Source: Phycomyces blakesleeanus NRRL 1555(-) | Taxonomy: Eukaryota; Mucoromycota; Mucoromycetes; Mucorales; Phycomycetaceae | Direction of reading: 5' to 3' | Assembly: GCF_001638985.1 (NCBI RefSeq) | Contig: NW_017265146.1 | Span: 1,165,382-1,229,381 of the forward strand | DNA: 64,000 nt | In this document: positions 1 to 64,000 of the stretch, piece by piece | How positions within the stretch are numbered: the stretch's first letter is position 1 | How the letters are laid out: every line of letters begins with the position of its first letter | Made by a program: the position numbers and the translations under genes | Notes under the pieces: model-generated | The model's input: the letters and a program-made list of their open reading frames with translations, nothing else | What the model was told of the DNA's origin: nothing | Databases searched by the model: none

Positions 1-522
1 TTATATTTGGGAGCTCAATTGAGTGTAACTTGATCACTTGTAGATACTTATATGTGTTAGTATATATACGCATATTTATTTGGATTATTGCAAAAATAGG
101 CATATTTTCTGTTATTGAGAATACAAAAATAAATAAATTGGTTTGATAAAGTGGGTATTCAATTGATAGATAGTTTATAATTTATAATTCATAATTTACA
201 ATTTATATTTTATTTTTTATTTAAAATCACAAATCAAAAAACAAAATATCCATTATCTTGGGTCAATTTTTCTTTTAAAAAAAAAGTACAAAAAAAAGTA
301 ACACAAGCAAAATTCTATTATTAAAATAAAAGAATAGTATAAATATCAAATATCAAAATATCTGTTACAAATGGAAGGCTAATTAAACTCCCAAACATGT
401 AATCAGAATAATTTATTTATTAACATCCTTTCAACCGATATCCTCAATCTCGGATCTGTTTCTATTTTGATTCTCTTCGTTCTTGTTGTCACCCACGTTT
501 TCGTTTTGGTTAATGATTGTCA
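1..522. other. AT-rich 3' flank without a recognised gene
   Basis: This stretch is strongly A/T-rich, with A and T homopolymers and short direct repeats. I see no convincing coding segment or RNA gene on either strand. It lies downstream of the minus-strand GPI-transferase gene and probably holds its 3' UTR and polyadenylation region, which is an inference from position only. Confidence 0.5.
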
Positions 523-3500
523 TTAGAGCTCATTAATGTCATTAAGCTCATCAAATTCTTCGAGCTCTTCAGGTTCACTATAGTTACCATGACTACCATT
601 ATCATTATCATCATCATTATCATTACCATGATCAATATCAATATCACTAGGATCACCATTATTATTATCGGCATCATTTGATTCATCAATTTCTTCTGAA
701 TGCTGCCTTTGTGACCATGGAAACCATATTCTTACTACAATACTTCCCACAAACATGTGCACAAACCAGTGGAACAAACACGTCCACGCTACTTGGTACA
801 GATATTTGGGCGAGAACACAGTCCAGATAAAAAGGTGTTCGCGAAGCAATGTGACAGACAGAGAAAGTGCAACAAGGAACGATCCAGACACAGCCGAGAG
901 TGTCACGCTGTAATTCCACCACCGAAGTTCCGCATCCGCATCCACATCCGCATCCCTCTTTTTCTTTTTGTTTTTGTTGTTGACAATGTCATTGACACTG
1001 TCTTGATGCTCGATTTTCTCCAGGGAGACTTCTTCAGTCACAAGTACCCAGCCAGCAAGAACCCACCAAAGACTACCGGCCCAGTTGGAGCAAAAGGTCA
1101 AGAGGCCGATGACTAGAGGGTCGTAGCCATCTACACCTATGTACGAGCTACTGAGGTCTACGGACGCAATAGAGTTCGAATGGCCGGTACAAAAGAACGC
1201 TGCCTGACTAAATAAGGTAACGATTGCACCAAGCAGCCAAGGAGGTACAGGCACAGGCATAGAGGAGCGCTGCCATTGCTCCAGTAGGTAAAACTGGACA
1301 GCATAGACTGAAAACAAAAACGCATTTTGGGATCGAGAGATAAGGAGCAGAATTGGCGTGCTAGTATATAATAAGATATGAAGAAATGATCCCACACGAT
1401 CATCTATTATACATATTCAATAAAAGATATATATAATATAATTAATGTAATTAGTTCAAAAGCACTGTTTTTTTTCTGGTTGTTGAATAGTAAATAACAA
1501 TACACCCCTATTACTACCCTCCCACCTCCCTTTTGTTTTTTGTTTTGTTTTTTTTAGTACCAATATATAATATATTTATATTTACCATTGGGCTTTCCTA
1601 CGTTAAGAAGGGTTGCTCGTTTACTGACGTAGATAACAGCATTAAGCATCAACAAGGTTGCACCTCCATAATTGTATATCAGTTTTCCTAATTCGACCTG
1701 ATCCAGCTGCTGCAGAACCCCGAGTTCCAGGATAGTTTTGTACATTCTCGGAACGTCTGACCATTCTCCCTCTACTAATTCACTTTCACTTTCTTCCGCT
1801 CTGATTTTGTACGCCATCACGAGTGTGGCCGTAAAGCCATTTGCCATCACAAGCACAACCTTACACATCGTCTGGATAATACCAGCACTTCCAGAAAGAT
1901 CGACTAGTCTTTTGGACTGGCCGACTCTAGTCAGGGCCCGGACGGCCAGCACAACAGGCAGCATCAGAGACAAGGCCAAGAGATGCCATTTTAATGTCGG
2001 ACAAACCAGGGGTGTGATTTGGGTCCACGCGGCAGCAAGGCGCAATAATGGTAGTTGTGACAGAGAAAGTAAGGCAGCCAAGAGTTGCTCCTTGAGTGAT
2101 TTTCCAATAGAAGTAAAGCTAGTTATTTTTTTTATAGAAAATTTCAAATATAATAAAATATGATTGTCACACATTTTTTAAGAGAATAATACGCATATGT
2201 TAGTAGAGCATTATGAATTTGTTTGTTTGTTTGTGCAAGTATATATATATATATTATGGTTGTCTTAAAGGTGTATATTTTTATATTTGTATTTTGTATT
2301 TACCTTTGGAGAGCCAATATGACAAAAATAGTTTGCAAGCAGTAGTACCAGATGAGATGTTCTTCTTCAACAAAACTACTCGCAAACATACTTGCGATGT
2401 AACCAACTATGGAAACCATAACAAATAGCTTTGTGTGCAACCAGCTCTTATGCTCTTGACACGAATTTTCACTTTCAGGTGTCAAACTCAACCTAACCAG
2501 TAGTATGGTAGATATGCAGATCAAACCAAGCCCTGTCAGCATATACCCAAGCCCATAATCACTAGATGTATCCACAAGATACGATTGGGCATATTCAATA
2601 AACTATAAATACACAAGCACACAGTGAGGAATACATGTATACACAAATATAGATAGATAGAGATAGAGATAGAGATAGAGAAAGACAAGGCAAAATTTAG
2701 TATATTTTAGCTTGGTTTAATTTGGTTTAGTATAGTATAGTTTGGCTTGGTTTGGTTTGGTTTGGTGTAGTTTAATTTGGTATAGTTGTAAGACCCACAC
2801 AAAACTTTTTTTTTTTTACCTCAAGATATGCATTGAGGGCTGTTTCTGTAGCCTGTTCGTTTTTGATGTCATCGAGAGCTTGTTTGTGGAGCGCAACTGC
2901 TCTAGCATACCCCTGTTCGTTTCGACTATTGTCACCAAATACAACTGAATATTCTTCAGTGTTCTTTGAAGGTTCAGGGATTGACTTTGATAACAGCTGC
3001 CCAAGTTGGTAAGCATTGAGCTGCAGAGCTCTTAGAATTGATGAGTCTACAGTGTATGACATAAGTAAGTACGTTTTTTTCCCTTATTTGAATATGTCTA
3101 TATATATATATATAATTTTTTTTATATGTATATTAAATTATATACACATACCTACCCTTGTCTCCTCTGTAAAGATCAACAATTACTTTTCCAAGATTGT
3201 TTTTTGGAATAGGAAATCCTAATACGGACGCTAATGTAGGGACCAGGTCGATCTGGTCAATAATCGGAAATCCAAATGCACTAGGTCGTTCAGGTAACTC
3301 TCTTGTCGAATGCTTCTTCAATACAGGTCTTGACTCAAATCGTGGGCTCATAAACACGAGCGCCTTAATAAGTAGAAGACAAAAGATAATAATAATACCA
3401 AAACCAAAAATTAATTCATGTCAAGTAAGTAAACTTCCGCACACTCAAGAGTAATAATACAAATATGAATACGAATACAAATACAAATAGTAATTGTAAC

Positions 3501-5168
3501 AGTTACAGTTACAGTTACAGCAAGAGTATATATATATATATATTATTGCTATTCTTGTGCCTATCGTATTACTTACAGCTGACGTTTCTTCAAGGGATGA
3601 TCCGCCATGATTTCCAACCTACATTAACATTGATTAGTTTTTCTCTCCTGTTATTTTCATTTTCATTTTCTTTTTTAGATATATATTCTTTTGAGCTAAT
3701 TGACAAGCTAATTGACTTAATAACTGACTGACCTCATTCATACCATGATCTCCACACACTACAATCAAGGTTCCCTTCGCATTAGCGTCTTTTACAATTC
3801 GTTCTGAGTCCTGCTCGGCTACAAGTTGATAAATTTGTTCTAATGCACGATCCATTTCCTCTTGTTTTGGTTTCATCAAAGGACTAACAACAAGCATATA
3901 AGTAAGTAAATAAAGGGAGGTGGGTCATAAGATTTAGACCCATTAATGTTTTGTATCAATACATGTATGTATGTATATATTACCTTTTAGGTCCTCCAAG
4001 ATGTCCAACATGATCTAATCCAAGATAATGCAAAATCATAGTGTTCCAGTCAGGGACTGTCATATCTGTTTGTATGTGACGAGTAACGTTCAAATCAACT
4101 TGTACTGTGTCCTAATAAGAAAAATATGCATTAATTCATTCATTCGTTATTGGTATATATATATATATATATATATATTACTCTACTTACAGATACATAA
4201 AAAGAAGTCGTTCCATCCTGCTTTGTAAACAACCCAGGAAACAAACGGATCCAAGTATCATCTCCAAAAAAATGGATCGTATTGTTGCAATGGTGTTTCA
4301 ATTGATACACCCAGTTGTCCTGGTGCTCAAGTGATGAACTCGTGTCAGATTCTGCGATATTCAAAATCGCATCCAGAAAACTAGGTATAGTCCCTGAAGA
4401 AAAACAATAATCATAAAAAAATCATAAAAATCAGAAAATCATGAAATTAGAAAAATCCCAAATCGCAAAAATCAGAAAATTTAAAATCTTATTTTTGCAT
4501 TTGCATTTGCATTTGCTTTAAAATATTCTCAATAAACTACTATGTATATACAGATATATTCACAACCACAAGATAGTATATTCTGCTTTACCTGTAGTAA
4601 GTGCTTTTATTCTAGGTAAAGTGACAGTTGGTGCTGTAGCTCGTGCAGTGAATGGTATAGCAGTTTTTGATTCTATGAGACTATTATTTTGTATATAAAC
4701 AAATACATCATAATTATGTAATTAATAAATATATCCTAGACACACAAACACAGATAAATGTCAACACACCTATTTACAAACTTGAACCCTGAGTCTTCAC
4801 CCAAAATAAAATCACTAGAATTTCGATAGATCCATCATATCAGTAATAGTAAAACAAACGAACAAACGCAAACACACACACATATATATATATACAGATA
4901 TATTAAAGAGAAAGAAGACGAAAAAAAATCCATACTTTCTAAGGGCATCAATGACCACAAATACAAGACGGTCAAATTCTGGTTCAATTACTAAAGGACG
5001 CGATTGGCTGTTGTCATCTGGCCAACTTGGAGTAGATTCGTAAGTGGCATGACCAGCAATCTGAATTTTGTAAGGGAAGAATCCTTTACAAAACAAGCCA
5101 AGACCAATTATTTGTAAAATGGCCAAGGAAGCCAATTTAAATGGCTTCTTCCTCAAAGAATTCCACAT
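523..5168 (-). CDS. LAS21: GPI ethanolamine phosphate transferase 2 (LAS21/GPI7/PIG-G family), 12 exons
   Basis: The family adds ethanolamine phosphate to a mannose of the GPI anchor precursor in the ER. Exons on the minus strand are 5168-4936, 4814-4770, 4680-4592, 4393-4191, 4111-3984, 3883-3733, 3618-3577, 3363-3156, 3046-2820, 2602-2304, 2118-1586 and 1403-523. They join in phase to give 1012 residues. The protein begins with a membrane anchor, then an alkaline-phosphatase-fold luminal domain with VIDALRND, the motif pair FFGDDTW and LDHVGH, GGPKSPLM, and metal-binding CGDHGMNEVGNHGG. Many membrane segments follow, including the GQAAFF-like FSQAAFFCTGHSNSIASVD near the end. The last exon adds a long acidic D/N/E tail made from an ATC/ATG microsatellite, unusual for the family. 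The start is the first ATG before the hydrophobic anchor. Divergent from the L1-domain gene. Confidence 0.93.
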
Positions 5169-5526
5169 GATGTTGATAAAGCTCTCTCAAATTGATATTT
5201 AAATTTTCCAAAAAAACAAAAATTAAAGAAATTAAAAGACACACACACGCACAAGGCAGAGAGGCAGACAGACTGACAGACAGACAGACAGACACACGGA
5301 CTTTTTATCTAACTCCCCTTTTTTGGAAAGTCGGCGTTCTAATATTTAAAAAATAAAAGTGAGAGCGAGAGAGAAAGTTGAGGGCAGGAGAGGGGAGGGT
5401 AAAAGAGGTGACGGCCAAGTGGCTTGTAATCCATCAATTGCTTGACCTCCTCTACTTCCTTTTTTTGAACTTTTTCATACAACAGTTTTCTTTAAATTAA
5501 AGAAAAAAGAAACGGAGAAAATCAAA
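5169..5526. promoter_or_regulatory. Shared divergent promoter region
   Basis: These 358 bp separate the start codons of LAS21 (minus) and the L1-domain gene (plus), so both promoters must lie here. It contains a GACA/CA microsatellite near 5263-5300, a GA-rich stretch near 5360-5400 and a T-rich run before the plus-strand start. No unequivocal TATA box stands out. The regulatory role is inferred from position. Confidence 0.6.
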
Positions 5527-7019
5527 ATGGCAAAAGAATTTGACGAACAACAGGTAATGCGGCTCATTACTTCTTTTACATTGGAGGAGTAGACACTAGA
5601 ATGACTCAACAAGCTTATCTTGCTTACCTACTCGAACCTTTTTTAAATATTTTTTTTTTAAAAAAAAAAACACACACACACACATACATTTATTCTGATC
5701 TAACAATTATAATATTTTAAATTTTAAATTTCTGCTCCTATTAGGCCAAGAAAGCCATTCAGGCTCTCTACAAGACTTTCAAAGCCAAAGCAAGTGAAGA
5801 TCTGCTCGATTCTGAACCTGCTGTCCATGTCCAGCTTGTCATTAAGAAGGTTTCCGGAAAGCCCAAGTCTGGTGCTAAGAGATTGTAAGTAACATAATCA
5901 TTGCTAGTCTACAGATCTGGAAGATCTACTCTAGTTTTTATTGTTCCTTATATATTTGTAATTATGCTTTCTTAATTTTTATCTTCATATTAAACTTTTT
6001 TTTTTAAAAAAAAACACATAATAGGCCTATGAAGTACTCTCCTCTTCCTGAAAATGCCGATGTATGCTTGATCGTAAAGGATAATGTCGAAAAATGGGAA
6101 GACCTTATCAAGACCAACGAAATTGCCAATGTCTCAAAGGTAAGATTGGCATTATTATCTTTAAAGAAGAAAAGAAGAGGAAAATGTCAGAGATTAGACG
6201 TTTACACTTACAAAACAAACATTCAAATTAATATATATTTATGCGTTTGTTTGTTTGCGTATTCTTTAGGTTATTGATGTTAAAGGTCTTGAGACCACTT
6301 ACAAGACCTATGAGGCACGGAGAAAGCTTGCTGGTTCCTACGATGCTTTCTTGGTTTCCGATAACGTTACACATCTTATGCCCGCCAGACTCGGTTCCAC
6401 CTTTGTGAAGAGAAACAAGTAATGATCATAATAATAGAGATAGAGAAAGTGATAGAGATAGTAATAGTGGGTACACACATGCACACACACATATATATAT
6501 ATATGTTTTTGGAATAGAGTGTGCTTACATGATTGTTACTTCTTTTAGGTTCCCCAACCCTGTAAGATTGACACCCACAACCATTAAGCAACAAATCGAG
6601 AAGGTCCTCCGGTCTTCATTTGTTCGTGATGGTGGATCTACCACTACGTAAGTTATCATATATTATAATTATATTTTTACAGCATATACAATATGTTGTA
6701 AGTGTGTGTACTTGGTTAATTGGGCTGGTTAGAGGAAGGAAGGAAAGGAAATCGAATTGAATGGAATGGGGTATCCTTTGGGAAAAAATGTCAGGGACAA
6801 TGTGTTGAATTTAATCTAATCTAATCCAATTCATTATTTCTTAGCTCTGCAAAAATTGGTCACCTTGGTCTGACTGAGGATCAGCTTCACGAGAACTTGG
6901 TTATGGCTGTACCTGAACATGTAAAGGCCGTTGCTGGAAACTGGGATAATGTACTGAGCATCTCCTTGCTCTTCCCAAATGTCCCTGCCCTGGTCTTCTA
7001 CAGCGCATCCTTCAAATAA
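5527..7019 (+). CDS. Ribosomal L1-domain ribosome-biogenesis protein (UTP30/CIC1/RSL1D1 type)
   Basis: Exons 5527-5553, 5745-5884, 6025-6139, 6270-6418, 6549-6647 and 6845-7019 join in phase to 234 residues. The protein is a single ribosomal-L1-like fold. Recognisable blocks are KVIDVKGLETTYKTYEARRK, YDAFLVSDNVTHLMPARLG and FVKRNKFPNPV, ending with the LxxN...FP..PALVFYSA strand. These match the CIC1/UTP30/RSL1D1 branch (nucleolar pre-rRNA processing) better than cytosolic uL1, because the YEARRKL...YD.FL..D pattern is typical of that branch. It lacks the long basic extensions of CIC1, so a UTP30-like role is more likely. The first exon codes for only nine residues, and the start ATG follows a purine-rich leader. 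Which of UTP30 or CIC1 is the true orthologue cannot be decided by eye. Confidence 0.85.
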
Positions 7020-7650
7020 TCGTCAACATTTTTCTTGTTTTTTGTTTCTTCATCTATCTCTTTCTTTTTTTTTTATCTCTTTTCACTCATAAAACACACG
7101 AACGCCTCCAAAAGAATAGAATGTATTTTCTTTAAATATACAAGTATTACTATTTAATTATTTATTTTTTTATCAAATTCAAAAAAAAAATTATAATTAA
7201 AATCAAAAGCTCATAAATCCATAAATATTGATTCTGTATTCCAAAGTTTTTTTTTCTTTAGTGGTGTATTTCATTTATGTAGTTTATGACATTCCAATTA
7301 ATTTTTTTTTTGGCTATAGAAACGTCGGTTACTATATAGTCTTCTTCTTCATTACGTGGAATATATGTGGTACTTCTTGTTGTAAATCAATAGGAAGAGA
7401 AGGTGTATATCCCAACGACTCCTGTTTTTTTTATTTATATTTTGCTTCTTCAAATTTATAATACCATACCTTAAAATGCCGAAATCGTTTTTTAGAATAC
7501 GTTAATGCAGGTCAGACTGCACAGGTTCAAAGTTTCGAATAGCCCAAGGGACTGCTTGTTTTTTTTTGGACATATACGCACAATACAATACAACCCAGAC
7601 ACACACATAATTATATATATATATATATATACACATACACTTGATTGTCA
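7020..7650. other. Intergenic; TA-repeat before next start
   Basis: The 3' flank of the L1-domain gene and the 5' flank of the methyltransferase gene. It holds T-rich runs, a possible polyadenylation region after 7020 and an alternating TA tract around 7611-7630 just upstream of the next ATG. No coding segment is evident. Confidence 0.5.
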
Positions 7651-9216
7651 ATGGTCGATTCTACTTCAAGGGATAAACTGACCGATGAAGAGTTTCGTCA
7701 GAAATTAGAAGCTCATTTTGCATTGTACCGATTAAATCTACGATCGCCACTGATAACCAACATCACTGTCAATCAATGGTACCGCGCTGACCTTTTGCTG
7801 GTCAATGAAGTCGGTCTTTTCAGGCGTGCTGATATTGAGCCCGATGGCATAGTAGAGATTGGATGCGAGATTCTACAGTCCAGACACAGCAAGATGGCTC
7901 CACTCGAAGCAGATCCCGAATGGAAAATTGAAATCAGACCCGCACACACCTGGAACAAGAGGACCAATACTCTGTTGAATCAATTCGATGAAATTCCTGG
8001 TTTCCAAGCAAGTGGTAGAGGTGCATTGGAGTATCGATTAGTAAAAGCCCAAACGAAAACGAAAGCACTAGAAGGGTCAGGAGAAGGGTCAGGAGCAAAA
8101 GTAACCTCAAACCTGGATAATGCAGTTCAATCCCAAAAACCCCGTCACTACTTGCGGTTCTATCCTACAAAGCTTGATAAATTTCCTCAGCAAAACGACA
8201 AAAACCCTGATCCAATGGATATTATTTTACCACTTGTGGTTGGACCTCTTTATGTAGAAGACAACAGCAACAACAGTAATTTATCTCGAAAAGACACTTC
8301 TTCCTCTTTACCGTCATCGTCACCGTCAGTTAATACATATGCCCCACCTGAACTATGGCCCGATACAACTGAGATGGTGTATGATACCTATCGAATGTTT
8401 AACACAAAAAACAATGTGGTCATTCACGAGTCCTGGGACTCTGGTATACCCGGAAAGATATGGGATTCTGCGCTGGTAATGCTGGATGTGCTCAAGAAGA
8501 TGGCAGCCGTGAAGCCTGAATACCTAAGCTCAAAACATATTGTAGATTTGAGTGCAGGGTAAGCATATATGATATACACATGTATATGTATATAAAGACA
8601 AGAAACAGATAAACCTGTTTAAGTTTTTAATTATTAAAATTTATCTTTATAATAATAATAATGTATCTTTAGAACAGGTCTTTTGGGACTTTATCTTGCC
8701 AGTCTAATGACAAAAGAATCAGATAGCCAAGTAAAGTGCGGAAAAATTACGATCACTGAACTCGACGAAGCCTTGGCGCTTATTGACAAGAACGTGGATT
8801 TGAATCAATATCTTGTTCCAGACCAACCGAATGATATTTCTTCTGTCACTACTACTATTAGGCTTGCTACCAAGCCGTTGCTTTGGGGTAATTTAGAGCA
8901 GGCCGCCGAGTGTGGAAAGGCAGATGTGATTTTGGCTTCAGATGTGCTCTATGAATCCGAATTCTTTGAAGACCTAGTAAAGACTTTTGTGGACCTGAGT
9001 ACCTCGGAAACCAGAATATACATCGGATACAAGCGCAGAGGATTTGAGGCAGCAGACGAAAGGCGGTTTTGGGCTCTCTGTGGCGAGCACTTTGATGTAA
9101 GCTTTTTGACAGCCGACAACTCACAAGACACAGATAGCTGTTTGGTACCTTTTAGTGCGTTGGCTACAGGTGTCCAACTATATCGTTTGACAGTAAAGCA
9201 TACGAGCTTAATATAA
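7651..9216 (+). CDS. METTL21-type (methyltransferase family 16) protein lysine methyltransferase
   Basis: Exons 7651-8558 and 8673-9216 join in phase to 483 residues. The C-terminal half is a seven-beta-strand SAM-dependent methyltransferase. It has an IHESWDSGIPGKIWDSALVM lead-in, motif I VDLSAGTGLLG spanning the intron, a motif II acidic region TELDEALALIDKNVDLN, and the family-16 signature ILASDVLYESEFFEDLVKTF, followed by IGYKRRGFEAADERRFW. These are hallmarks of the METTL21/EFM/FAM86 group, which methylates lysines on translation factors and chaperones. The N-terminal ~240 residues are an extension that I do not recognise, with a serine-rich linker before the catalytic domain. The substrate is not predictable. 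A TTG six bases upstream could extend the frame, but the ATG at 7651 is preferred. Confidence 0.87.
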
Positions 9217-9596
9217 AGCAATAATATTATAAAATAAAAATAAAACAATTCATTAATGTTTTTATTTATACAATTGAATTAAACCCGTAATATACTAGAA
9301 TCAGTGATGAAGCTAAAAGCAAATCTCCTTTATTTATTCCTCGTCTCTGCCATCCTCCACCCCTCTTCCTCTTTCTCTTCCTCCTTTATCAGCTTCTTAC
9401 AAGCCTCAAGAAGCAAGTACTATATAAGCAGCAACAGAAAAATAAAAAATGCAAAATGCAAAATAAAGCTAAAAATAAGTTGCAACCAAATTTAGTTAAA
9501 TTTGTTTCAATTTATTTCCTTTTATTATTATTATTATCATCAAAACCGCAAATAATTTATACACCCACACAAACGAAAGAAAGAAAAAAGTATATT
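9217..9596. other. Intergenic, probable promoter of the phospholipase gene
   Basis: An AT-rich spacer between two plus-strand genes. It includes a CTC/CTT-rich pyrimidine block around 9345-9390 and a TATATAA-like string at 9420-9426. Because the true translation start of the next gene is uncertain, part of this may be 5' UTR. Confidence 0.45.
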
Positions 9597-11678
9597 ATGT
9601 TTTATGTTAAAGGAAATAGCCTTTTTACTTTTACACCACCCGCATTAGAATCTACAGCACAAGATACGCCTAGAACCTTTCCCTCTTCAGACAAAGTAGG
9701 ATTTAATTTGGAAAGAGGTGCGACCATGCTTCCGCTGTTTCTAGCCCTGTCGACTGTATTGCCGACATGTGTTCTGTTCTTCATCATACTGTTGGTTCCA
9801 ACCTTAATGTCGACTACGGTAGCTGCAGTTTCTCTGATCAGCACAATGCCGACAGCTACACAACCAGTTTTACCACTCCAGCTTGCCTGTACACCATTGA
9901 CACCACGTCCAGGACCACCAGAATCTGTGAGGGACCTTCGACCAGATGACATTCGTGTGGTGGCCGGTATCGGAGACAGGTAAAAAAAAAGCTTAAAAAC
10001 ATATAAAAAGATAAAAAAAAGCTTAAATAAAATAAAACAAGCATGACATGACATAATGTAACATAGCAACAAAACACGAAAAAGTAAATAAAAAATTGTA
10101 TACAGAATGAAATGGAAGCCCGGAATAATATATACCGACATTATTGATTACAATGTTTTTTTTTTACCGATTGCTTCTGTTTGTGCTTGTGTAGTGTCAT
10201 GGCTGGATTTGGAGCAAAAGGAGTACAAACAAGATTCTTGAGCCCAAAGACATTATCAGAAGACAGAGGAATTTCCTTTGCCATGGGAGGGGTTAGTTTG
10301 AAAACCCCTCAAGAAAACAAAACAACAACAACAACAACAACAAAAAATAAAAAACATTAACGCATTATTAGGATGATGGTGCCATAACTATTCCAAATCT
10401 GATTCATTATTACTCCCATGAATTGTATGGATCTTCAGTAGGATCTCAGTTTATCACAGTGTGTTTTGGTGAGTACATTAGATTGCATTACATGATATTA
10501 TATATTAAAGTTTTGTAAAGGAAAATCATAAAATATATTTACTAATTTTTAATAACCAAAAATAAAAACAACAACAAAATTAGGTCCTACGTTTTGTCCA
10601 GATGGGCAATATAGACCAAGTATTGGTAAACTCAATGCAGCACAGTCCGGTGCTCGCAGTGCCAATTTAAATCATGAAATAGACTATTTGGTTGAACAGC
10701 TTGACGATGCTTACAAAGCAAAAACAATTCAGCCAACAGACTGGAAACTTCTGACATTCTTTGTCGGCTCAAACGACCTGTGTCACTCTTGTTTTGTTCC
10801 TGCTTCTATGCCTCAGACTTTCTCTATTGATGTTTTGGCAGCAATTGAGAGGATTCGCATGGCAGTTCCTTATGTTCTTATTCAAGTTGGTAAGAAAAAA
10901 TAAGAGAAAAAAATCACATTTGTCTATCTATCATATTAGAAACATTGAAGAATGAAATCAAGTCTCACTAATATATAATATATGTATTCCCTTTTTTTTA
11001 TTACCAAAAAAAAATACTGATGGAATTGTACAAAGTTGGCATGTTTCACATTGATCAGATCTTTGTAGAGACACAAGCCTATCCAAAATACTGCCACCCG
11101 TTTCCCATATCTACCTTTACTCTTCAAAACGAAGTGTGTGGATGTGCGCACACTGCAGAAAATCGAACCATCTTAAATGACTTGCTACCTATTTACAACT
11201 CTGCACTACAATCTGTTGTAACATACTACAAGGATCCAAAGTTTTTATCAAATGAAACATTTGGAATATTTTACCAGCCACTACCAGCAGATATATCAAG
11301 CTTCCCAATTGATGCTATAAGGTAAATTAAACCAATACAATATTTTTTCTAGTCAATAAAAAATATAATCTGCAAAATATTGATATCTAATATATATATA
11401 TGTATGTATGTGTGTGCGTATATGCACTTGGTATTATAGTAATGTAGATTGCTTTCATCCTTCAGCTATTGCTCATGAATGGATTTCTAAGAATCTTTGG
11501 TAATTTAAAGAAGCATATATACATGTAATATCTACAAGAATTAGAATGTACTCTGACTACCATAATTAGGCGCAATATGTTTTTAACAAGTGCCCAGAAG
11601 CCAACCACTCCAATGATATTCGACCGTAATGAAACAATTTACTGTCCTACTGATGCAGATCGTATTCAGATTACATAG
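9597..11678 (+). CDS. GDSL/SGNH phospholipase B (PLB1-like), 7 exons
   Basis: Exons 9597-9979, 10195-10291, 10372-10468, 10584-10889, 11036-11321, 11440-11499 and 11570-11678 join in phase to 445 residues, or 402 from the ATG at 9726. The family hydrolyses acyl esters of phospholipids. Catalytic blocks are visible: RPDDIRVVAGIGDS (nucleophile Ser about residue 128, split by intron 1), oxyanion block FFVGSNDLC, and VDCFHPS (Asp 393, His 396). The C-terminal IYCPT region with a preceding Trp is also typical of PLB1-like proteins. Introns 4 and 6 have branch-point-like TACTGAT and CTGAC. The ATG at 9726 starts a very hydrophobic stretch that resembles a signal anchor and may be the real start. 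In an overlapping frame exon 1 also encodes a Cys-rich peptide, so the first ~100 residues of the model are the weak part. Confidence 0.85.
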
Positions 11679-11682
11679 TATA

Positions 11683-11731
11683 ACCCAAGCCAAGCCAAGC
11701 CAAGCCAAGCCAAGCCAAGCCAAGCCAAACA
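11683..11731. repeat. (CCAAG)n pentanucleotide microsatellite
   Basis: About nine near-perfect tandem copies of a CCAAG/GCCAA pentamer begin just after the phospholipase stop codon, in the 3' space between two convergent genes. This is a direct observation; no function is inferred. The rest of 11732-11918 is A/T-rich and holds no gene that I can see. Confidence 0.9.
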
Positions 11732-11918
11732 AAATAAATAAATAAATATCATTTTTGTTTTTTGCTGTATACATTAATAAATAAATATATATTTCTTTTT
11801 AAAAAAAAACAACGAAATGAAAAACCCAAGCCAAATAAAACAAGGAATAATAAGATTAATAAAAATAAAATGAACAAAAGTCTAATGGTTTAAAAGTTAC
11901 TAGGGCATGTTATTCATG

Positions 11919-13970
11919 CTACTCATCTGCTTCTTTATTTTCTTCGACTTCCTCTTCTTCAACTTGTTTCTCTTCCTCAACTGGTTCCTCTCCTGACACT
12001 ACTGGCTTTTCTTCTTCCTCCTGCCCATTTTCTCCTTCTTCTTCTTGTTTCTCTCCATCTGAAACTTCGGTATCCGTGCCATTTTTATTTTCTTCGCCCT
12101 CGACTTCGACTTCGACTTCGACTTCATCTTCATCGTCGGAATGCTGATCTGCAAAAGCTTCCTTTCTGTTGGCTTCATCTGTTAGTTCCTTTGCTGCATC
12201 TTCATTGTACTTTCTGTAGACAATAAATATTTCATCTGTCGTGTCACTGGAGACCAACAGGCGTCCAAACTTGTCGACAGCCAAGCCCACAGGGCCAATA
12301 CAGGCCTTGTCATCAGACGTTCCACACGGTTCTTCAGCCTCCAGAACAACCTCGACAGATTTGTCCCACTCGGGTTTGTGACCAAGATCGTTCAAAGGAA
12401 GATGGACCACGCTGTGACCTGCTTCCTTTCCATCCACGCCGTGGTAGGCCACTAAAGGAGTATCAGTCCAGTCACAGGGTAGCCCAACAGATGTACCCAG
12501 ACTGTCAGACGTTCCAACTGAACAAAAGTTGCCCATGTAAAAGAATATCCCGGCTGCATGAGTATTGGAAGGAATTGGAATTGCAGGACCTTGATTGTTT
12601 TTAATGTTTTCACAGTAAGCGTCTATACTTCCAGTTTCATTTGCAAAAATTGGAAGACCCTGCAAAAGAATATATATATATATTTAGTATGAGATTCAGG
12701 CATTCTTTTTTTTTGGTCCTTTAATAATAATAATAATAATAAAATGTAATATATATATATACATCACATTGCTTACCCATTGTGAGCCTTTTCCTTTAGA
12801 TTCAGGCATGTTTGGCTCCAGATCATACTCGCTAAAGCAATACGGAAATCCATAATTCTTGGATGGAGAATCATAGAGGTTGATATCTGTAGCTAATCCT
12901 GTTTGATACAAATCTATTGAACCCAGCATTCAATAAAAGAATTATTGTTACTTCATGCCTTGGACTTGTCATAAAATAAACATATACGTATATACGTATA
13001 AAATTACCTCCATACATATCAGGTCGCTTAATGATGTTTGCCAATAATTCAATTCCCCAAAGTCTTGCCTGAGCATCGAAGCCCATATATCCGTGGGTAT
13101 TGGTACCAATAGCAAAAACCTATTTGTTTTTTTTTTTTAAAAAAAAAAGTAATAATAATATGTACACTGCTTTAGAAATCATAACTTTTTTTTAAAACTA
13201 TAAAGCTACTAAAGAAAACAAATTACTTCTCCATCATTCTCATAATCCAATGGTTGATCAGGTAAGTCGCTTAAATCAAACCGCTTGATGATCGCATCCT
13301 TAGCCTCTGTGCTTTCGGTCACTCTCTTGACTGACCGTGGAACGTATCCTTTACCAAAAGGATCAATGGCAATATCTGACTGAGTTTCTCCTTCACCTTG
13401 CTGTTGTTGTTTTGAATCGGTGGGGTTTATGTTATCGATTATCATGACACCATTTCCAAGTTCAGTGTGCTGGCCATCAGAATAATCAAATGCCCAGAGC
13501 GAGTCTGCGGTGGTTATGTAGATCCGACCCCCTGCCTGGGCAATTCCGCCGCCCAGCGGCTGATCGCCTACCTGAGCACTGCTGAGAATCTGCTTTGAGT
13601 CCGAGTTTCCACACTCATCCATGCGAACTGAGTAAACACTCTGGGTCCCAGAAATGACCAAGATATGGTTTGCGTGGTCAACGATGATTTTGCGAGGATT
13701 CTTGATGTCGTTGGCCAGTACATAGGATTCGTAGCCATCGAGTACCTTGAGAGGCTGCGATGGTTCGATAACAACCTTGGGGGTGCAGAGTGGTTGATCA
13801 TCAGGGTGTGAGATGACCATTGGGTGTTCAGCGGAAGAATCTGGAATGACACTGTTGTCCAGGCCAATCGTGATTCCGCCATCCTTAGATCTTTCGTTGT
13901 CTTGACTTTGAACCCATGTAACGCTTAACAATAGGTAAACTGAAATACCAAACAGAGTGTTGGGTCGCAT
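11919..13970 (-). CDS. Secreted sorbosone/pyranose-dehydrogenase-like beta-propeller protein
   Basis: Exons 13970-13227, 13119-13008, 12913-12777 and 12659-11919 join in phase to 577 residues. A signal peptide (about residues 1-22, ending VQS) indicates secretion. The body resembles the glucose/sorbosone dehydrogenase six-bladed propeller family: NPRKIIVDHANHILVI, MGFDAQARLWGIELLAN, then MYGGDLYQTG, YGFPYC, THAAGIFFYMGNF, PLVAYHG and GLAVDKFGRLLVSSDTTDEIF. Related fungal proteins oxidise sugars, some with PQQ, but cofactor residues cannot be confirmed here, so enzyme activity is uncertain. The last ~95 residues are an acidic Glu/Val/Asp tail with simple-sequence origin (GAAGTC repeats around 12100-12125). 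It is convergent with the phospholipase gene. Confidence 0.82.
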
Positions 13971-15643
13971 TTTAGTATTTTACGTATATATTTATTTTAT
14001 GTATATGTATATGGGTATATATTTTCTTTTCTTTTTTAAGAAGATGAAGAAATATATGAATATGAAGAAGACAAAAGAGTAAAAGTAAAAGCAAAAGTAA
14101 GGTAGTCAGAGACAAATGCAGATAGACAGAGTATGTGTGTGTGTGTTTGATAATTTCTCTCGCTCTCTCACTCTCACTCACACTCACACTATAACTTTTG
14201 AGTCTATTGAGTTGTAGAATGTAATTACTACATATTAACACTCAAAATGAAAGGGATAGGATTTCAAAATGGCCTTGAGATTTTTTAAAAAAATATAAAG
14301 AGATATTGGTATGAGGCCCAAGAATATGGACTCAAATGCTTTAACAATGCATTTTTACTTCTTTTTTTTTTCAAGCCTTTTTATTTAATTAAGCATATAC
14401 TACATACAGATGCGTATATCTGTATATCTGTATATCTGTATGTCCGTATATATATATATGTGTGTGTAGATGTATTTTTTTCTTGGTTTGTTTGTTTTTC
14501 TTACTATGATGTGTGGTGGTATCAGTAAAGGGAAAATAGGATTTTTTTTATTGAAACAGACTGTATACTATACTTGGCCAAGACCTTTCTGGAACCACCA
14601 TTAGCATCGATTGTCAAAGCTGTGGTTTATTTTGAAATCTAATGTAAATTGGTTTACATAAATCAGACTATAAGTTCAAAATCTCTCTTTTCTCTCTTTC
14701 TATTGCGTCGCCAGGTTGGTTTTGTAATATATATGACTTTAAATATAGCTAGTACCAATGTTTATTTTTTATGTATATATATATACTTTATTTATTTATT
14801 TATATTGAAAATTAATAACCATAAACTTGTCTTACTAGCAAATAAAATAAGAGTGTGTGTGCGGTAGAGAATAAAATTTGCTTAGACTGATTAATAATGA
14901 TATTTTGCCTGTACAAACTACAAACACAATATATATTCTCTGGGATGTAATTCTTTAGATAGGATAAAAAAATAATAGTAATTTAACCTTTGCAGTATAA
15001 ACTAACGTAGAATTATACAGAATATAGCAGAAAGCAAAGGAAAGCAAAGGAAAAGAAAAGAATATAAAAGAGAAGAAAAAAAAGTGCTTCCATTTTCAGA
15101 CAGTCTTTAAAGTACAACTGTTCCATGCACAAGGGAAGGGAGCTGGAAGAAGAAAAAGAAGAAGAAGAAAAAAAAAGGGAAGAAATGAAAGGAGATAAAT
15201 AAATCTATAGATCTATAGAGAGATAGAGAGATAGGTAAAGAAGGGGTAGATGTGTGGGGGTGAAAGATCAATTAAATTGGATCGTTTGTGCAGAAATAAC
15301 AATGATCATAATATCGATAATAATTATAATTTGACAAAATACAAATCAATTTTTTGCCCTATTTGCCTTTTTATTCTATTCTTGATTTCTTCCCTTGTTC
15401 ATTTTTATTACTACTAATGATTTTCTACTTACATTCTACTTTATAGAGATACCTACTATGTATGTATCTATTCTGCATTTATAATTACTGATTTTGATCA
15501 AACGATTAGATCCCAATAGTGAAAATAAAGGCACAATAGTTTACTGTCTTCTTCCTTTTTTCTTTAACAACCAAAAAAAAAATTCCAATTATTCTGCTCT
15601 TTATCATTTTAACACATTCCAAAATACATATCACATAAGTACG

Positions 15644-15675
<32 letters not shown>

Positions 15676-18600
15676 AACATATCGAAAATATCCAAACCAA
15701 TATTTTTTTCTTCATTCTTTGTTATTTTAAAAAAATCATGTTTCAACACAGCTATTATGTAGGTAAAACAAAAATTTGTAAATGACGTATATGTACTTTG
15801 TGTATAAAAGCATCGGTTCACACAAGGAAAAAGAAAATGAAGGCCATTCTAAAAAGGGACTATGTGTATTTAGACAAAAAAACCGAATAGCATTTTGGGT
15901 GCTTGCGGAAATAAAATGCCCAATGCCCAAAATTACAAAATTACAAAAGAAAGGCTCTTTGTTGCTATCGATAAACAATAGTTAACATCAATCACTCACA
16001 AATTCTAAGCTATTCCAACTTATTCCAGCCGTATCTTACCTCACTTCGCCTTATCTAATTCAATGAAATCTTGATTACATATATAAAAAAGATTTCTACA
16101 TTTAGTTGTTATACGATCTAATGTCATTGGTGGTCAGTATGCCATTTTTATTATCATTATCATTAACCGAGTCTCTTTTTACAACTTCTATAGCATTAAA
16201 GACTGACTATGTATATTAGTATCTTTCTTCTCTTTCAAAATATGAACATCAGTAAGACACTTACACCCATATCCAGAGATATAATAAAAAAAAATGTTGG
16301 CAATTCTCAACCGATCAATTTACAGTAATGAATTTATAAAGAAAAACAAATTACTCAAATTTCATCCCTTCCCAAAGTCAATAGCCACCTCCTTTGTAAA
16401 CTTTTCTCGGTTTTTTTCTCTGTCCTCACTCTTTGATTTCTTTGCTCTTTCTTTCTTTCTTTTTCTTTTGAAAAATAAGAGCTCATTTAAATGATATTTC
16501 TACAATTAATGTACTATCTTCCTATCTATCTATACCTAAATATTTAATAATATATATAAATAAAGGGAATTGACATATCTCATCATTTTAAAAAACACAA
16601 GCATGCAGACAAAGACACCATATTGGTATCCTGTGATGTAATTAATGTATTTTATTTTATTTCATTTACAAAATAATAAAAATAGTAATAGTAATAGTAA
16701 TAGTACTAGTAATACTAGTCAAACAAACATGTAACCAGGTAACCAGGTAACCGGGTAACTGGGTAACCAGATAACCGGGTAGCCAGGCAACCAGGCAACC
16801 AGGCAACCAGGCAACCATGCAACCAGGCAACCAGACAACCAGGCAACCAGACAACCAGGTAACCAGGTAACCAGTAACCATGAAGCCAAGTAACCATGCA
16901 GCCAGATAACTAGGTAACTAGGTAAGCAAACAGAAGAATAGCACTGCTTTGTGCAGATGCTGGAATGTTAATATTATATTCTATTTTTCTGTGTATAAAT
17001 TTAATAAATAAATAAAAATGGATTTACTCGTTTGATACTATTAAATGCACCCAATCACACATGTACATGTGTATATATACATATATATGTATATATATGT
17101 GTGTGTGTGTATGCAAATGTGAACATGTATTAAATAGTATAATTTCTTGTATACTATAGTGCAGTTAAATGTAGTGTAGTGTTATTTAATGTAATGTAGT
17201 AAATTTATGTTTGTAGATTATCTAATTCTCTTAATATTAACCTTGTGGTTTTACACTTAAGTTGCTAGACAAATCATAAGACCTGTTTATACGATCATTA
17301 CACGCGTGTTAATTAATTAATGAATGTATAGTAATAGTTAAAAATAAGTAAATTATAAGGAATATATAGATAAGGAGAATATGGATGAAAGAAAATAAAG
17401 AAGAGAGAAAGATCAATCGAGCAAGTAATATATATATATTTTATAAAAAGACGATCTGAAGGGTAATAATAATAATGATGATGTATATATACATATACTG
17501 TATTTATTTATATAGTTGAAAATAATAAGTAGAGATCTTTATAAATCTTCAAAAAAAAAGAAGGCACTGTTTAATGCTTAATGGTGAGGTTGGTTCATTT
17601 TCTCTTCATTTAGAGTTTAGTGTCACAAAAGAACAATAGGTAAATAAAATAAAAATAAAATAAGATGTATGGATTCATTTTAACCTGCCATTGCGCACAT
17701 TAGAATAATTAATCCCTATAACATGTGTGTGTGTCTAGTGTGTCTAGTGTTTCGTATGTTGCTTTCGCTGCTATTTTCTCTTTTTCTCTCTCTCTCTTTA
17801 AATGACACATTAAAGCAATGTATGATATAATTAACTATGGTGGTACTTATGGTAGTAGTAACAGTAGTAGTGATAATAATATGAATAAAGCTTTTAAAGA
17901 TCTGACTAATAACCAGAATGTACAAGATTTCTATTAATGTAAAGAGAGAGAGAGAAGATGCAAAGGCAAATCGCACGGTTAGATTAGATTGACACACACG
18001 CACAAATACAAGCACATGGATATAATAATAATAATAATAGCCATGTCTACTTTGAATGTCTAAATATAGTTATATACGCATGGTAGTCAGTCATCATGGG
18101 GAGGGGTCATTTTAATAGTAGGATTGGGGGGTGGTCTAGGCCAAGAAGAATTTAGCTTAGGCAAAGTACAATTAGTAACAGCAAATTCATTAATAATAAT
18201 ATTAAGAAAAAGTTTAAGAGAGAGAAAAAAAGAACAATAGTCATTTTTTAAGAGAGATATTAATAATAATGATACTGGATTTATGTGTATACATGTATGT
18301 ATGTATATGACGATAAACCATGAATAGATATAATATAATATAATGTAATATAATATAGTAAAAGAGCGGTATAATTAGGCTTTCAAGGTAGGTTCCAAAA
18401 ATAAAGAGTTGAATGGAACAAGGCATTGCCCCATGTCTTAATACCACAGCTTGATTAATACCCTTATTTTAATGGTATTATAAAATATATAATTATCTAT
18501 ACAGCATGGGGATTCTACACGGCATTTATACTCTAGGAGAGGAGAGGAAAGGAATGAAAAATAAAATATAAATAAATAAATAAATAAAAATAAGGGGTCA
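13971..18600. other. Gene-poor low-complexity intergenic region
   Basis: About 4.6 kb with no convincing gene. It consists of A/T-rich DNA with TA, CA/GT, GATA and (TAA)n tracts, and purine runs near 15000-15250. The short open frames are mostly translations of repeats. One segment on the minus strand, about 18087-18212, reads as a proline-rich coding-like tail and is discussed as a finding. The minisatellite at 16733-16925 is listed separately. The first part should hold the promoter of the sorbosone-dehydrogenase-like gene. Confidence 0.5.
16733..16925. repeat. 8-bp minisatellite, consensus AACCAGGY
   Basis: About 24 tandem octamers such as AACCAGGT, AACCAGGC, AACCGGGT, AACCAGAC and AACCATGC run with almost no change in spacing. 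The central copies are the most homogeneous (AACCAGGC) and the edges are more diverged, as expected of a replication- or recombination-driven array. On the minus strand it translates in all frames into Leu/Pro/Gly/Trp peptides because eight is not a multiple of three. I therefore reject those open frames as genes. Confidence 0.93.
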
Positions 18601-18830
18601 TTGCCTTTGAAATTAGCTTTAAAAGAGACTGGCCTGACTGACAGAAAGGTACCTCTTTTTTTTGCTCTCTTTTGATTTCCTCTTCTTCTTATTATTATAA
18701 TTTCTCTCCAGATCTCTCTCTCACACTCTCTGTACTATCAGCTTTCTTATCTTTTTTTTTCACTGTTATTTTTTGGCCTTCAGATACACTTCCTCCGGTC
18801 GCCATTTTATATATTTATATATATTATTCA
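18601..18830 (+). promoter_or_regulatory. Pyrimidine-rich leader before small secreted-peptide ORF
   Basis: The 200 bases before the ATG at 18831 are dominated by T/C runs (CTCTTTT, TTCCTCTTCTTC, TCTCTCTCACAC), followed by a TATATATTTATATATATT string at about 18807-18825. Pyrimidine tracts of this kind often precede well-expressed fungal genes. This is suggestive only and is the main context support for the small ORF. Confidence 0.35.
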
Positions 18831-18977
18831 ATGAAGATCAACGTCTACTCTTTAACTCTTGCTCTATTGTGCTCGATCGTCTCTCAAACAAATGCAGCGC
18901 CCATTCCAGACTCCCATATCCAACCAGTCGATTGTATAGTGTCAGCTGCGAATCGCACTCCTTTTTGTCCCCACTGA
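18831..18977 (+). CDS. Putative 48-residue small secreted peptide
   Basis: The ATG at 18831 opens a 48-codon frame. It starts MKINVYSLTLALLCSIVSQT, followed by NAAPIPDS, a textbook signal peptide with a basic n-region, a hydrophobic core and an AxA-type cleavage site near residue 22. The predicted mature part is about 25 residues. It has two cysteines about 14 residues apart, one N-glycosylation sequon (NRT) and a terminal CPH. I do not recognise a family. It stands alone in a gene-poor region behind a pyrimidine-rich leader. It could be a true peptide, the first exon of a longer gene or chance. The ORF also extends upstream in frame from 18672, but the later ATG gives the better signal peptide. 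Confidence 0.45.
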   Translation: MKINVYSLTLALLCSIVSQTNAAPIPDSHIQPVDCIVSAANRTPFCPH

Positions 18978-21702
18978 TCCATTATTACCGATCAACCAAA
19001 CGATCCCTCAATTTCTCACCCATGACAAAAAAAAACAAAAAAAAAACAAAAAACACAAAAAACACAATCTTACGACCGGACAACAAATTAGCCTGAACCC
19101 TCTTCCTTTGCTTCCACCTATCTTCTTTTTTTTTGGGATTTTTATTTTAAAATCAAAAATCAGAAAACAACTCACAATAACCACAACAACAATGACAACG
19201 GTAACTGCAGTGACAACGGCAACGATAACGGCAAATTACCCACAAAATACCATATCTATATATTAAATGGAAGCAACAACAACAAAAAAGAAGAATAAGG
19301 AAAGAAACTGTGAAGCTTGCTACACCATTTTGATGGATAACTCATGTTTGTAAACCAAAAAGCAATATATATTATTCTGGACAGGATGTTACCGATCTTG
19401 TTAAAGCACATACCAAAAACACACACACACACACCCAATCACCTACCCATATACTTATATACAATAAATAAAAATATAAATAAAATATAGAAATTGATTT
19501 TCTAAGATTTTATTGAACTACAATTCAAAATATCAAGGCTTGATATATATATATGAGAGAGAGATATATATTATCTGATTAAGTATAGGAAATATTAGTA
19601 ATAGTAATAGGTTGGATAAACAAAGAAATAATAATTTATAGCTCTTTAATGTAAGCCCAAAGATCAGACCAAATTATTATTATGTATATAATTATAATCA
19701 TACCAACATCATGGCTAGTTATAGTTATAGTTATTGTATATGTATATTTAGATAATTAAAAGCTAAAATAGATTTTATTTTATTTTAAAAAATAATAATA
19801 GTAGTAGATATATTTATATGAATCATAAACAAGTTTTATTTTTCTCTTTATTATCAATAACATTAGTGGTGATAGGAATTGCAATTATCCAAAAGAAAAA
19901 GAAATAAGCATTGACCATTAATCATATGTATTAATTAATCCTACGGACACTCTCTTTGATGCTATTCTCTCACTCAAGTTAAAAGTAAAGTATAGGCAAC
20001 TCCCTAATACAAGATCATGTAGTATTCTTCAATCAATAATAAATGTAATGATAATGATGATACCAATAGCAGTAACTGTAGAAACCGTAAAAACAGTAGC
20101 CATAGCAACAATAACCATAGCAACAGCAACCGTAGTAGTAGTATATTTAATATGTATATAATAAAAATAATACATACATATATTTACTATATTTATATAT
20201 TTCTTTAACTTTATAAGAGTTAATTTGTTTAGTTGTGATTAACTAAAAGGGATACATATTTTTTTTTAGCAGATAGCAATTTCAGCCTGTAATTTACGAC
20301 AGATATAAAAGTGTTATACAGAGTTAACCGATCAGAAAGATGAGCAAAGGGTTTTGAAACCAAAATCAAATTAACAATAAAAAAGGATAATGATTATGAT
20401 GAGCTCAGCATATGACATAAAACTCACTAGCTAGTTAGCTTTCAGAGTCAAGATATGTAGGCATGTATTCTACTGAACTTTATACATATATATAAAGAGT
20501 GGAGCACAAAGATATGAATATCACAAGAATAATATTGAAACACACATACATACAAGCGTATAAATAATCTTGTACTGTATAATTTTGGGCAGATTCACTG
20601 TACACTTGAAGTTACTAGTAATTAATCAGTTTATATTCAAGCTGTCTTTTCTATTACTTCCGTTTGATATCAGGTGCTATTCGATCGCACCACAATATAT
20701 ATATATATACATATACAGCAGTGTGTCCCAAAAGGAACTCGATTTTTAGATTGATTCGGGACACTACTTTATTTAATTTCATTATTTTTTTTTCCTATCA
20801 CACTTCTCTATTCGTTTGATAAAATACAACAGTCTAGGCTTGTCTGCCTTTTATCGTGCTAATAGTTTACATCCATTAAAAAAAACTCCCGAACAAAATA
20901 TACGATTTTACTAAAGAAGCTCCTCAAAGTAACACAACAATCCAAAAAAATATGTAAGGTGTGAAGAAGCTCAAACCTTTTTCTTCTTCTTCTTCTTCTT
21001 CACATTGTTACACAGCAATATTTCCACTAATATTAGGGACCTGAACAAACAAGACTGATACTTTATATAGAAGAAGACGAACAAAAGAAAGGCGTATTGC
21101 GATTGTTATCATTACTTATACTGTTGTGCTTGTGCTTGTGATTTGTTGTGCCTGTGCCTGTGCCTGTGTTTGTGTCTATGGGTAGCTTCTGTGTTCTTTT
21201 GTCTTCTTTATTGTACCACACAATTTAGATTATTTGTAACAATATCCAAAAAAATAAATAAAAAATTAAGGTCTTTTCTTTGGGTTTTTTATGAAAGAAT
21301 TTTACTTTACTTTATTTTATTTTATTTTATTTTATAGCTTTAATGACAGAAATAAAATAACAATGAATGAATGAATTGGTTACTTTCCAAGTTAACTTCT
21401 GTTGCTTCTTATGTGTAATATAAGTCAAGTCAAGAAAAATTGTACAATTTTGTTGGTCTTTAAGCTAAAATGGGGTGGATTATAATGAAGAAGAAAGAAT
21501 AAATAAGAAATGAGTTTGCAAAGAGAAAAAATAAATAAAAATAAAAATAAAGGAAGAATAAGTTAAACAAAAGGGAGATGAATGTAAAAGATTGGCTATC
21601 CAACTATCTTTTTTCATTTGTTTCTTCTTGAGGGATGTTCGTTAGTTAGGGTATTTGTTTTTTGTTTGGCTGGTGTTGAGGGATTGTTTGAGTGTCGGAT
21701 TT
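18978..21702. other. Gene-poor AT-rich interval
   Basis: I find no supported gene. It contains A-rich runs just after the small ORF (19020-19080), CAA/ACA-rich stretches, (TTC)n near 20980-21000 and a (TTTTA)n run at about 21308-21338. A short hairpin resembling a mariner end (20717-20770) is listed separately. The last few hundred bases are presumably the 3' UTR of the acyl-CoA synthetase on the minus strand. Confidence 0.5.
20717..20770. repeat. Short hairpin resembling a Tc1/mariner terminal remnant
   Basis: A CAGTGTGTCCCAAAAGG-like start at 20718 is matched 40 bp later by CGGGACACTAC, so AGTGT(GT)CCC pairs with GGGACACT. The start resembles mariner-type terminal repeats, and TA-rich DNA flanks it. 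No transposase is present. It may be a solo fold-back remnant or a chance hairpin. Confidence 0.3.
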
Positions 21703-23938
21703 TTACTTGATCTGCTTGGAATTGACTTCATCAATCTCAGCCTTATATCTCTTGCCAATATCCTGTCTCTTCAGCTTCTGTGCGGCAGTCAACAGACCAG
21801 ATTCGATAGTCCACTCATCGCTGACAATGTGAATGTCAAACAGCAACTCGGCACCCTTGAGACCTCCGCTCTTGGCCTGGGCATTCAGTGCAGACAGGAC
21901 GGCCTTCTTGACGACTTCGTTTGTACACAATTCCTCCCAGTCATTGGTTTCCACGCCCTTTTGTCTGGCCATCTTACGGATCGCAGGCTCGAGTGGTACG
22001 ACCAGCGCAATGGCACGAGGAAGCAAAGAATCAGCACAGACACAAATGTTTCCAATATAGAGACAACTCTTGTAGATCGACTCCATCTTCTCGAGAGCAA
22101 TGTACTCGCCGTTACTGAGCTTGACCAGATTCTTCTTGCGATCGATCACACTCAGACTGCCATCCTCGTTCCACTCTCCAATATCACCAGTCATCAACCA
22201 TCCGTCGTCACTAAATGCCTCTCGGGTTGCATCCTCACGCTTCCAGTAACCCTTTGTCACACTAGGGCCACGCATCCAGACCTCACCCTGGGGCTTAGGG
22301 GAGTTGCTCGAAAGGTATCCAGCATCAGGCACATCGACAAGCTTGATTTCGGCGCAGGGTTGAGGACCACCGACATTGCCAACGCTATAGAGCTCAGGGA
22401 CCATCAGGGTAGTCATACTGCAGCTCTCGGTCATACCGTAGCCGGCCAAGACAGGGCACACGGTGACCGACAGGAATCGCTGGGTCTCAATAGACATGGG
22501 CGCACCGCCAGAGATGGCGACTCTGAGGCGACCACCGACCTGATCCTTGATCTTGTTGAAGACGGCAGTGTCGAGGAGGTATGTGGGGTAGTGGTGCTCC
22601 TGCAACCAGGCTTTGGCAGCAAATGCCTTGTAGAACACCTTTTGGACATTGGGCGATGACTCGTTGATCTTGGCAAGCACACCTTTGCGAATCGATTCCC
22701 AGACAGCCGGAACACCGGTCATGAGAGTGGGACGGAATTCCTTGATGTCGCCCTTGCAGTTGCGGACAGAGGCGTCGGTCAGAGTTCGAGGAGAGCCGTA
22801 ACCAAGAGTGACACCCCAGAAGATACAGGCGTGCTCGGTAACAAACTCGAATACGTGGGCAAGAGGAAGGTAGGCCATCATACTATCGCGAGGAGAGACA
22901 TAACTATGCAATTGCTCGTGTGTAGAGCCAACTAAAGAAAAAAATGAGAATATGCTGGTCAGCTAACTAGTTTTTTACACACTGGGAAAAAAAAGAAAAA
23001 GCAAAATTCTCACCAGCAGAGGCAATGTTCTTGTGAGACAGAATGACACCCTTTGGGTTACCAGTACTTCCGGAAGTGTACATGATACAGCAGATATCTT
23101 CGGGTTCAGGTTCACGAGCTTCTCTAGGGTTTGCACGACCATAGGCAGCAATTTCGTCCATCGAAAGAACTTGCTCGACGTTGCCGACCTTGGCTTTCTC
23201 GATGGCTTCAGGAGTAGCCTCGCCGCTGTACATAATGATCTTGAGTGTAGGGCACTTGACGGCAACCTTGGCAACAGTACCCAAGAGTTCGGTCGAGGTG
23301 TAGATGGCCTCGACTTCGGTTTCGTTCATAGAGTGCAACAAGCCCTCTTCACCCAGGGTGTCGTAGGCAGTAACGATAGACATGTTTTGGGTAAAAGCAC
23401 TATGGGAAGCAACGATCCAATTGAGACTAAAAGAAAGAAGGATAATTTTTTTTTAGTATTAGTAAAGTGTCATTTGGAGAAGAATTGCTTTGTATTCTAC
23501 ATAAGAATTCACATATCCACCCGTATATATATATATATTATTTTACCTTGTGGGAGCAAAGATCTCAATTTTGGATTTTTCTCTCATGCCAAGATAGTAG
23601 AGACCAGCACCGATATCGTGGGCTTTGCGAGAGGCTTCCTTGTAGGACATGTAGTAGTATCCGGAGTATTGGAAGTACTTCCAGATCTTGGTTTCCTTGG
23701 TTTCGACACCGTCGATAAACTTGGTAACCTGTTTTTCTTCTTCGACCACTGCTTCGAGTTTGCGGTAGCCAAATGCATCGGCATCGCCATATTTTTTGAC
23801 TGCATACTGGAGTACGTCGTAAAGGGTATGGACATTCTTGTCGGGGCCTCGGATAAGTCCATCGACAGCGTTAGTACTGCGTCTAATGCGTCCACCATTA
23901 GGTTGTTCAGGACCAATTTCGAAAGAGTAAGACTTCAT
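21703..23938 (-). CDS. Long-chain fatty acid-CoA ligase (FAA1/FAA4 type)
   Basis: Exons 23938-23547, 23426-23014 and 22931-21703 join in phase to 677 residues, the usual length for this family. It activates long-chain fatty acids to acyl-CoA with ATP, normally at ER, peroxisome or lipid-droplet membranes. Motifs include IVTAYDTLGEEGL, the AMP-binding P-loop YTSGSTGNPKGV, AYLPLAHVFE, AGYGMTES, DGWLMTGDIGEW, and the fatty-acyl signature DRKKNLVKLSNGEYIALEK. All key residues appear intact. Exon 3 is GC-richer than its surroundings, as expected for a highly expressed enzyme. Introns are short with consensus ends. Which of the several fungal FAA paralogues it corresponds to cannot be decided. Confidence 0.95.
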
Positions 23939-26172
23939 GATATTATAAATGTTTTTTTTTATAGAATTAAAAATATATATAAAAAAAGTGTGTAGATTGA
24001 ATAAAGTTAAGAAAAGAAAGTGTTTAGATTGGTTGGTTGTTGAGTCGTAAAAGACGTCGAGTGAATGGAAGGGGTGGGATTTAAAGAGGAAGAGTGATTA
24101 GTAGAAAGGGAAAGGATAAAGAAGACGGTTTGTGCAGATTTGATTTTCGTAATTGGTGGTTTATATATGTGTGCTCCAATTTATACGAATATGGTTTTTT
24201 ATTTTGGAGTTGGACAGAGTGATACAAACTAATTTTAATTTGGAAACGATCTTCCATCTTTCCACCCCGCAGGTGGTAGACAGAACATGCAGACAGTCAG
24301 ACTATACAGTACAAGCCAGCCAGTCAGTGAAATAATTATCGTAATAAAAATAAATAAAAAAAAACCGACAAATTTTGTTGCATGTGAATTTCTCAATAAA
24401 CATTTTTTTGGCTTTCCTTCTTTTGACTCTCCATAAATATTATACATATAAATATTATTATTAAGATAAAGAAAGACAGAGAGACAGCCAGATCATTAGA
24501 GACAGGAGGCAAACACCCGTTCCTTCCTCACTACCATGGCTTGAGCGTGGTTTTCCCTTTACAACCTTTTTCTAGCCACCTTATCCGTGTTATCTTTACC
24601 CATTAATTCTTACTTGAATTACACGCATTTTGGGGATTTTTTTCTTCTTCTTCTTTTATTATATTATTTTAGGTCTAGTGAGTCGGAATGAACACCCATC
24701 TTCATCCGGATATTAACGATTCTTTATATTTCTTCTTTAATGTTCTCCATTTAATCAAACCAACATGTAATTTTTATTATAATTTTATTTGAATTGCTGG
24801 TAGTATTATATATACGTATTGTTGCCTAGTAAAGATGGGTAAATTATTGTTGTAATAATAAACGGGGTAGGTATCTAAAATATATGAACATGGTAATAAT
24901 GTGGAGAGACATGTGCACCCATCAATAGAATCTGAGGTAGATAGATAGATAGATAGATAGATAGACGGGTGGTTGGTATTGAATTGAAATGAATTGATGA
25001 TTACCAAACTCTCAACATTAATTACTATGATTATGATTAAGATTTTTATTATTTTACGGAAAATATATAATTCTGTGATTTTTTTATAGTATTTTTCATG
25101 ATTTTTCTTAAAAATAATAAAAAATGTGCGTCTGTTAAATTTTAGGTACCCTTGTCCACTAAGAGAAGAAAGATACCACTAGCCCTTCAAAGGAATACTA
25201 GAATCTGCTTAGTATTGATTACTAAAGACAATATACAGAAAAAAACATAATAATAATAATAATATACTTTATACTTTGTTCAATTATTGGGGACCTTCTT
25301 TTTCCGTAGTTTCATTGAGAGAATCTACTGGGTTGCGTCGATTAAAGAAGGGAAAGAAAAGAAGAAATAGACGCATAGATACACTTTCTCTCTCTCTCTC
25401 TCTGTGTATGTATTGACTACTATGCAAGGAATTCTACGAATGTTATCCAAGTTGTGGGAATGAAAAAGAAAGAATTAAAGAAAGCAAAAGCCTCTCTCTG
25501 TATTGCCATTTTGGTATCTTAGTCTCTGTTAAGGGTGTCTGTGCGTGAAAATAATAATAATAATAATGTATGTAGTGCCACTGGACTGACTATACTTGAC
25601 TATGGCTAACCAAATAGCTAACTATTGTACCCGATCTATTCCTCCCCTCACCCTTTTCCCACGAAGCTAATTTTTGTGTAAAGTAGTTTAAAGAAAAGGT
25701 ATTGTATACATATATTATGACATGCATTCAAATGTCGTTTTCTATCTTGTCAAGATCAAGGTTTGAAATACATTTTATTTTATTCTGTTTATTTACATTT
25801 CAATTGATGATTTTTATGTAAACCGAATTATCATTATGCATTATCATTTCAAACCAAGAATACAAATGATGTCTTTTACTTTAAAGAAGTTGACCAGCAA
25901 CTTAGAATAAGGAGAATTATATGAGCTGCGGTTTACAAGTCACGCCACTTAGTGATAGAAATAAAGTGGGTCTGTCAAATAATAGCTAGATACATTTGTA
26001 GTCTATTGAAATGGGGTGGTAATTCTTGTGTGTTTAAGAGAATAAAGAGACATATAGAAAGACTATGGTGTCTCAACAACATCACCACCCAAATTACCTG
26101 ACGTTCTATAATGTCAATGCACACACACACACAGAGATATATATATATATTCTTAATTTGGCTGAATTTGTC

Positions 26173-26310
26173 TTACTCGAGTGTCTTGTGTAGTTTCTCG
26201 TGATTATTCACATTTTCGTGTGGCAATGTACGACCATTGGCAGTGGAAGATACCCCGCCAATTTGCTGTATCTGGATAAAAACATGCTCAAGGTAACCCA
26301 TTATCCAGGC
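26173..26310 (-). other. Coding-like orphan segment (possible last exon)
   Basis: On the minus strand the last ~44 codons of an open frame ending at 26173 (IQQIGGVSSTANGRTLPHEN region) have balanced amino-acid use, unlike the surrounding repeat translations. The opposite strand also has an open, coding-like frame ending in a GTAACC donor-like site near 26292. I cannot tell which strand, if either, is real. It could be an orphan exon or a pseudogene fragment. Confidence 0.2.
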
Positions 26311-27779
26311 TTTCTTTTTTCCCACAGAAATTACTACGCACACACACCCAAAAAAAAACATCCTTTTTTTTTTCTTTTTGAACAAAAAAAAAAATAATAC
26401 AAACCGATGCCACATGGATCTTAACAATTTCACTATTATCCTTAATTATTTTCAATGCCTTCAAATATTGTACTATACAATACTGTACATTACCATAGTT
26501 ATTTCTGATTACTATGGCTTTTCGTTTAAACTTTTTTTTCTTACCAAATATTTTATTATTACTGCTGCCCTTTACACATTCAAATTCTGGGTTTACTATT
26601 CAAAAAAGGACTGTTACAGCAATTGTAGTCAATACTCGGGTTTTGTTTGAAAAGAAGATACCCCGTCTAATTCTATATTTTGTTCAATCACTCCACTTGA
26701 CAATTATATATATGTGTGTGTATGTGGTGCTGTGTTTTGGTGTGAAATTTAGTATGATATGTATATATTCGGAAAAGCCAATAAGATGAGCACGGTTTCT
26801 GTATTCAGAAAGTTTATGGAGTAATTAAGATGACAGTGTTGTTTGTGATTTTGCCCTTTATTCCCTTTTAATTAGATCTAAATACTATATCACTCTTTGC
26901 CTATTTGAAATTACAAATCGTCTCAATATATACAATAAAATGAAACAAGATCTTTATAGATAGTATAGTATACATCATAGTGCATTAAAGATATTGTGGA
27001 TATTGAAACAAGAAACAAGAAAGATCCAATTCCTCTTGATAATCTATATAGTACTTTACAACTACACTAGAAAAGAAATCAGGATAAAAGGGTGAAGGGT
27101 GAAGGGTGAGGGGTGAGGGATAAGTCGCTATCAATAGTCCTATAAACAGCAACCAGAAAGAATTTCCAACCCGCAAAAACTAAATGTCAAGTTTAGATTA
27201 GTATTGTTTTGGAATCTGCGTTGGGTTCATCGTATTATTCATCCTGTTTAATAAATTCATCTATTCATCCGTTTAGCTTATTCATATTATTCAGCTTCTT
27301 CTTCTTCTTCCCCTCTTTTCTCCAAAGATATTATTCCGCCCCATTTTGTTTTTCCTTTAGAAGAAGTTCACTCTACGCATGTCAAATCTACATATTCTTA
27401 CTAGTAAATTATATTACTAATTATCCCTTACGCTATGAAATATGTATAGGTATTTATCTCATTCGATTACTTGTAGCATATATCAGAAGAAGAAGAACAT
27501 TAGAAAAAAAAGTAGCGTGTTTGTAGGTATCCAATTTACCTATTCCCCCGTCTCCGTCTCTCACTATGTATAAGTATGTGTAAATAGGTTGTTAGTCTTG
27601 TATAAGATATTATGAAATAATCAAAACGAAAGATAATGTTGTTTTTTCTTTTACTTGTTAGAAATAGGCATTTGATTTTCTTGAATATTTGAATAATTAT
27701 TATAAACACAAATTCATTACAGTCAATACCCAAATAAAGTGTTTCCTTTTTTTTTCAATATAATACACAATATACGGTA

Positions 27780-27810
27780 CACAAGCACAAGCACAAGCAC
27801 AAGCACAAGT
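27780..27810. repeat. (CACAAG)n hexanucleotide microsatellite
   Basis: About five tandem CACAAG copies. It is one of many microsatellites in this gap and is listed as the clearest hexamer array. No function inferred. Confidence 0.85.
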
Positions 27811-29118
27811 ATATATACTCTTTCTAATTTTGACTTTTGTTTTTATAATATGGCTATATATAAATATCTAACATCGAAATACCTGTGAAACTATCACACA
27901 AAAGAAGAACTAATTCCAAGAATGAAAATGAAAATAAGGCACTAAAGATAAATTGATCCCCAAAATATGTTAATAATACAAGACATAATACTCTCAGTGT
28001 TTGTACAATTTTATACAAAAATAAAAAACAGACGCAAAATTACATGGGAATAAGTCTATTCTATCTATTCTAAAGAACACAACAACTTCTTTTTTATCTC
28101 TCTCTGTGTGTATTGTAGAATTCTTTGATTGATCTGGTCAAATGTACGTGGGAGCCATTGTGAATTCACTCAACAAAATTCTGAATTTAATTTCATGGAT
28201 CATTTTATTTAGTTACTAAGACCATCTCCAACAGTCACTTTTATCTCAACTTTTGTGTCAAATTTAAAATTCTAGTTTAAAGTGGTGCCTTCAACAGCTC
28301 AATTTCTTTTATTTTACGAAAAATTTGACAGGGATTTAAAAGTTTTAACTGAAAACGCTCTCAAAATTTATTTCAAAAAAAAAAGAAAAAAGATACTAAC
28401 AAACCTTTTTATACTTTTAAATTTTGATTTATTTGTCAAGCTACCGTTTTCTTGCTATAATATGTATTTATATTATTGTGCCTAATTTAAGCTATTTCTC
28501 CATGACTACAAATGTATTGCAACTCTTCTTTTCTTTTGTAGATTGAGAATTTCTGGAATTATACAAAATTTCAAAGATCTTTCCATTCCACAATATGTAT
28601 ATATTTATAAACAAACACACAATAAATAACACAATTTTTTTTTAAAAAAAAAATAGATTTCTAAATATTACACCCTAAATGCTGTTGGTAGAATTAGAGA
28701 TACAATTGATTTTGATTTTGATTTTGATTTTTTAATTTAATATAATTTTAATTAGAAAACATTGAAATATTGGGCCTGTATATACATAGAGATAGATAAC
28801 TAAGATTATTTAAATAAAATACAAAAAGAAAGAAAGGGGGGCTGGTTTGGTAGAATGAAAAGGTAAACAAAGAAAGAAAGAAAGAATCATATAATAATTT
28901 ATATCCTAGGTGAATTTTGATTAGTTGTGTAAAATGTTGTATAGATTTATTATCATTGTCGAGACTAATTATTTCAAACATTTTGCAGCCAAAACACACA
29001 CATATATATATATCTAGAAGAATTGGCTAGTCAAAATGCCTACCATTATATATTGAAAATCAATAAATCAATAAGCAGAAAGACAGACAGACAGACACAG
29101 AGAATTCTCTTTCTACAC

Positions 29119-29151
29119 ATTACATTACATTACATTACATTACATTACATC
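29119..29151. repeat. (ACATT)n pentanucleotide microsatellite
   Basis: Six consecutive perfect or near-perfect ACATT copies are visible directly. No function inferred. Confidence 0.88.
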
Positions 29152-29267
29152 GCATATATCTATATATTCAATTATACCTTTTCTTCCTAGAATAAAGTAA
29201 TAGGATAATCGTAACCGTATCACATTTACTTTCATTCACTCATTCATTCTCTTGTGCGTGCAATTAA

Positions 29268-29298
<31 letters not shown>

Positions 29299-30270
29299 GT
29301 ATATCTAAATATATACAAATACATGTGTTAATTGATTGGCACTCAATATAGTATAATAGAATTGTGTGTATGTGTTTTTATTGGGTATTGTTTTTTTTAA
29401 AAAAAAATTATATATAAAAGTATAAGACAGGTACAAACACAGAGACAGCTCTTTTGTTAACTTTTGATCTTTACATTCCCAAAAGTGCTGTACCAGCAAA
29501 ACGATCTCTATACCTTTTCATATACACAAACCAAAAAAAAAATAGATATAGATAGAACTAAAGAAGACGAACAGATATTCTACCTGGTCTAAATGGCTCA
29601 TTATTATTATTTTTGTGATAGACAGTAACAACAAGAACAGTACAAATACAATCAGCTTGGATTCTTTGTGGAAATGAATAGAGAGAGAGAGAGTCAAGAG
29701 ATTGGTCCTAGATTCTTTAATTACAACACACTTTTCTTTATTCATCGTAGTAAAGATCAAGCCAGATATGCATTGTGAAGACAGACAAAGAGAGACATAC
29801 GAGAGATCAATTGTGAGAATAGTGTTAATAGCGTCATTATCACTATTCTCAAACGCACGTAGATTGTTTAATGCAATTCAGAAAACGCAACTATTATTAT
29901 TTTATGTATTTTGCTATAAAAATTATGTGCATATATCTAATGTATGTAGAAAGTAAGCTTATTTTTATTTATTTATTTATGTATTTTTCTGTATTAAAAT
30001 ACTATCAGCATGATAAAAATATGTGTGCCTGAATATATTAAGTAAGTATAAATTTATACGTTTTGTTTTTTCTTTTTTCTTTTTACTAGGAGAACGAATA
30101 AAGCCCACTCGAGGTAAAGAAATAAAAATAATAAAAATATAATGGAAATACCACAGCAGGATTTTACACCTTTAATTCTGCTCAGCTGTGAGGGATATGG
30201 ATTTTAAGCGGAGCATAAGCCACACTCTGTGTAAAACCTGCAACCACACACTTAGTCTCAGTCTTTTTCT

Positions 30271-30312
30271 CTCACTCACTCACTCACTCACTCACTCACT
30301 CACTCACTCCAT
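30271..30312. repeat. (CACT)n tetranucleotide microsatellite
   Basis: About ten tandem CACT copies with a short interruption, in the C/T-rich leader roughly 210-250 bp before the kinase start codon. If it lies in the promoter or 5' UTR, length changes could affect expression; this is speculative. Confidence 0.88.
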
Positions 30313-30520
30313 TCACTCACTCACACACACAATTTCTATACTCTCTCCGCCCCTTATTTGGTTTCTTTTTCTTTTTCTTCTTTTCCCTCTTCTTTTCCCT
30401 CTTTCCTTTCCTTCCCTTCCTTCCTTCCTTCATTTTTTTCTTTCTTTCTCTTAAACGTGCTTGCTTGCTTGTCTTTCAACGGTTGAATTTATTTTATTTT
30501 ATTTTATTTAATCTTGTCCG

Positions 30521-33500
30521 ATGCAGCACGTTAATGGGATCCCTGTTTACAGCTCGGATCCAACACTCTTTTACAAAGGTCTGGATGTAGAGCCAACCTG
30601 GTTCAGTGCACAGGGCGGTGTATACAAATGTAGAGAACGGAAGAAATCAGCCGGCCGAGTTGCCATCAAAAAATACCTAGTTGAAGAAAACCAACATGAA
30701 GATATGTTTGTGATGCCAAAGGAACTCGTTGAGAACGAGATCTACACAATGACAAAATGCGTTCATCCCCACATCCTCAAGCTATATGCCGTCTACCTTC
30801 ATCAAGAATTTGTCTATCTTGTCATGCCACTTTGCACAGGAGGCTCATTACAACAATACGTGTTTGACCATCAACTTACGATCGGTCAATTAGTGTACAT
30901 TATTAGCTCAGTAAGACATCTATTCTTTTTTTTTTTGGTTATTCAAGGCACACAAAAGGAAGGAAGAAATACGAAGAAGAAGAAGAAGAAGAAGAAGAAT
31001 AGAGCTTTTTCGTTTATTATTATTATTGTTATTGATTGATTGATTGATTGATTGATTAATTGGTTGCTTGGTTGATATTAGATTGCTTCTGGATTAGCGG
31101 AAATACATCGCCATAACTACATACATCGAGATATCAAGTGCGACAACATCTTTCTAGACGTCGAATCCAATGCTATAGTCATCGGTAAATACACTACACC
31201 AATCAATAGTTTACCTATATATATATATATATATATTATTTGTTCAGTTTAGAACAGCACGCAGTATTGGGGGTGTTATAAATATATAAATATATATAAA
31301 AACCCTGTATTGTTTGAAGATTTATTACGACTTTCTAAATGGGAAACAAACATGGTACTGTTGTTGATTTTTGTTGTTGTTGTTGTTGTTGTGTCATAGG
31401 TGATTTTGGCGTAGTGTCTGTAACCCCTACTGCTGACTCGGATGTAGAGGAAGCCGGCGTTGTTTTGTTCTGGTCACCTGAATTGGTCAATCGACAGGTT
31501 GTTAGTTGCAAAGTCGATATCTGGGCACTAGGTATCGTTATTCTCGAGATATTGAATGGCGGAAAGGCGCCGTACGAAGATGACAAGCTTGAAGAAGAAG
31601 AAGTAAGTCCTTGTATACACACACACAAAGTCTTCACAATTTTTCCTTTTATAAATAAATAGTTGGAAAAGTATAGAATAAATGCAAAAAGAGATATTTT
31701 TTTTTGTTTATCAAATAACCAACACAATATTGATTTTACTTTTTTATTTTAAACTTGTTTTCACCAAGATTAAACAACGCATTCTGGACAACGGAAAACC
31801 CGCCTATCCATCAGGATTACCTCAGGGATTAGAAGACCTCCTGGATCGTTGCTTAGAAATTGACCCAGAAGCACGAACCACAGCAAAAGATCTCCTAGAG
31901 GTAAAATATATGAAACCATACACTATTTATTTATTAGTATCAGTATCAGTATTACCATTACCATTACCATTACCATTACCATTGGCCCTTTCCTTTTTTC
32001 TTTAACTCTCACTTTCACTCCCAAATATCACTTTCCTTTTTTTTCTATTTTATTTATTTATTTTTGTACTGATTAACAATGTTATTGCCTATTATAGCAC
32101 CCATTCTTGTGTGCGTACAAGCCAGAGGCCCTTTACCCTGCCACGCGGCTCGACCACGATATATCCTCCTTGTCTGGATCAGAACCTTCAGAATCTGTTT
32201 CCGAGCATACCACACATGTTGCCGTCACCAACGATGTAGCAGCAGCAGCAGCATCAGTAGTAGGAGTAGTAGGAGTAGGAGTAGGAGTAACTGAAAAGGA
32301 AGAAGAAAAAGAAAAAGAAGAAGACGATGATGTGATGATGAATGCTCTTAAGAAATTAAAGGCATTCGAGGCTCTTAATGAGCTTGACCTCACACTTACT
32401 CAATCACAATCAACCACCATAAAAGCATCTGCCCAACAATCAACAATACCACCCACAATACCTCAGGCAATTCAGACAACAACAGAATCGACAGAAACCG
32501 GAACCATAACATCAACATCAACAACAACAGTGTCAGTAGTAGACCAGATACCATCGGATTTACCCCGCCAAGAAGACATCATTGTATCCACAAGCACTAT
32601 GAACTCTTCTCCTCATGTTAAACCAAACTCCCGCAAATCACACGTGCCTCAAATCAGTGTTCCTATACCTGGTCGGCAATGTAGACTTCCGGTTCCTTCC
32701 TTTATTGCTGTGGCAAGTGAGACCAGTGCAATGCCCTCCAAAGAACGCATTGATAGCGTGATGCGCAAGCGACAGACAATGCTAGACTCGCACCGTAACC
32801 AAGGCTCTCGTTTACCGTGGCTCAAGTGGACATTACCTGTCCTACATGCAGAAACTCCAAAAGTCAAGGTTCAGTCGACGGAACCAGTTCCATTCAAGAC
32901 CATGTCACGCTCTTACACCATGCCAGCCGGTATATCTCAGATCGGTAAGCCTGTAAATAATAGTAATGGCAATACCACCACCACCGCCACCACTACTAGT
33001 AGTACTAGTGGAGGTGGTGGTGGTGGACTGGATCGGAACCGTACACGTCGTGCAGATGCAGTCAAGTCAGTCAATGAGATTGACCGGTCTCGTAAAAATA
33101 TCCCGTCTCGCTCCACATCGGCCGGCCAACGGGCACCTACGAAACCTCGGCCGGCTTCTGCGGGACGTCTTTCTGAAGACAAGTCGTCATTATCACAGCA
33201 ACAAGTCAAGCCTGCGGCTCGGCCACGTGTGCTTTTGTCAAATGGGCCTGGACGTAAACCCCGTCCGTTGCCTCCAAAGGCATCAGTGTTCCGTCAGAAA
33301 CGTTTGCCGAGCGAGAGTCGGACTGCGCGCCTGACAATGGGTATTAGTGCACGACCTTTGAAAGAAAACAACGAAGACAGTAATAACAACAGCAATAAAT
33401 CTGTACCACCGCCCATGCCATCACGGATCGGCCGACTGCTGAGTGTGAAGTCGGATGAAAAAGAAGGAAAACGAAGACCTGTATCTTTTGCGGGTACAAG

Positions 33501-33867
33501 TGCACAACAACGGCCTGATGGTGGTCTACAGAGATCCGACGGTAGTCTTTTGGAGCCCAATAGGAGGTACGGTCATTTGATTCAGCCAGTAGCAACTCGT
33601 ACCACGCCACTGCCAAAACAGGATGTCAGGGTGAGACGTCAATCGGCTCCTTTGGTCGATAGACCCGAGAAATTGAGTGGCAGCAATATTGGAAGTGGTA
33701 TTGGTTTAGGTCAAAGATCTGCACAAAAGAAGAACAAGACCCAAGATGAAAGTAAGACACAAGGCCAAGGCCAAGGCCAAGGACAAGGACAGCGAAATGG
33801 TGATAGTAAACCACCACTGTCAAAGAATTCGGCACTCAAGGGTGTCAAGACTGTCCGTGTTCACTGA
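30521..33867 (+). CDS. PAK/STE20-like protein kinase with long basic S/T/P-rich tail
   Basis: Exons 30521-30910, 31082-31184, 31400-31602, 31769-31900 and 32098-33867 join in phase to 865 residues. The kinase domain is residues ~20-285: VAIKK (Lys 50), MTKCVHPHILKLY, MPLCTGGSLQQYV, catalytic loop HRDIKCDN (Asp 147), DFG (166-168), WSPELV in place of APE, WALGIVILEILNGGKAPYED, RCLEIDPEARTTAKDLLEHP. The C-lobe and the HPF ending match STE20/PAK-type kinases. The glycine loop is atypical, reading SAQGGVYKC rather than GxGxxG. The remaining ~580 residues are one large exon: disordered, rich in Ser, Thr, Pro and Arg, with Ala, Gly and GQ simple repeats. No CRIB domain is visible, so regulation by Rho-type GTPases is not supported. 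It may be active or a pseudokinase-like scaffold, but the catalytic residues are present. Confidence 0.85.
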
Positions 33868-34763
33868 ATTTTATGTTTCTTGTTCTTCATTACAATCATA
33901 CCCTCGCCATAACAATTCCCTCCCTCTACCCTCCACTTACATCTTCTCACTTGTTCTTTCCTCTCTTTTCTTTCTTTCTTATCCTATTGCTCTTTCCACT
34001 TTATTCAATCAATTATTCAATCGCTCGCACAAACCATTTTCCCTCTTTTTTTTTTCTTTTTCATTCATTTTCTGCATACAAATCTTTTTTTTTTTTTTGC
34101 TGATTTGATCCTGATTTTATTTTTTCCTTTCCTTGTTAAAGTAACGGTAGTCCCTTATACTTGCCAATACTGCATATAAAAATAATAATAATAATAATAT
34201 CATTCTTTAGATATATATATTTTATTTTATTTATCTTATTTATCTTATTTACATATGCTATATCAAATCAAGAAAAAAGAATGGAAATTACCCTTACTGT
34301 TTCTTTTTGCTGTTGTTGTTATTTCTTATTACTTTATATAGTTCATACCACAAATCATTATTTTATTTTATTTTTATTTAAATCTTAACCTCCCCTTTTA
34401 TGGCAAGTTTATTAGTATCAAATGAAATAATTCATTTTTTAATTTTTTATTTCTACAAGCACATATTATATATATATATATATATATATATTAAGATCGT
34501 TCACATGATATTAAAGGACACTGTATTAAAAAAAACCCCCAAAGACCAAAGACCAAAGACCAATAAAAATGTCAGGCCATACGAATTCACTTTTATTAGA
34601 GCTAATATATATTTTAGGGGTGTCTAGATAGTAGTAATTGGTGTATTGGGGGGGGCAGGGGATATCTCTTTTATATTTCAAGATATGTAAATATCCTATA
34701 TCTCTTGTTCAATTTTATCAAAGGATCTCAGTATCGGTAGGCTAATTCTTTATTCATTACAAA
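33868..34763. other. Convergent 3' intergenic region
   Basis: C/T-rich sequence after the kinase stop codon (probable 3' UTR) passes into A/T-rich DNA with TA and TAA repeats and a G run near 34648. No gene is seen. It separates the kinase from the convergent F-box/LRR locus. Confidence 0.5.
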
Positions 34764-36663
34764 TTATACTTTACCAAAGCCATAAAATGATTTTGGCCAA
34801 ATATAAAACTCTCTGTGATTCGATAAAGGCACATCATATTTCGTCCTGTGACTACACCTCAATTCAACATAGCCACCACACAGATCTTTCTTCCAATCTT
34901 CTTCATTAGCCTTTTCATCCAAAGATTCTTCAGCTTCAAAGACATCCGTCTTGCTTTTAAACTGTGAAACCTGAAAATATTCATTTGCAGTCCAGGATTC
35001 TTGATCTGAAAGCGGTCTGATCTTTACGGCAGAGTCATGTATGTCATCATATTTCCCACGTAGATGGTACCAGGCCAGATACTCCACAAAAGATTTCCAA
35101 TTGACATCTTTATTGCTCTTCTCTATTGTCTCGGCTGACTCGCGAGGACTGGTCAGGTTGGAAAGCAATATCAAGTTGATGTCTGGATCCTTGCTCATGT
35201 TTTCTTCAGAGGATGAGTAGAACTTGACGTGGTCCAGGATCAATGTCTTGAGTTCTAGGCAAGACATGCCAATGCACAGGCTTCTAGTTTTAGCAGATAC
35301 CGATCCACAAATTCTCATGCTCTTCAAATGTATAGCTTCCAACCCCTTGCATTTAAAAGTCGCGTAGTTGAGCACAGAAACATTTGTTATGACAAGATCC
35401 AGTATCAAGAGCAATAATCCATGCTGCCTTGGATCTCCAGATGTTTCTGGGCTACTATTGTACAGCCTCCCATCAGAAAACTCGAAGTGCTCTAATGATG
35501 GACAATGATCCAATAAATCGTCCAATGCAATCGATAGCCCACATTCCCTCATTTTAAGGCTTACTAGCCACGAAGAGTACTGGAGTTTTGGCTCAAAGGC
35601 AATACGAGTATTAAAACTTATGCCCCAATTAATCGACAATTTTGCGAGTGTTGTGCTAAATGATTGCAGTAATCGGTCAGTAACCCTACAAAGCAAGGTC
35701 ACATCAGGGTCTCTGGATCGTATCCTGTACTTCAAGCTCTTGATAGCTACATTTGACGGACAAAGTAGTTCCCAGAATATCACATGCGACCATTCGGACA
35801 GCTCCTTAGTATAGAAACACACGGTCTCCAGCTACGGAAACACACTTTTAACCGAACGAAGGAGTGCTATATTTCTTTCGTTAGTCTCCATAACAGATAT
35901 TCCTCCGAGCTGGCGCAAGGATGAAAATGTCAGAGCTTGCAAGTTTGGGTACTTGAAGCAAAAGTAGTACACCCACTGGTGATCCCAATAGCCAAGATAG
36001 AGAGAGAGAGACTTGTTACACTCAGCGCTGGATAAGTACTTGGGATTCTTGCTACTGCGCCTGGGTGCATATCCGTGAGCCTCAAATGAACCCTAAAATT
36101 TACCAGCTGCGGTAATGCCAGGTGAAGATCATTATATCGATTAAAGTCAAAGACCATCGAATCAAAACGTTGATATGGATATATGCCTAATGATTGAAGA
36201 TTGGGGATATTTCTCAAGACCTCGATCATGAACGGGGCCGTCGTTTTCCAGGTTTCGGGGACAATCTGTAACTTTAAGCTGGTCACTGACGTCCACTGAG
36301 GACCATACGTTGTATCGCTTATGTCGATATCGTAAAAATACAGCGATCCCATATCGAGATGCTTCAAGTTTGGAAAGGTTTTGAAAACATGGCTTTGTTG
36401 CCAGTCAGTAAGTTTGTTTGTCCGTTAACTTGTAGACTTTGGGTCGTGCGCCTATCTGGTAGAAAATACGCAGTTGGATCATTTACAATAGCACATATGT
36501 CTTTAAGTTTATCCATGGAATCGACTTTAATATTCTCCCAAAGCGATTCTTGAAACGGGATTTTCCATCCCTTGCAAGTGAGAATATAAGTCAGCTTATC
36601 ATCCGTTAATAAAAGTTTTGCAATTTGCGAGAGAATTTCAAAAGGTAAGTCTGATGCCAGCAT
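34764..36663 (-). pseudogene. F-box / leucine-rich-repeat-like protein gene, probably damaged
   Basis: The minus-strand start at 36663 opens with an F-box (LPFEILSQIAKLLLTDDKLT ... CKGW ... WENI), the SCF ubiquitin-ligase adaptor module. It is followed by irregular LRR-like units (FPNLKHLDMGSLYF, NIPNLQSLGIYPY, CPSLEHFEFSDGRL). It is not one clean frame. After about 36470 the frame must shift, and GC/GTATTT at 36470 to AAAG at 36393 is a possible intron. A further shift is needed near 36085-36100 to reach KYPNLQALTFSS. An in-frame TAG lies at about 35832, between SVFP and LETVCFY. The 352-codon end part is intact. Short introns could rescue some of these breaks, so it is either a pseudogene, a multi-intron gene or a sequence error. 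Substrate unknown. Confidence 0.6.
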
Positions 36664-37242
36664 ACGAGTAGAGGGTAGATAGTAGAGAGAACGAGAGACA
36701 AATTACTGAATGCAAAGAAAAAACAGAATTTGCTTATTTGGACACACTTGTGGGCAACAAGTGTTGTATATTATAAATATTGTCACTTGGCTTAACAAGT
36801 AACCATGAAGGGACACAGATCGCAGCAACTTCACATATTTTCTAATTAATTAATTTTGCATTGAAAAGTAAAATTAGACAATGTTGAGTACGCGGACTCC
36901 TTTTTAAATACATACAAAAAATGTTGCGCAGCTCAAGTTGAACATGGGCTGGACATTTAAAGCCAAGCCAAAAAGAATGCTACATTGTCAGCAAAAAAGA
37001 AGTGGTGATTTGTGTTATCGGAACTGCATAACAAAAGCCATCTACAGCATGAGGAGCCAGAAGAGATTGATATGCATTTAACAAGGAAGGGGAGAAGGAT
37101 TGTGCATTAGTGGATAATAAAGGTGTACATTATGATGTAAGATTGACATTCCTCAATGTGGTATCCTTTTATAAGTAATTTCAAGATTTGACATAAAAAA
37201 TAAAATAAATAAAAATAATATCAAGTGGTGACAAAACAAAAA
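36664..37242. other. Intergenic, no gene recognised
   Basis: About 580 bp between the F-box/LRR locus and the end of the U6 gene. It is AT-rich and I see no coding segment or RNA signature. Confidence 0.5.
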
Positions 37243-37302
37243 AAAATATGCTCCGTAGAGCGTTCCATCTCAGAAGTTTAGTGTCATCCTTGTGCAGGGG
37301 CC

Positions 37303-37334
<32 letters not shown>

Positions 37335-37357
37335 ATATGTGACAGAGGTGCAAGCAC
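37243..37357 (-). ncRNA. U6 spliceosomal snRNA
   Basis: Read on the minus strand, the sequence starts GTGCTTG and contains the invariant U6 core. This comprises AAAATTGGAACGATACAGAG, with the ACAGAGA box that pairs with 5' splice sites, followed by AGCATGGCCCCTGC with the AGC triad and the U4-pairing segment, then AAGGATGACAC of the internal stem-loop. It ends in a run of T residues at about 37243-37251, the normal RNA polymerase III terminator. These blocks are conserved across eukaryotes, so identification is secure; the exact 5' end may be off by a few bases. The 3' part after the stem-loop differs from yeast U6, as is usual. I see no intron. Confidence 0.95.
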
Positions 37358-37385
37358 TTGTCGACTAAAATAAATGTCCCAAAAC

Positions 37386-37396
37386 ACTAGATATAT
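37386..37396 (-). promoter_or_regulatory. TATA-like element upstream of U6
   Basis: On the minus strand GCATATATC lies about 30-38 bases before the inferred U6 5' end, the place where fungal U6 genes often carry a TATA box for polymerase III. Position and sequence fit, but AT-rich background makes chance occurrence possible. Confidence 0.5.
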
Positions 37397-37397
37397 G

Positions 37398-39650
37398 CAT
37401 TTATTTGCCGCTTTACAAAAGTTGTGGGTTTTTAATATTTTTCAGAAATTTTTTATATTATAAACATTATATACAGAAAAGTAAATAGCTAGGCTTGGTA
37501 AAATAATTGTATGCTTAATATCCTTATTTTACCCTTACTACATCCACTCTACACAAAATACCTTTTAATTTCTTTATCTTTTAATATTAAATAAACTGTA
37601 TATCAACCTCTTTATAATGTATCCTTCAATAAAGAAAGCTTACTATAAGGTTTGGTCAAAAGAACGATATGCTTCTGGAAAAGGAAAATTGTTTTTTTTT
37701 GATGAAGGTTATTATAATTTTTTTTGACTAAGAGACAGATCTTTGAGACATATGGCAAAAGTACAACCAATTGAAACTTATTTATAAAGAGAAATTACAT
37801 CAAATAAACGATATAGATATGTATATGTGAGGGCTATTTTTCATAGTATTGGAAATAGGGTATCATTTACCAGGTTCTTAATTTGGCCAATATGGTAACA
37901 CAAGACTCTTTTAATTAATGTAATCTTATACGAGAATACATCAGTACACGTTCTTAAAGCTTACATATAAAAAGATATTCTTGGATACTGTTATTGTCAA
38001 AGAAGTATTGGGTTGGTTGCTGCATTGATCAAATCCCGTATTAATTCATTTTTTTATAAAAATTAACTAAATTTAGATAAGAATCTTACACAGGAAATCT
38101 CCTTCTCTATTCAATACTATGTGGGAAAAGGATTAATTCAGAGGGTGGTCTTGAAAATATCATAAATCTTTCTCAGAATTGCCTAAATGATCTTTTCTTC
38201 CAAGGGACTTTAGTATAATAAAACAGCTTTTAAGTGCAATATAGAAAAAGCACAAAATTTATTATTCTTATTATCTTTTGCAAATATTAATCATAATATC
38301 TTTAAAAGCAAATGTAGAAAAAAAGATAAAAAAATATAAATATGATACTAAAGACATATGAGAAAAATTTTATTATTCAAAGATTTTTATAAAGGAAATA
38401 TAAGTTAAATTAAATATAATATAATATAAGATGGTCAAGTTCATGCTACTTCAGTCCAGTCCAGTCGGCTTCAGTCAAGTCCAGTCGGTTTTTTTTCTTG
38501 GTCCATTTGATTTTTCTTTTGATCTTTTTTTTTGTCCGTTTTTTTTTTTTGCTTTTTTTTGCTTTTTTTTTTGAGAGAGAGGAGGGCTTAGTATATGCCT
38601 GTGTGATTTTTGGACAGGACTTAGTATAGACCTCAGGGTCGGATTTCTTTTGATCCTTTTGGAGCGGAGGACTTAATGTGCCTGATCATTTCTGATAGGT
38701 TTTGGTCTACGCCTCGGGTTTTGGATTTGATCCTTTTGGAGTGGAGGACTTAGTGTATGCCTCAAGTTCGGATTTCTTTTGATCCTTTTGGAAAGGAGGA
38801 CTTAGTATATGCCCGTTTTTTTTACAGGACTTAGTATAGGCCTCGGATTTGGTTTTTTGTTTTTTGTTTTTCTTTTGGAACTTGCTTTTGGAATTTTGCA
38901 TTGGACCCCTTCTTGGAAATCGACTTGGCCTTGAGACTTGGAGGTACAGCCCAGATTTTGGACTTTGATAGAAATTCGCCTCTACTTTTGTATGTATCTA
39001 TGTATGTATACAAGTGTGTATATGTATGTTTGTATGTCTATGACTATGACTATGACTATGTGTATGTGTGTGTGTGTGTATATATAAGAAAGAAATAGAA
39101 AAATAGAAATTGTGTGTGTTTGTGTGTGTGTGTATTTGTCTACTTCTCTAATTGTGTACTTCTCTATATGTTTGTATATGTTTGTGTGCTAGGACTAGTA
39201 CTAGAACAGTACTTTGACAGTTTTTGGACATTTGGACTTTGACTTGGGCTTGGACAAGACTTGGAATTGGACTTGGACATATAAGCAAACCGTGGCTTGA
39301 CCATTTCAGGGATTCTGCTAGACTATGAGTTTCTACTTGAGATAGAGAGATAATTGTGAATATAATCTTTTTTCTTTTTTTTTGTATTCTTTTTTTTGTA
39401 TCTTTTTTTGTATTCTTTTTTGTATTCTTCTTGCTTGACTTGGTTCTTACTGCTGTCATTGTTGCATAGGATTCAGGCTTCGGAATTTGCCTTATTATTT
39501 GAGTTGCTAAGGCCAAATATGGCTTAAAAAGATAAAGAAAATAATGAGTGAGAAAACAAGAGATATATTTACATATGAGGCAGGTTTGAATGACCAAAAT
39601 AACATACCTTAATTGATAGAATTTGTTTTTTAAGTAAAGGAACTTGTCTT
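37398..39650. other. Low-complexity intergenic region
   Basis: AT-rich DNA to about 38420, then a CCAGT-rich segment (38450-38490), long T runs with G (38500-38575) and the imperfect tandem repeat listed separately. After it come (TGACTA)n and GT repeats near 39040-39140 and repeated TTTTTTGTATTC units near 39370-39430. The open frames here are lysine-rich or repeat-derived, and I do not accept them as genes. Confidence 0.45.
38570..38860. repeat. Imperfect tandem repeat around GGACTTAGTATAxGCC
   Basis: The segment repeats a pattern several times: a GGACTTAGTATAxxCC block, then a CTCrrGTTCGGATTTCTTTT-like piece and TGATCCTTTTGGA. Blocks begin near 38584, 38618, 38668, 38745, 38797 and 38825. 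The minus strand reads as Lys/Ser/Glu-rich peptide, so it could be a decayed coding repeat, but no protein is recognised. Confidence 0.6.
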
Positions 39651-39729
39651 GGAATAGGTAACATCATCTGAAGAGACGGGCTCAGGACTGCAAAATGTTC
39701 TTCGATGACCGGGCGGAATGAACCTTGAC

Positions 39730-40290
39730 CACCAGCAGGAGGTATACGAGACCACCGACAGTAAACAGCCAAGCTTCCAACAGAAACAATGTGCCAAATT
39801 GCAGCGATGGGGTCAATCACAAAAGGGTTTGACCACCGAATGGCAGAGGAGCTACCAGATCTTGGCTTACCACACCAAGAACCCTAAATATATACAGGCA
39901 TACAATGTAATGTACAATATTTTGAGGGGAGAAAAGGTACTACAGGCGTACCGAGCAGCTTTACCTTTTGGTAAAGTTCAACGCTCACAAGCTCTCTATG
40001 GTATCCTCTAAAGGGTTGTAGTATTGCGAGCCCTGTCACAGGGCGGCCCTGAGAAGATGAAAAAATATCATATAATTAGTACCGAGACATATTGTGTATA
40101 AATAGTACTTATCTTCTGAATAGACGGACTAATGGTTGATATTGTCTCTGACAAAGAAATCCAGAGACAAAAACAGCCCTTGAAAAATTGCCTTATTGCT
40201 TGCTTTGTGGTTCACATTGCTTCTGCCTTGAGCTCTGTTGTTTACTACTGACGGCCTCTACTTGTTCCTGCTGGTGTTCTCGGTCCATAA
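39730..40290. repeat. Diverged inverted pair of Q-rich retroelement-like fragments
   Basis: The plus strand at about 39733-39810 and the minus strand at about 40290-40205 encode similar peptides. Shared pieces are HQQE, then SKQ, then QKQC. Both start with CACCAGCAGG at DNA level. They are two diverged copies in inverted orientation about 400 bp apart. Their composition suggests decayed retrotransposon Gag-like DNA, but no diagnostic zinc knuckle is seen. Confidence 0.5.
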
Positions 40291-40508
40291 TATAAACCCG
40301 GACATCCCAAATACCTTTTTGCAGTCCTGAGCCAATAGTCTTGAATGATGATGAGGAATTTATTCTTGTTGTAACCATATCCTAGTCGAGACTCTTGGTG
40401 TGCTTTTTGGCCAACCCAGCGAGATGGCGAGACTCTGGGTCAGCCTACTTGATGTTAAGCTTGTTGTGCTTGAAAGTTTAGATGCTTGAATGCTTGATAT
40501 CCTTTTTT

Positions 40509-40562
40509 TCATGTTCATGTTCATGTTCATGTTCATGTTCATGTTCATGTTCATGTTCATGT
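40509..40562. repeat. (ATGTTC)n hexanucleotide array
   Basis: Eight to nine tandem ATGTTC copies are visible directly; on the minus strand they read as Met-Asn repeats. No function inferred. Confidence 0.92.
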
Positions 40563-40639
40563 CTATGTTCAACTTTGCTTTGATACTGGATTCAATTTTC
40601 CGTAGAATTATATAAATGTATATATATATATATGCATGG

Positions 40640-42310
40640 CTTTTAAGCACTTGTCTCGACTTGGTTTGGATAGGTTTGTCGAAAGTAATCTTGCTTCTCC
40701 TTCACAGCTGAAAGTTTGCAAAATTGCCCTTCGACTCGGGTCTTATTTTCTTGAGTATACGCATTTCCAGTTGCTAACTGTAACCTGCCTTTTTTTTTGG
40801 TGACAATTTCTAGCTCACACTGTTTGGTCTGGTTCATTTACCAGACCATATTGATCAGAGCCCTCCTCAAATGAGGGTGGCTAGGACTCTAACCACAGGT
40901 TTTGCGTGATGCTTGAAATCATCGGCGAATTCCACGCTATCTCTCCAGTGACAATGTACTGTATAGTCAGGTTATCTTGATTCGACTGACAAAGTCACTG
41001 GTACCTAATCGATCAGTCATTGAAGCATATCCTTTTGTGCAGATGAACTTTGGTTTTGCCATCTCAAAATAGCTGCGGATGTCTGGACATGCATGTGTAT
41101 GCATCATTTGAGTCCGGACACAAGGACTGGTAGCAATCATAATGACTGATATACCATCATGTCTGTGAGGGAAAACCTCGCCAATCTTGCGTAAGAACTA
41201 GGTGTTCTTGGCTCGTTTTCCCGAAACCTCTTGGGACTGTCTACCCCCCAACAATAGATTTTACACAATCTACGGTATAGTCAACTCAAAGTCCAAAAGG
41301 ACCTATTCGAGCTTACCAGTGAATCTTCAGGTATTCACCAGAAAAAAAAGGAGGGGACTGACGATAGCCTTCCAAGGACCCCAAGAAAGAACCCGGCAAG
41401 GAAGCAAAACCCATTCGGCCAGACATAACTACATAATGAACACCGTGCCCCACAGTATTCATTCTCCCTGGCTTAAGCACAAAACTCAAGCTACAAAGAC
41501 CCAGAACCCAGGTACAGAACAGGCTAGCAACCTAGCTAACAACGATCTCCAGAATGATACCAGAATGATACCAGAAATCTAGCCAACCAGACCAGACAAT
41601 CCAACAGGACCACCGTGGCCCAAAAACGACCCAGAATCAAGGACTCCGGAAGCCCTACTCGTACAGAAACCACCACTCACAGATCTCGGCCTCAGACCTG
41701 AGAGGAAGTCAACAAGAGCCCTACGAACAAAATGTTCAAGCCAACCCTACAGCAGTGCAAGTACCACCCTCGAATGTATACAAACGGCAAATACCAGAGG
41801 CAAACAGGTTTGAAAACCAGTCTAGTACCACCACAAGTTACACTCATATGTAGACCTCCACAATCTACCTTCTCTTTATACTGTCTATGCCAAGCCAAGA
41901 CTCATAACCAAGCTAACAGGTGGAGCATGGTGTCGATCCTAGAGGGAAACGATAATCCAGTCCTTTGAATTTGAAAGCAGTAGGAACCGAACGTAAAAGA
42001 GGCTACCCTTACAGCTTAACCAAGAGACCCAGCGTGAATCACCACGCAGATAGTCCCAAGGAAAAGTACTGTGAAAGGTCTCGGAATTCCAGTGTCACCA
42101 TAAAGCTTACCAGAAGCTTCAGGATCGACCTTTGGTTCCGACCGCATCGGCTTGGCTCCAGGGCCAACCGACCGACAAGATGTCCGCTTGGTGAAGCGTA
42201 CAGGGCAACAAAAATTTGTCCAAGTTTTCGGAATCATCAGCTCCGCAGATTCTTTCACTACACCTCTGACCCAATGGGTCAAGGTGAGCTCGGGCACTGC
42301 TAACAAACAA
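40640..42310. other. GC-richer degenerate coding-like block, probably transposon debris
   Basis: This block is visibly less AT-rich than its surroundings. It carries several overlapping open stretches that shift frame, for example plus-strand frames at 41202-41582 and 41965-42303 and a minus frame at 40837-40643. They are rich in Gln, Asn, Pro and Arg. No reverse transcriptase, integrase, protease or transposase motif could be identified, so the retroelement label is only an inference from composition and broken frames. Confidence 0.4.
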
Positions 42311-42599
42311 TCTTACTCCTTGTTGACAGTTGGATCGCCTTTGAATCGGAGCACATACTTCAATAGGCTCTTTGGATCCTCTTTTCCTCTATTACTCGAA
42401 GACTTTGCCGGCTTTGACGCAGGATTGCGAGTTGGGAATGACTGGATTAGAGCTTGTTCAATCTCTTCACTTTCTTGCTGCTGGGTGCAGAAAAAAGATC
42501 CGACTCTACTGCCTCAGAACACTTTTCCTCTTTGCTGTTGGATGCAGCAATAGGATCAGACTCCTTGGAAGCTGAACTATTATATGGCAAGGGCACCAT

Positions 42600-44477
42600 T
42601 TATTTGACATAGGCTTTAGTACCGCCCATAGTCTTCACTCTCTTGCTGCTGGGGGCAGCAGGAAGATCTGACTCTTCTGCCTTGACATTCTCCTCCTTTT
42701 TGCTGCTGGGTGCAACAACAGGAGTAGAAGGCTTGGCAGCCGGGGGAGTTATTTGCCAAGGTGCCTTGAACTCAGCTTTAGCTGCACCACTTCCAGAAGT
42801 CTTCACTTTCTTGCTGCTGGGTGCAGCAACAGGAATAGAATAATTGGCAGCTGGAGTAATGGCTTGCCCTTGTGTCTTGAATTCTTTGCTTGGAGCCTTT
42901 CCCTTGTTACAGCTGGCTGCTGTAGAAGGTCCAGACGCCTCCCAGATAAAATTCGACAAAAGCCTTGGCCTCTCGGTGCGAAGGCCAGAGAGTGGCTTAG
43001 GCAGCTGTGAAGGACGATCACAAGAGGCCGAAGCCAACTTGATTTTCGATCCTTCATTAGAGGCCTTTGGTTCATCAATGGCCTTTTGACTGGCAGGCCG
43101 AGGGATCATCGAGTACTCCTCTTTTGGTCTGGAGACCGCCATTGGATACTCTCTGTTACCCTTGACCTCGTCGGCACCTTCCTTGCGTCTAGGGCTGGGT
43201 ACATTGTACTTCTTCTGAGAGGATGTTCCAGGTAGCACAATCTTTTTTGTGTCTTCATCCATCTTATCGTCTGCAGCCTGCTGCGGGACACAGGCTGGAA
43301 TCTTGTTCGTATCGCAATCCTTCTTTACAGACTGGGAGAAGTGCTGCAAATCGTCAACCGCCGGATTGCAGGTGTGGGCCACGAGCTCTTCGCCACAATC
43401 GGCATCAGGCACCATCACCTCAACAACAACAACATCGTCAATCTCCATAGGATCTTCAACTTCCACGACTTCACACCAAGCCAGGTCGTCGTCAATCTCC
43501 ATCGGTGTGGGAAGTCCTGTGGAGAGACATTCACCAAAAAATCCATTGGCTGATTGCCAAGACGATAGAGCGAAGGCCTCATGGAGACCCTCCACTGTTC
43601 CAGACTTTGGCTTTGGATCCTTTAAGCCAGCATTATTCAAACCCGATGGGGTCTGAACGGACTCTTGTCTTTGAACAAGAGTCTCCTCAGCTGACTTGGT
43701 AGCCAAGCCGCACTCTGGTTCAGCGACTTCAGTCAATGAGTCGCGATGAGCTTTGTTGGCAGAGTCGCTGAGCTCCTCTTCCAGCATCGCGTCAAGAAAT
43801 CTAGCAGAGAGTCTTGGCTTTGCAAAACCCTCTGAGAAAAATTTGTCACAGATGAATCTGAGTCGTGCGCTGACCTCAGCTTCATCGCATTCGTCTACAA
43901 ACTCACTCGACACACCCTCGTCGAGGTCTGCATGGGTTTCCCCACAGGTACCAGCCACGCCGTTAACTGGGAACACCATTGTAGCGATGCCACGTCCCAA
44001 CTCGTGCAAAGGAAGGAGGTGAGGGACATATCCCCGAAGCCCTGCTCCAAAGAACACGCTCGACTCTCCTACACAAACAACGCATTCCGCCTCCGAAGAG
44101 GAATCATTGACGGACATATGCCCTGGGATACCTCCGTGGCGCTTACTCAACAAGCTACCTGAGGGTTCTCCCGTTGTTTGCGAACCAATAGAACACAAAG
44201 AGCCTAGCCAGTTTGACAAGATGCCAAGGATCGTCTGAGGCATCACATTTTTGTGAGCTTCGACTTGATTCTCGCCGTCTAATCTCGCGTCAACAAATGG
44301 GGTTGCACCCACACCCATCATAGAGGGTCGTCTTCGTCTTGCAGGTTTGGCCATGCAAAAAGCAGAGGGCAAAGGAGAAGCCTCCCATAACATCACAGGG
44401 ATGAATAGGAGAGCTGGGGCAAGTAGATAGGCGAGCGCGAAGGCTGCGCAGAGAGCGTTGTAAACTTTGGAATTCAT
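42600..44477 (-). CDS. Hypothetical 625-residue protein with N-terminal hydrophobic segment and repeated lysine-rich motifs
   Basis: A single uninterrupted frame from 44477 to 42600, intronless unlike the intron-rich genes of the left half, and in GC-richer DNA. Residues ~5-32 are a hydrophobic anchor (ALCAAFALAYLLAPALLFIP), followed by a basic patch ARRRRPSMM. The middle is acidic and contains two PMEIDD motifs. The C-terminal ~120 residues repeat APSSKKxK-type blocks at least three times, alternating with Ala/Pro-rich linkers. These look like nuclear-localisation-type basic clusters. I do not recognise a family. Just past the stop codon a further in-frame-like stretch (to about 42445) contains another APSSKKVK block, so the gene may formerly have been longer or end in a missed exon. 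The hydrophobic anchor combined with basic clusters is hard to reconcile functionally. Confidence 0.6.
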   Translation of the reverse strand: MNSKVYNALCAAFALAYLLAPALLFIPVMLWEASPLPSAFCMAKPARRRRPSMMGVGATPFVDARLDGENQVEAHKNVMPQTILGILSNWLGSLCSIGSQTTGEPSGSLLSKRHGGIPGHMSVNDSSSEAECVVCVGESSVFFGAGLRGYVPHLLPLHELGRGIATMVFPVNGVAGTCGETHADLDEGVSSEFVDECDEAEVSARLRFICDKFFSEGFAKPRLSARFLDAMLEEELSDSANKAHRDSLTEVAEPECGLATKSAEETLVQRQESVQTPSGLNNAGLKDPKPKSGTVEGLHEAFALSSWQSANGFFGECLSTGLPTPMEIDDDLAWCEVVEVEDPMEIDDVVVVEVMVPDADCGEELVAHTCNPAVDDLQHFSQSVKKDCDTNKIPACVPQQAADDKMDEDTKKIVLPGTSSQKKYNVPSPRRKEGADEVKGNREYPMAVSRPKEEYSMIPRPASQKAIDEPKASNEGSKIKLASASCDRPSQLPKPLSGLRTERPRLLSNFIWEASGPSTAASCNKGKAPSKEFKTQGQAITPAANYSIPVAAPSSKKVKTSGSGAAKAEFKAPWQITPPAAKPSTPVVAPSSKKEENVKAEESDLPAAPSSKRVKTMGGTKAYVK

Positions 44478-45960
44478 TGAGATAAATGATGTTTAAACAA
44501 AGTGCGAAGGAAAGAAAAACAGGGGAGGTGGGAATAACTGAGGTATATATATATGTTTTTTGCTCACTGATGGTAGTCGCGCTGACATCACACTCTAAGC
44601 TACCAATATATTTGTTTATACGCCTTTATCAATTTGACACGCAAAGGTATGGATAGGTAAGAATTGTCTCCCCCCAAACAACTACCAGGCAGCCTGTATA
44701 TTTTCACATGATGATTAATACAGGTACCGCACGTCCTCTGAGGATTACCACACACACAAAAAGAACAACCAACCGGTTCATGTATATTTAACGCTTCTAC
44801 ACTGTGATAAGTTTCTATAGATTCACATCAACACTAAATCCAAGTACCAAGAGGTCTGTACTTTACTATTGTAAAAGGGCTTCATTATATATTTAATACG
44901 CTCTTCTTGAATATGTTATTTTATTCTATTTTATTCTAATCCATTTTATTTTATTTTATTTATATTGTGTTGATTAAACTCCCGAAATAAAATAAAATAA
45001 AATGAAATGAAAATTTTCTTCTGTTGGAACAAGAAGTGCACAGACCAGCTTAGAGTAACCTGAAAATTACCGTTATTGAAGCTTGTACTCTGTCTTTAGA
45101 GTTGTTACTACAACCAATCAAAACCAAGTCTTTCTTTACTCCTTTACTTCTTTACTTCTTTACTTTGATTTATTCTCTTTTGATTTACTTTGCAAGAAAG
45201 TTGGTTCTTGTGATGTAATGACTGTTTCTTATTGGCTGTTCTTTCCGTTGCATAACAGTTACACAATTACAGGTTAGTATAAATTAGAACCAATAGAAAG
45301 AAAAAACATGTACCAAAGTAGTAAAAAGTCATATTGACTATCGGATGCTTTCCCTCTTCCTTGTTATATTCAATACACATATAAATATTAACAGCTCTTA
45401 TGAGACCATTTTTTGTCAACAAAATTCCAGACCACTTATAAGACCCCCCAAACTGCAGTACTACAATTTAATATCAGGCCAAGGCAATTTTGTTGTTGTT
45501 GGATGGGCTGCTGTGTAAAGCGTACCAGTCAATCGTAACATAGTGATGTTATGAGAGATAGAGGAACTAACCTGCAATAAATTGTACTAACTCTTTATTG
45601 GTACCATTTACAGAGTTTTTGATGACTGGCAGTGGACGCTTTCGTAGTCGAATAAGCTGACCCTTGCTACTTTATAGTAAATTCTCGTTGGCAAGTTTGG
45701 ACCCTCCGTTATTCACGGAAGAGTCTCTTGATTATTGAAGCTAAACACGTTAAGGATTTCGTAATATAAGCTTGGAGCAATAAAATAATATAGCTCAAAA
45801 ATTTATAAGCCAACAATATTACATTAAATGTATTCCATTACTGGGTATGTATGCAAAGAATAAAGCACAAATACTTCATTCTGATAGCTGATACTTGTAG
45901 AAGACAACGAAGGTCTATCTCAACTATTGACATAAAATTTTATTGACATACACACACACA

Positions 45961-45995
<35 letters not shown>

Positions 45996-46150
45996 CTTTC
46001 ATGGATTTGCCCTTTTTATCAATGTTTAAAGACATATCAGATACAAATTATTGTTTTCTTGAATCTCTTGTATGTCTTTTTAGAGACAGCTGCTATTTTA
46101 CTAACAGTATATTAATACACATGTCCTAGTTGTATAAAGTTGTTGTGCCG
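44478..46150. other. AT-rich intergenic region
   Basis: No gene recognised. It contains TTTTA/TTCTA repeats near 44920-44960, AAAATAAAATAAA near 44986-45002, repeated TTTACTTC units near 45140-45165 and a (TA)n tract at 45964-45991. The first 200 bases may hold the promoter of the 625-residue ORF, with a TATATATATAT string near 44543. Confidence 0.45.
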
Positions 46151-46179
46151 AGATATAAATTATAAAAATTTTAATCGCC

Positions 46180-47090
46180 AACAACGAAAATGATCATTTT
46201 GATCAAATTGGCAAATTCTACACCAAAAATCAGCTATAAATCACTATTCATAAATATATTAGGCTCTATGACTATAAGCAACTTGGTTAGACATATTAAG
46301 ATCCACCTTATCAACAGTTTTTGGCATCGATTGCTCAAATATTGACTAAAACATCCTACATTCTCATTCTATAAAATCTTGATCCACTCGAAATTGGGCT
46401 ATTTGCACCAAAAAAGTACATTTTCGATACCCACTTTTACTCACAGGACAACTGAAAAAAGGTTTGGAGAATTTTCTTTTTAGTCTATTAAGTAAAATTG
46501 TGTAAAACATAAATACAGGTCTGCCAATGCTTTTCGGAGAAGAAACAAGTGCGAACTCGGGGAGATATAAACTACTCTAAAAATGCCTAAATTTGTTAAG
46601 GAAGTATATAAAAAAAAGGCAAATAATCTATCTACACCGTAGGGCTAAATAAATTACTGAGTTGGTATCTTTGTAATACATGTATAAATCACCAGAGTAA
46701 CATACATATACTAAATTGTCTTGTATAAGACCAAGCATTAGGTCTTCTTAATCTTTAATATTATTCTAGCTACATAAAGAGCTCCCTATAAAAAATTAGA
46801 GATGTATACCCTAAAGAAATATTGATATCAAACATGCCCGTGTGATAAAAATAACCCAAATGTTAATATTAACGGGGGTTTCTTTTAGATTGAAACGTTT
46901 TGACGTTTTGATCAATATTTGAGCAATCAATATCAAACAATATTTGGATAGTGGGTCTGTATGTGCCTCATCAGATTATATACAAATTTAAAGACCCTTT
47001 TCTTAACCGATCTGGATATATAGCTGATTTTCTATATTTAATTTCCCATTTTGATCAAAATGATCCTTTTTATTTAGCAATTTTTTTCTT
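46180..47090. repeat. Fold-back (long inverted-repeat) element
   Basis: Sequence near 46190-46250 (TGATCATTTTGATCAAA ... AAATCAGCTATA) reappears inverted near 47010-47075, and 46325-46352 (GATTGCTCAAATATTGA) is inverted at 46905-46935. Together they form nested diverged inverted repeats of about 150-200 bp enclosing a centre of several hundred bp, like a MITE or fold-back element. No transposase is present. A piece of it, about 46385-46450, is also similar in direct orientation to 49891-49960, directly beside the inner edge of the left long arm. Confidence 0.55.
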
Positions 47091-48109
47091 TCATTTCAGC
47101 TGTAAATTCAACGACATTCAAACTATATAGCAGTTGTCTGTTTAAGCCAATTATGTTCTTTCAGTAATTATGTCGTCAAGCGAAGGTAGGTTGATAAGCT
47201 AGGATGCGGAGAGTTGGAGAAACTTTTAGTTTTGATTGATTTGGTGTGATGTATAGAATCTATGATAATTAATGGTATACATATGATTATTCAAAGCAAC
47301 ATTACTTATTAGTAATAATCCTTGGGGCTTGAATATACTAAATAATAATAATAATAAAAGCATTACAGCAGATATGACCATCTTTGTGGTATATTATTGT
47401 CAAGCTGTATGTATAAAAGTATATAGTCGATATGGTACTTTTTATACTTATCTAAAGCCATTATTCTGCCTTGTATTAGAAAGGGCGTAGATTTGTAGTA
47501 GTGTGATAGAAAATTGCTACAAGTACACATTCACTCCATCATATTGAAACTTGGCTGTAATATATCGGGTAACTGGTTTTGGGTATAAGCGTGTTAATGA
47601 ACCGGGTTATTAATAGGTTTTATTTCCTTTCGTGAACCTGGTTCGCACCACAGTTCATTATTACCATAGTAAAATTCATTGCAGAACAGCCGTTATATAA
47701 GCAAACTATTCTTTTTTTTTCTTTGCTTAAAGAATTTAGCAATTTTAGCTTTAAATACATAACCGTTACAAAACGTACCTTGATCAATAATGTCAGACAA
47801 AAAATTAATTTTATTGGCTGATTTCATTTAATTTTTTGTTTCAATCGTTTCGATATCTTTAGACCGGCCATCACCTTAGAGTTTAAACAGCACGTGATTG
47901 CTTACATCATTCCTGCTTGCATCATTCTTGTTTGCGTCAGTCAACAGATGTTTTGCTGATATAATTGTGAGGTGCTGATTGTAATAGCCCTGCAATAACT
48001 TCAAATACACATTTACATTGCATGATGGTATGTATATAAAAGAAAGTCTGTCATTCGTTTAACTAATCAAATTTAACGTTCATGTTCTAATTGTATATAA
48101 AAGAAACGC

Positions 48110-48640
48110 GTTGTGTCATAGCTAAGAGGCATTAAGACTTCTAAGAGGCAATCTAGGCTAATGGACCCACGTCAAGATTCCGTGATATATTGGCAGCTCT
48201 TGTCTGTATTTCACGTCAAGATTCCGTGAAGTACAGTTGACCTTGTTATGATGCGACACGATAAATCTTCAAGTCCATCATCTGAAGTAAGTTTTATTTT
48301 TGTACAGGCTTTTTTAAAATGTAACGTCTAATGCTAATTGTTTTATCTCTTGGAATCTGATTTTCTCTGTATTATACGCTTAGGTCCCGTAATGTACAGC
48401 CGTCATTACTGGGGCGGAAGGTATGGCGAGTATTGTGTCATAGGACAGGGGCGTCACTTCCTCTAATGGCAGTCTAGGCTGGTATGTCTACGTCAAGGTC
48501 CCGTAGTATACTAGCAGCTCTTGTCTGTATTGCGCGTCAAGATCCCGTGTAATACAGTTGACCTTTCTATGGCACAATACATTAAATTTCCAAGTCCATC
48601 ATCTGAAGTAAGTTTTATATTTATACAAGATTTTTTAAAT
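48110..48640. repeat. Tandem duplication with paired CGTCAAGRTYCCGTR motifs
   Basis: Two diverged copies of a unit about 321 bp apart share CAGCTCTTGTCTGTATT and CCATCATCTGAAGTAAGTTT. Each copy carries two 15-bp motifs CGTCAAGRTYCCGTR exactly 44 bp apart, at 48170 and 48214 and at 48491 and 48535. A partial copy (AGGTCCCGT) lies at 48382. The fixed spacing suggests protein-binding sites, but this is inference. The same array is in the right arm in inverse orientation. Confidence 0.8.
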
Positions 48641-48951
48641 GCACAAAAGTCTAATTTTCATTTTCATTTTCATTTTTTAGAATATGTTGTTAATAAAAGT
48701 AACTCTTCTGAGAATAAACTCTTTGTTCCGATAACCACTTATCGCATGTCTTATCATTTTTTGAATAATTAGAATATAACAGCTTATATTTATTTCAAAG
48801 GGTTTAAGCCCACCAAATACATTATAAGAATAGTTACTTTATTATTATTAATAAATGAGATGTAAAAGAGAAGAATATGAGACCAAACTAGTGTAGGAAA
48901 CAAGGAAACATTTAAACAAAAATGAGTGTCAAATTGTGATATACGAATAAA

Positions 48952-49440
48952 TTGAAAAGAAACAATAAGTTCTATGAGTGTTATTTGTTAAATAGAGTCA
49001 GTATTGTATTGCTTATATATATTAATATTAAAGCTTCTTGTAATCCGAGTTCCTGTTGTTTAATGGTTGGTTTACATTGTGTAAGTGTGCAGTGTACATG
49101 TACCTGGCGTATAACAGTTCCAGAGGTTGTTAACTTACCGGGTCCGTTAGCAATAAGGAATCAGTGTTTGGTTGTGGAATCTGTGCCTCAGTCAATTGTG
49201 GTGTATATACTACACTTTGCAGTAAGAGCATTAGTAACTCATAGAGGACTGGGTAAAGGATAATACGAGTACAGAGTCAGATGGGAAGGCTATAAAGAAA
49301 AGGACGATACATGGAAAAAGCCTAAGTGATTTAACAGCCCTAAACATATTGCGGATTATTGAGATCGGCCTGGTACAGCACTAATTAACAAGACACAACC
49401 ACCGCATCAGACACGTACTGTTCTGCAAAGTACATTAAAA
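48952..49440 (+). pseudogene. Degenerate retroelement-like ORF ending in a chromodomain
   Basis: One frame runs from 48952 through a TAA at 49261 into a clear chromodomain-like stretch, YEYRVRWEGYKEKDDTW, then FNSPKHIADY and DRPGT. Two more in-frame TGA codons interrupt it. Chromodomains of this form sit at the C-terminus of integrases in chromovirus (Ty3/gypsy) elements. The upstream ~100 codons (VPEVVNLPG, then NQCLVVESVPQSIVVY) might be a decayed protease-like fold, a weak guess. The same stops occur in the other arm, so the decay predates the duplication. Confidence 0.6.
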
Positions 49441-49539
49441 AACCCCGCACTACGCAACCCACATCTACACGCCAAAGAAAAAGCTCAAGATGCTAATGCC
49501 GCATGCTAGTGTTCAAGAAGCTAACGTAGTTCCCTTAGT

Positions 49540-49896
49540 TTAAGGTAAATTGATTCTCTCGACACGGTTATTCAGCCTGGGAGGAGGTAATGTGATATAA
49601 ATAACACAATTTTTTGGTGCATACTCCATAATCAAACACTGGCTTCTTCTTACTAATGAACCTGACAAGTTAACAATCTCCGGAACTGTTACACACCAAG
49701 AATACGTACACCACATACTTAAACAGTGTAAACCAACAATTACACAACATGCATTTGGATTACAAGGAAATTTAATAGTAATGTGTGTAAACAATATAAT
49801 TTTGACTCTCTTTAATAAATCACTCTCACAGTATCTACTTTTCCCATATCGACATATTAACCCTAAATCAATCCCGAATACCTCACCGCCTACCAC
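49540..49896 (-). pseudogene. Second, diverged copy of the retroelement-like module, facing the first
   Basis: The minus-strand frame encodes a peptide clearly related to the 48952 module. Shared pattern: LLxRVxIxL, IxxxCNPxxCCxxVGLHC, then TVPEIVNLSGSL and QCLIMEY. DNA similarity is moderate, perhaps about 70 percent by eye. The two copies point at each other, so each long arm contains a smaller, older inverted pair. No chromodomain follows this copy. Not an independent gene. Confidence 0.55.
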
Positions 49897-52800
49897 TCAA
49901 TTGGACTATTTGCGCAAAAAGTCCATTATCGACACCCATTTTCACTCTGTCAAACTTTATTTATTTGTTTATCCCCTTCTTCATTCAATTATTACTGCCA
50001 AAGATGCAATTGTACTAAAAAGGATATCTCTTTGACTCTCTAATTTCAGACTACAATCTTCGTCAAGACAGCCCTACCTCTTACAATCTGCTCTTTTGGC
50101 TATATATATCACCTTGACATAACCAGAATCTAGCTTCTTATGTCGCATATCTTGGTTATCATTTTTTCTTAGCTATGCCTTGTGCCTGCAGTACATACCA
50201 CCAACGTCGATTGTATTTACTGGGATGCTCCACTGACCTCACCGCTCTTATTACGTCGAAACTGTATAATATATTGTGCATGCTCTTCGTTTTCTCCTCA
50301 ATCATATATTCTATCCAATCTCTTGGACGCAAATGTCTCGCTCATATAATGCTTCCCCTCTATTCGACTAAGCATTCTGCGACTTCATAAGCGCTATGGT
50401 GCTATCGGTGTCTTGGATCCATCTCATCAGCAATTCGCATTGCAGTTTTATTACATTCACCCTCTTTTTCATCGCTCCATCGATCATTACTTCTCTATTA
50501 TACGGTATTTACAATATACCATGAACACACATTGGGTAGAATTTAGTTACGAATTCCCTATTTTCTTTTTTGAAGTACGACCTGCCAGTCTAAAGTTGCC
50601 TTCTTCCATATTTGCAACCCTCTTTCGTGTATTCGACATGCTTACGTGTGGTTTTAGATCCTGGTTTCCCAACAACCCCACTTGTCTTACTTTTTCATGT
50701 TTTGCTATGTGGTCACGGCTCGTAGAAGGTCTCATGGTACGAAGACGGTGGACCCGGCCCTTATTGTCTGATATGCATTTATATTACTCTCTTTAGCGAT
50801 CTTTGGGTTCCTGTGAAAACATCTCCTTTCCTTAAAACTGTTACATCCCTATCCTGCGTATTAGAGCTTACTTAAAATGTGGTTGCCTCCTCTCTTGTAT
50901 TGTGCGTCGCTTTTTTTTTTTACCTGATCCCTTGTACCTATATGGCATCTCTTCGTCTACCAAGTCTCAATACTTTCTGTGCGGGTATTGATCTCTCTCT
51001 CTCTCTCTCTCTCTCTGATATTACTTCTATCAGCATTGCCTATCCGGAAATTCCATTTTCTTACAGTTTCCTCTCGGCTTGCTCTTCAATTTTAACCTGT
51101 TTTGCCACAATAACACTAGTATATCTTTTGGCGAGCAACTGTACATCATTCATCACACAGCATACGGTATCGTACTCTTCATAGAAAACCCTCTTGTCGT
51201 GAGACTATCCATAAATTACCTCTTGTTTATTCCCCAAGCCGTCTACGTTTTATCTGTCACGAACTCCCGAAAATTGCTGTGCACTTTCTTTTTGTGTAGA
51301 TAATGTTGCATCTCACATTTTTACTGCTCAGACATTGGGGGTGAGTGGCTGCGTAATTGTTGTTTAAGTGCTTAAGAAAAATCTAAGCTAGGTGACAAAA
51401 GATATACTACAATAATAATAAAATGACACAGATAAGATAATGAGAGTAAAGGGGAAAAAATAAGCTAGCCATCTAGTTCAAGTTGAAAGATTTTAATTAG
51501 CCTAAATGCTATTGCTGTGGGAACGATGAAAGAGAATGGGCCATTATCGAAAACTTTTTTTAATGGTATTTACAATCTGTCAGTACAATGAAGACCACAG
51601 CCTGGTATAGAAAGGTTCGGGGTGTTGGCGGTTTAATCGAAAAATAATAATAATATAAGAGTATAACTACTCAGATGACATGTCACAGAGAGTAGGACAA
51701 TATCCAAAGAGTGTCTGCCATATGACAAGCCACCCTCTCTTATTTTTCTTATTTTATAATTGACACTTTGAGTTACTTGTATAGCTCTCCATCTCTATAC
51801 ATATCTGTCTTTTGCGTTATACCTCTTTATCAAAAAGATAAACATCCGGACCTTATTCATTCATTTACAACCAAATAAAAAAACCCCCGATTTTTTTTTC
51901 TACTCTTTTAAGTAGGGTTGTGTAACGCATTAGTACGGCTTGCTTGATACTTGTCTGACTGATATGATTTAAGTATTAAACATGATATTCCTAGATAATA
52001 TACTAGTAGAATGTATAAAAAAGTACATAATAGATGAAATATCATTGTGTCTACCACTTGAATAATAAGCTGTAAGGGCTTTTATTATATTATGCCCTAG
52101 TTATTTAATTTTCTTAATATTTATAATACAATTTACAAACATGCGTACAAATCCACAACTCGCCTAAAATGTGAAATTAATGGTAATATAAGTAATTTTT
52201 GGACGATATTCAAAGTGCCGCGGTTTCGCACCGCTGGTATACAGGTTGATTTGTGACTTTCGAATTTAGCAGGAGTTTACAACACTTAAAAATCAAGCCA
52301 AATCAAACCAAATCAAATCAAATTAAAAGAATCAAGTAGTACAAAAAGTACTAAGGGGCAACTTGAATTCTAGATGTACATTTTTTTTTGTGATGAGCCT
52401 TGAACCTCACTTACTTGTATAGTGAATATCACGGAGAACGCCAAGGCATATTATCACTTTGACCTTTTCATTTCATTTTATTGCTATGAATTTAACTATA
52501 TATTATCTTGTATTTTCTCTAATACTAATAAACGGCGCATTACCCATAGTAGTTCTCATACAATATTTTAAATAAAAAGAAGAAAAATACGAGACATTAT
52601 ACTATGGCCAATACTCAGGATTATGGTATTAAGCAGAAAGGAGTAGTGTGGTCAACCGTGTTTAGATTTTTACGAATTCATCAAAATAATGACGGACATA
52701 TCTATCTATTCACACCATACCATACTACTGTCTTGTAAAATCAAAAATAAAAAAAAGAGGGTTAGATAGAACTTGTAATAATAATGCCAATGATATCAAT

Positions 52801-54690
52801 TTGCCTAGAAAAGACAAACTACATGCTCAAGTTATATGTATCTATTAGAGTTTCTTGTGAAACAAAGCTAGTCAATACAGGCCTTTGTTTAAATTACTTG
52901 TGTTTTCATTTGTCTTGATTTCAGCATATACAGTGTACTCATACTCATTATTTGCATATATGTCACAAATACAATCCAGGAATACCTTTGATTTTATTTC
53001 TGTTCTTTCACAAAGGCAAATGATTTAAACAATGAGGAATTAAATCTGACGGCCCCCCAAAGATGGACCTGCTTAATGTATGGGTGTAGCTTCTGGTACT
53101 TGATTGAACCTATTATATGTAGACGAAGGAGTCAGATTGACAATGCATTCAATAGCTGGATTGTCGTATTTGTTCAATTTTGAATTCATCGTTTGTTTTT
53201 TATAAACAAAACTATTTCTAGTTTAAACAAAACATAAGCGTTTCTTTTCGTTAACTCTATATGAATAATATCAAGGCTCACCTTTAGTATACTCTTTACC
53301 CTGTTTGTATAGTTTTCTTACTAAAGTTGATACCGCACATATAATTTTTGAAAAAACTCCTTGCTTTATCAATCGGTTATTTCTCTTTAAGCAAAATTTT
53401 GAAAATTATAATATAAAGAAGTTGCTACTAACACTACTTTGTTTGCTATATTTTCCTGTATATATATATATATATATGTGGTATTGATTGAAAATACTTG
53501 GTGTCCGTTTTTCGCACCTGCTCACAAATATTGTTGTCCGGACCTAGTGTTTGTATCGATGTCTCATAATTTATTTTCTGTTAAATCATACGGGCATGGT
53601 GTTTCTCTGGAATACTACGTTTGCTTTGATTGCCGCTTTTTTTTTATCGTATATTAAACTCATGTAAAGCGGCAGGTGATTCAGCATCCAGCAATTCAAT
53701 CTGATCCATAACTGTCAACAGTACTTTATGTAAGTTAAATTAATTTGGTTCAGTAATAAAGTACTGCGTTATTACCATACAATGAAGTTTCCAGTTAGAT
53801 TCAAGTAGTAAATATATTATAATATTATTACTTTTACGTATAATATGTGTACAAATTGTACACGTTGTAAACGCCGTGTCCCAAAATGGTTGTATCGTTA
53901 TGCGTCCACATAATAAATGAAATCATCTGAATTACTAGAATCCTCTTAATACTCTCAATCACTATTATACTTTACATAGAATTCTCCTTTACCAGTACAA
54001 TATCATACATAAAATTTGACTTGAATAACAAAGACTCCAAAGGAAATATCCAATTTCAAAGGCTTCTTTGGTTCATAATAGACCATTATCTCTTCAGGAT
54101 ACTACAGAGATCAAGCATTTAAAATGATGGTACAAGGAAGTAAGTTAAAGAAAAATACGGCTCCATTTGTTTAACTGGAATATCAAAGGAATAGAAAAAA
54201 TTGAAAAATAAAGAGAATAAACCATCGTTAAACCAAAAGTCTACTCTAAAATACGCACCCACCAACACACCCTTGGGACCCTAAAGTATTTTCTTTTAAA
54301 AAAAATCCACTAAAGCCACTCATTCTTCTGTGAATATGTTACTATAAGCAGAGCTGTCGTTACTCATAAAACCTTTACAAAACGTCTAAGAATATCCAAT
54401 GTCACGATCCCCACGTTCCCATGTAAGAGATCTATTTATCTTGTCTGTCTTGTCCAAGCATATATGATACCTGTTTGATCACATCAGCTGTTCTTGGTTA
54501 TTCAAGTCCAATTGGCTAACATTATCATTAATATGTTGTTTATTAATGTAATGTTTTATAGAGACACATCATGATAGGATACTACAAAGTATAGTGTGTC
54601 CAACTGGGAGTGGAGCATGTCGATAAAGATCTTCTGCTTTTCATTTACAGATTCATCAAGCTTAACGTATTATAGTCCTAGGAATAAAAG
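49886..54690. other. Interior of inverted repeat, left part: no intact gene
   Basis: About 4.8 kb with only decayed frames. On the minus strand 50735-50547 and its surroundings (RDHIAKHEK, GNQDLKPHVS, NTRKRVANMEEG) look like remnants of a protein gene broken by several stops and frame changes, of unknown family. A (CT)n tract lies at 50993-51017. A GC-rich hairpin GCGGTTTCGCACCGC is at about 52220-52234. TA repeats lie near 53458-53476. Nothing else is supported. Confidence 0.4.
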
Positions 54691-54694
54691 TTGT

Positions 54695-55210
54695 TTACAG
54701 CAAAAAATGTATAGTTTTAAAGGCCTGTGTGTCTATACCGACATTAATAAGTCCCAGTCTTTGTAGAATATGTGGGCTGTGACTGTAATTTGACTGCTTG
54801 GAGAGGCACAAGTTGACTGAATTCATGTTTAACCATCTTAATGATGTGTATTTATTTTGGATAATGTCAATTTCAATAAGACAGGGGTTTTTGATATGCA
54901 ATTCGACTAGGCATGAATAGAAAAATAGTGCCTTCGAAACTGGCTCTCTACTCGACAAGTGAATCAAACATACCTATAGATCTCTCAATACTTCTGAGAT
55001 AAAGTTAAGATACCTGTTGAAATGAATTGTCAAATCTTTATCACGGCGGATAAGGGGAAATTGAGCTCTTTCTACTTTTGTGCCAAAATCCCAAACAGTG
55101 TTGTAAAATATAGAGAATCTCAATTCATTAAAAGATCCCACAAATATTATGATCTTTTTAAATGAGAAAGGAATTGGACCAGAATTGATAGTATAGATCT
55201 TTGCATTCAA
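54695..55210 (-). pseudogene. LRR/F-box-protein-like gene fragment
   Basis: Two adjacent minus-strand frames (55210-54974 and 54967-54695) together resemble the LRR part of fungal F-box proteins: repeated hydrophobic strands such as LVELHIKNPCLIEIDI, YTSLRWLNMNSVNL and ILQRLGLINVGID. No F-box start and no continuous frame is present. It is similar in style to the 34.8-36.7 kb locus. Most likely a decayed member of an expanded F-box/LRR family. Confidence 0.4.
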
Positions 55211-55389
55211 AGATGAGAAGACGAAATCAATTTTTTGGGGTTGTCACAGGTTAAATTCGAAAAAAGTCTATCTTTCTAAAAGTGGTTTGTACTTCCGAAA
55301 TAAAGACATAACAATGATGCTTATATATTTTCCAATGAAGGTAGAGGGAGTGTCAAAGCATGCTTTGTTAGAAGTACTCCTATATATAA

Positions 55390-55540
55390 TAAAAAACAGT
55401 TAGCCGCTAAGTATTGTCATAACTTGATTGGCTAAAATTCTTCCACGCTAAGAATTCAAGACCAAATATTATAGTGAAAGTTGAGCCCTGTTTTTAGAAG
55501 GGGGCCGCCAGAAACATGAAATTATCAAGGGACCACTGTA
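55390..55540. repeat. Terminal fragment of a pogo/Tc1-mariner-like element
   Basis: Read on the minus strand, the segment begins at 55538 with CAGTGGTCCCTTGATAATTT and is flanked by TA. This is the form of pogo-family terminal repeats. A similar TAGTGGTCCCTCGCTAAC start lies at 61381 on the plus strand. The two ends face away from the interval between them, so they belong to different elements or to rearranged pieces. No transposase is seen. Confidence 0.45.
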
Positions 55541-56892
55541 TTGTATCTATGTTATCAAAAAGTGGCCTAAGGTTTGTCATAAAAAATAAATAAACGCAAA
55601 ATGCTTTACCTTTGGGGGAAAAGGTATTGAGTCATGTTGTCCCGTCCCAGGCAGCGATCGTACTAAAATGGGTACAACTTTGTGGTCCAGGAGAATCAAA
55701 ATGTGGTCTGCTACCAGAAGATGTCGTACTAAAACCAGGAAACGTCGTCTATCTATGGCCTGACTTACCAGTCAGTCCATAAGGTATTCCTATTAATATT
55801 GGTTTTTAATATAATTATTTCAAATATACAAGTACCAGTTCTTTAAGGATAATTGTGTTGCCTGGAGTTTTCCGGAATGCATAAAAGCTTACTTAATTTT
55901 CTTGAGAAAACTGTGATAAATAGACATTCCGTGTGCATTGGGGTCCCATTTGGCATGGACATCACTATTTAGCTTATAAGGGATTGCTTGCCTTATTTGA
56001 AGGAAGCAGACGTTGCTTCCCAGCAGAAATATAGAAATAACGTTAAAAAAACATTCAAGACATACTTTATCAATAATGTTTTTTTTATAGATTGATTAAT
56101 AAAAACATAGTAATAAATATATCAAATTTTTAGCTAACAATTGATGACTGCAATATTATGGGTTAAAATATTTGATACAATTAATTCTTTGTTTGATCCT
56201 TTCTGAGTTGATTATTCTATATCCATTATCTAAGTATGGGTACAAATTTAGGATAAGAAAGAAATTATAATGTGCTATTAACGACAGTAATTATCATACA
56301 TATACAGGAATTCAGCCGAACCTTAATATGAATTTTATTTACATACTTTGACCTTAGCCCATTGTGTCATAACCAGCTAAATATAAGCTATTACTCTCAC
56401 AGAAATTATAAAATAGATACAATAAAAACAATAACAATCTTTCATGCATTTACCTCTCTTTCTATTCTAATCACATAATGCTCTCTGTTCTTTCTCTCAT
56501 TTATATCACAATTTACCAACATACCAACTGAACCACCAATGAACAATAATGAGCAGTCATAATGATAATTCAAAATATTGAAAGTCTAACAATGATTTAC
56601 AAAGAGCAGATTGTGTTCAAAGATGCTTGGGCTAAATATACTCGCCTTCTGTCAAGAAATATGTATATATTGTCAATAAAAAAAAGGCTCCATTCTTATT
56701 TTATCATCAATACCCCCCCCCATTGTATTGATTGATAAAAATGATATATTACCAATTATCTTGAAACCAGCCCACGCCAAAAACTACCTTATCAGTTGAT
56801 ACCATAAAATTTGATTATAAAATATCAAGTATATATATAGTCCTTCTTTCTTCCGAACCCCATAGAGAAACAAAGTGAAAAAATAGTGAACG
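55541..56892. other. AT-rich region with promoter of the next gene
   Basis: No coding segment is supported. A C run lies near 56713-56720. TATAAAA at about 56816 and a TATATATATA run at about 56830-56839 precede the ATG at 56893 by 50-80 bp and are candidate TATA sites for the long membrane-protein gene. Confidence 0.4.
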
Positions 56893-59800
56893 ATGATTCA
56901 GCCGCATCTTATAACCGCACTTATATTTGCTTTTACTGCCATATTCAGTTATGTACTCTGGCCCACCAGTCTCGCTCCATACAACCCATCTCCAACCAAG
57001 AGAAATCAAATATACGATAAAACCTACAGTAAAGATCCTTCAACACATCGTAGCCAGTTTAAGTTTACACTTTTTAACACTGTCTACACTGAAGTACTTC
57101 CTACTATAACACATTTTCCGACTTTACCTGCCACCGGAACTTCGAGTATGCTTATAAAATATTGTGGACTCCCATATTAGTGCGCGACAACAAACCTCAC
57201 TCTCATTTCTCTCTTATTAGCACAAGAAGATATCATAGAAAAGGTCGAATCAGCTTTAGCCAGGGTTAATGTACCATCCGTATCTTCAATGCCAGCGTAC
57301 GATCCGAACATAGGGCGTAGGACGTTAACAAAATATGTTACAGTTACAGAGACTGTAAATTTCGAAACGGACATCGACAACAAGAAAATTGGTACTGAAA
57401 AAGACCAACAATCTGTTAAAGACGATACATTACAATATGTCAATAGGCGCGACCTCGTAAACATTGAAATTGGGTTTTCGCAAGCGACATTGGCTATAAT
57501 AGTCAACACACCTCGTTACCAGTGCACCAATCATGGAGAATATAAATTGTGCTGGCCAACTACAGAAGAGCACATTGACCGTACTATGGAACTCTCTTTT
57601 TACATAGCTGTCGCATGTTTTATGGCACAATATATTGCCCTCAATATCTTATTATATGTAACAGCGTATATCTTAACTTACTTCCAAAAAAAAATCAAAA
57701 GAATATTCGATAGATTCAATCGAGTAGAAAACTCACCCGAGTCAGTGCCAGAGAACTTGGAATCTGTGGATTTATTACCAAAAGAACCATCATCACAAGA
57801 AAAATCACCCAGTGTGTCCACACCAAGAGAATTATTGACAAGGAAATCTTTAGCAAGTGAATCGGCATCAGAAAATTTGGAATCGATTATAGCACGACGG
57901 AGAGGGCGAGGGTCGACTGCGTCCTCACCAAAAGGCGTGGATACATCACTTTCTAACTCATTAGGCCCATCTAATAGAAGCAACAATAGCTCCAGTATTT
58001 CGTCTTTCTGTCAAGACAGTAACAACGTATTAGATCCCGAGACGGCCCCATACACACATACTATATTATCTCGTAATATGGCCAATACTTCAGCACATCT
58101 CAGCACAACCATTACACCAGTAAATAGAGTTCATAGTCTATTAAAAAGTACCGCTGCCAATACAGAGTTATTATTACCAGTTACAAGACAACAATCAAAT
58201 GAAAGAGAAACATACTTAGAATCAAATATCTCGCTGTCTCCTCTAGGAATTACTCTTTCAAACTCTTCACCACCCGACCCAGCCATTTCCCCCGTACACA
58301 GTTCATTGGGCTCAGATAAAAACAACTCTGCATCACCAAACCCAATAAACATAGACGGGCAGGCTGCTGCTCGTAATTACGACTTAAATATTCCTGAGCA
58401 AGAATCATGTATCGATGGTAGTCTACCCGCAGAATTTTCCAGTACAATGGTGCCTATTGACAGTGATGGTACTTTATCACCTTCCGATGCAGCAACTCTT
58501 ACGATGGATAATTATGTAGATCCTAGCACAGCTGGTATATCAAGTCCAGTCAATATTAGTCCTGCCATGTCTTTTTCCGGTACAACTATTCCTATTGTGC
58601 AGCTTCCAATATATACTCGTTCCAACGACTCATCTACACATACTAGTAACAGTGCTACACTATCTAGTTCAGGTACAACAATTCCTATTGTACAAATTCC
58701 AATACAAGCTCGTCCGGGCAACAGATCTGCACAGTACAGTGGTAGTCCTGTCCTGTCCGATTATGGTACAATGATTCCAATTGTACAAATTCCGATAACC
58801 AATAGAATAAACGAAAGAGCAGAGGCAGCAAATAATAGTAACATTTTACTCTATACTGATTCGTCTCATCCTATTGTGCAAATGCCAGTATATACAAGTA
58901 GGTGTGATTTATCACCGAGGGTCAGTTTTACTAAATATCTACCGTCTTCAGGTACAACAGTTACCGAAAGCAATAATCCAATAGATTCTAGCACATCAAT
59001 TACTGCAAGTCCAGATAGTAGTGGGATTTCATCATCTGCGTCCGGTACAAGAATTCAAACAGCCGGTAACGACATTGATTCTGCTGAAGCGATAACAGCA
59101 AGACATACCAGTGGTAGACCTTCTCCTGCTACTTCCGGAAAAGGAACTCCTGTTATTGCGGGTATAGAATACATCTCTACAACAATTATATCGAGACCAG
59201 CTAGTGGTAGACCTTCTTCAACTGCTTCCGATAAAGGGTCTCCTCTGATTACAGACCTAGAAGACTCCAGCACAGAAAACCCCGCGGATTATAATAACAT
59301 TGATTCTACTGCAGCGATTCGATCAAAATCAGCTAGTGGTAGACCTTCTCCAATTGTATCAGGCACAGGAACTCCCACAAATGATAATAACGTTGATTCT
59401 ATTCCAGCAATTAAATTATCCCATATAAGTGGTAGACCGTCTCCAGCTTCTTCTAGTAAAAGAACTCCCCCGCCTGCGGATCTAGAGGGAAAATCTACAT
59501 CAATTACATCAAAACCAGCTAGTGGTAGACCCTCACAATCTGGGTCTGATAAAGGGACTCCTCCTGAGGATCTAAAAGACACGACTCCATTAATTGTATC
59601 AGAGCCTGCAAGTGGTGAGCTTTCACCATCTGTATCCGGTAAACGAACTCCTCAAATTGAGAATCTAGAAGGCACGACTCCGTTAATTGTATCAGAGCCT
59701 GATAGTGGTGAACTTTTACCATTTGGGTCCGGTAAAGGGACTCCTCCAACTGAAGATATAGAAGACACGGCTCCATTAATTGTATCAGAGCCTGCAAGTG

Positions 59801-60498
59801 GTGAGCTTTCACCATCTGTATCCGGTAAACGAACTCCTCAAATTGAGAATCTAGAAGGCACGACTCCGTTAATTGTATCAGAGCCTGATAGTGGTGAACT
59901 TTTACCATTTGGGTCCGGTAAAGGGACTCCTCCAACTGAAGATATAGAAGACACGGCTCCATTAATTGTATCAGAGCCTGCTAGTGGTGAACTTTTACCA
60001 TCTGTATCCGGTAAACGAACTCCTCAAATTGAGAATCTAGAAGGCACGACTCCATTAATTGTATCAGAGCCTGCTAGTGGTGAACTTTTACTATCTGTGT
60101 CCGGTAAACGAACTCCTCCAATTGAGAATCTAGAAGATACAACTCTGTTAACTCCATTAGAGCATGCTAGTGGTGAACCTTCACCATCTGCATCCGGTAC
60201 AGGAACTCCCGCTTCTGATTTGTCTTCAGCGGATCCAAACTTAGTTATGTCAGAACTAGATGGTGTTAGTTCCTTCCAATCTGGTTCCTATACAAGAACT
60301 CGTTCGCCCAGTACAACCGATCTAACCACGTCTGGCACATCTACACCAACCACTCTGAGTATTCCGGTTATATTCGTTTCTAGAGCAATGATTGATATCG
60401 TGGAACTTCCAGAAGACATTCATACTCGTAACACAGCACCCAAGGACGACGATAGTACTGATCAGTCTCCTTTCTCCCACAATGATTCAAATTATTGA
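56893..60498 (+). CDS. Hypothetical 1176-residue single-pass membrane protein with long S/T/P-rich repeat tail
   Basis: Exons 56893-57145 and 57221-60498 join in phase through a 75-bp intron. The N-terminus is a signal-peptide-like segment (residues ~5-25, ITALIFAFTAIFSYVLW). A transmembrane helix lies at about 210-235 (FYIAVACFMAQYIALNILLY), followed by KKIKRIF, which places the C-terminal ~940 residues in the cytoplasm by the positive-inside rule. The tail is low-complexity. It holds four spaced IPIVQ(I/L)PI-type motifs (residues ~535-640), SGRPSP repeats, then a 31-residue repeat with consensus around PLIVSEPxSGELxP and SGKxTP. No known domain is recognised. It is the only long intact gene between the inverted arms. 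It could be a host gene trapped between repeats or cargo of an element. Confidence 0.7.
59573..60190. repeat. In-frame 93-bp tandem repeats (31 residues), with 186-bp higher-order units
   Basis: Seven units of about 93 bp encode PLIVSEPxSGEL...SGKxTP. Two successive dimers, starting near 59580 and 59766, are almost identical over 186 bp, showing recent duplication of a two-unit block. Flanking units are more diverged. The repeats keep the reading frame, consistent with selection for protein. Confidence 0.9.
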
Positions 60499-61451
60499 AC
60501 TCCCTGTATCTGGTGCATTTATCATTGACCCAACTGATATTAGTAGGCTTGGATTAGTATATACGTATTAAAGAAATAATTATAATGTTCTCTCTGTACA
60601 ATAAAAGCAAACAGACTTTACTTGGATTTATAGTAAGAATCTACTACTTGGTATCTATCTTACCATAGGAATATTTATATATAAGAATGATTTAAAATAT
60701 TTCTTTATCTTATCAAAGGTTCGTTTTGCTATAAAAAGATTCGGACTTCCCTGCTTAAAGCTAATTAAAAAAAAAGTTGCTAGTTATGTTTATTTGTCTT
60801 TAAATGAATATAAAAAATTTAGATATAATTCGATCTGTTTAATTTTTTATAAAAGATGAAAAGTATAAAGTCATCAGTTGCTAGCTAATAATTTGATTCA
60901 TTTACTACTATTTTTTTATTAGTAAATTTAATAAAGAATAATACTGATAAAGCATGTTTTGAATTTTTGTTGTACTTTTGCTGGTAAGCAATATTTGTTG
61001 CTTCTAACAAAGGCAAACAATTGCTTTGAAGCCGGACAGGGACGTCCATCCTAGAAGGGTCCTCAATACACATAACATTTCTATTTTCCACAGTTTGCTC
61101 AATTTTCTTAATCTGCCCAAGTAGTAGGCTTTTAAGATATGATTATATGATTCAATTAGACTTTTATGTGAAACATGGTTTTCTAATAATAATAGTAACA
61201 AATAGTTCGTACATAATACATAATATATATACATTCTCATCAGAGAAATCATCGTTAGATTTCTTGGTTTCTAGTAGTCCCAAATAAAAGTACACGTCAA
61301 TTTCGTTATGTTATTACTTCTAAAGAATTCAACTAAATAATACAAGCCTTTGTGTTTTTATACAAAAATACGTGTATGTATAGTGGTCCCTCGCTAACTT
61401 CAAGGTCAAGGGAGGGGGCTAAGTGCTTTAAAATTTTTGAAGAATGGAATT
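60499..61451. other. 3' flank and short spacer before right arm
   Basis: AT-rich DNA with no supported gene. The minus-strand frames here are short and not protein-like. A pogo-like terminal sequence begins at 61381 (TAGTGGTCCCTCGCTAAC) only 71 bp from the inner edge of the right arm. Confidence 0.45.
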
Positions 61452-61797
61452 TGAGGTATTCGGGATTGATTTAGGGTTAATATGTCGATATGGGAAAAGT
61501 AGATACTGTGAGAGTGATTTATTAAAGAGAGTCAAAATTATATTGTTTACACACATTACTATTAAATTTCCTTGTAATCCAAATGCATGTTGTGTAATTG
61601 TTGGTTTACACTGTTTAAGTATGTGGTGTACGTATTCTTGGTGTGTAACAGTTCCGGAGATTGTTAACTTGTCAGGTTCATTAGTAAGAAGAAGCCAGTG
61701 TTTGATTATGGAGTATGCACCAAAAAATTGTGTTATTTATATCACATTACCTCCTCCCAGGCTGAATAACCGTGTCGAGAGAATCAATTTACCTTAA
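61444..61797 (+). pseudogene. Right-arm copy of the facing retroelement-like module
   Basis: The plus-strand frame is identical from GIDLGLICRYGKS onward to the minus-strand frame at 49896-49540. Only the first few codons, outside the arm, differ. It therefore shows the exact inner boundary of the arm inside an open frame. Not an independent gene. Confidence 0.55.
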
Positions 61798-64000
61798 ACT
61801 AAGGGAACTACGTTAGCTTCTTGAACACTAGCATGCGGCATTAGCATCTTGAGCTTTTTCTTTGGCGTGTAGATGTGGGTTGCGTAGTGCGGGGTTTTTT
61901 AATGTACTTTGCAGAACAGTACGTGTCTGATGCGGTGGTTGTGTCTTGTTAATTAGTGCTGTACCAGGCCGATCTCAATAATCCGCAATATGTTTAGGGC
62001 TGTTAAATCACTTAGGCTTTTTCCATGTATCGTCCTTTTCTTTATAGCCTTCCCATCTGACTCTGTACTCGTATTATCCTTTACCCAGTCCTCTATGAGT
62101 TACTAATGCTCTTACTGCAAAGTGTAGTATATACACCACAATTGACTGAGGCACAGATTCCACAACCAAACACTGATTCCTTATTGCTAACGGACCCGGT
62201 AAGTTAACAACCTCTGGAACTGTTATACGCCAGGTACATATACACTGCACACTTACACAATGTAAACCAACCATTAAACAACAGGAACTCGGATTACAAG
62301 AAGCTTTAATATTAATATATATAAGCAATACAATACTGACTCTATTTAACAAATAACACTCATAGAACTTATTGTTTCTTTTCAATTTATTCGTATATCA
62401 CAATTTGACACTCATTTTTGTTTAAATGTTTCCTTGTTTCCTACACTAGTTTGGTCTCATATTCTTCTCTTTTACATCTCATTTATTAATAATAATAAAG
62501 TAACTATTCTTATAATGTATTTGGTGGGCTTAAACCCTTTGAAATAAATATAAGCTGTTATATTCTAATTATTCAAAAAATGATAAGACATGCGATAAGT
62601 GGTTATCGGAACAAAGAGTTTATTCTCAGAAGAGTTACTTTTATTAACAACATATTCTAAAAAATGAAAATGAAAATGAAAATTAGACTTTTGTGCATTT
62701 AAAAAATCTTGTATAAATATAAAACTTACTTCAGATGATGGACTTGGAAATTTAATGTATTGTGCCATAGAAAGGTCAACTGTATTGCACGGAATCTTGA
62801 CGCGCAATACAGACAAGAGCTGCTAGTATACTACGGGACCTTGACGTAGACATACCAGCCTAGACTGCCATTAGAGGAAGTGACGCCCCTGTCCTATGAC
62901 ACAATACTCGCCATACCTTCCGCCCCAGTAATGACGGCTGTACATTACGGGACCTAAGCGTATAATACAGAGAAAATCAGATTCCAAGAGATAAAACAAT
63001 TAGCATTAGACGTTACATTTTAAAAAAGCCTGTACAAAAATAAAACTTACTTCAGATGATGGACTTGAAGATTTATCGTGTCGCATCATAACAAGGTCAA
63101 CTGTACTTCACGGAATCTTGACGTGAAATACAGACAAGAGCTGCCAATATATCACGGAATCTTGACGTGGGTCCATTAGCCTAGATTGCCTCTTAGAAGT
63201 CTTAATGCCTCTTAGCTATGACACAACGCGTTTCTTTTATATACAATTAGAACATGAACGTTAAATTTGATTAGTTAAACGAATGACAGACTTTCTTTTA
63301 TATACATACCATCATGCAATGTAAATGTGTATTTGAAGTTATTGCAGGGCTATTACAATCAGCACCTCACAATTATATCAGCAAAACATCTGTTGACTGA
63401 CGCAAACAAGAATGATGCAAGCAGGAATGATGTAAGCAATCACGTGCTGTTTAAACTCTAAGGTGATGGCCGGTCTAAAGATATCGAAACGATTGAAACA
63501 AAAAATTAAATGAAATCAGCCAATAAAATTAATTTTTTGTCTGACATTATTGATCAAGGTACGTTTTGTAACGGTTATGTATTTAAAGCTAAAATTGCTA
63601 AATTCTTTAAGCAAAGAAAAAAAAAGAATAGTTTGCTTATATAACGGCTGTTCTGCAATGAATTTTACTATGGTAATAATGAACTGTGGTGCGAACCAGG
63701 TTCACGAAAGGAAATAAAACCTATTAATAACCCGGTTCATTAACACGCTTATACCCAAAACCAGTTACCCGATATATTACAGCCAAGTTTCAATATGATG
63801 GAGTGAATGTGTACTTGTAGCAATTTTCTATCACACTACTACAAATCTACGCCCTTTCTAATACAAGGCAGAATAATGGCTTTAGATAAGTATAAAAAGT
63901 ACCATATCGACTATATACTTTTATACATACAGCTTGACAATAATATACCACAAAGATGGTCATATCTGCTGTAATGCTTTTATTATTATTATTATTTAGT
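61452..64000. repeat. Right arm of the long inverted repeat (runs off window)
   Basis: The reverse complement of 47337-49885, 2549 bp within the window and still matching at the last base, so the arm continues beyond 64000. It has the same contents in reverse order: the diverged module, chromodomain remnant, motif-paired tandem duplication and TATA-like sites. One substitution changes a residue in the 62074-62385 frame, and two others are in the 62565-62816 region. Confidence 0.95.
61900..62385 (-). pseudogene. Right-arm copy of the chromodomain-ending remnant
   Basis: Counterpart of 48952-49440. It carries the same frame and the same stop codons before and inside the chromodomain-like stretch, with one Thr-to-Ile difference (CTC versus CIC context). 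The shared stops show that the element was already dead when the arms were duplicated, or was homogenised afterwards by gene conversion. Confidence 0.6.

Follow-up and report, generated by a model that had tools for sequence, protein, structure and literature searches.

Results and discussion

Layout of the inverted repeat

The window, that is, the whole stretch of 64,000 nucleotides analysed here, corresponds to positions 1165382-1229381 of contig C13 in the genome of Phycomyces blakesleeanus NRRL 1555(-). It contains a large inverted repeat around a spacer, with the following layout.

36916..49885, + strand: left arm, full extent 12,970 bp (13 kb), a reverse-complement match to the right arm; 44006-47336 faces N
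36915/36916 and 49885/49886: breaks at the two ends of the left arm
49886..61451, no strand: spacer (11,566 bp), holding a single long gene and fragments of repeats
61452..64000, - strand: inner part of the right arm within the window; it continues outside to the equivalent of 76890, with 5743 N in between

The original prediction described two reverse-complementary arms of 2549 nt each (47337-49885 and 61452-64000), separated by 11,566 nt and differing by three substitutions, the right arm running past position 64000. Alignment confirms the arms and their spacing, and places the substitutions at 48544, 48550 and 49097. Self-alignment of the contig extends the inverted repeat from 36916 to the equivalent of 76890: positions 69744-76890 match 44005-36916 with 98.45% identity over 7153 aligned columns, and the 5743 N at 64001-69743 lie opposite 3331 bp of the left arm (44006-47336). 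The length of this repeat alone excludes chance. Long, near-identical inverted arms flank a spacer that lies outside the repeat, as is expected of a palindrome maintained by conversion.

It is highly improbable that the repeat is an assembly artefact, in which one copy was folded back or a blended consensus made unlike arms look alike. Such an error could be suspected from the N run inside the arm that adjoins the window end, and from gaps in two related palindromes described below (100 N with a redundant 1969-bp overlap in C10a; 1097 N in C10b); all observations come from one assembly, and of the four palindromes read through, three have N runs in or beside an arm. However, the sequence runs without N from the left flank through the left arm and the spacer to 2.5 kb into the right arm, and another palindrome, C21, has the same architecture with no N. 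The substitutions that had been advanced against an artefact number 45, plus indels, over the full window arms, and the outer flanks do not align apart from three short weak stretches, which makes a fold-back unlikely.

The differences between the window arms are patchy, in the manner of conversion tracts. One identical run extends over 4538 bp, whereas random placement of the 45 differences gives at most 2355 bp (5000 placements), and 32 of the 45 substitutions fall in one 492-bp block.

38976..39467, no strand: divergent block between otherwise near-identical arms; the left arm is similar to the C13:614/653 copies, the right arm to the C1 copy

In this block the left arm agrees with C13:614, and the right arm with C1, at 33 of 40 differing columns in each case; the remaining copies are mixed between the two states.

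Content of the arms and spacer

42603..44492, - strand: arm gene, a stop-to-stop frame of 630 codons, 625 aa when read from ATG; its 5' side faces the spacer
42204..43257, - strand: variable cassette comprising most of the C-terminal half of the arm protein; poor alignment to the C21 copy, both flanks 89-92% identical
37242..37355, - strand: U6 snRNA gene near the outer arm end; mirror copy at C13:1241833-1241946(+)
57289..60498, + strand: gene in the spacer, coding for 1069 aa and containing tandem repeats of 93 bp; no Pfam match
49214..49885, no strand: dispersed-repeat copy ending at the inner arm boundary; many other copies stop at query position 2549 (= 49885)

A sequence search assigns the arm frame to the family of a protein named 'secreted neurofilament-like protein'. 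The frame is open over 576-643 codons in 13 of the 14 arm copies examined and is constrained by purifying selection, and its polarity is the same in all five inverted pairs, with the 5' side towards the spacer. None of the 11 matches in either protein search (7998 best candidates scored) lies outside Phycomyces; judged by sequence, the arm protein gene is genus-specific. A single weak Pfam match appeared, with a best E of 0.06, in three of ten arm-family proteins. The C-terminal half of the protein occurs in two types, which align poorly with each other.

U6 sequences were found at 23 places above the family cut-off, six of them within long copies of the block 36916-38300, not counting the window arms. 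Since U6 is also present in these other block copies, it is not specific to the palindrome. Short reading frames also recur in the arm's outer half: several are present in some of eight copies, the most frequent one, of 104 codons, in five.

The long intact gene that had been noticed in the spacer stands, as an ATG-to-stop frame of 1069 aa; Pfam gave no match for the corresponding stop-to-stop frame, 57181-60495. Elsewhere, stretches of the spacer resemble dispersed repeats (74-86% for the longer matches). We rejected a hairpin at the inner junction, as the two spacer repeat pieces give no strong inverted match.

A family of palindromes

P. blakesleeanus has at least five large gene-bearing palindromes with related gene copies in both arms, the one in the window among them. 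The five inverted pairs examined are that of the window, C13:614-662k, C21 and two on C10 (C10a and C10b); arms are about 9-13 kb long in the window, C21 and C13 pairs. The arm repeat itself is dispersed, with matches of 2.5 kb or more at no fewer than 20 places (query included), and the copies on C1, C11 and C40 appear unpaired. In each genome search the best 39-40 candidates were scored, which makes the copy numbers minimum values and the label 'unpaired' a provisional one.

Arm identity is 98.4-99.9% within the five pairs and about 87-93% between pairs, with the exception of C10a versus C10b (98-99%). The arms share 99.92% identity in C21 (4 mismatches in 8781 columns), 99.38% in C10a (5 mismatches and 63 gap columns in 10964, with 4 further mismatches in 4153 columns beyond the N gap), 98.49% and 99.75% in C10b (8 and 1 mismatches), 98.82% in C13:614/653 (34 mismatches in 8967 columns), and 98.45% and 99.88% in the two aligned stretches of the window pair. 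In a FastTree phylogeny of 14 arms, each of the five pairs forms a clade (support 0.976-1.000). The earlier suggestion of two dispersed copies in opposite orientation therefore holds in that the arm is a dispersed repeat, but fails in that mates are far closer to each other than to the other copies compared. Besides the closeness of mates within the five pairs, the C10a and C10b palindromes are also close to each other. The apparently unpaired C40 nests inside the C10/C21 clade (support 0.908), which would need arm loss, ectopic exchange or an unassembled arm.

Paired and unpaired copies do not differ in GC content, which for the outer half of the arm ranges over 41.2-42.2% in both groups; this gives no support to GC-biased conversion as the cause of the GC-rich arm core.

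The original prediction allowed for a giant element. Some boundaries agree with such a reading, in which a transposon moves as a unit and its terminal inverted repeats are many kilobases long: C21 (494687) and C6 (162240) have a common left end, C21, C10a and C10b have arms plus spacer in common, and the U6-containing block starts exactly at the equivalent of 36916 in several copies. Nevertheless, we consider it very unlikely. A search within 6 bp of the outer edges of the window and C21 palindromes revealed no target-site duplication of at least 4 bp, inner and outer ends vary among copies rather than being precise, and Pfam identified no transposase domain in the two longer frames scanned, those of the arm and the spacer. 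Furthermore, C6 has a single arm and part of the spacer, the second arm being absent through 175000. A 21-base motif near the C6, C21 and C10b edges was rejected as a transposon end: it is found elsewhere too, with 18 genome matches at no more than one mismatch (7 exact). With two of its matches next to the C11 copy, at a distance of about 300 bp from each other, it looks like a small repeat adjoining the palindromes and not an end.

Probable maintenance of arm identity by conversion

Among the alternatives first put forward, the best fit is the palindromic amplicon whose arms gene conversion keeps identical. The window probably holds a large gene-bearing palindrome, from a family of at least five, whose arms are kept alike by arm-to-arm conversion. 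C21 aligns end to end with C10a, through the spacer, at 91.9%; the C21 spacer alone is 89.6-89.8% identical to those of C10a and C10b, with matching inner junctions. Because C21 and C10 share the spacer (about 90%) and both inner junctions, the palindrome predates their split; its arms, which show 4 and 5 differences over the main aligned stretch, must have been homogenised afterwards. In C21, C10a and C10b alike, the palindrome is older than the divergence of its arms. C10a and C10b differ from each other at 49 sites in 11.2 kb, which exceeds the differences within the arms of either. The C21 and C10 palindromes demonstrate arm-to-arm conversion; for the window pair we infer it.

Such a palindrome consists of a duplicated segment, placed in inverted orientation on either side of a spacer. 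The arms would pair, and one would be overwritten by the other through non-reciprocal recombination (gene conversion or break-induced copying). Overwriting would preserve the likeness of the two gene copies in a palindrome, whereas those at separate loci would diverge, and occasional conversion from distant copies would bring in variant blocks, such as 38976-39467.

Alternatively, each palindrome could be a separate and recent inverted duplication, produced for instance by template switching, with arms alike only through their youth. This would agree with the inner and outer ends that differ among the window, C13:614 and C21/C10 pairs, with the apparently unpaired C1, C11 and C40 copies, and with a window inner boundary that is the end of a dispersed repeat. 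We nevertheless regard it as unlikely: C21, C10a and C10b have a common spacer and junctions even though about 10% divergence separates the spacers of C21 and C10, so they descend from one older palindrome. The patchy identity of the window pair also speaks against mere youth, though a single later patch could yield it. The inner junction of the window pair differs from those of C21/C10 and C13:614; thus, this pair alone could be a recent inverted duplication with one later ectopic patch.

Comparison with known palindromes

Near-identical gene-bearing palindromes are best known from animal sex chromosomes. Compared with the human and ape sex-chromosome palindromes (PMC8981503, PMC3723533), those of Phycomyces are dispersed over several fungal contigs, with no sex chromosome implied; the arms of the window, C21 and C13 pairs are about 9-13 kb, paired and unpaired copies have equal GC, and three of them are demonstrably of shared ancestry. 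Inverted-repeat gene pairs of Caenorhabditis elegans, compared with C. briggsae and C. remanei (PMC1803023), likewise place homologous genes in inverted repeats that are long and near-perfect and in which the arrangement is longer-lived than the sequence; the logic for C21 and C10 is the same. However, that study concerns orthologues across species, whereas here paralogous palindromes occur in one fungal genome, together with apparently unpaired copies and a two-type cassette. The springtail Folsomia candida has palindromic gene blocks, with a rotifer case cited alongside (PMC5490193); these too lie outside a sex-chromosome setting and gene conversion has been proposed, but they are collinear gene blocks, whereas one gene family occupies all five Phycomyces palindromes.

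In fungi, the homogenized-inverted-repeat centromeres of Candida tropicalis (PMC7292649) are similarly inverted repeats kept alike. Inverted repeats around a core have fungal precedent (PMC6107279, PMC7292649), and one of these reports (PMC6107279) describes the centromeres of P. blakesleeanus as not yet mapped and gives no obvious homologue of CENP-A for it. A centromere-type repeat is nevertheless scarcely credible here: the arms carry a constrained gene, and C10 and C13 have two palindromes each (contigs that may not equal chromosomes).

Palindromes were counted for the Rhizopus mating locus only, and none for P. blakesleeanus, in the accessible part of another report (PMC3000332). In the open-licence PMC literature, as far as its text was available, we found no published account of such palindromes in Phycomyces; the gene-bearing, conversion-maintained examples found there are from animals and plants, mostly from sex chromosomes. 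Several related palindromes and apparently unpaired relatives in one fungal genome would open the rate and tract length of conversion, and also the value of pairing, to measurement.

A more speculative reading, which we hold to be rather doubtful, is that of a diversification system. Palindromes would keep two gene copies alike, and some 20 dispersed arms would shuffle C-terminal cassettes of about 1 kb, together with patches, between loci; the gene product may be a genus-specific protein of membrane or secreted type. Beside this reading we note the two poorly alignable cassette types, which lie between flanks that are 89-92% identical.

Extent of the palindrome

The original prediction placed two 2549-bp segments 11,566 bp apart as reverse complements with three substitutions between them, and this is what the alignment gave. 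The right segment had also been expected to continue past the window; once the neighbouring DNA was aligned, 7.15 kb more inverted repeat at 98.45% identity was found beyond a run of 5743 N, which starts immediately at the window end and faces 3331 bp of the left arm. The window covers C13:1165382-1229381. In window numbering, extended past 64000 for equivalents, the features are as follows.

36916-49885, left arm of the window pair
61452-64000 and an outer part to the equivalent of 76890, right arm of the window pair
42603-44492, minus strand, 630-codon arm gene
37242-37355 (left arm) and C13:1241833-1241946 (right arm), U6 snRNA genes

The two sides do not align further outside the arm breaks. 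Strain NRRL 1555(-) is haploid, and hence the window arms are not two alleles.

A family of palindromes

The outer 7.1 kb of the arm served as query against the 53.5 Mb genome (one assembly, 60 contigs). Of 176 candidates, 39 were scored, so that the counts are lower bounds: at least 20 places, the query included, carry arm matches of at least 2.5 kb. Ten of these form five inverted pairs, of which the window pair is the fifth.

Other inverted pairs (named after their contigs)
C21: 494683-503461 and 505203-513982; 4 mismatches in 8781 columns; spacer 1741 bp; no N
C10a: 264149-275095 and 276830-287747; 5 mismatches, 63 gap columns
C10b: 371984-377029 with 384259-389367, and 379805-380616 with 382349-383161; 8 + 1 mismatches
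C13:614, the second palindrome on the window's contig: 615633-624557 and 653079-662015; 34 mismatches across 8967 columns; spacer roughly 28.5 kb

C10a has a 100-N gap, at which 1969 bp are redundantly repeated; past it, the arm extends to at least 261965 and 292000 with 4 additional mismatches. The right arm of C10b contains a 1097-N gap. C6 has a single arm with about 1.35 kb of C21-type spacer, and no second C6 arm was found through 175000; the C1, C11 and C40 copies are apparently unpaired among the matches listed. On C15, two arm copies (805862-809857, minus; 855908-859869, plus) lie about 46 kb apart in the polarity opposite to the five palindromes.

Homogenisation within palindromes

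Arms of different pairs are about 87-93% identical, except for C10a versus C10b (98-99%). In a tree of 14 arms (38.5-42.2 kb region) the five pairs form five clades with support of 0.976-1.000, while one deeper node has support of only 0.099. The alignment of C21 with C10 continues through the spacer at 91.9%; taken by themselves, the spacers are 89.6-89.8% identical, with junctions that match within about 20 bp, so by alignment C21 and C10 have the palindrome itself in common. With approximately 10% spacer divergence and only 4 or 5 arm mismatches per 9-11 kb, independent drift of inherited arms cannot be the cause; homogenisation must therefore have taken place inside each palindrome. The same ordering of divergences is seen at the younger C10a/C10b split. 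As judged from sequence, it is only the C21/C10 comparison that proves the action of homogenisation on an old palindrome.

Between the window arms, 9639 left-arm positions hold 45 substitutions, of which 32 fall within 38976-39467. Next to this block lie 4538 identical bp, whereas the longest run in 5000 random placements was 2355. The block has 40 differing alignment columns; the left arm has the C13:614 base in 33 of them, and the right arm likewise matches C1 in 33. The remaining copies are mixed (C6, for example, 19 left and 17 right). Elsewhere each copy is equidistant from both window arms within two sites. The simplest reading is that the left-arm block was copied from a C13:614-like copy, since its distance from C13:614 is 3.0% within the block versus 6.3% outside; a donor for the right-arm block instead is conceivable.

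We propose that the arms pair, within one chromatid or between sisters, and that a break in one arm would be repaired from the other, by which two divergently placed gene copies would remain alike. We infer this pairing and repair step from the pattern; homogenisation alone is demonstrated, and it may be a mere by-product of the inverted layout, without benefit. One patch (38976-39467) supports exchange between loci, which is also suggested by differing cassettes within similar flanks. All of this comes from one assembly, with N runs inside or beside arms.

The arm gene and its two cassettes

The 630-codon frame, of the 'secreted neurofilament-like protein' family, had 11 protein matches, all from Phycomyces blakesleeanus strains or P. 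nitens (the latter at 32% identity). An uninterrupted frame of 576-643 codons starting MNSK is present in 13 of the 14 copies examined; in the fourteenth, in the right window arm, it is broken by the N run. dN/dS is 0.32-0.64 (Nei-Gojobori, whole frame, 36 pairs of nine loci), and in 20 between-cassette-group comparisons of alignment columns 1-400 the means are 0.22 for dS and 0.094 for dN. The protein start, hydrophobic and then basic, was read by eye as a putative signal or membrane segment. Pfam gave no fitting family for these proteins, and no paper containing both 'Phycomyces' and 'neurofilament' was found among open-licence PMC papers.

Past column 400 there are two protein types: window/C13:614/C15/C1 versus C21/C6/C10/C11/C40. 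At columns 420-540 the window protein is 21-27% identical to the latter type and 62-65% to its own, which makes the window cassette fairly divergent in its own right. DNA of the cassette (42204-43257) gave nothing better than E 0.001 against the C21 copy, in pieces of about 30 bp, while its flanks are 89.3% and 91.7% identical to that copy. The closest protein from another strain has, for example, four cluster members on one contig; such counts hint at several similar copies in that strain, not at palindromes as such.

Junctions, spacer and flanks

The inner break of the window pair (49885) coincides with a dispersed-repeat end. It lies at a different position from the inner breaks of the other palindromes, which fall at the equivalent of about 45.7 kb in C21/C10 and of about 46.66 kb in C13:614; the break therefore gives no support to a common origin with them. 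The piece 61379-61451 directly adjoins the right arm; other copies of a dispersed repeat carry it and 55321-55540 next to each other with their order reversed. The spacer gene contains 93-bp tandem repeats (59465-60302).

At the outer break, the right arm has the U6-bearing block beginning at the equivalent of 36916, and so do C13:614257, C13:1264646-1265844 and C13:675643-676440; the left flank from 36300 onward is common to C13:758771-760768. Genome-wide, U6 scored above the cut-off at 23 places, 19 with identical score, several within long copies of this block. The outer flanks have only three short inverted similarities in common (66-212 bp, 67-79%), the longest of which (212 bp, 67%) lies inside F-box-like frames. 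Such frames flank the palindrome on both sides, at 36367-36702 (score just below its cut-off) and at the equivalents of 78277-78972 and 88987-89998. Past the right arm, outside the window, a Helitron-type element occupies the equivalent of 80315-86740 (L013:315-6740, minus strand), with a frame matching Helitron_like_N and DUF6570 followed, one codon position apart, by a frame with a PIF1 helicase match.
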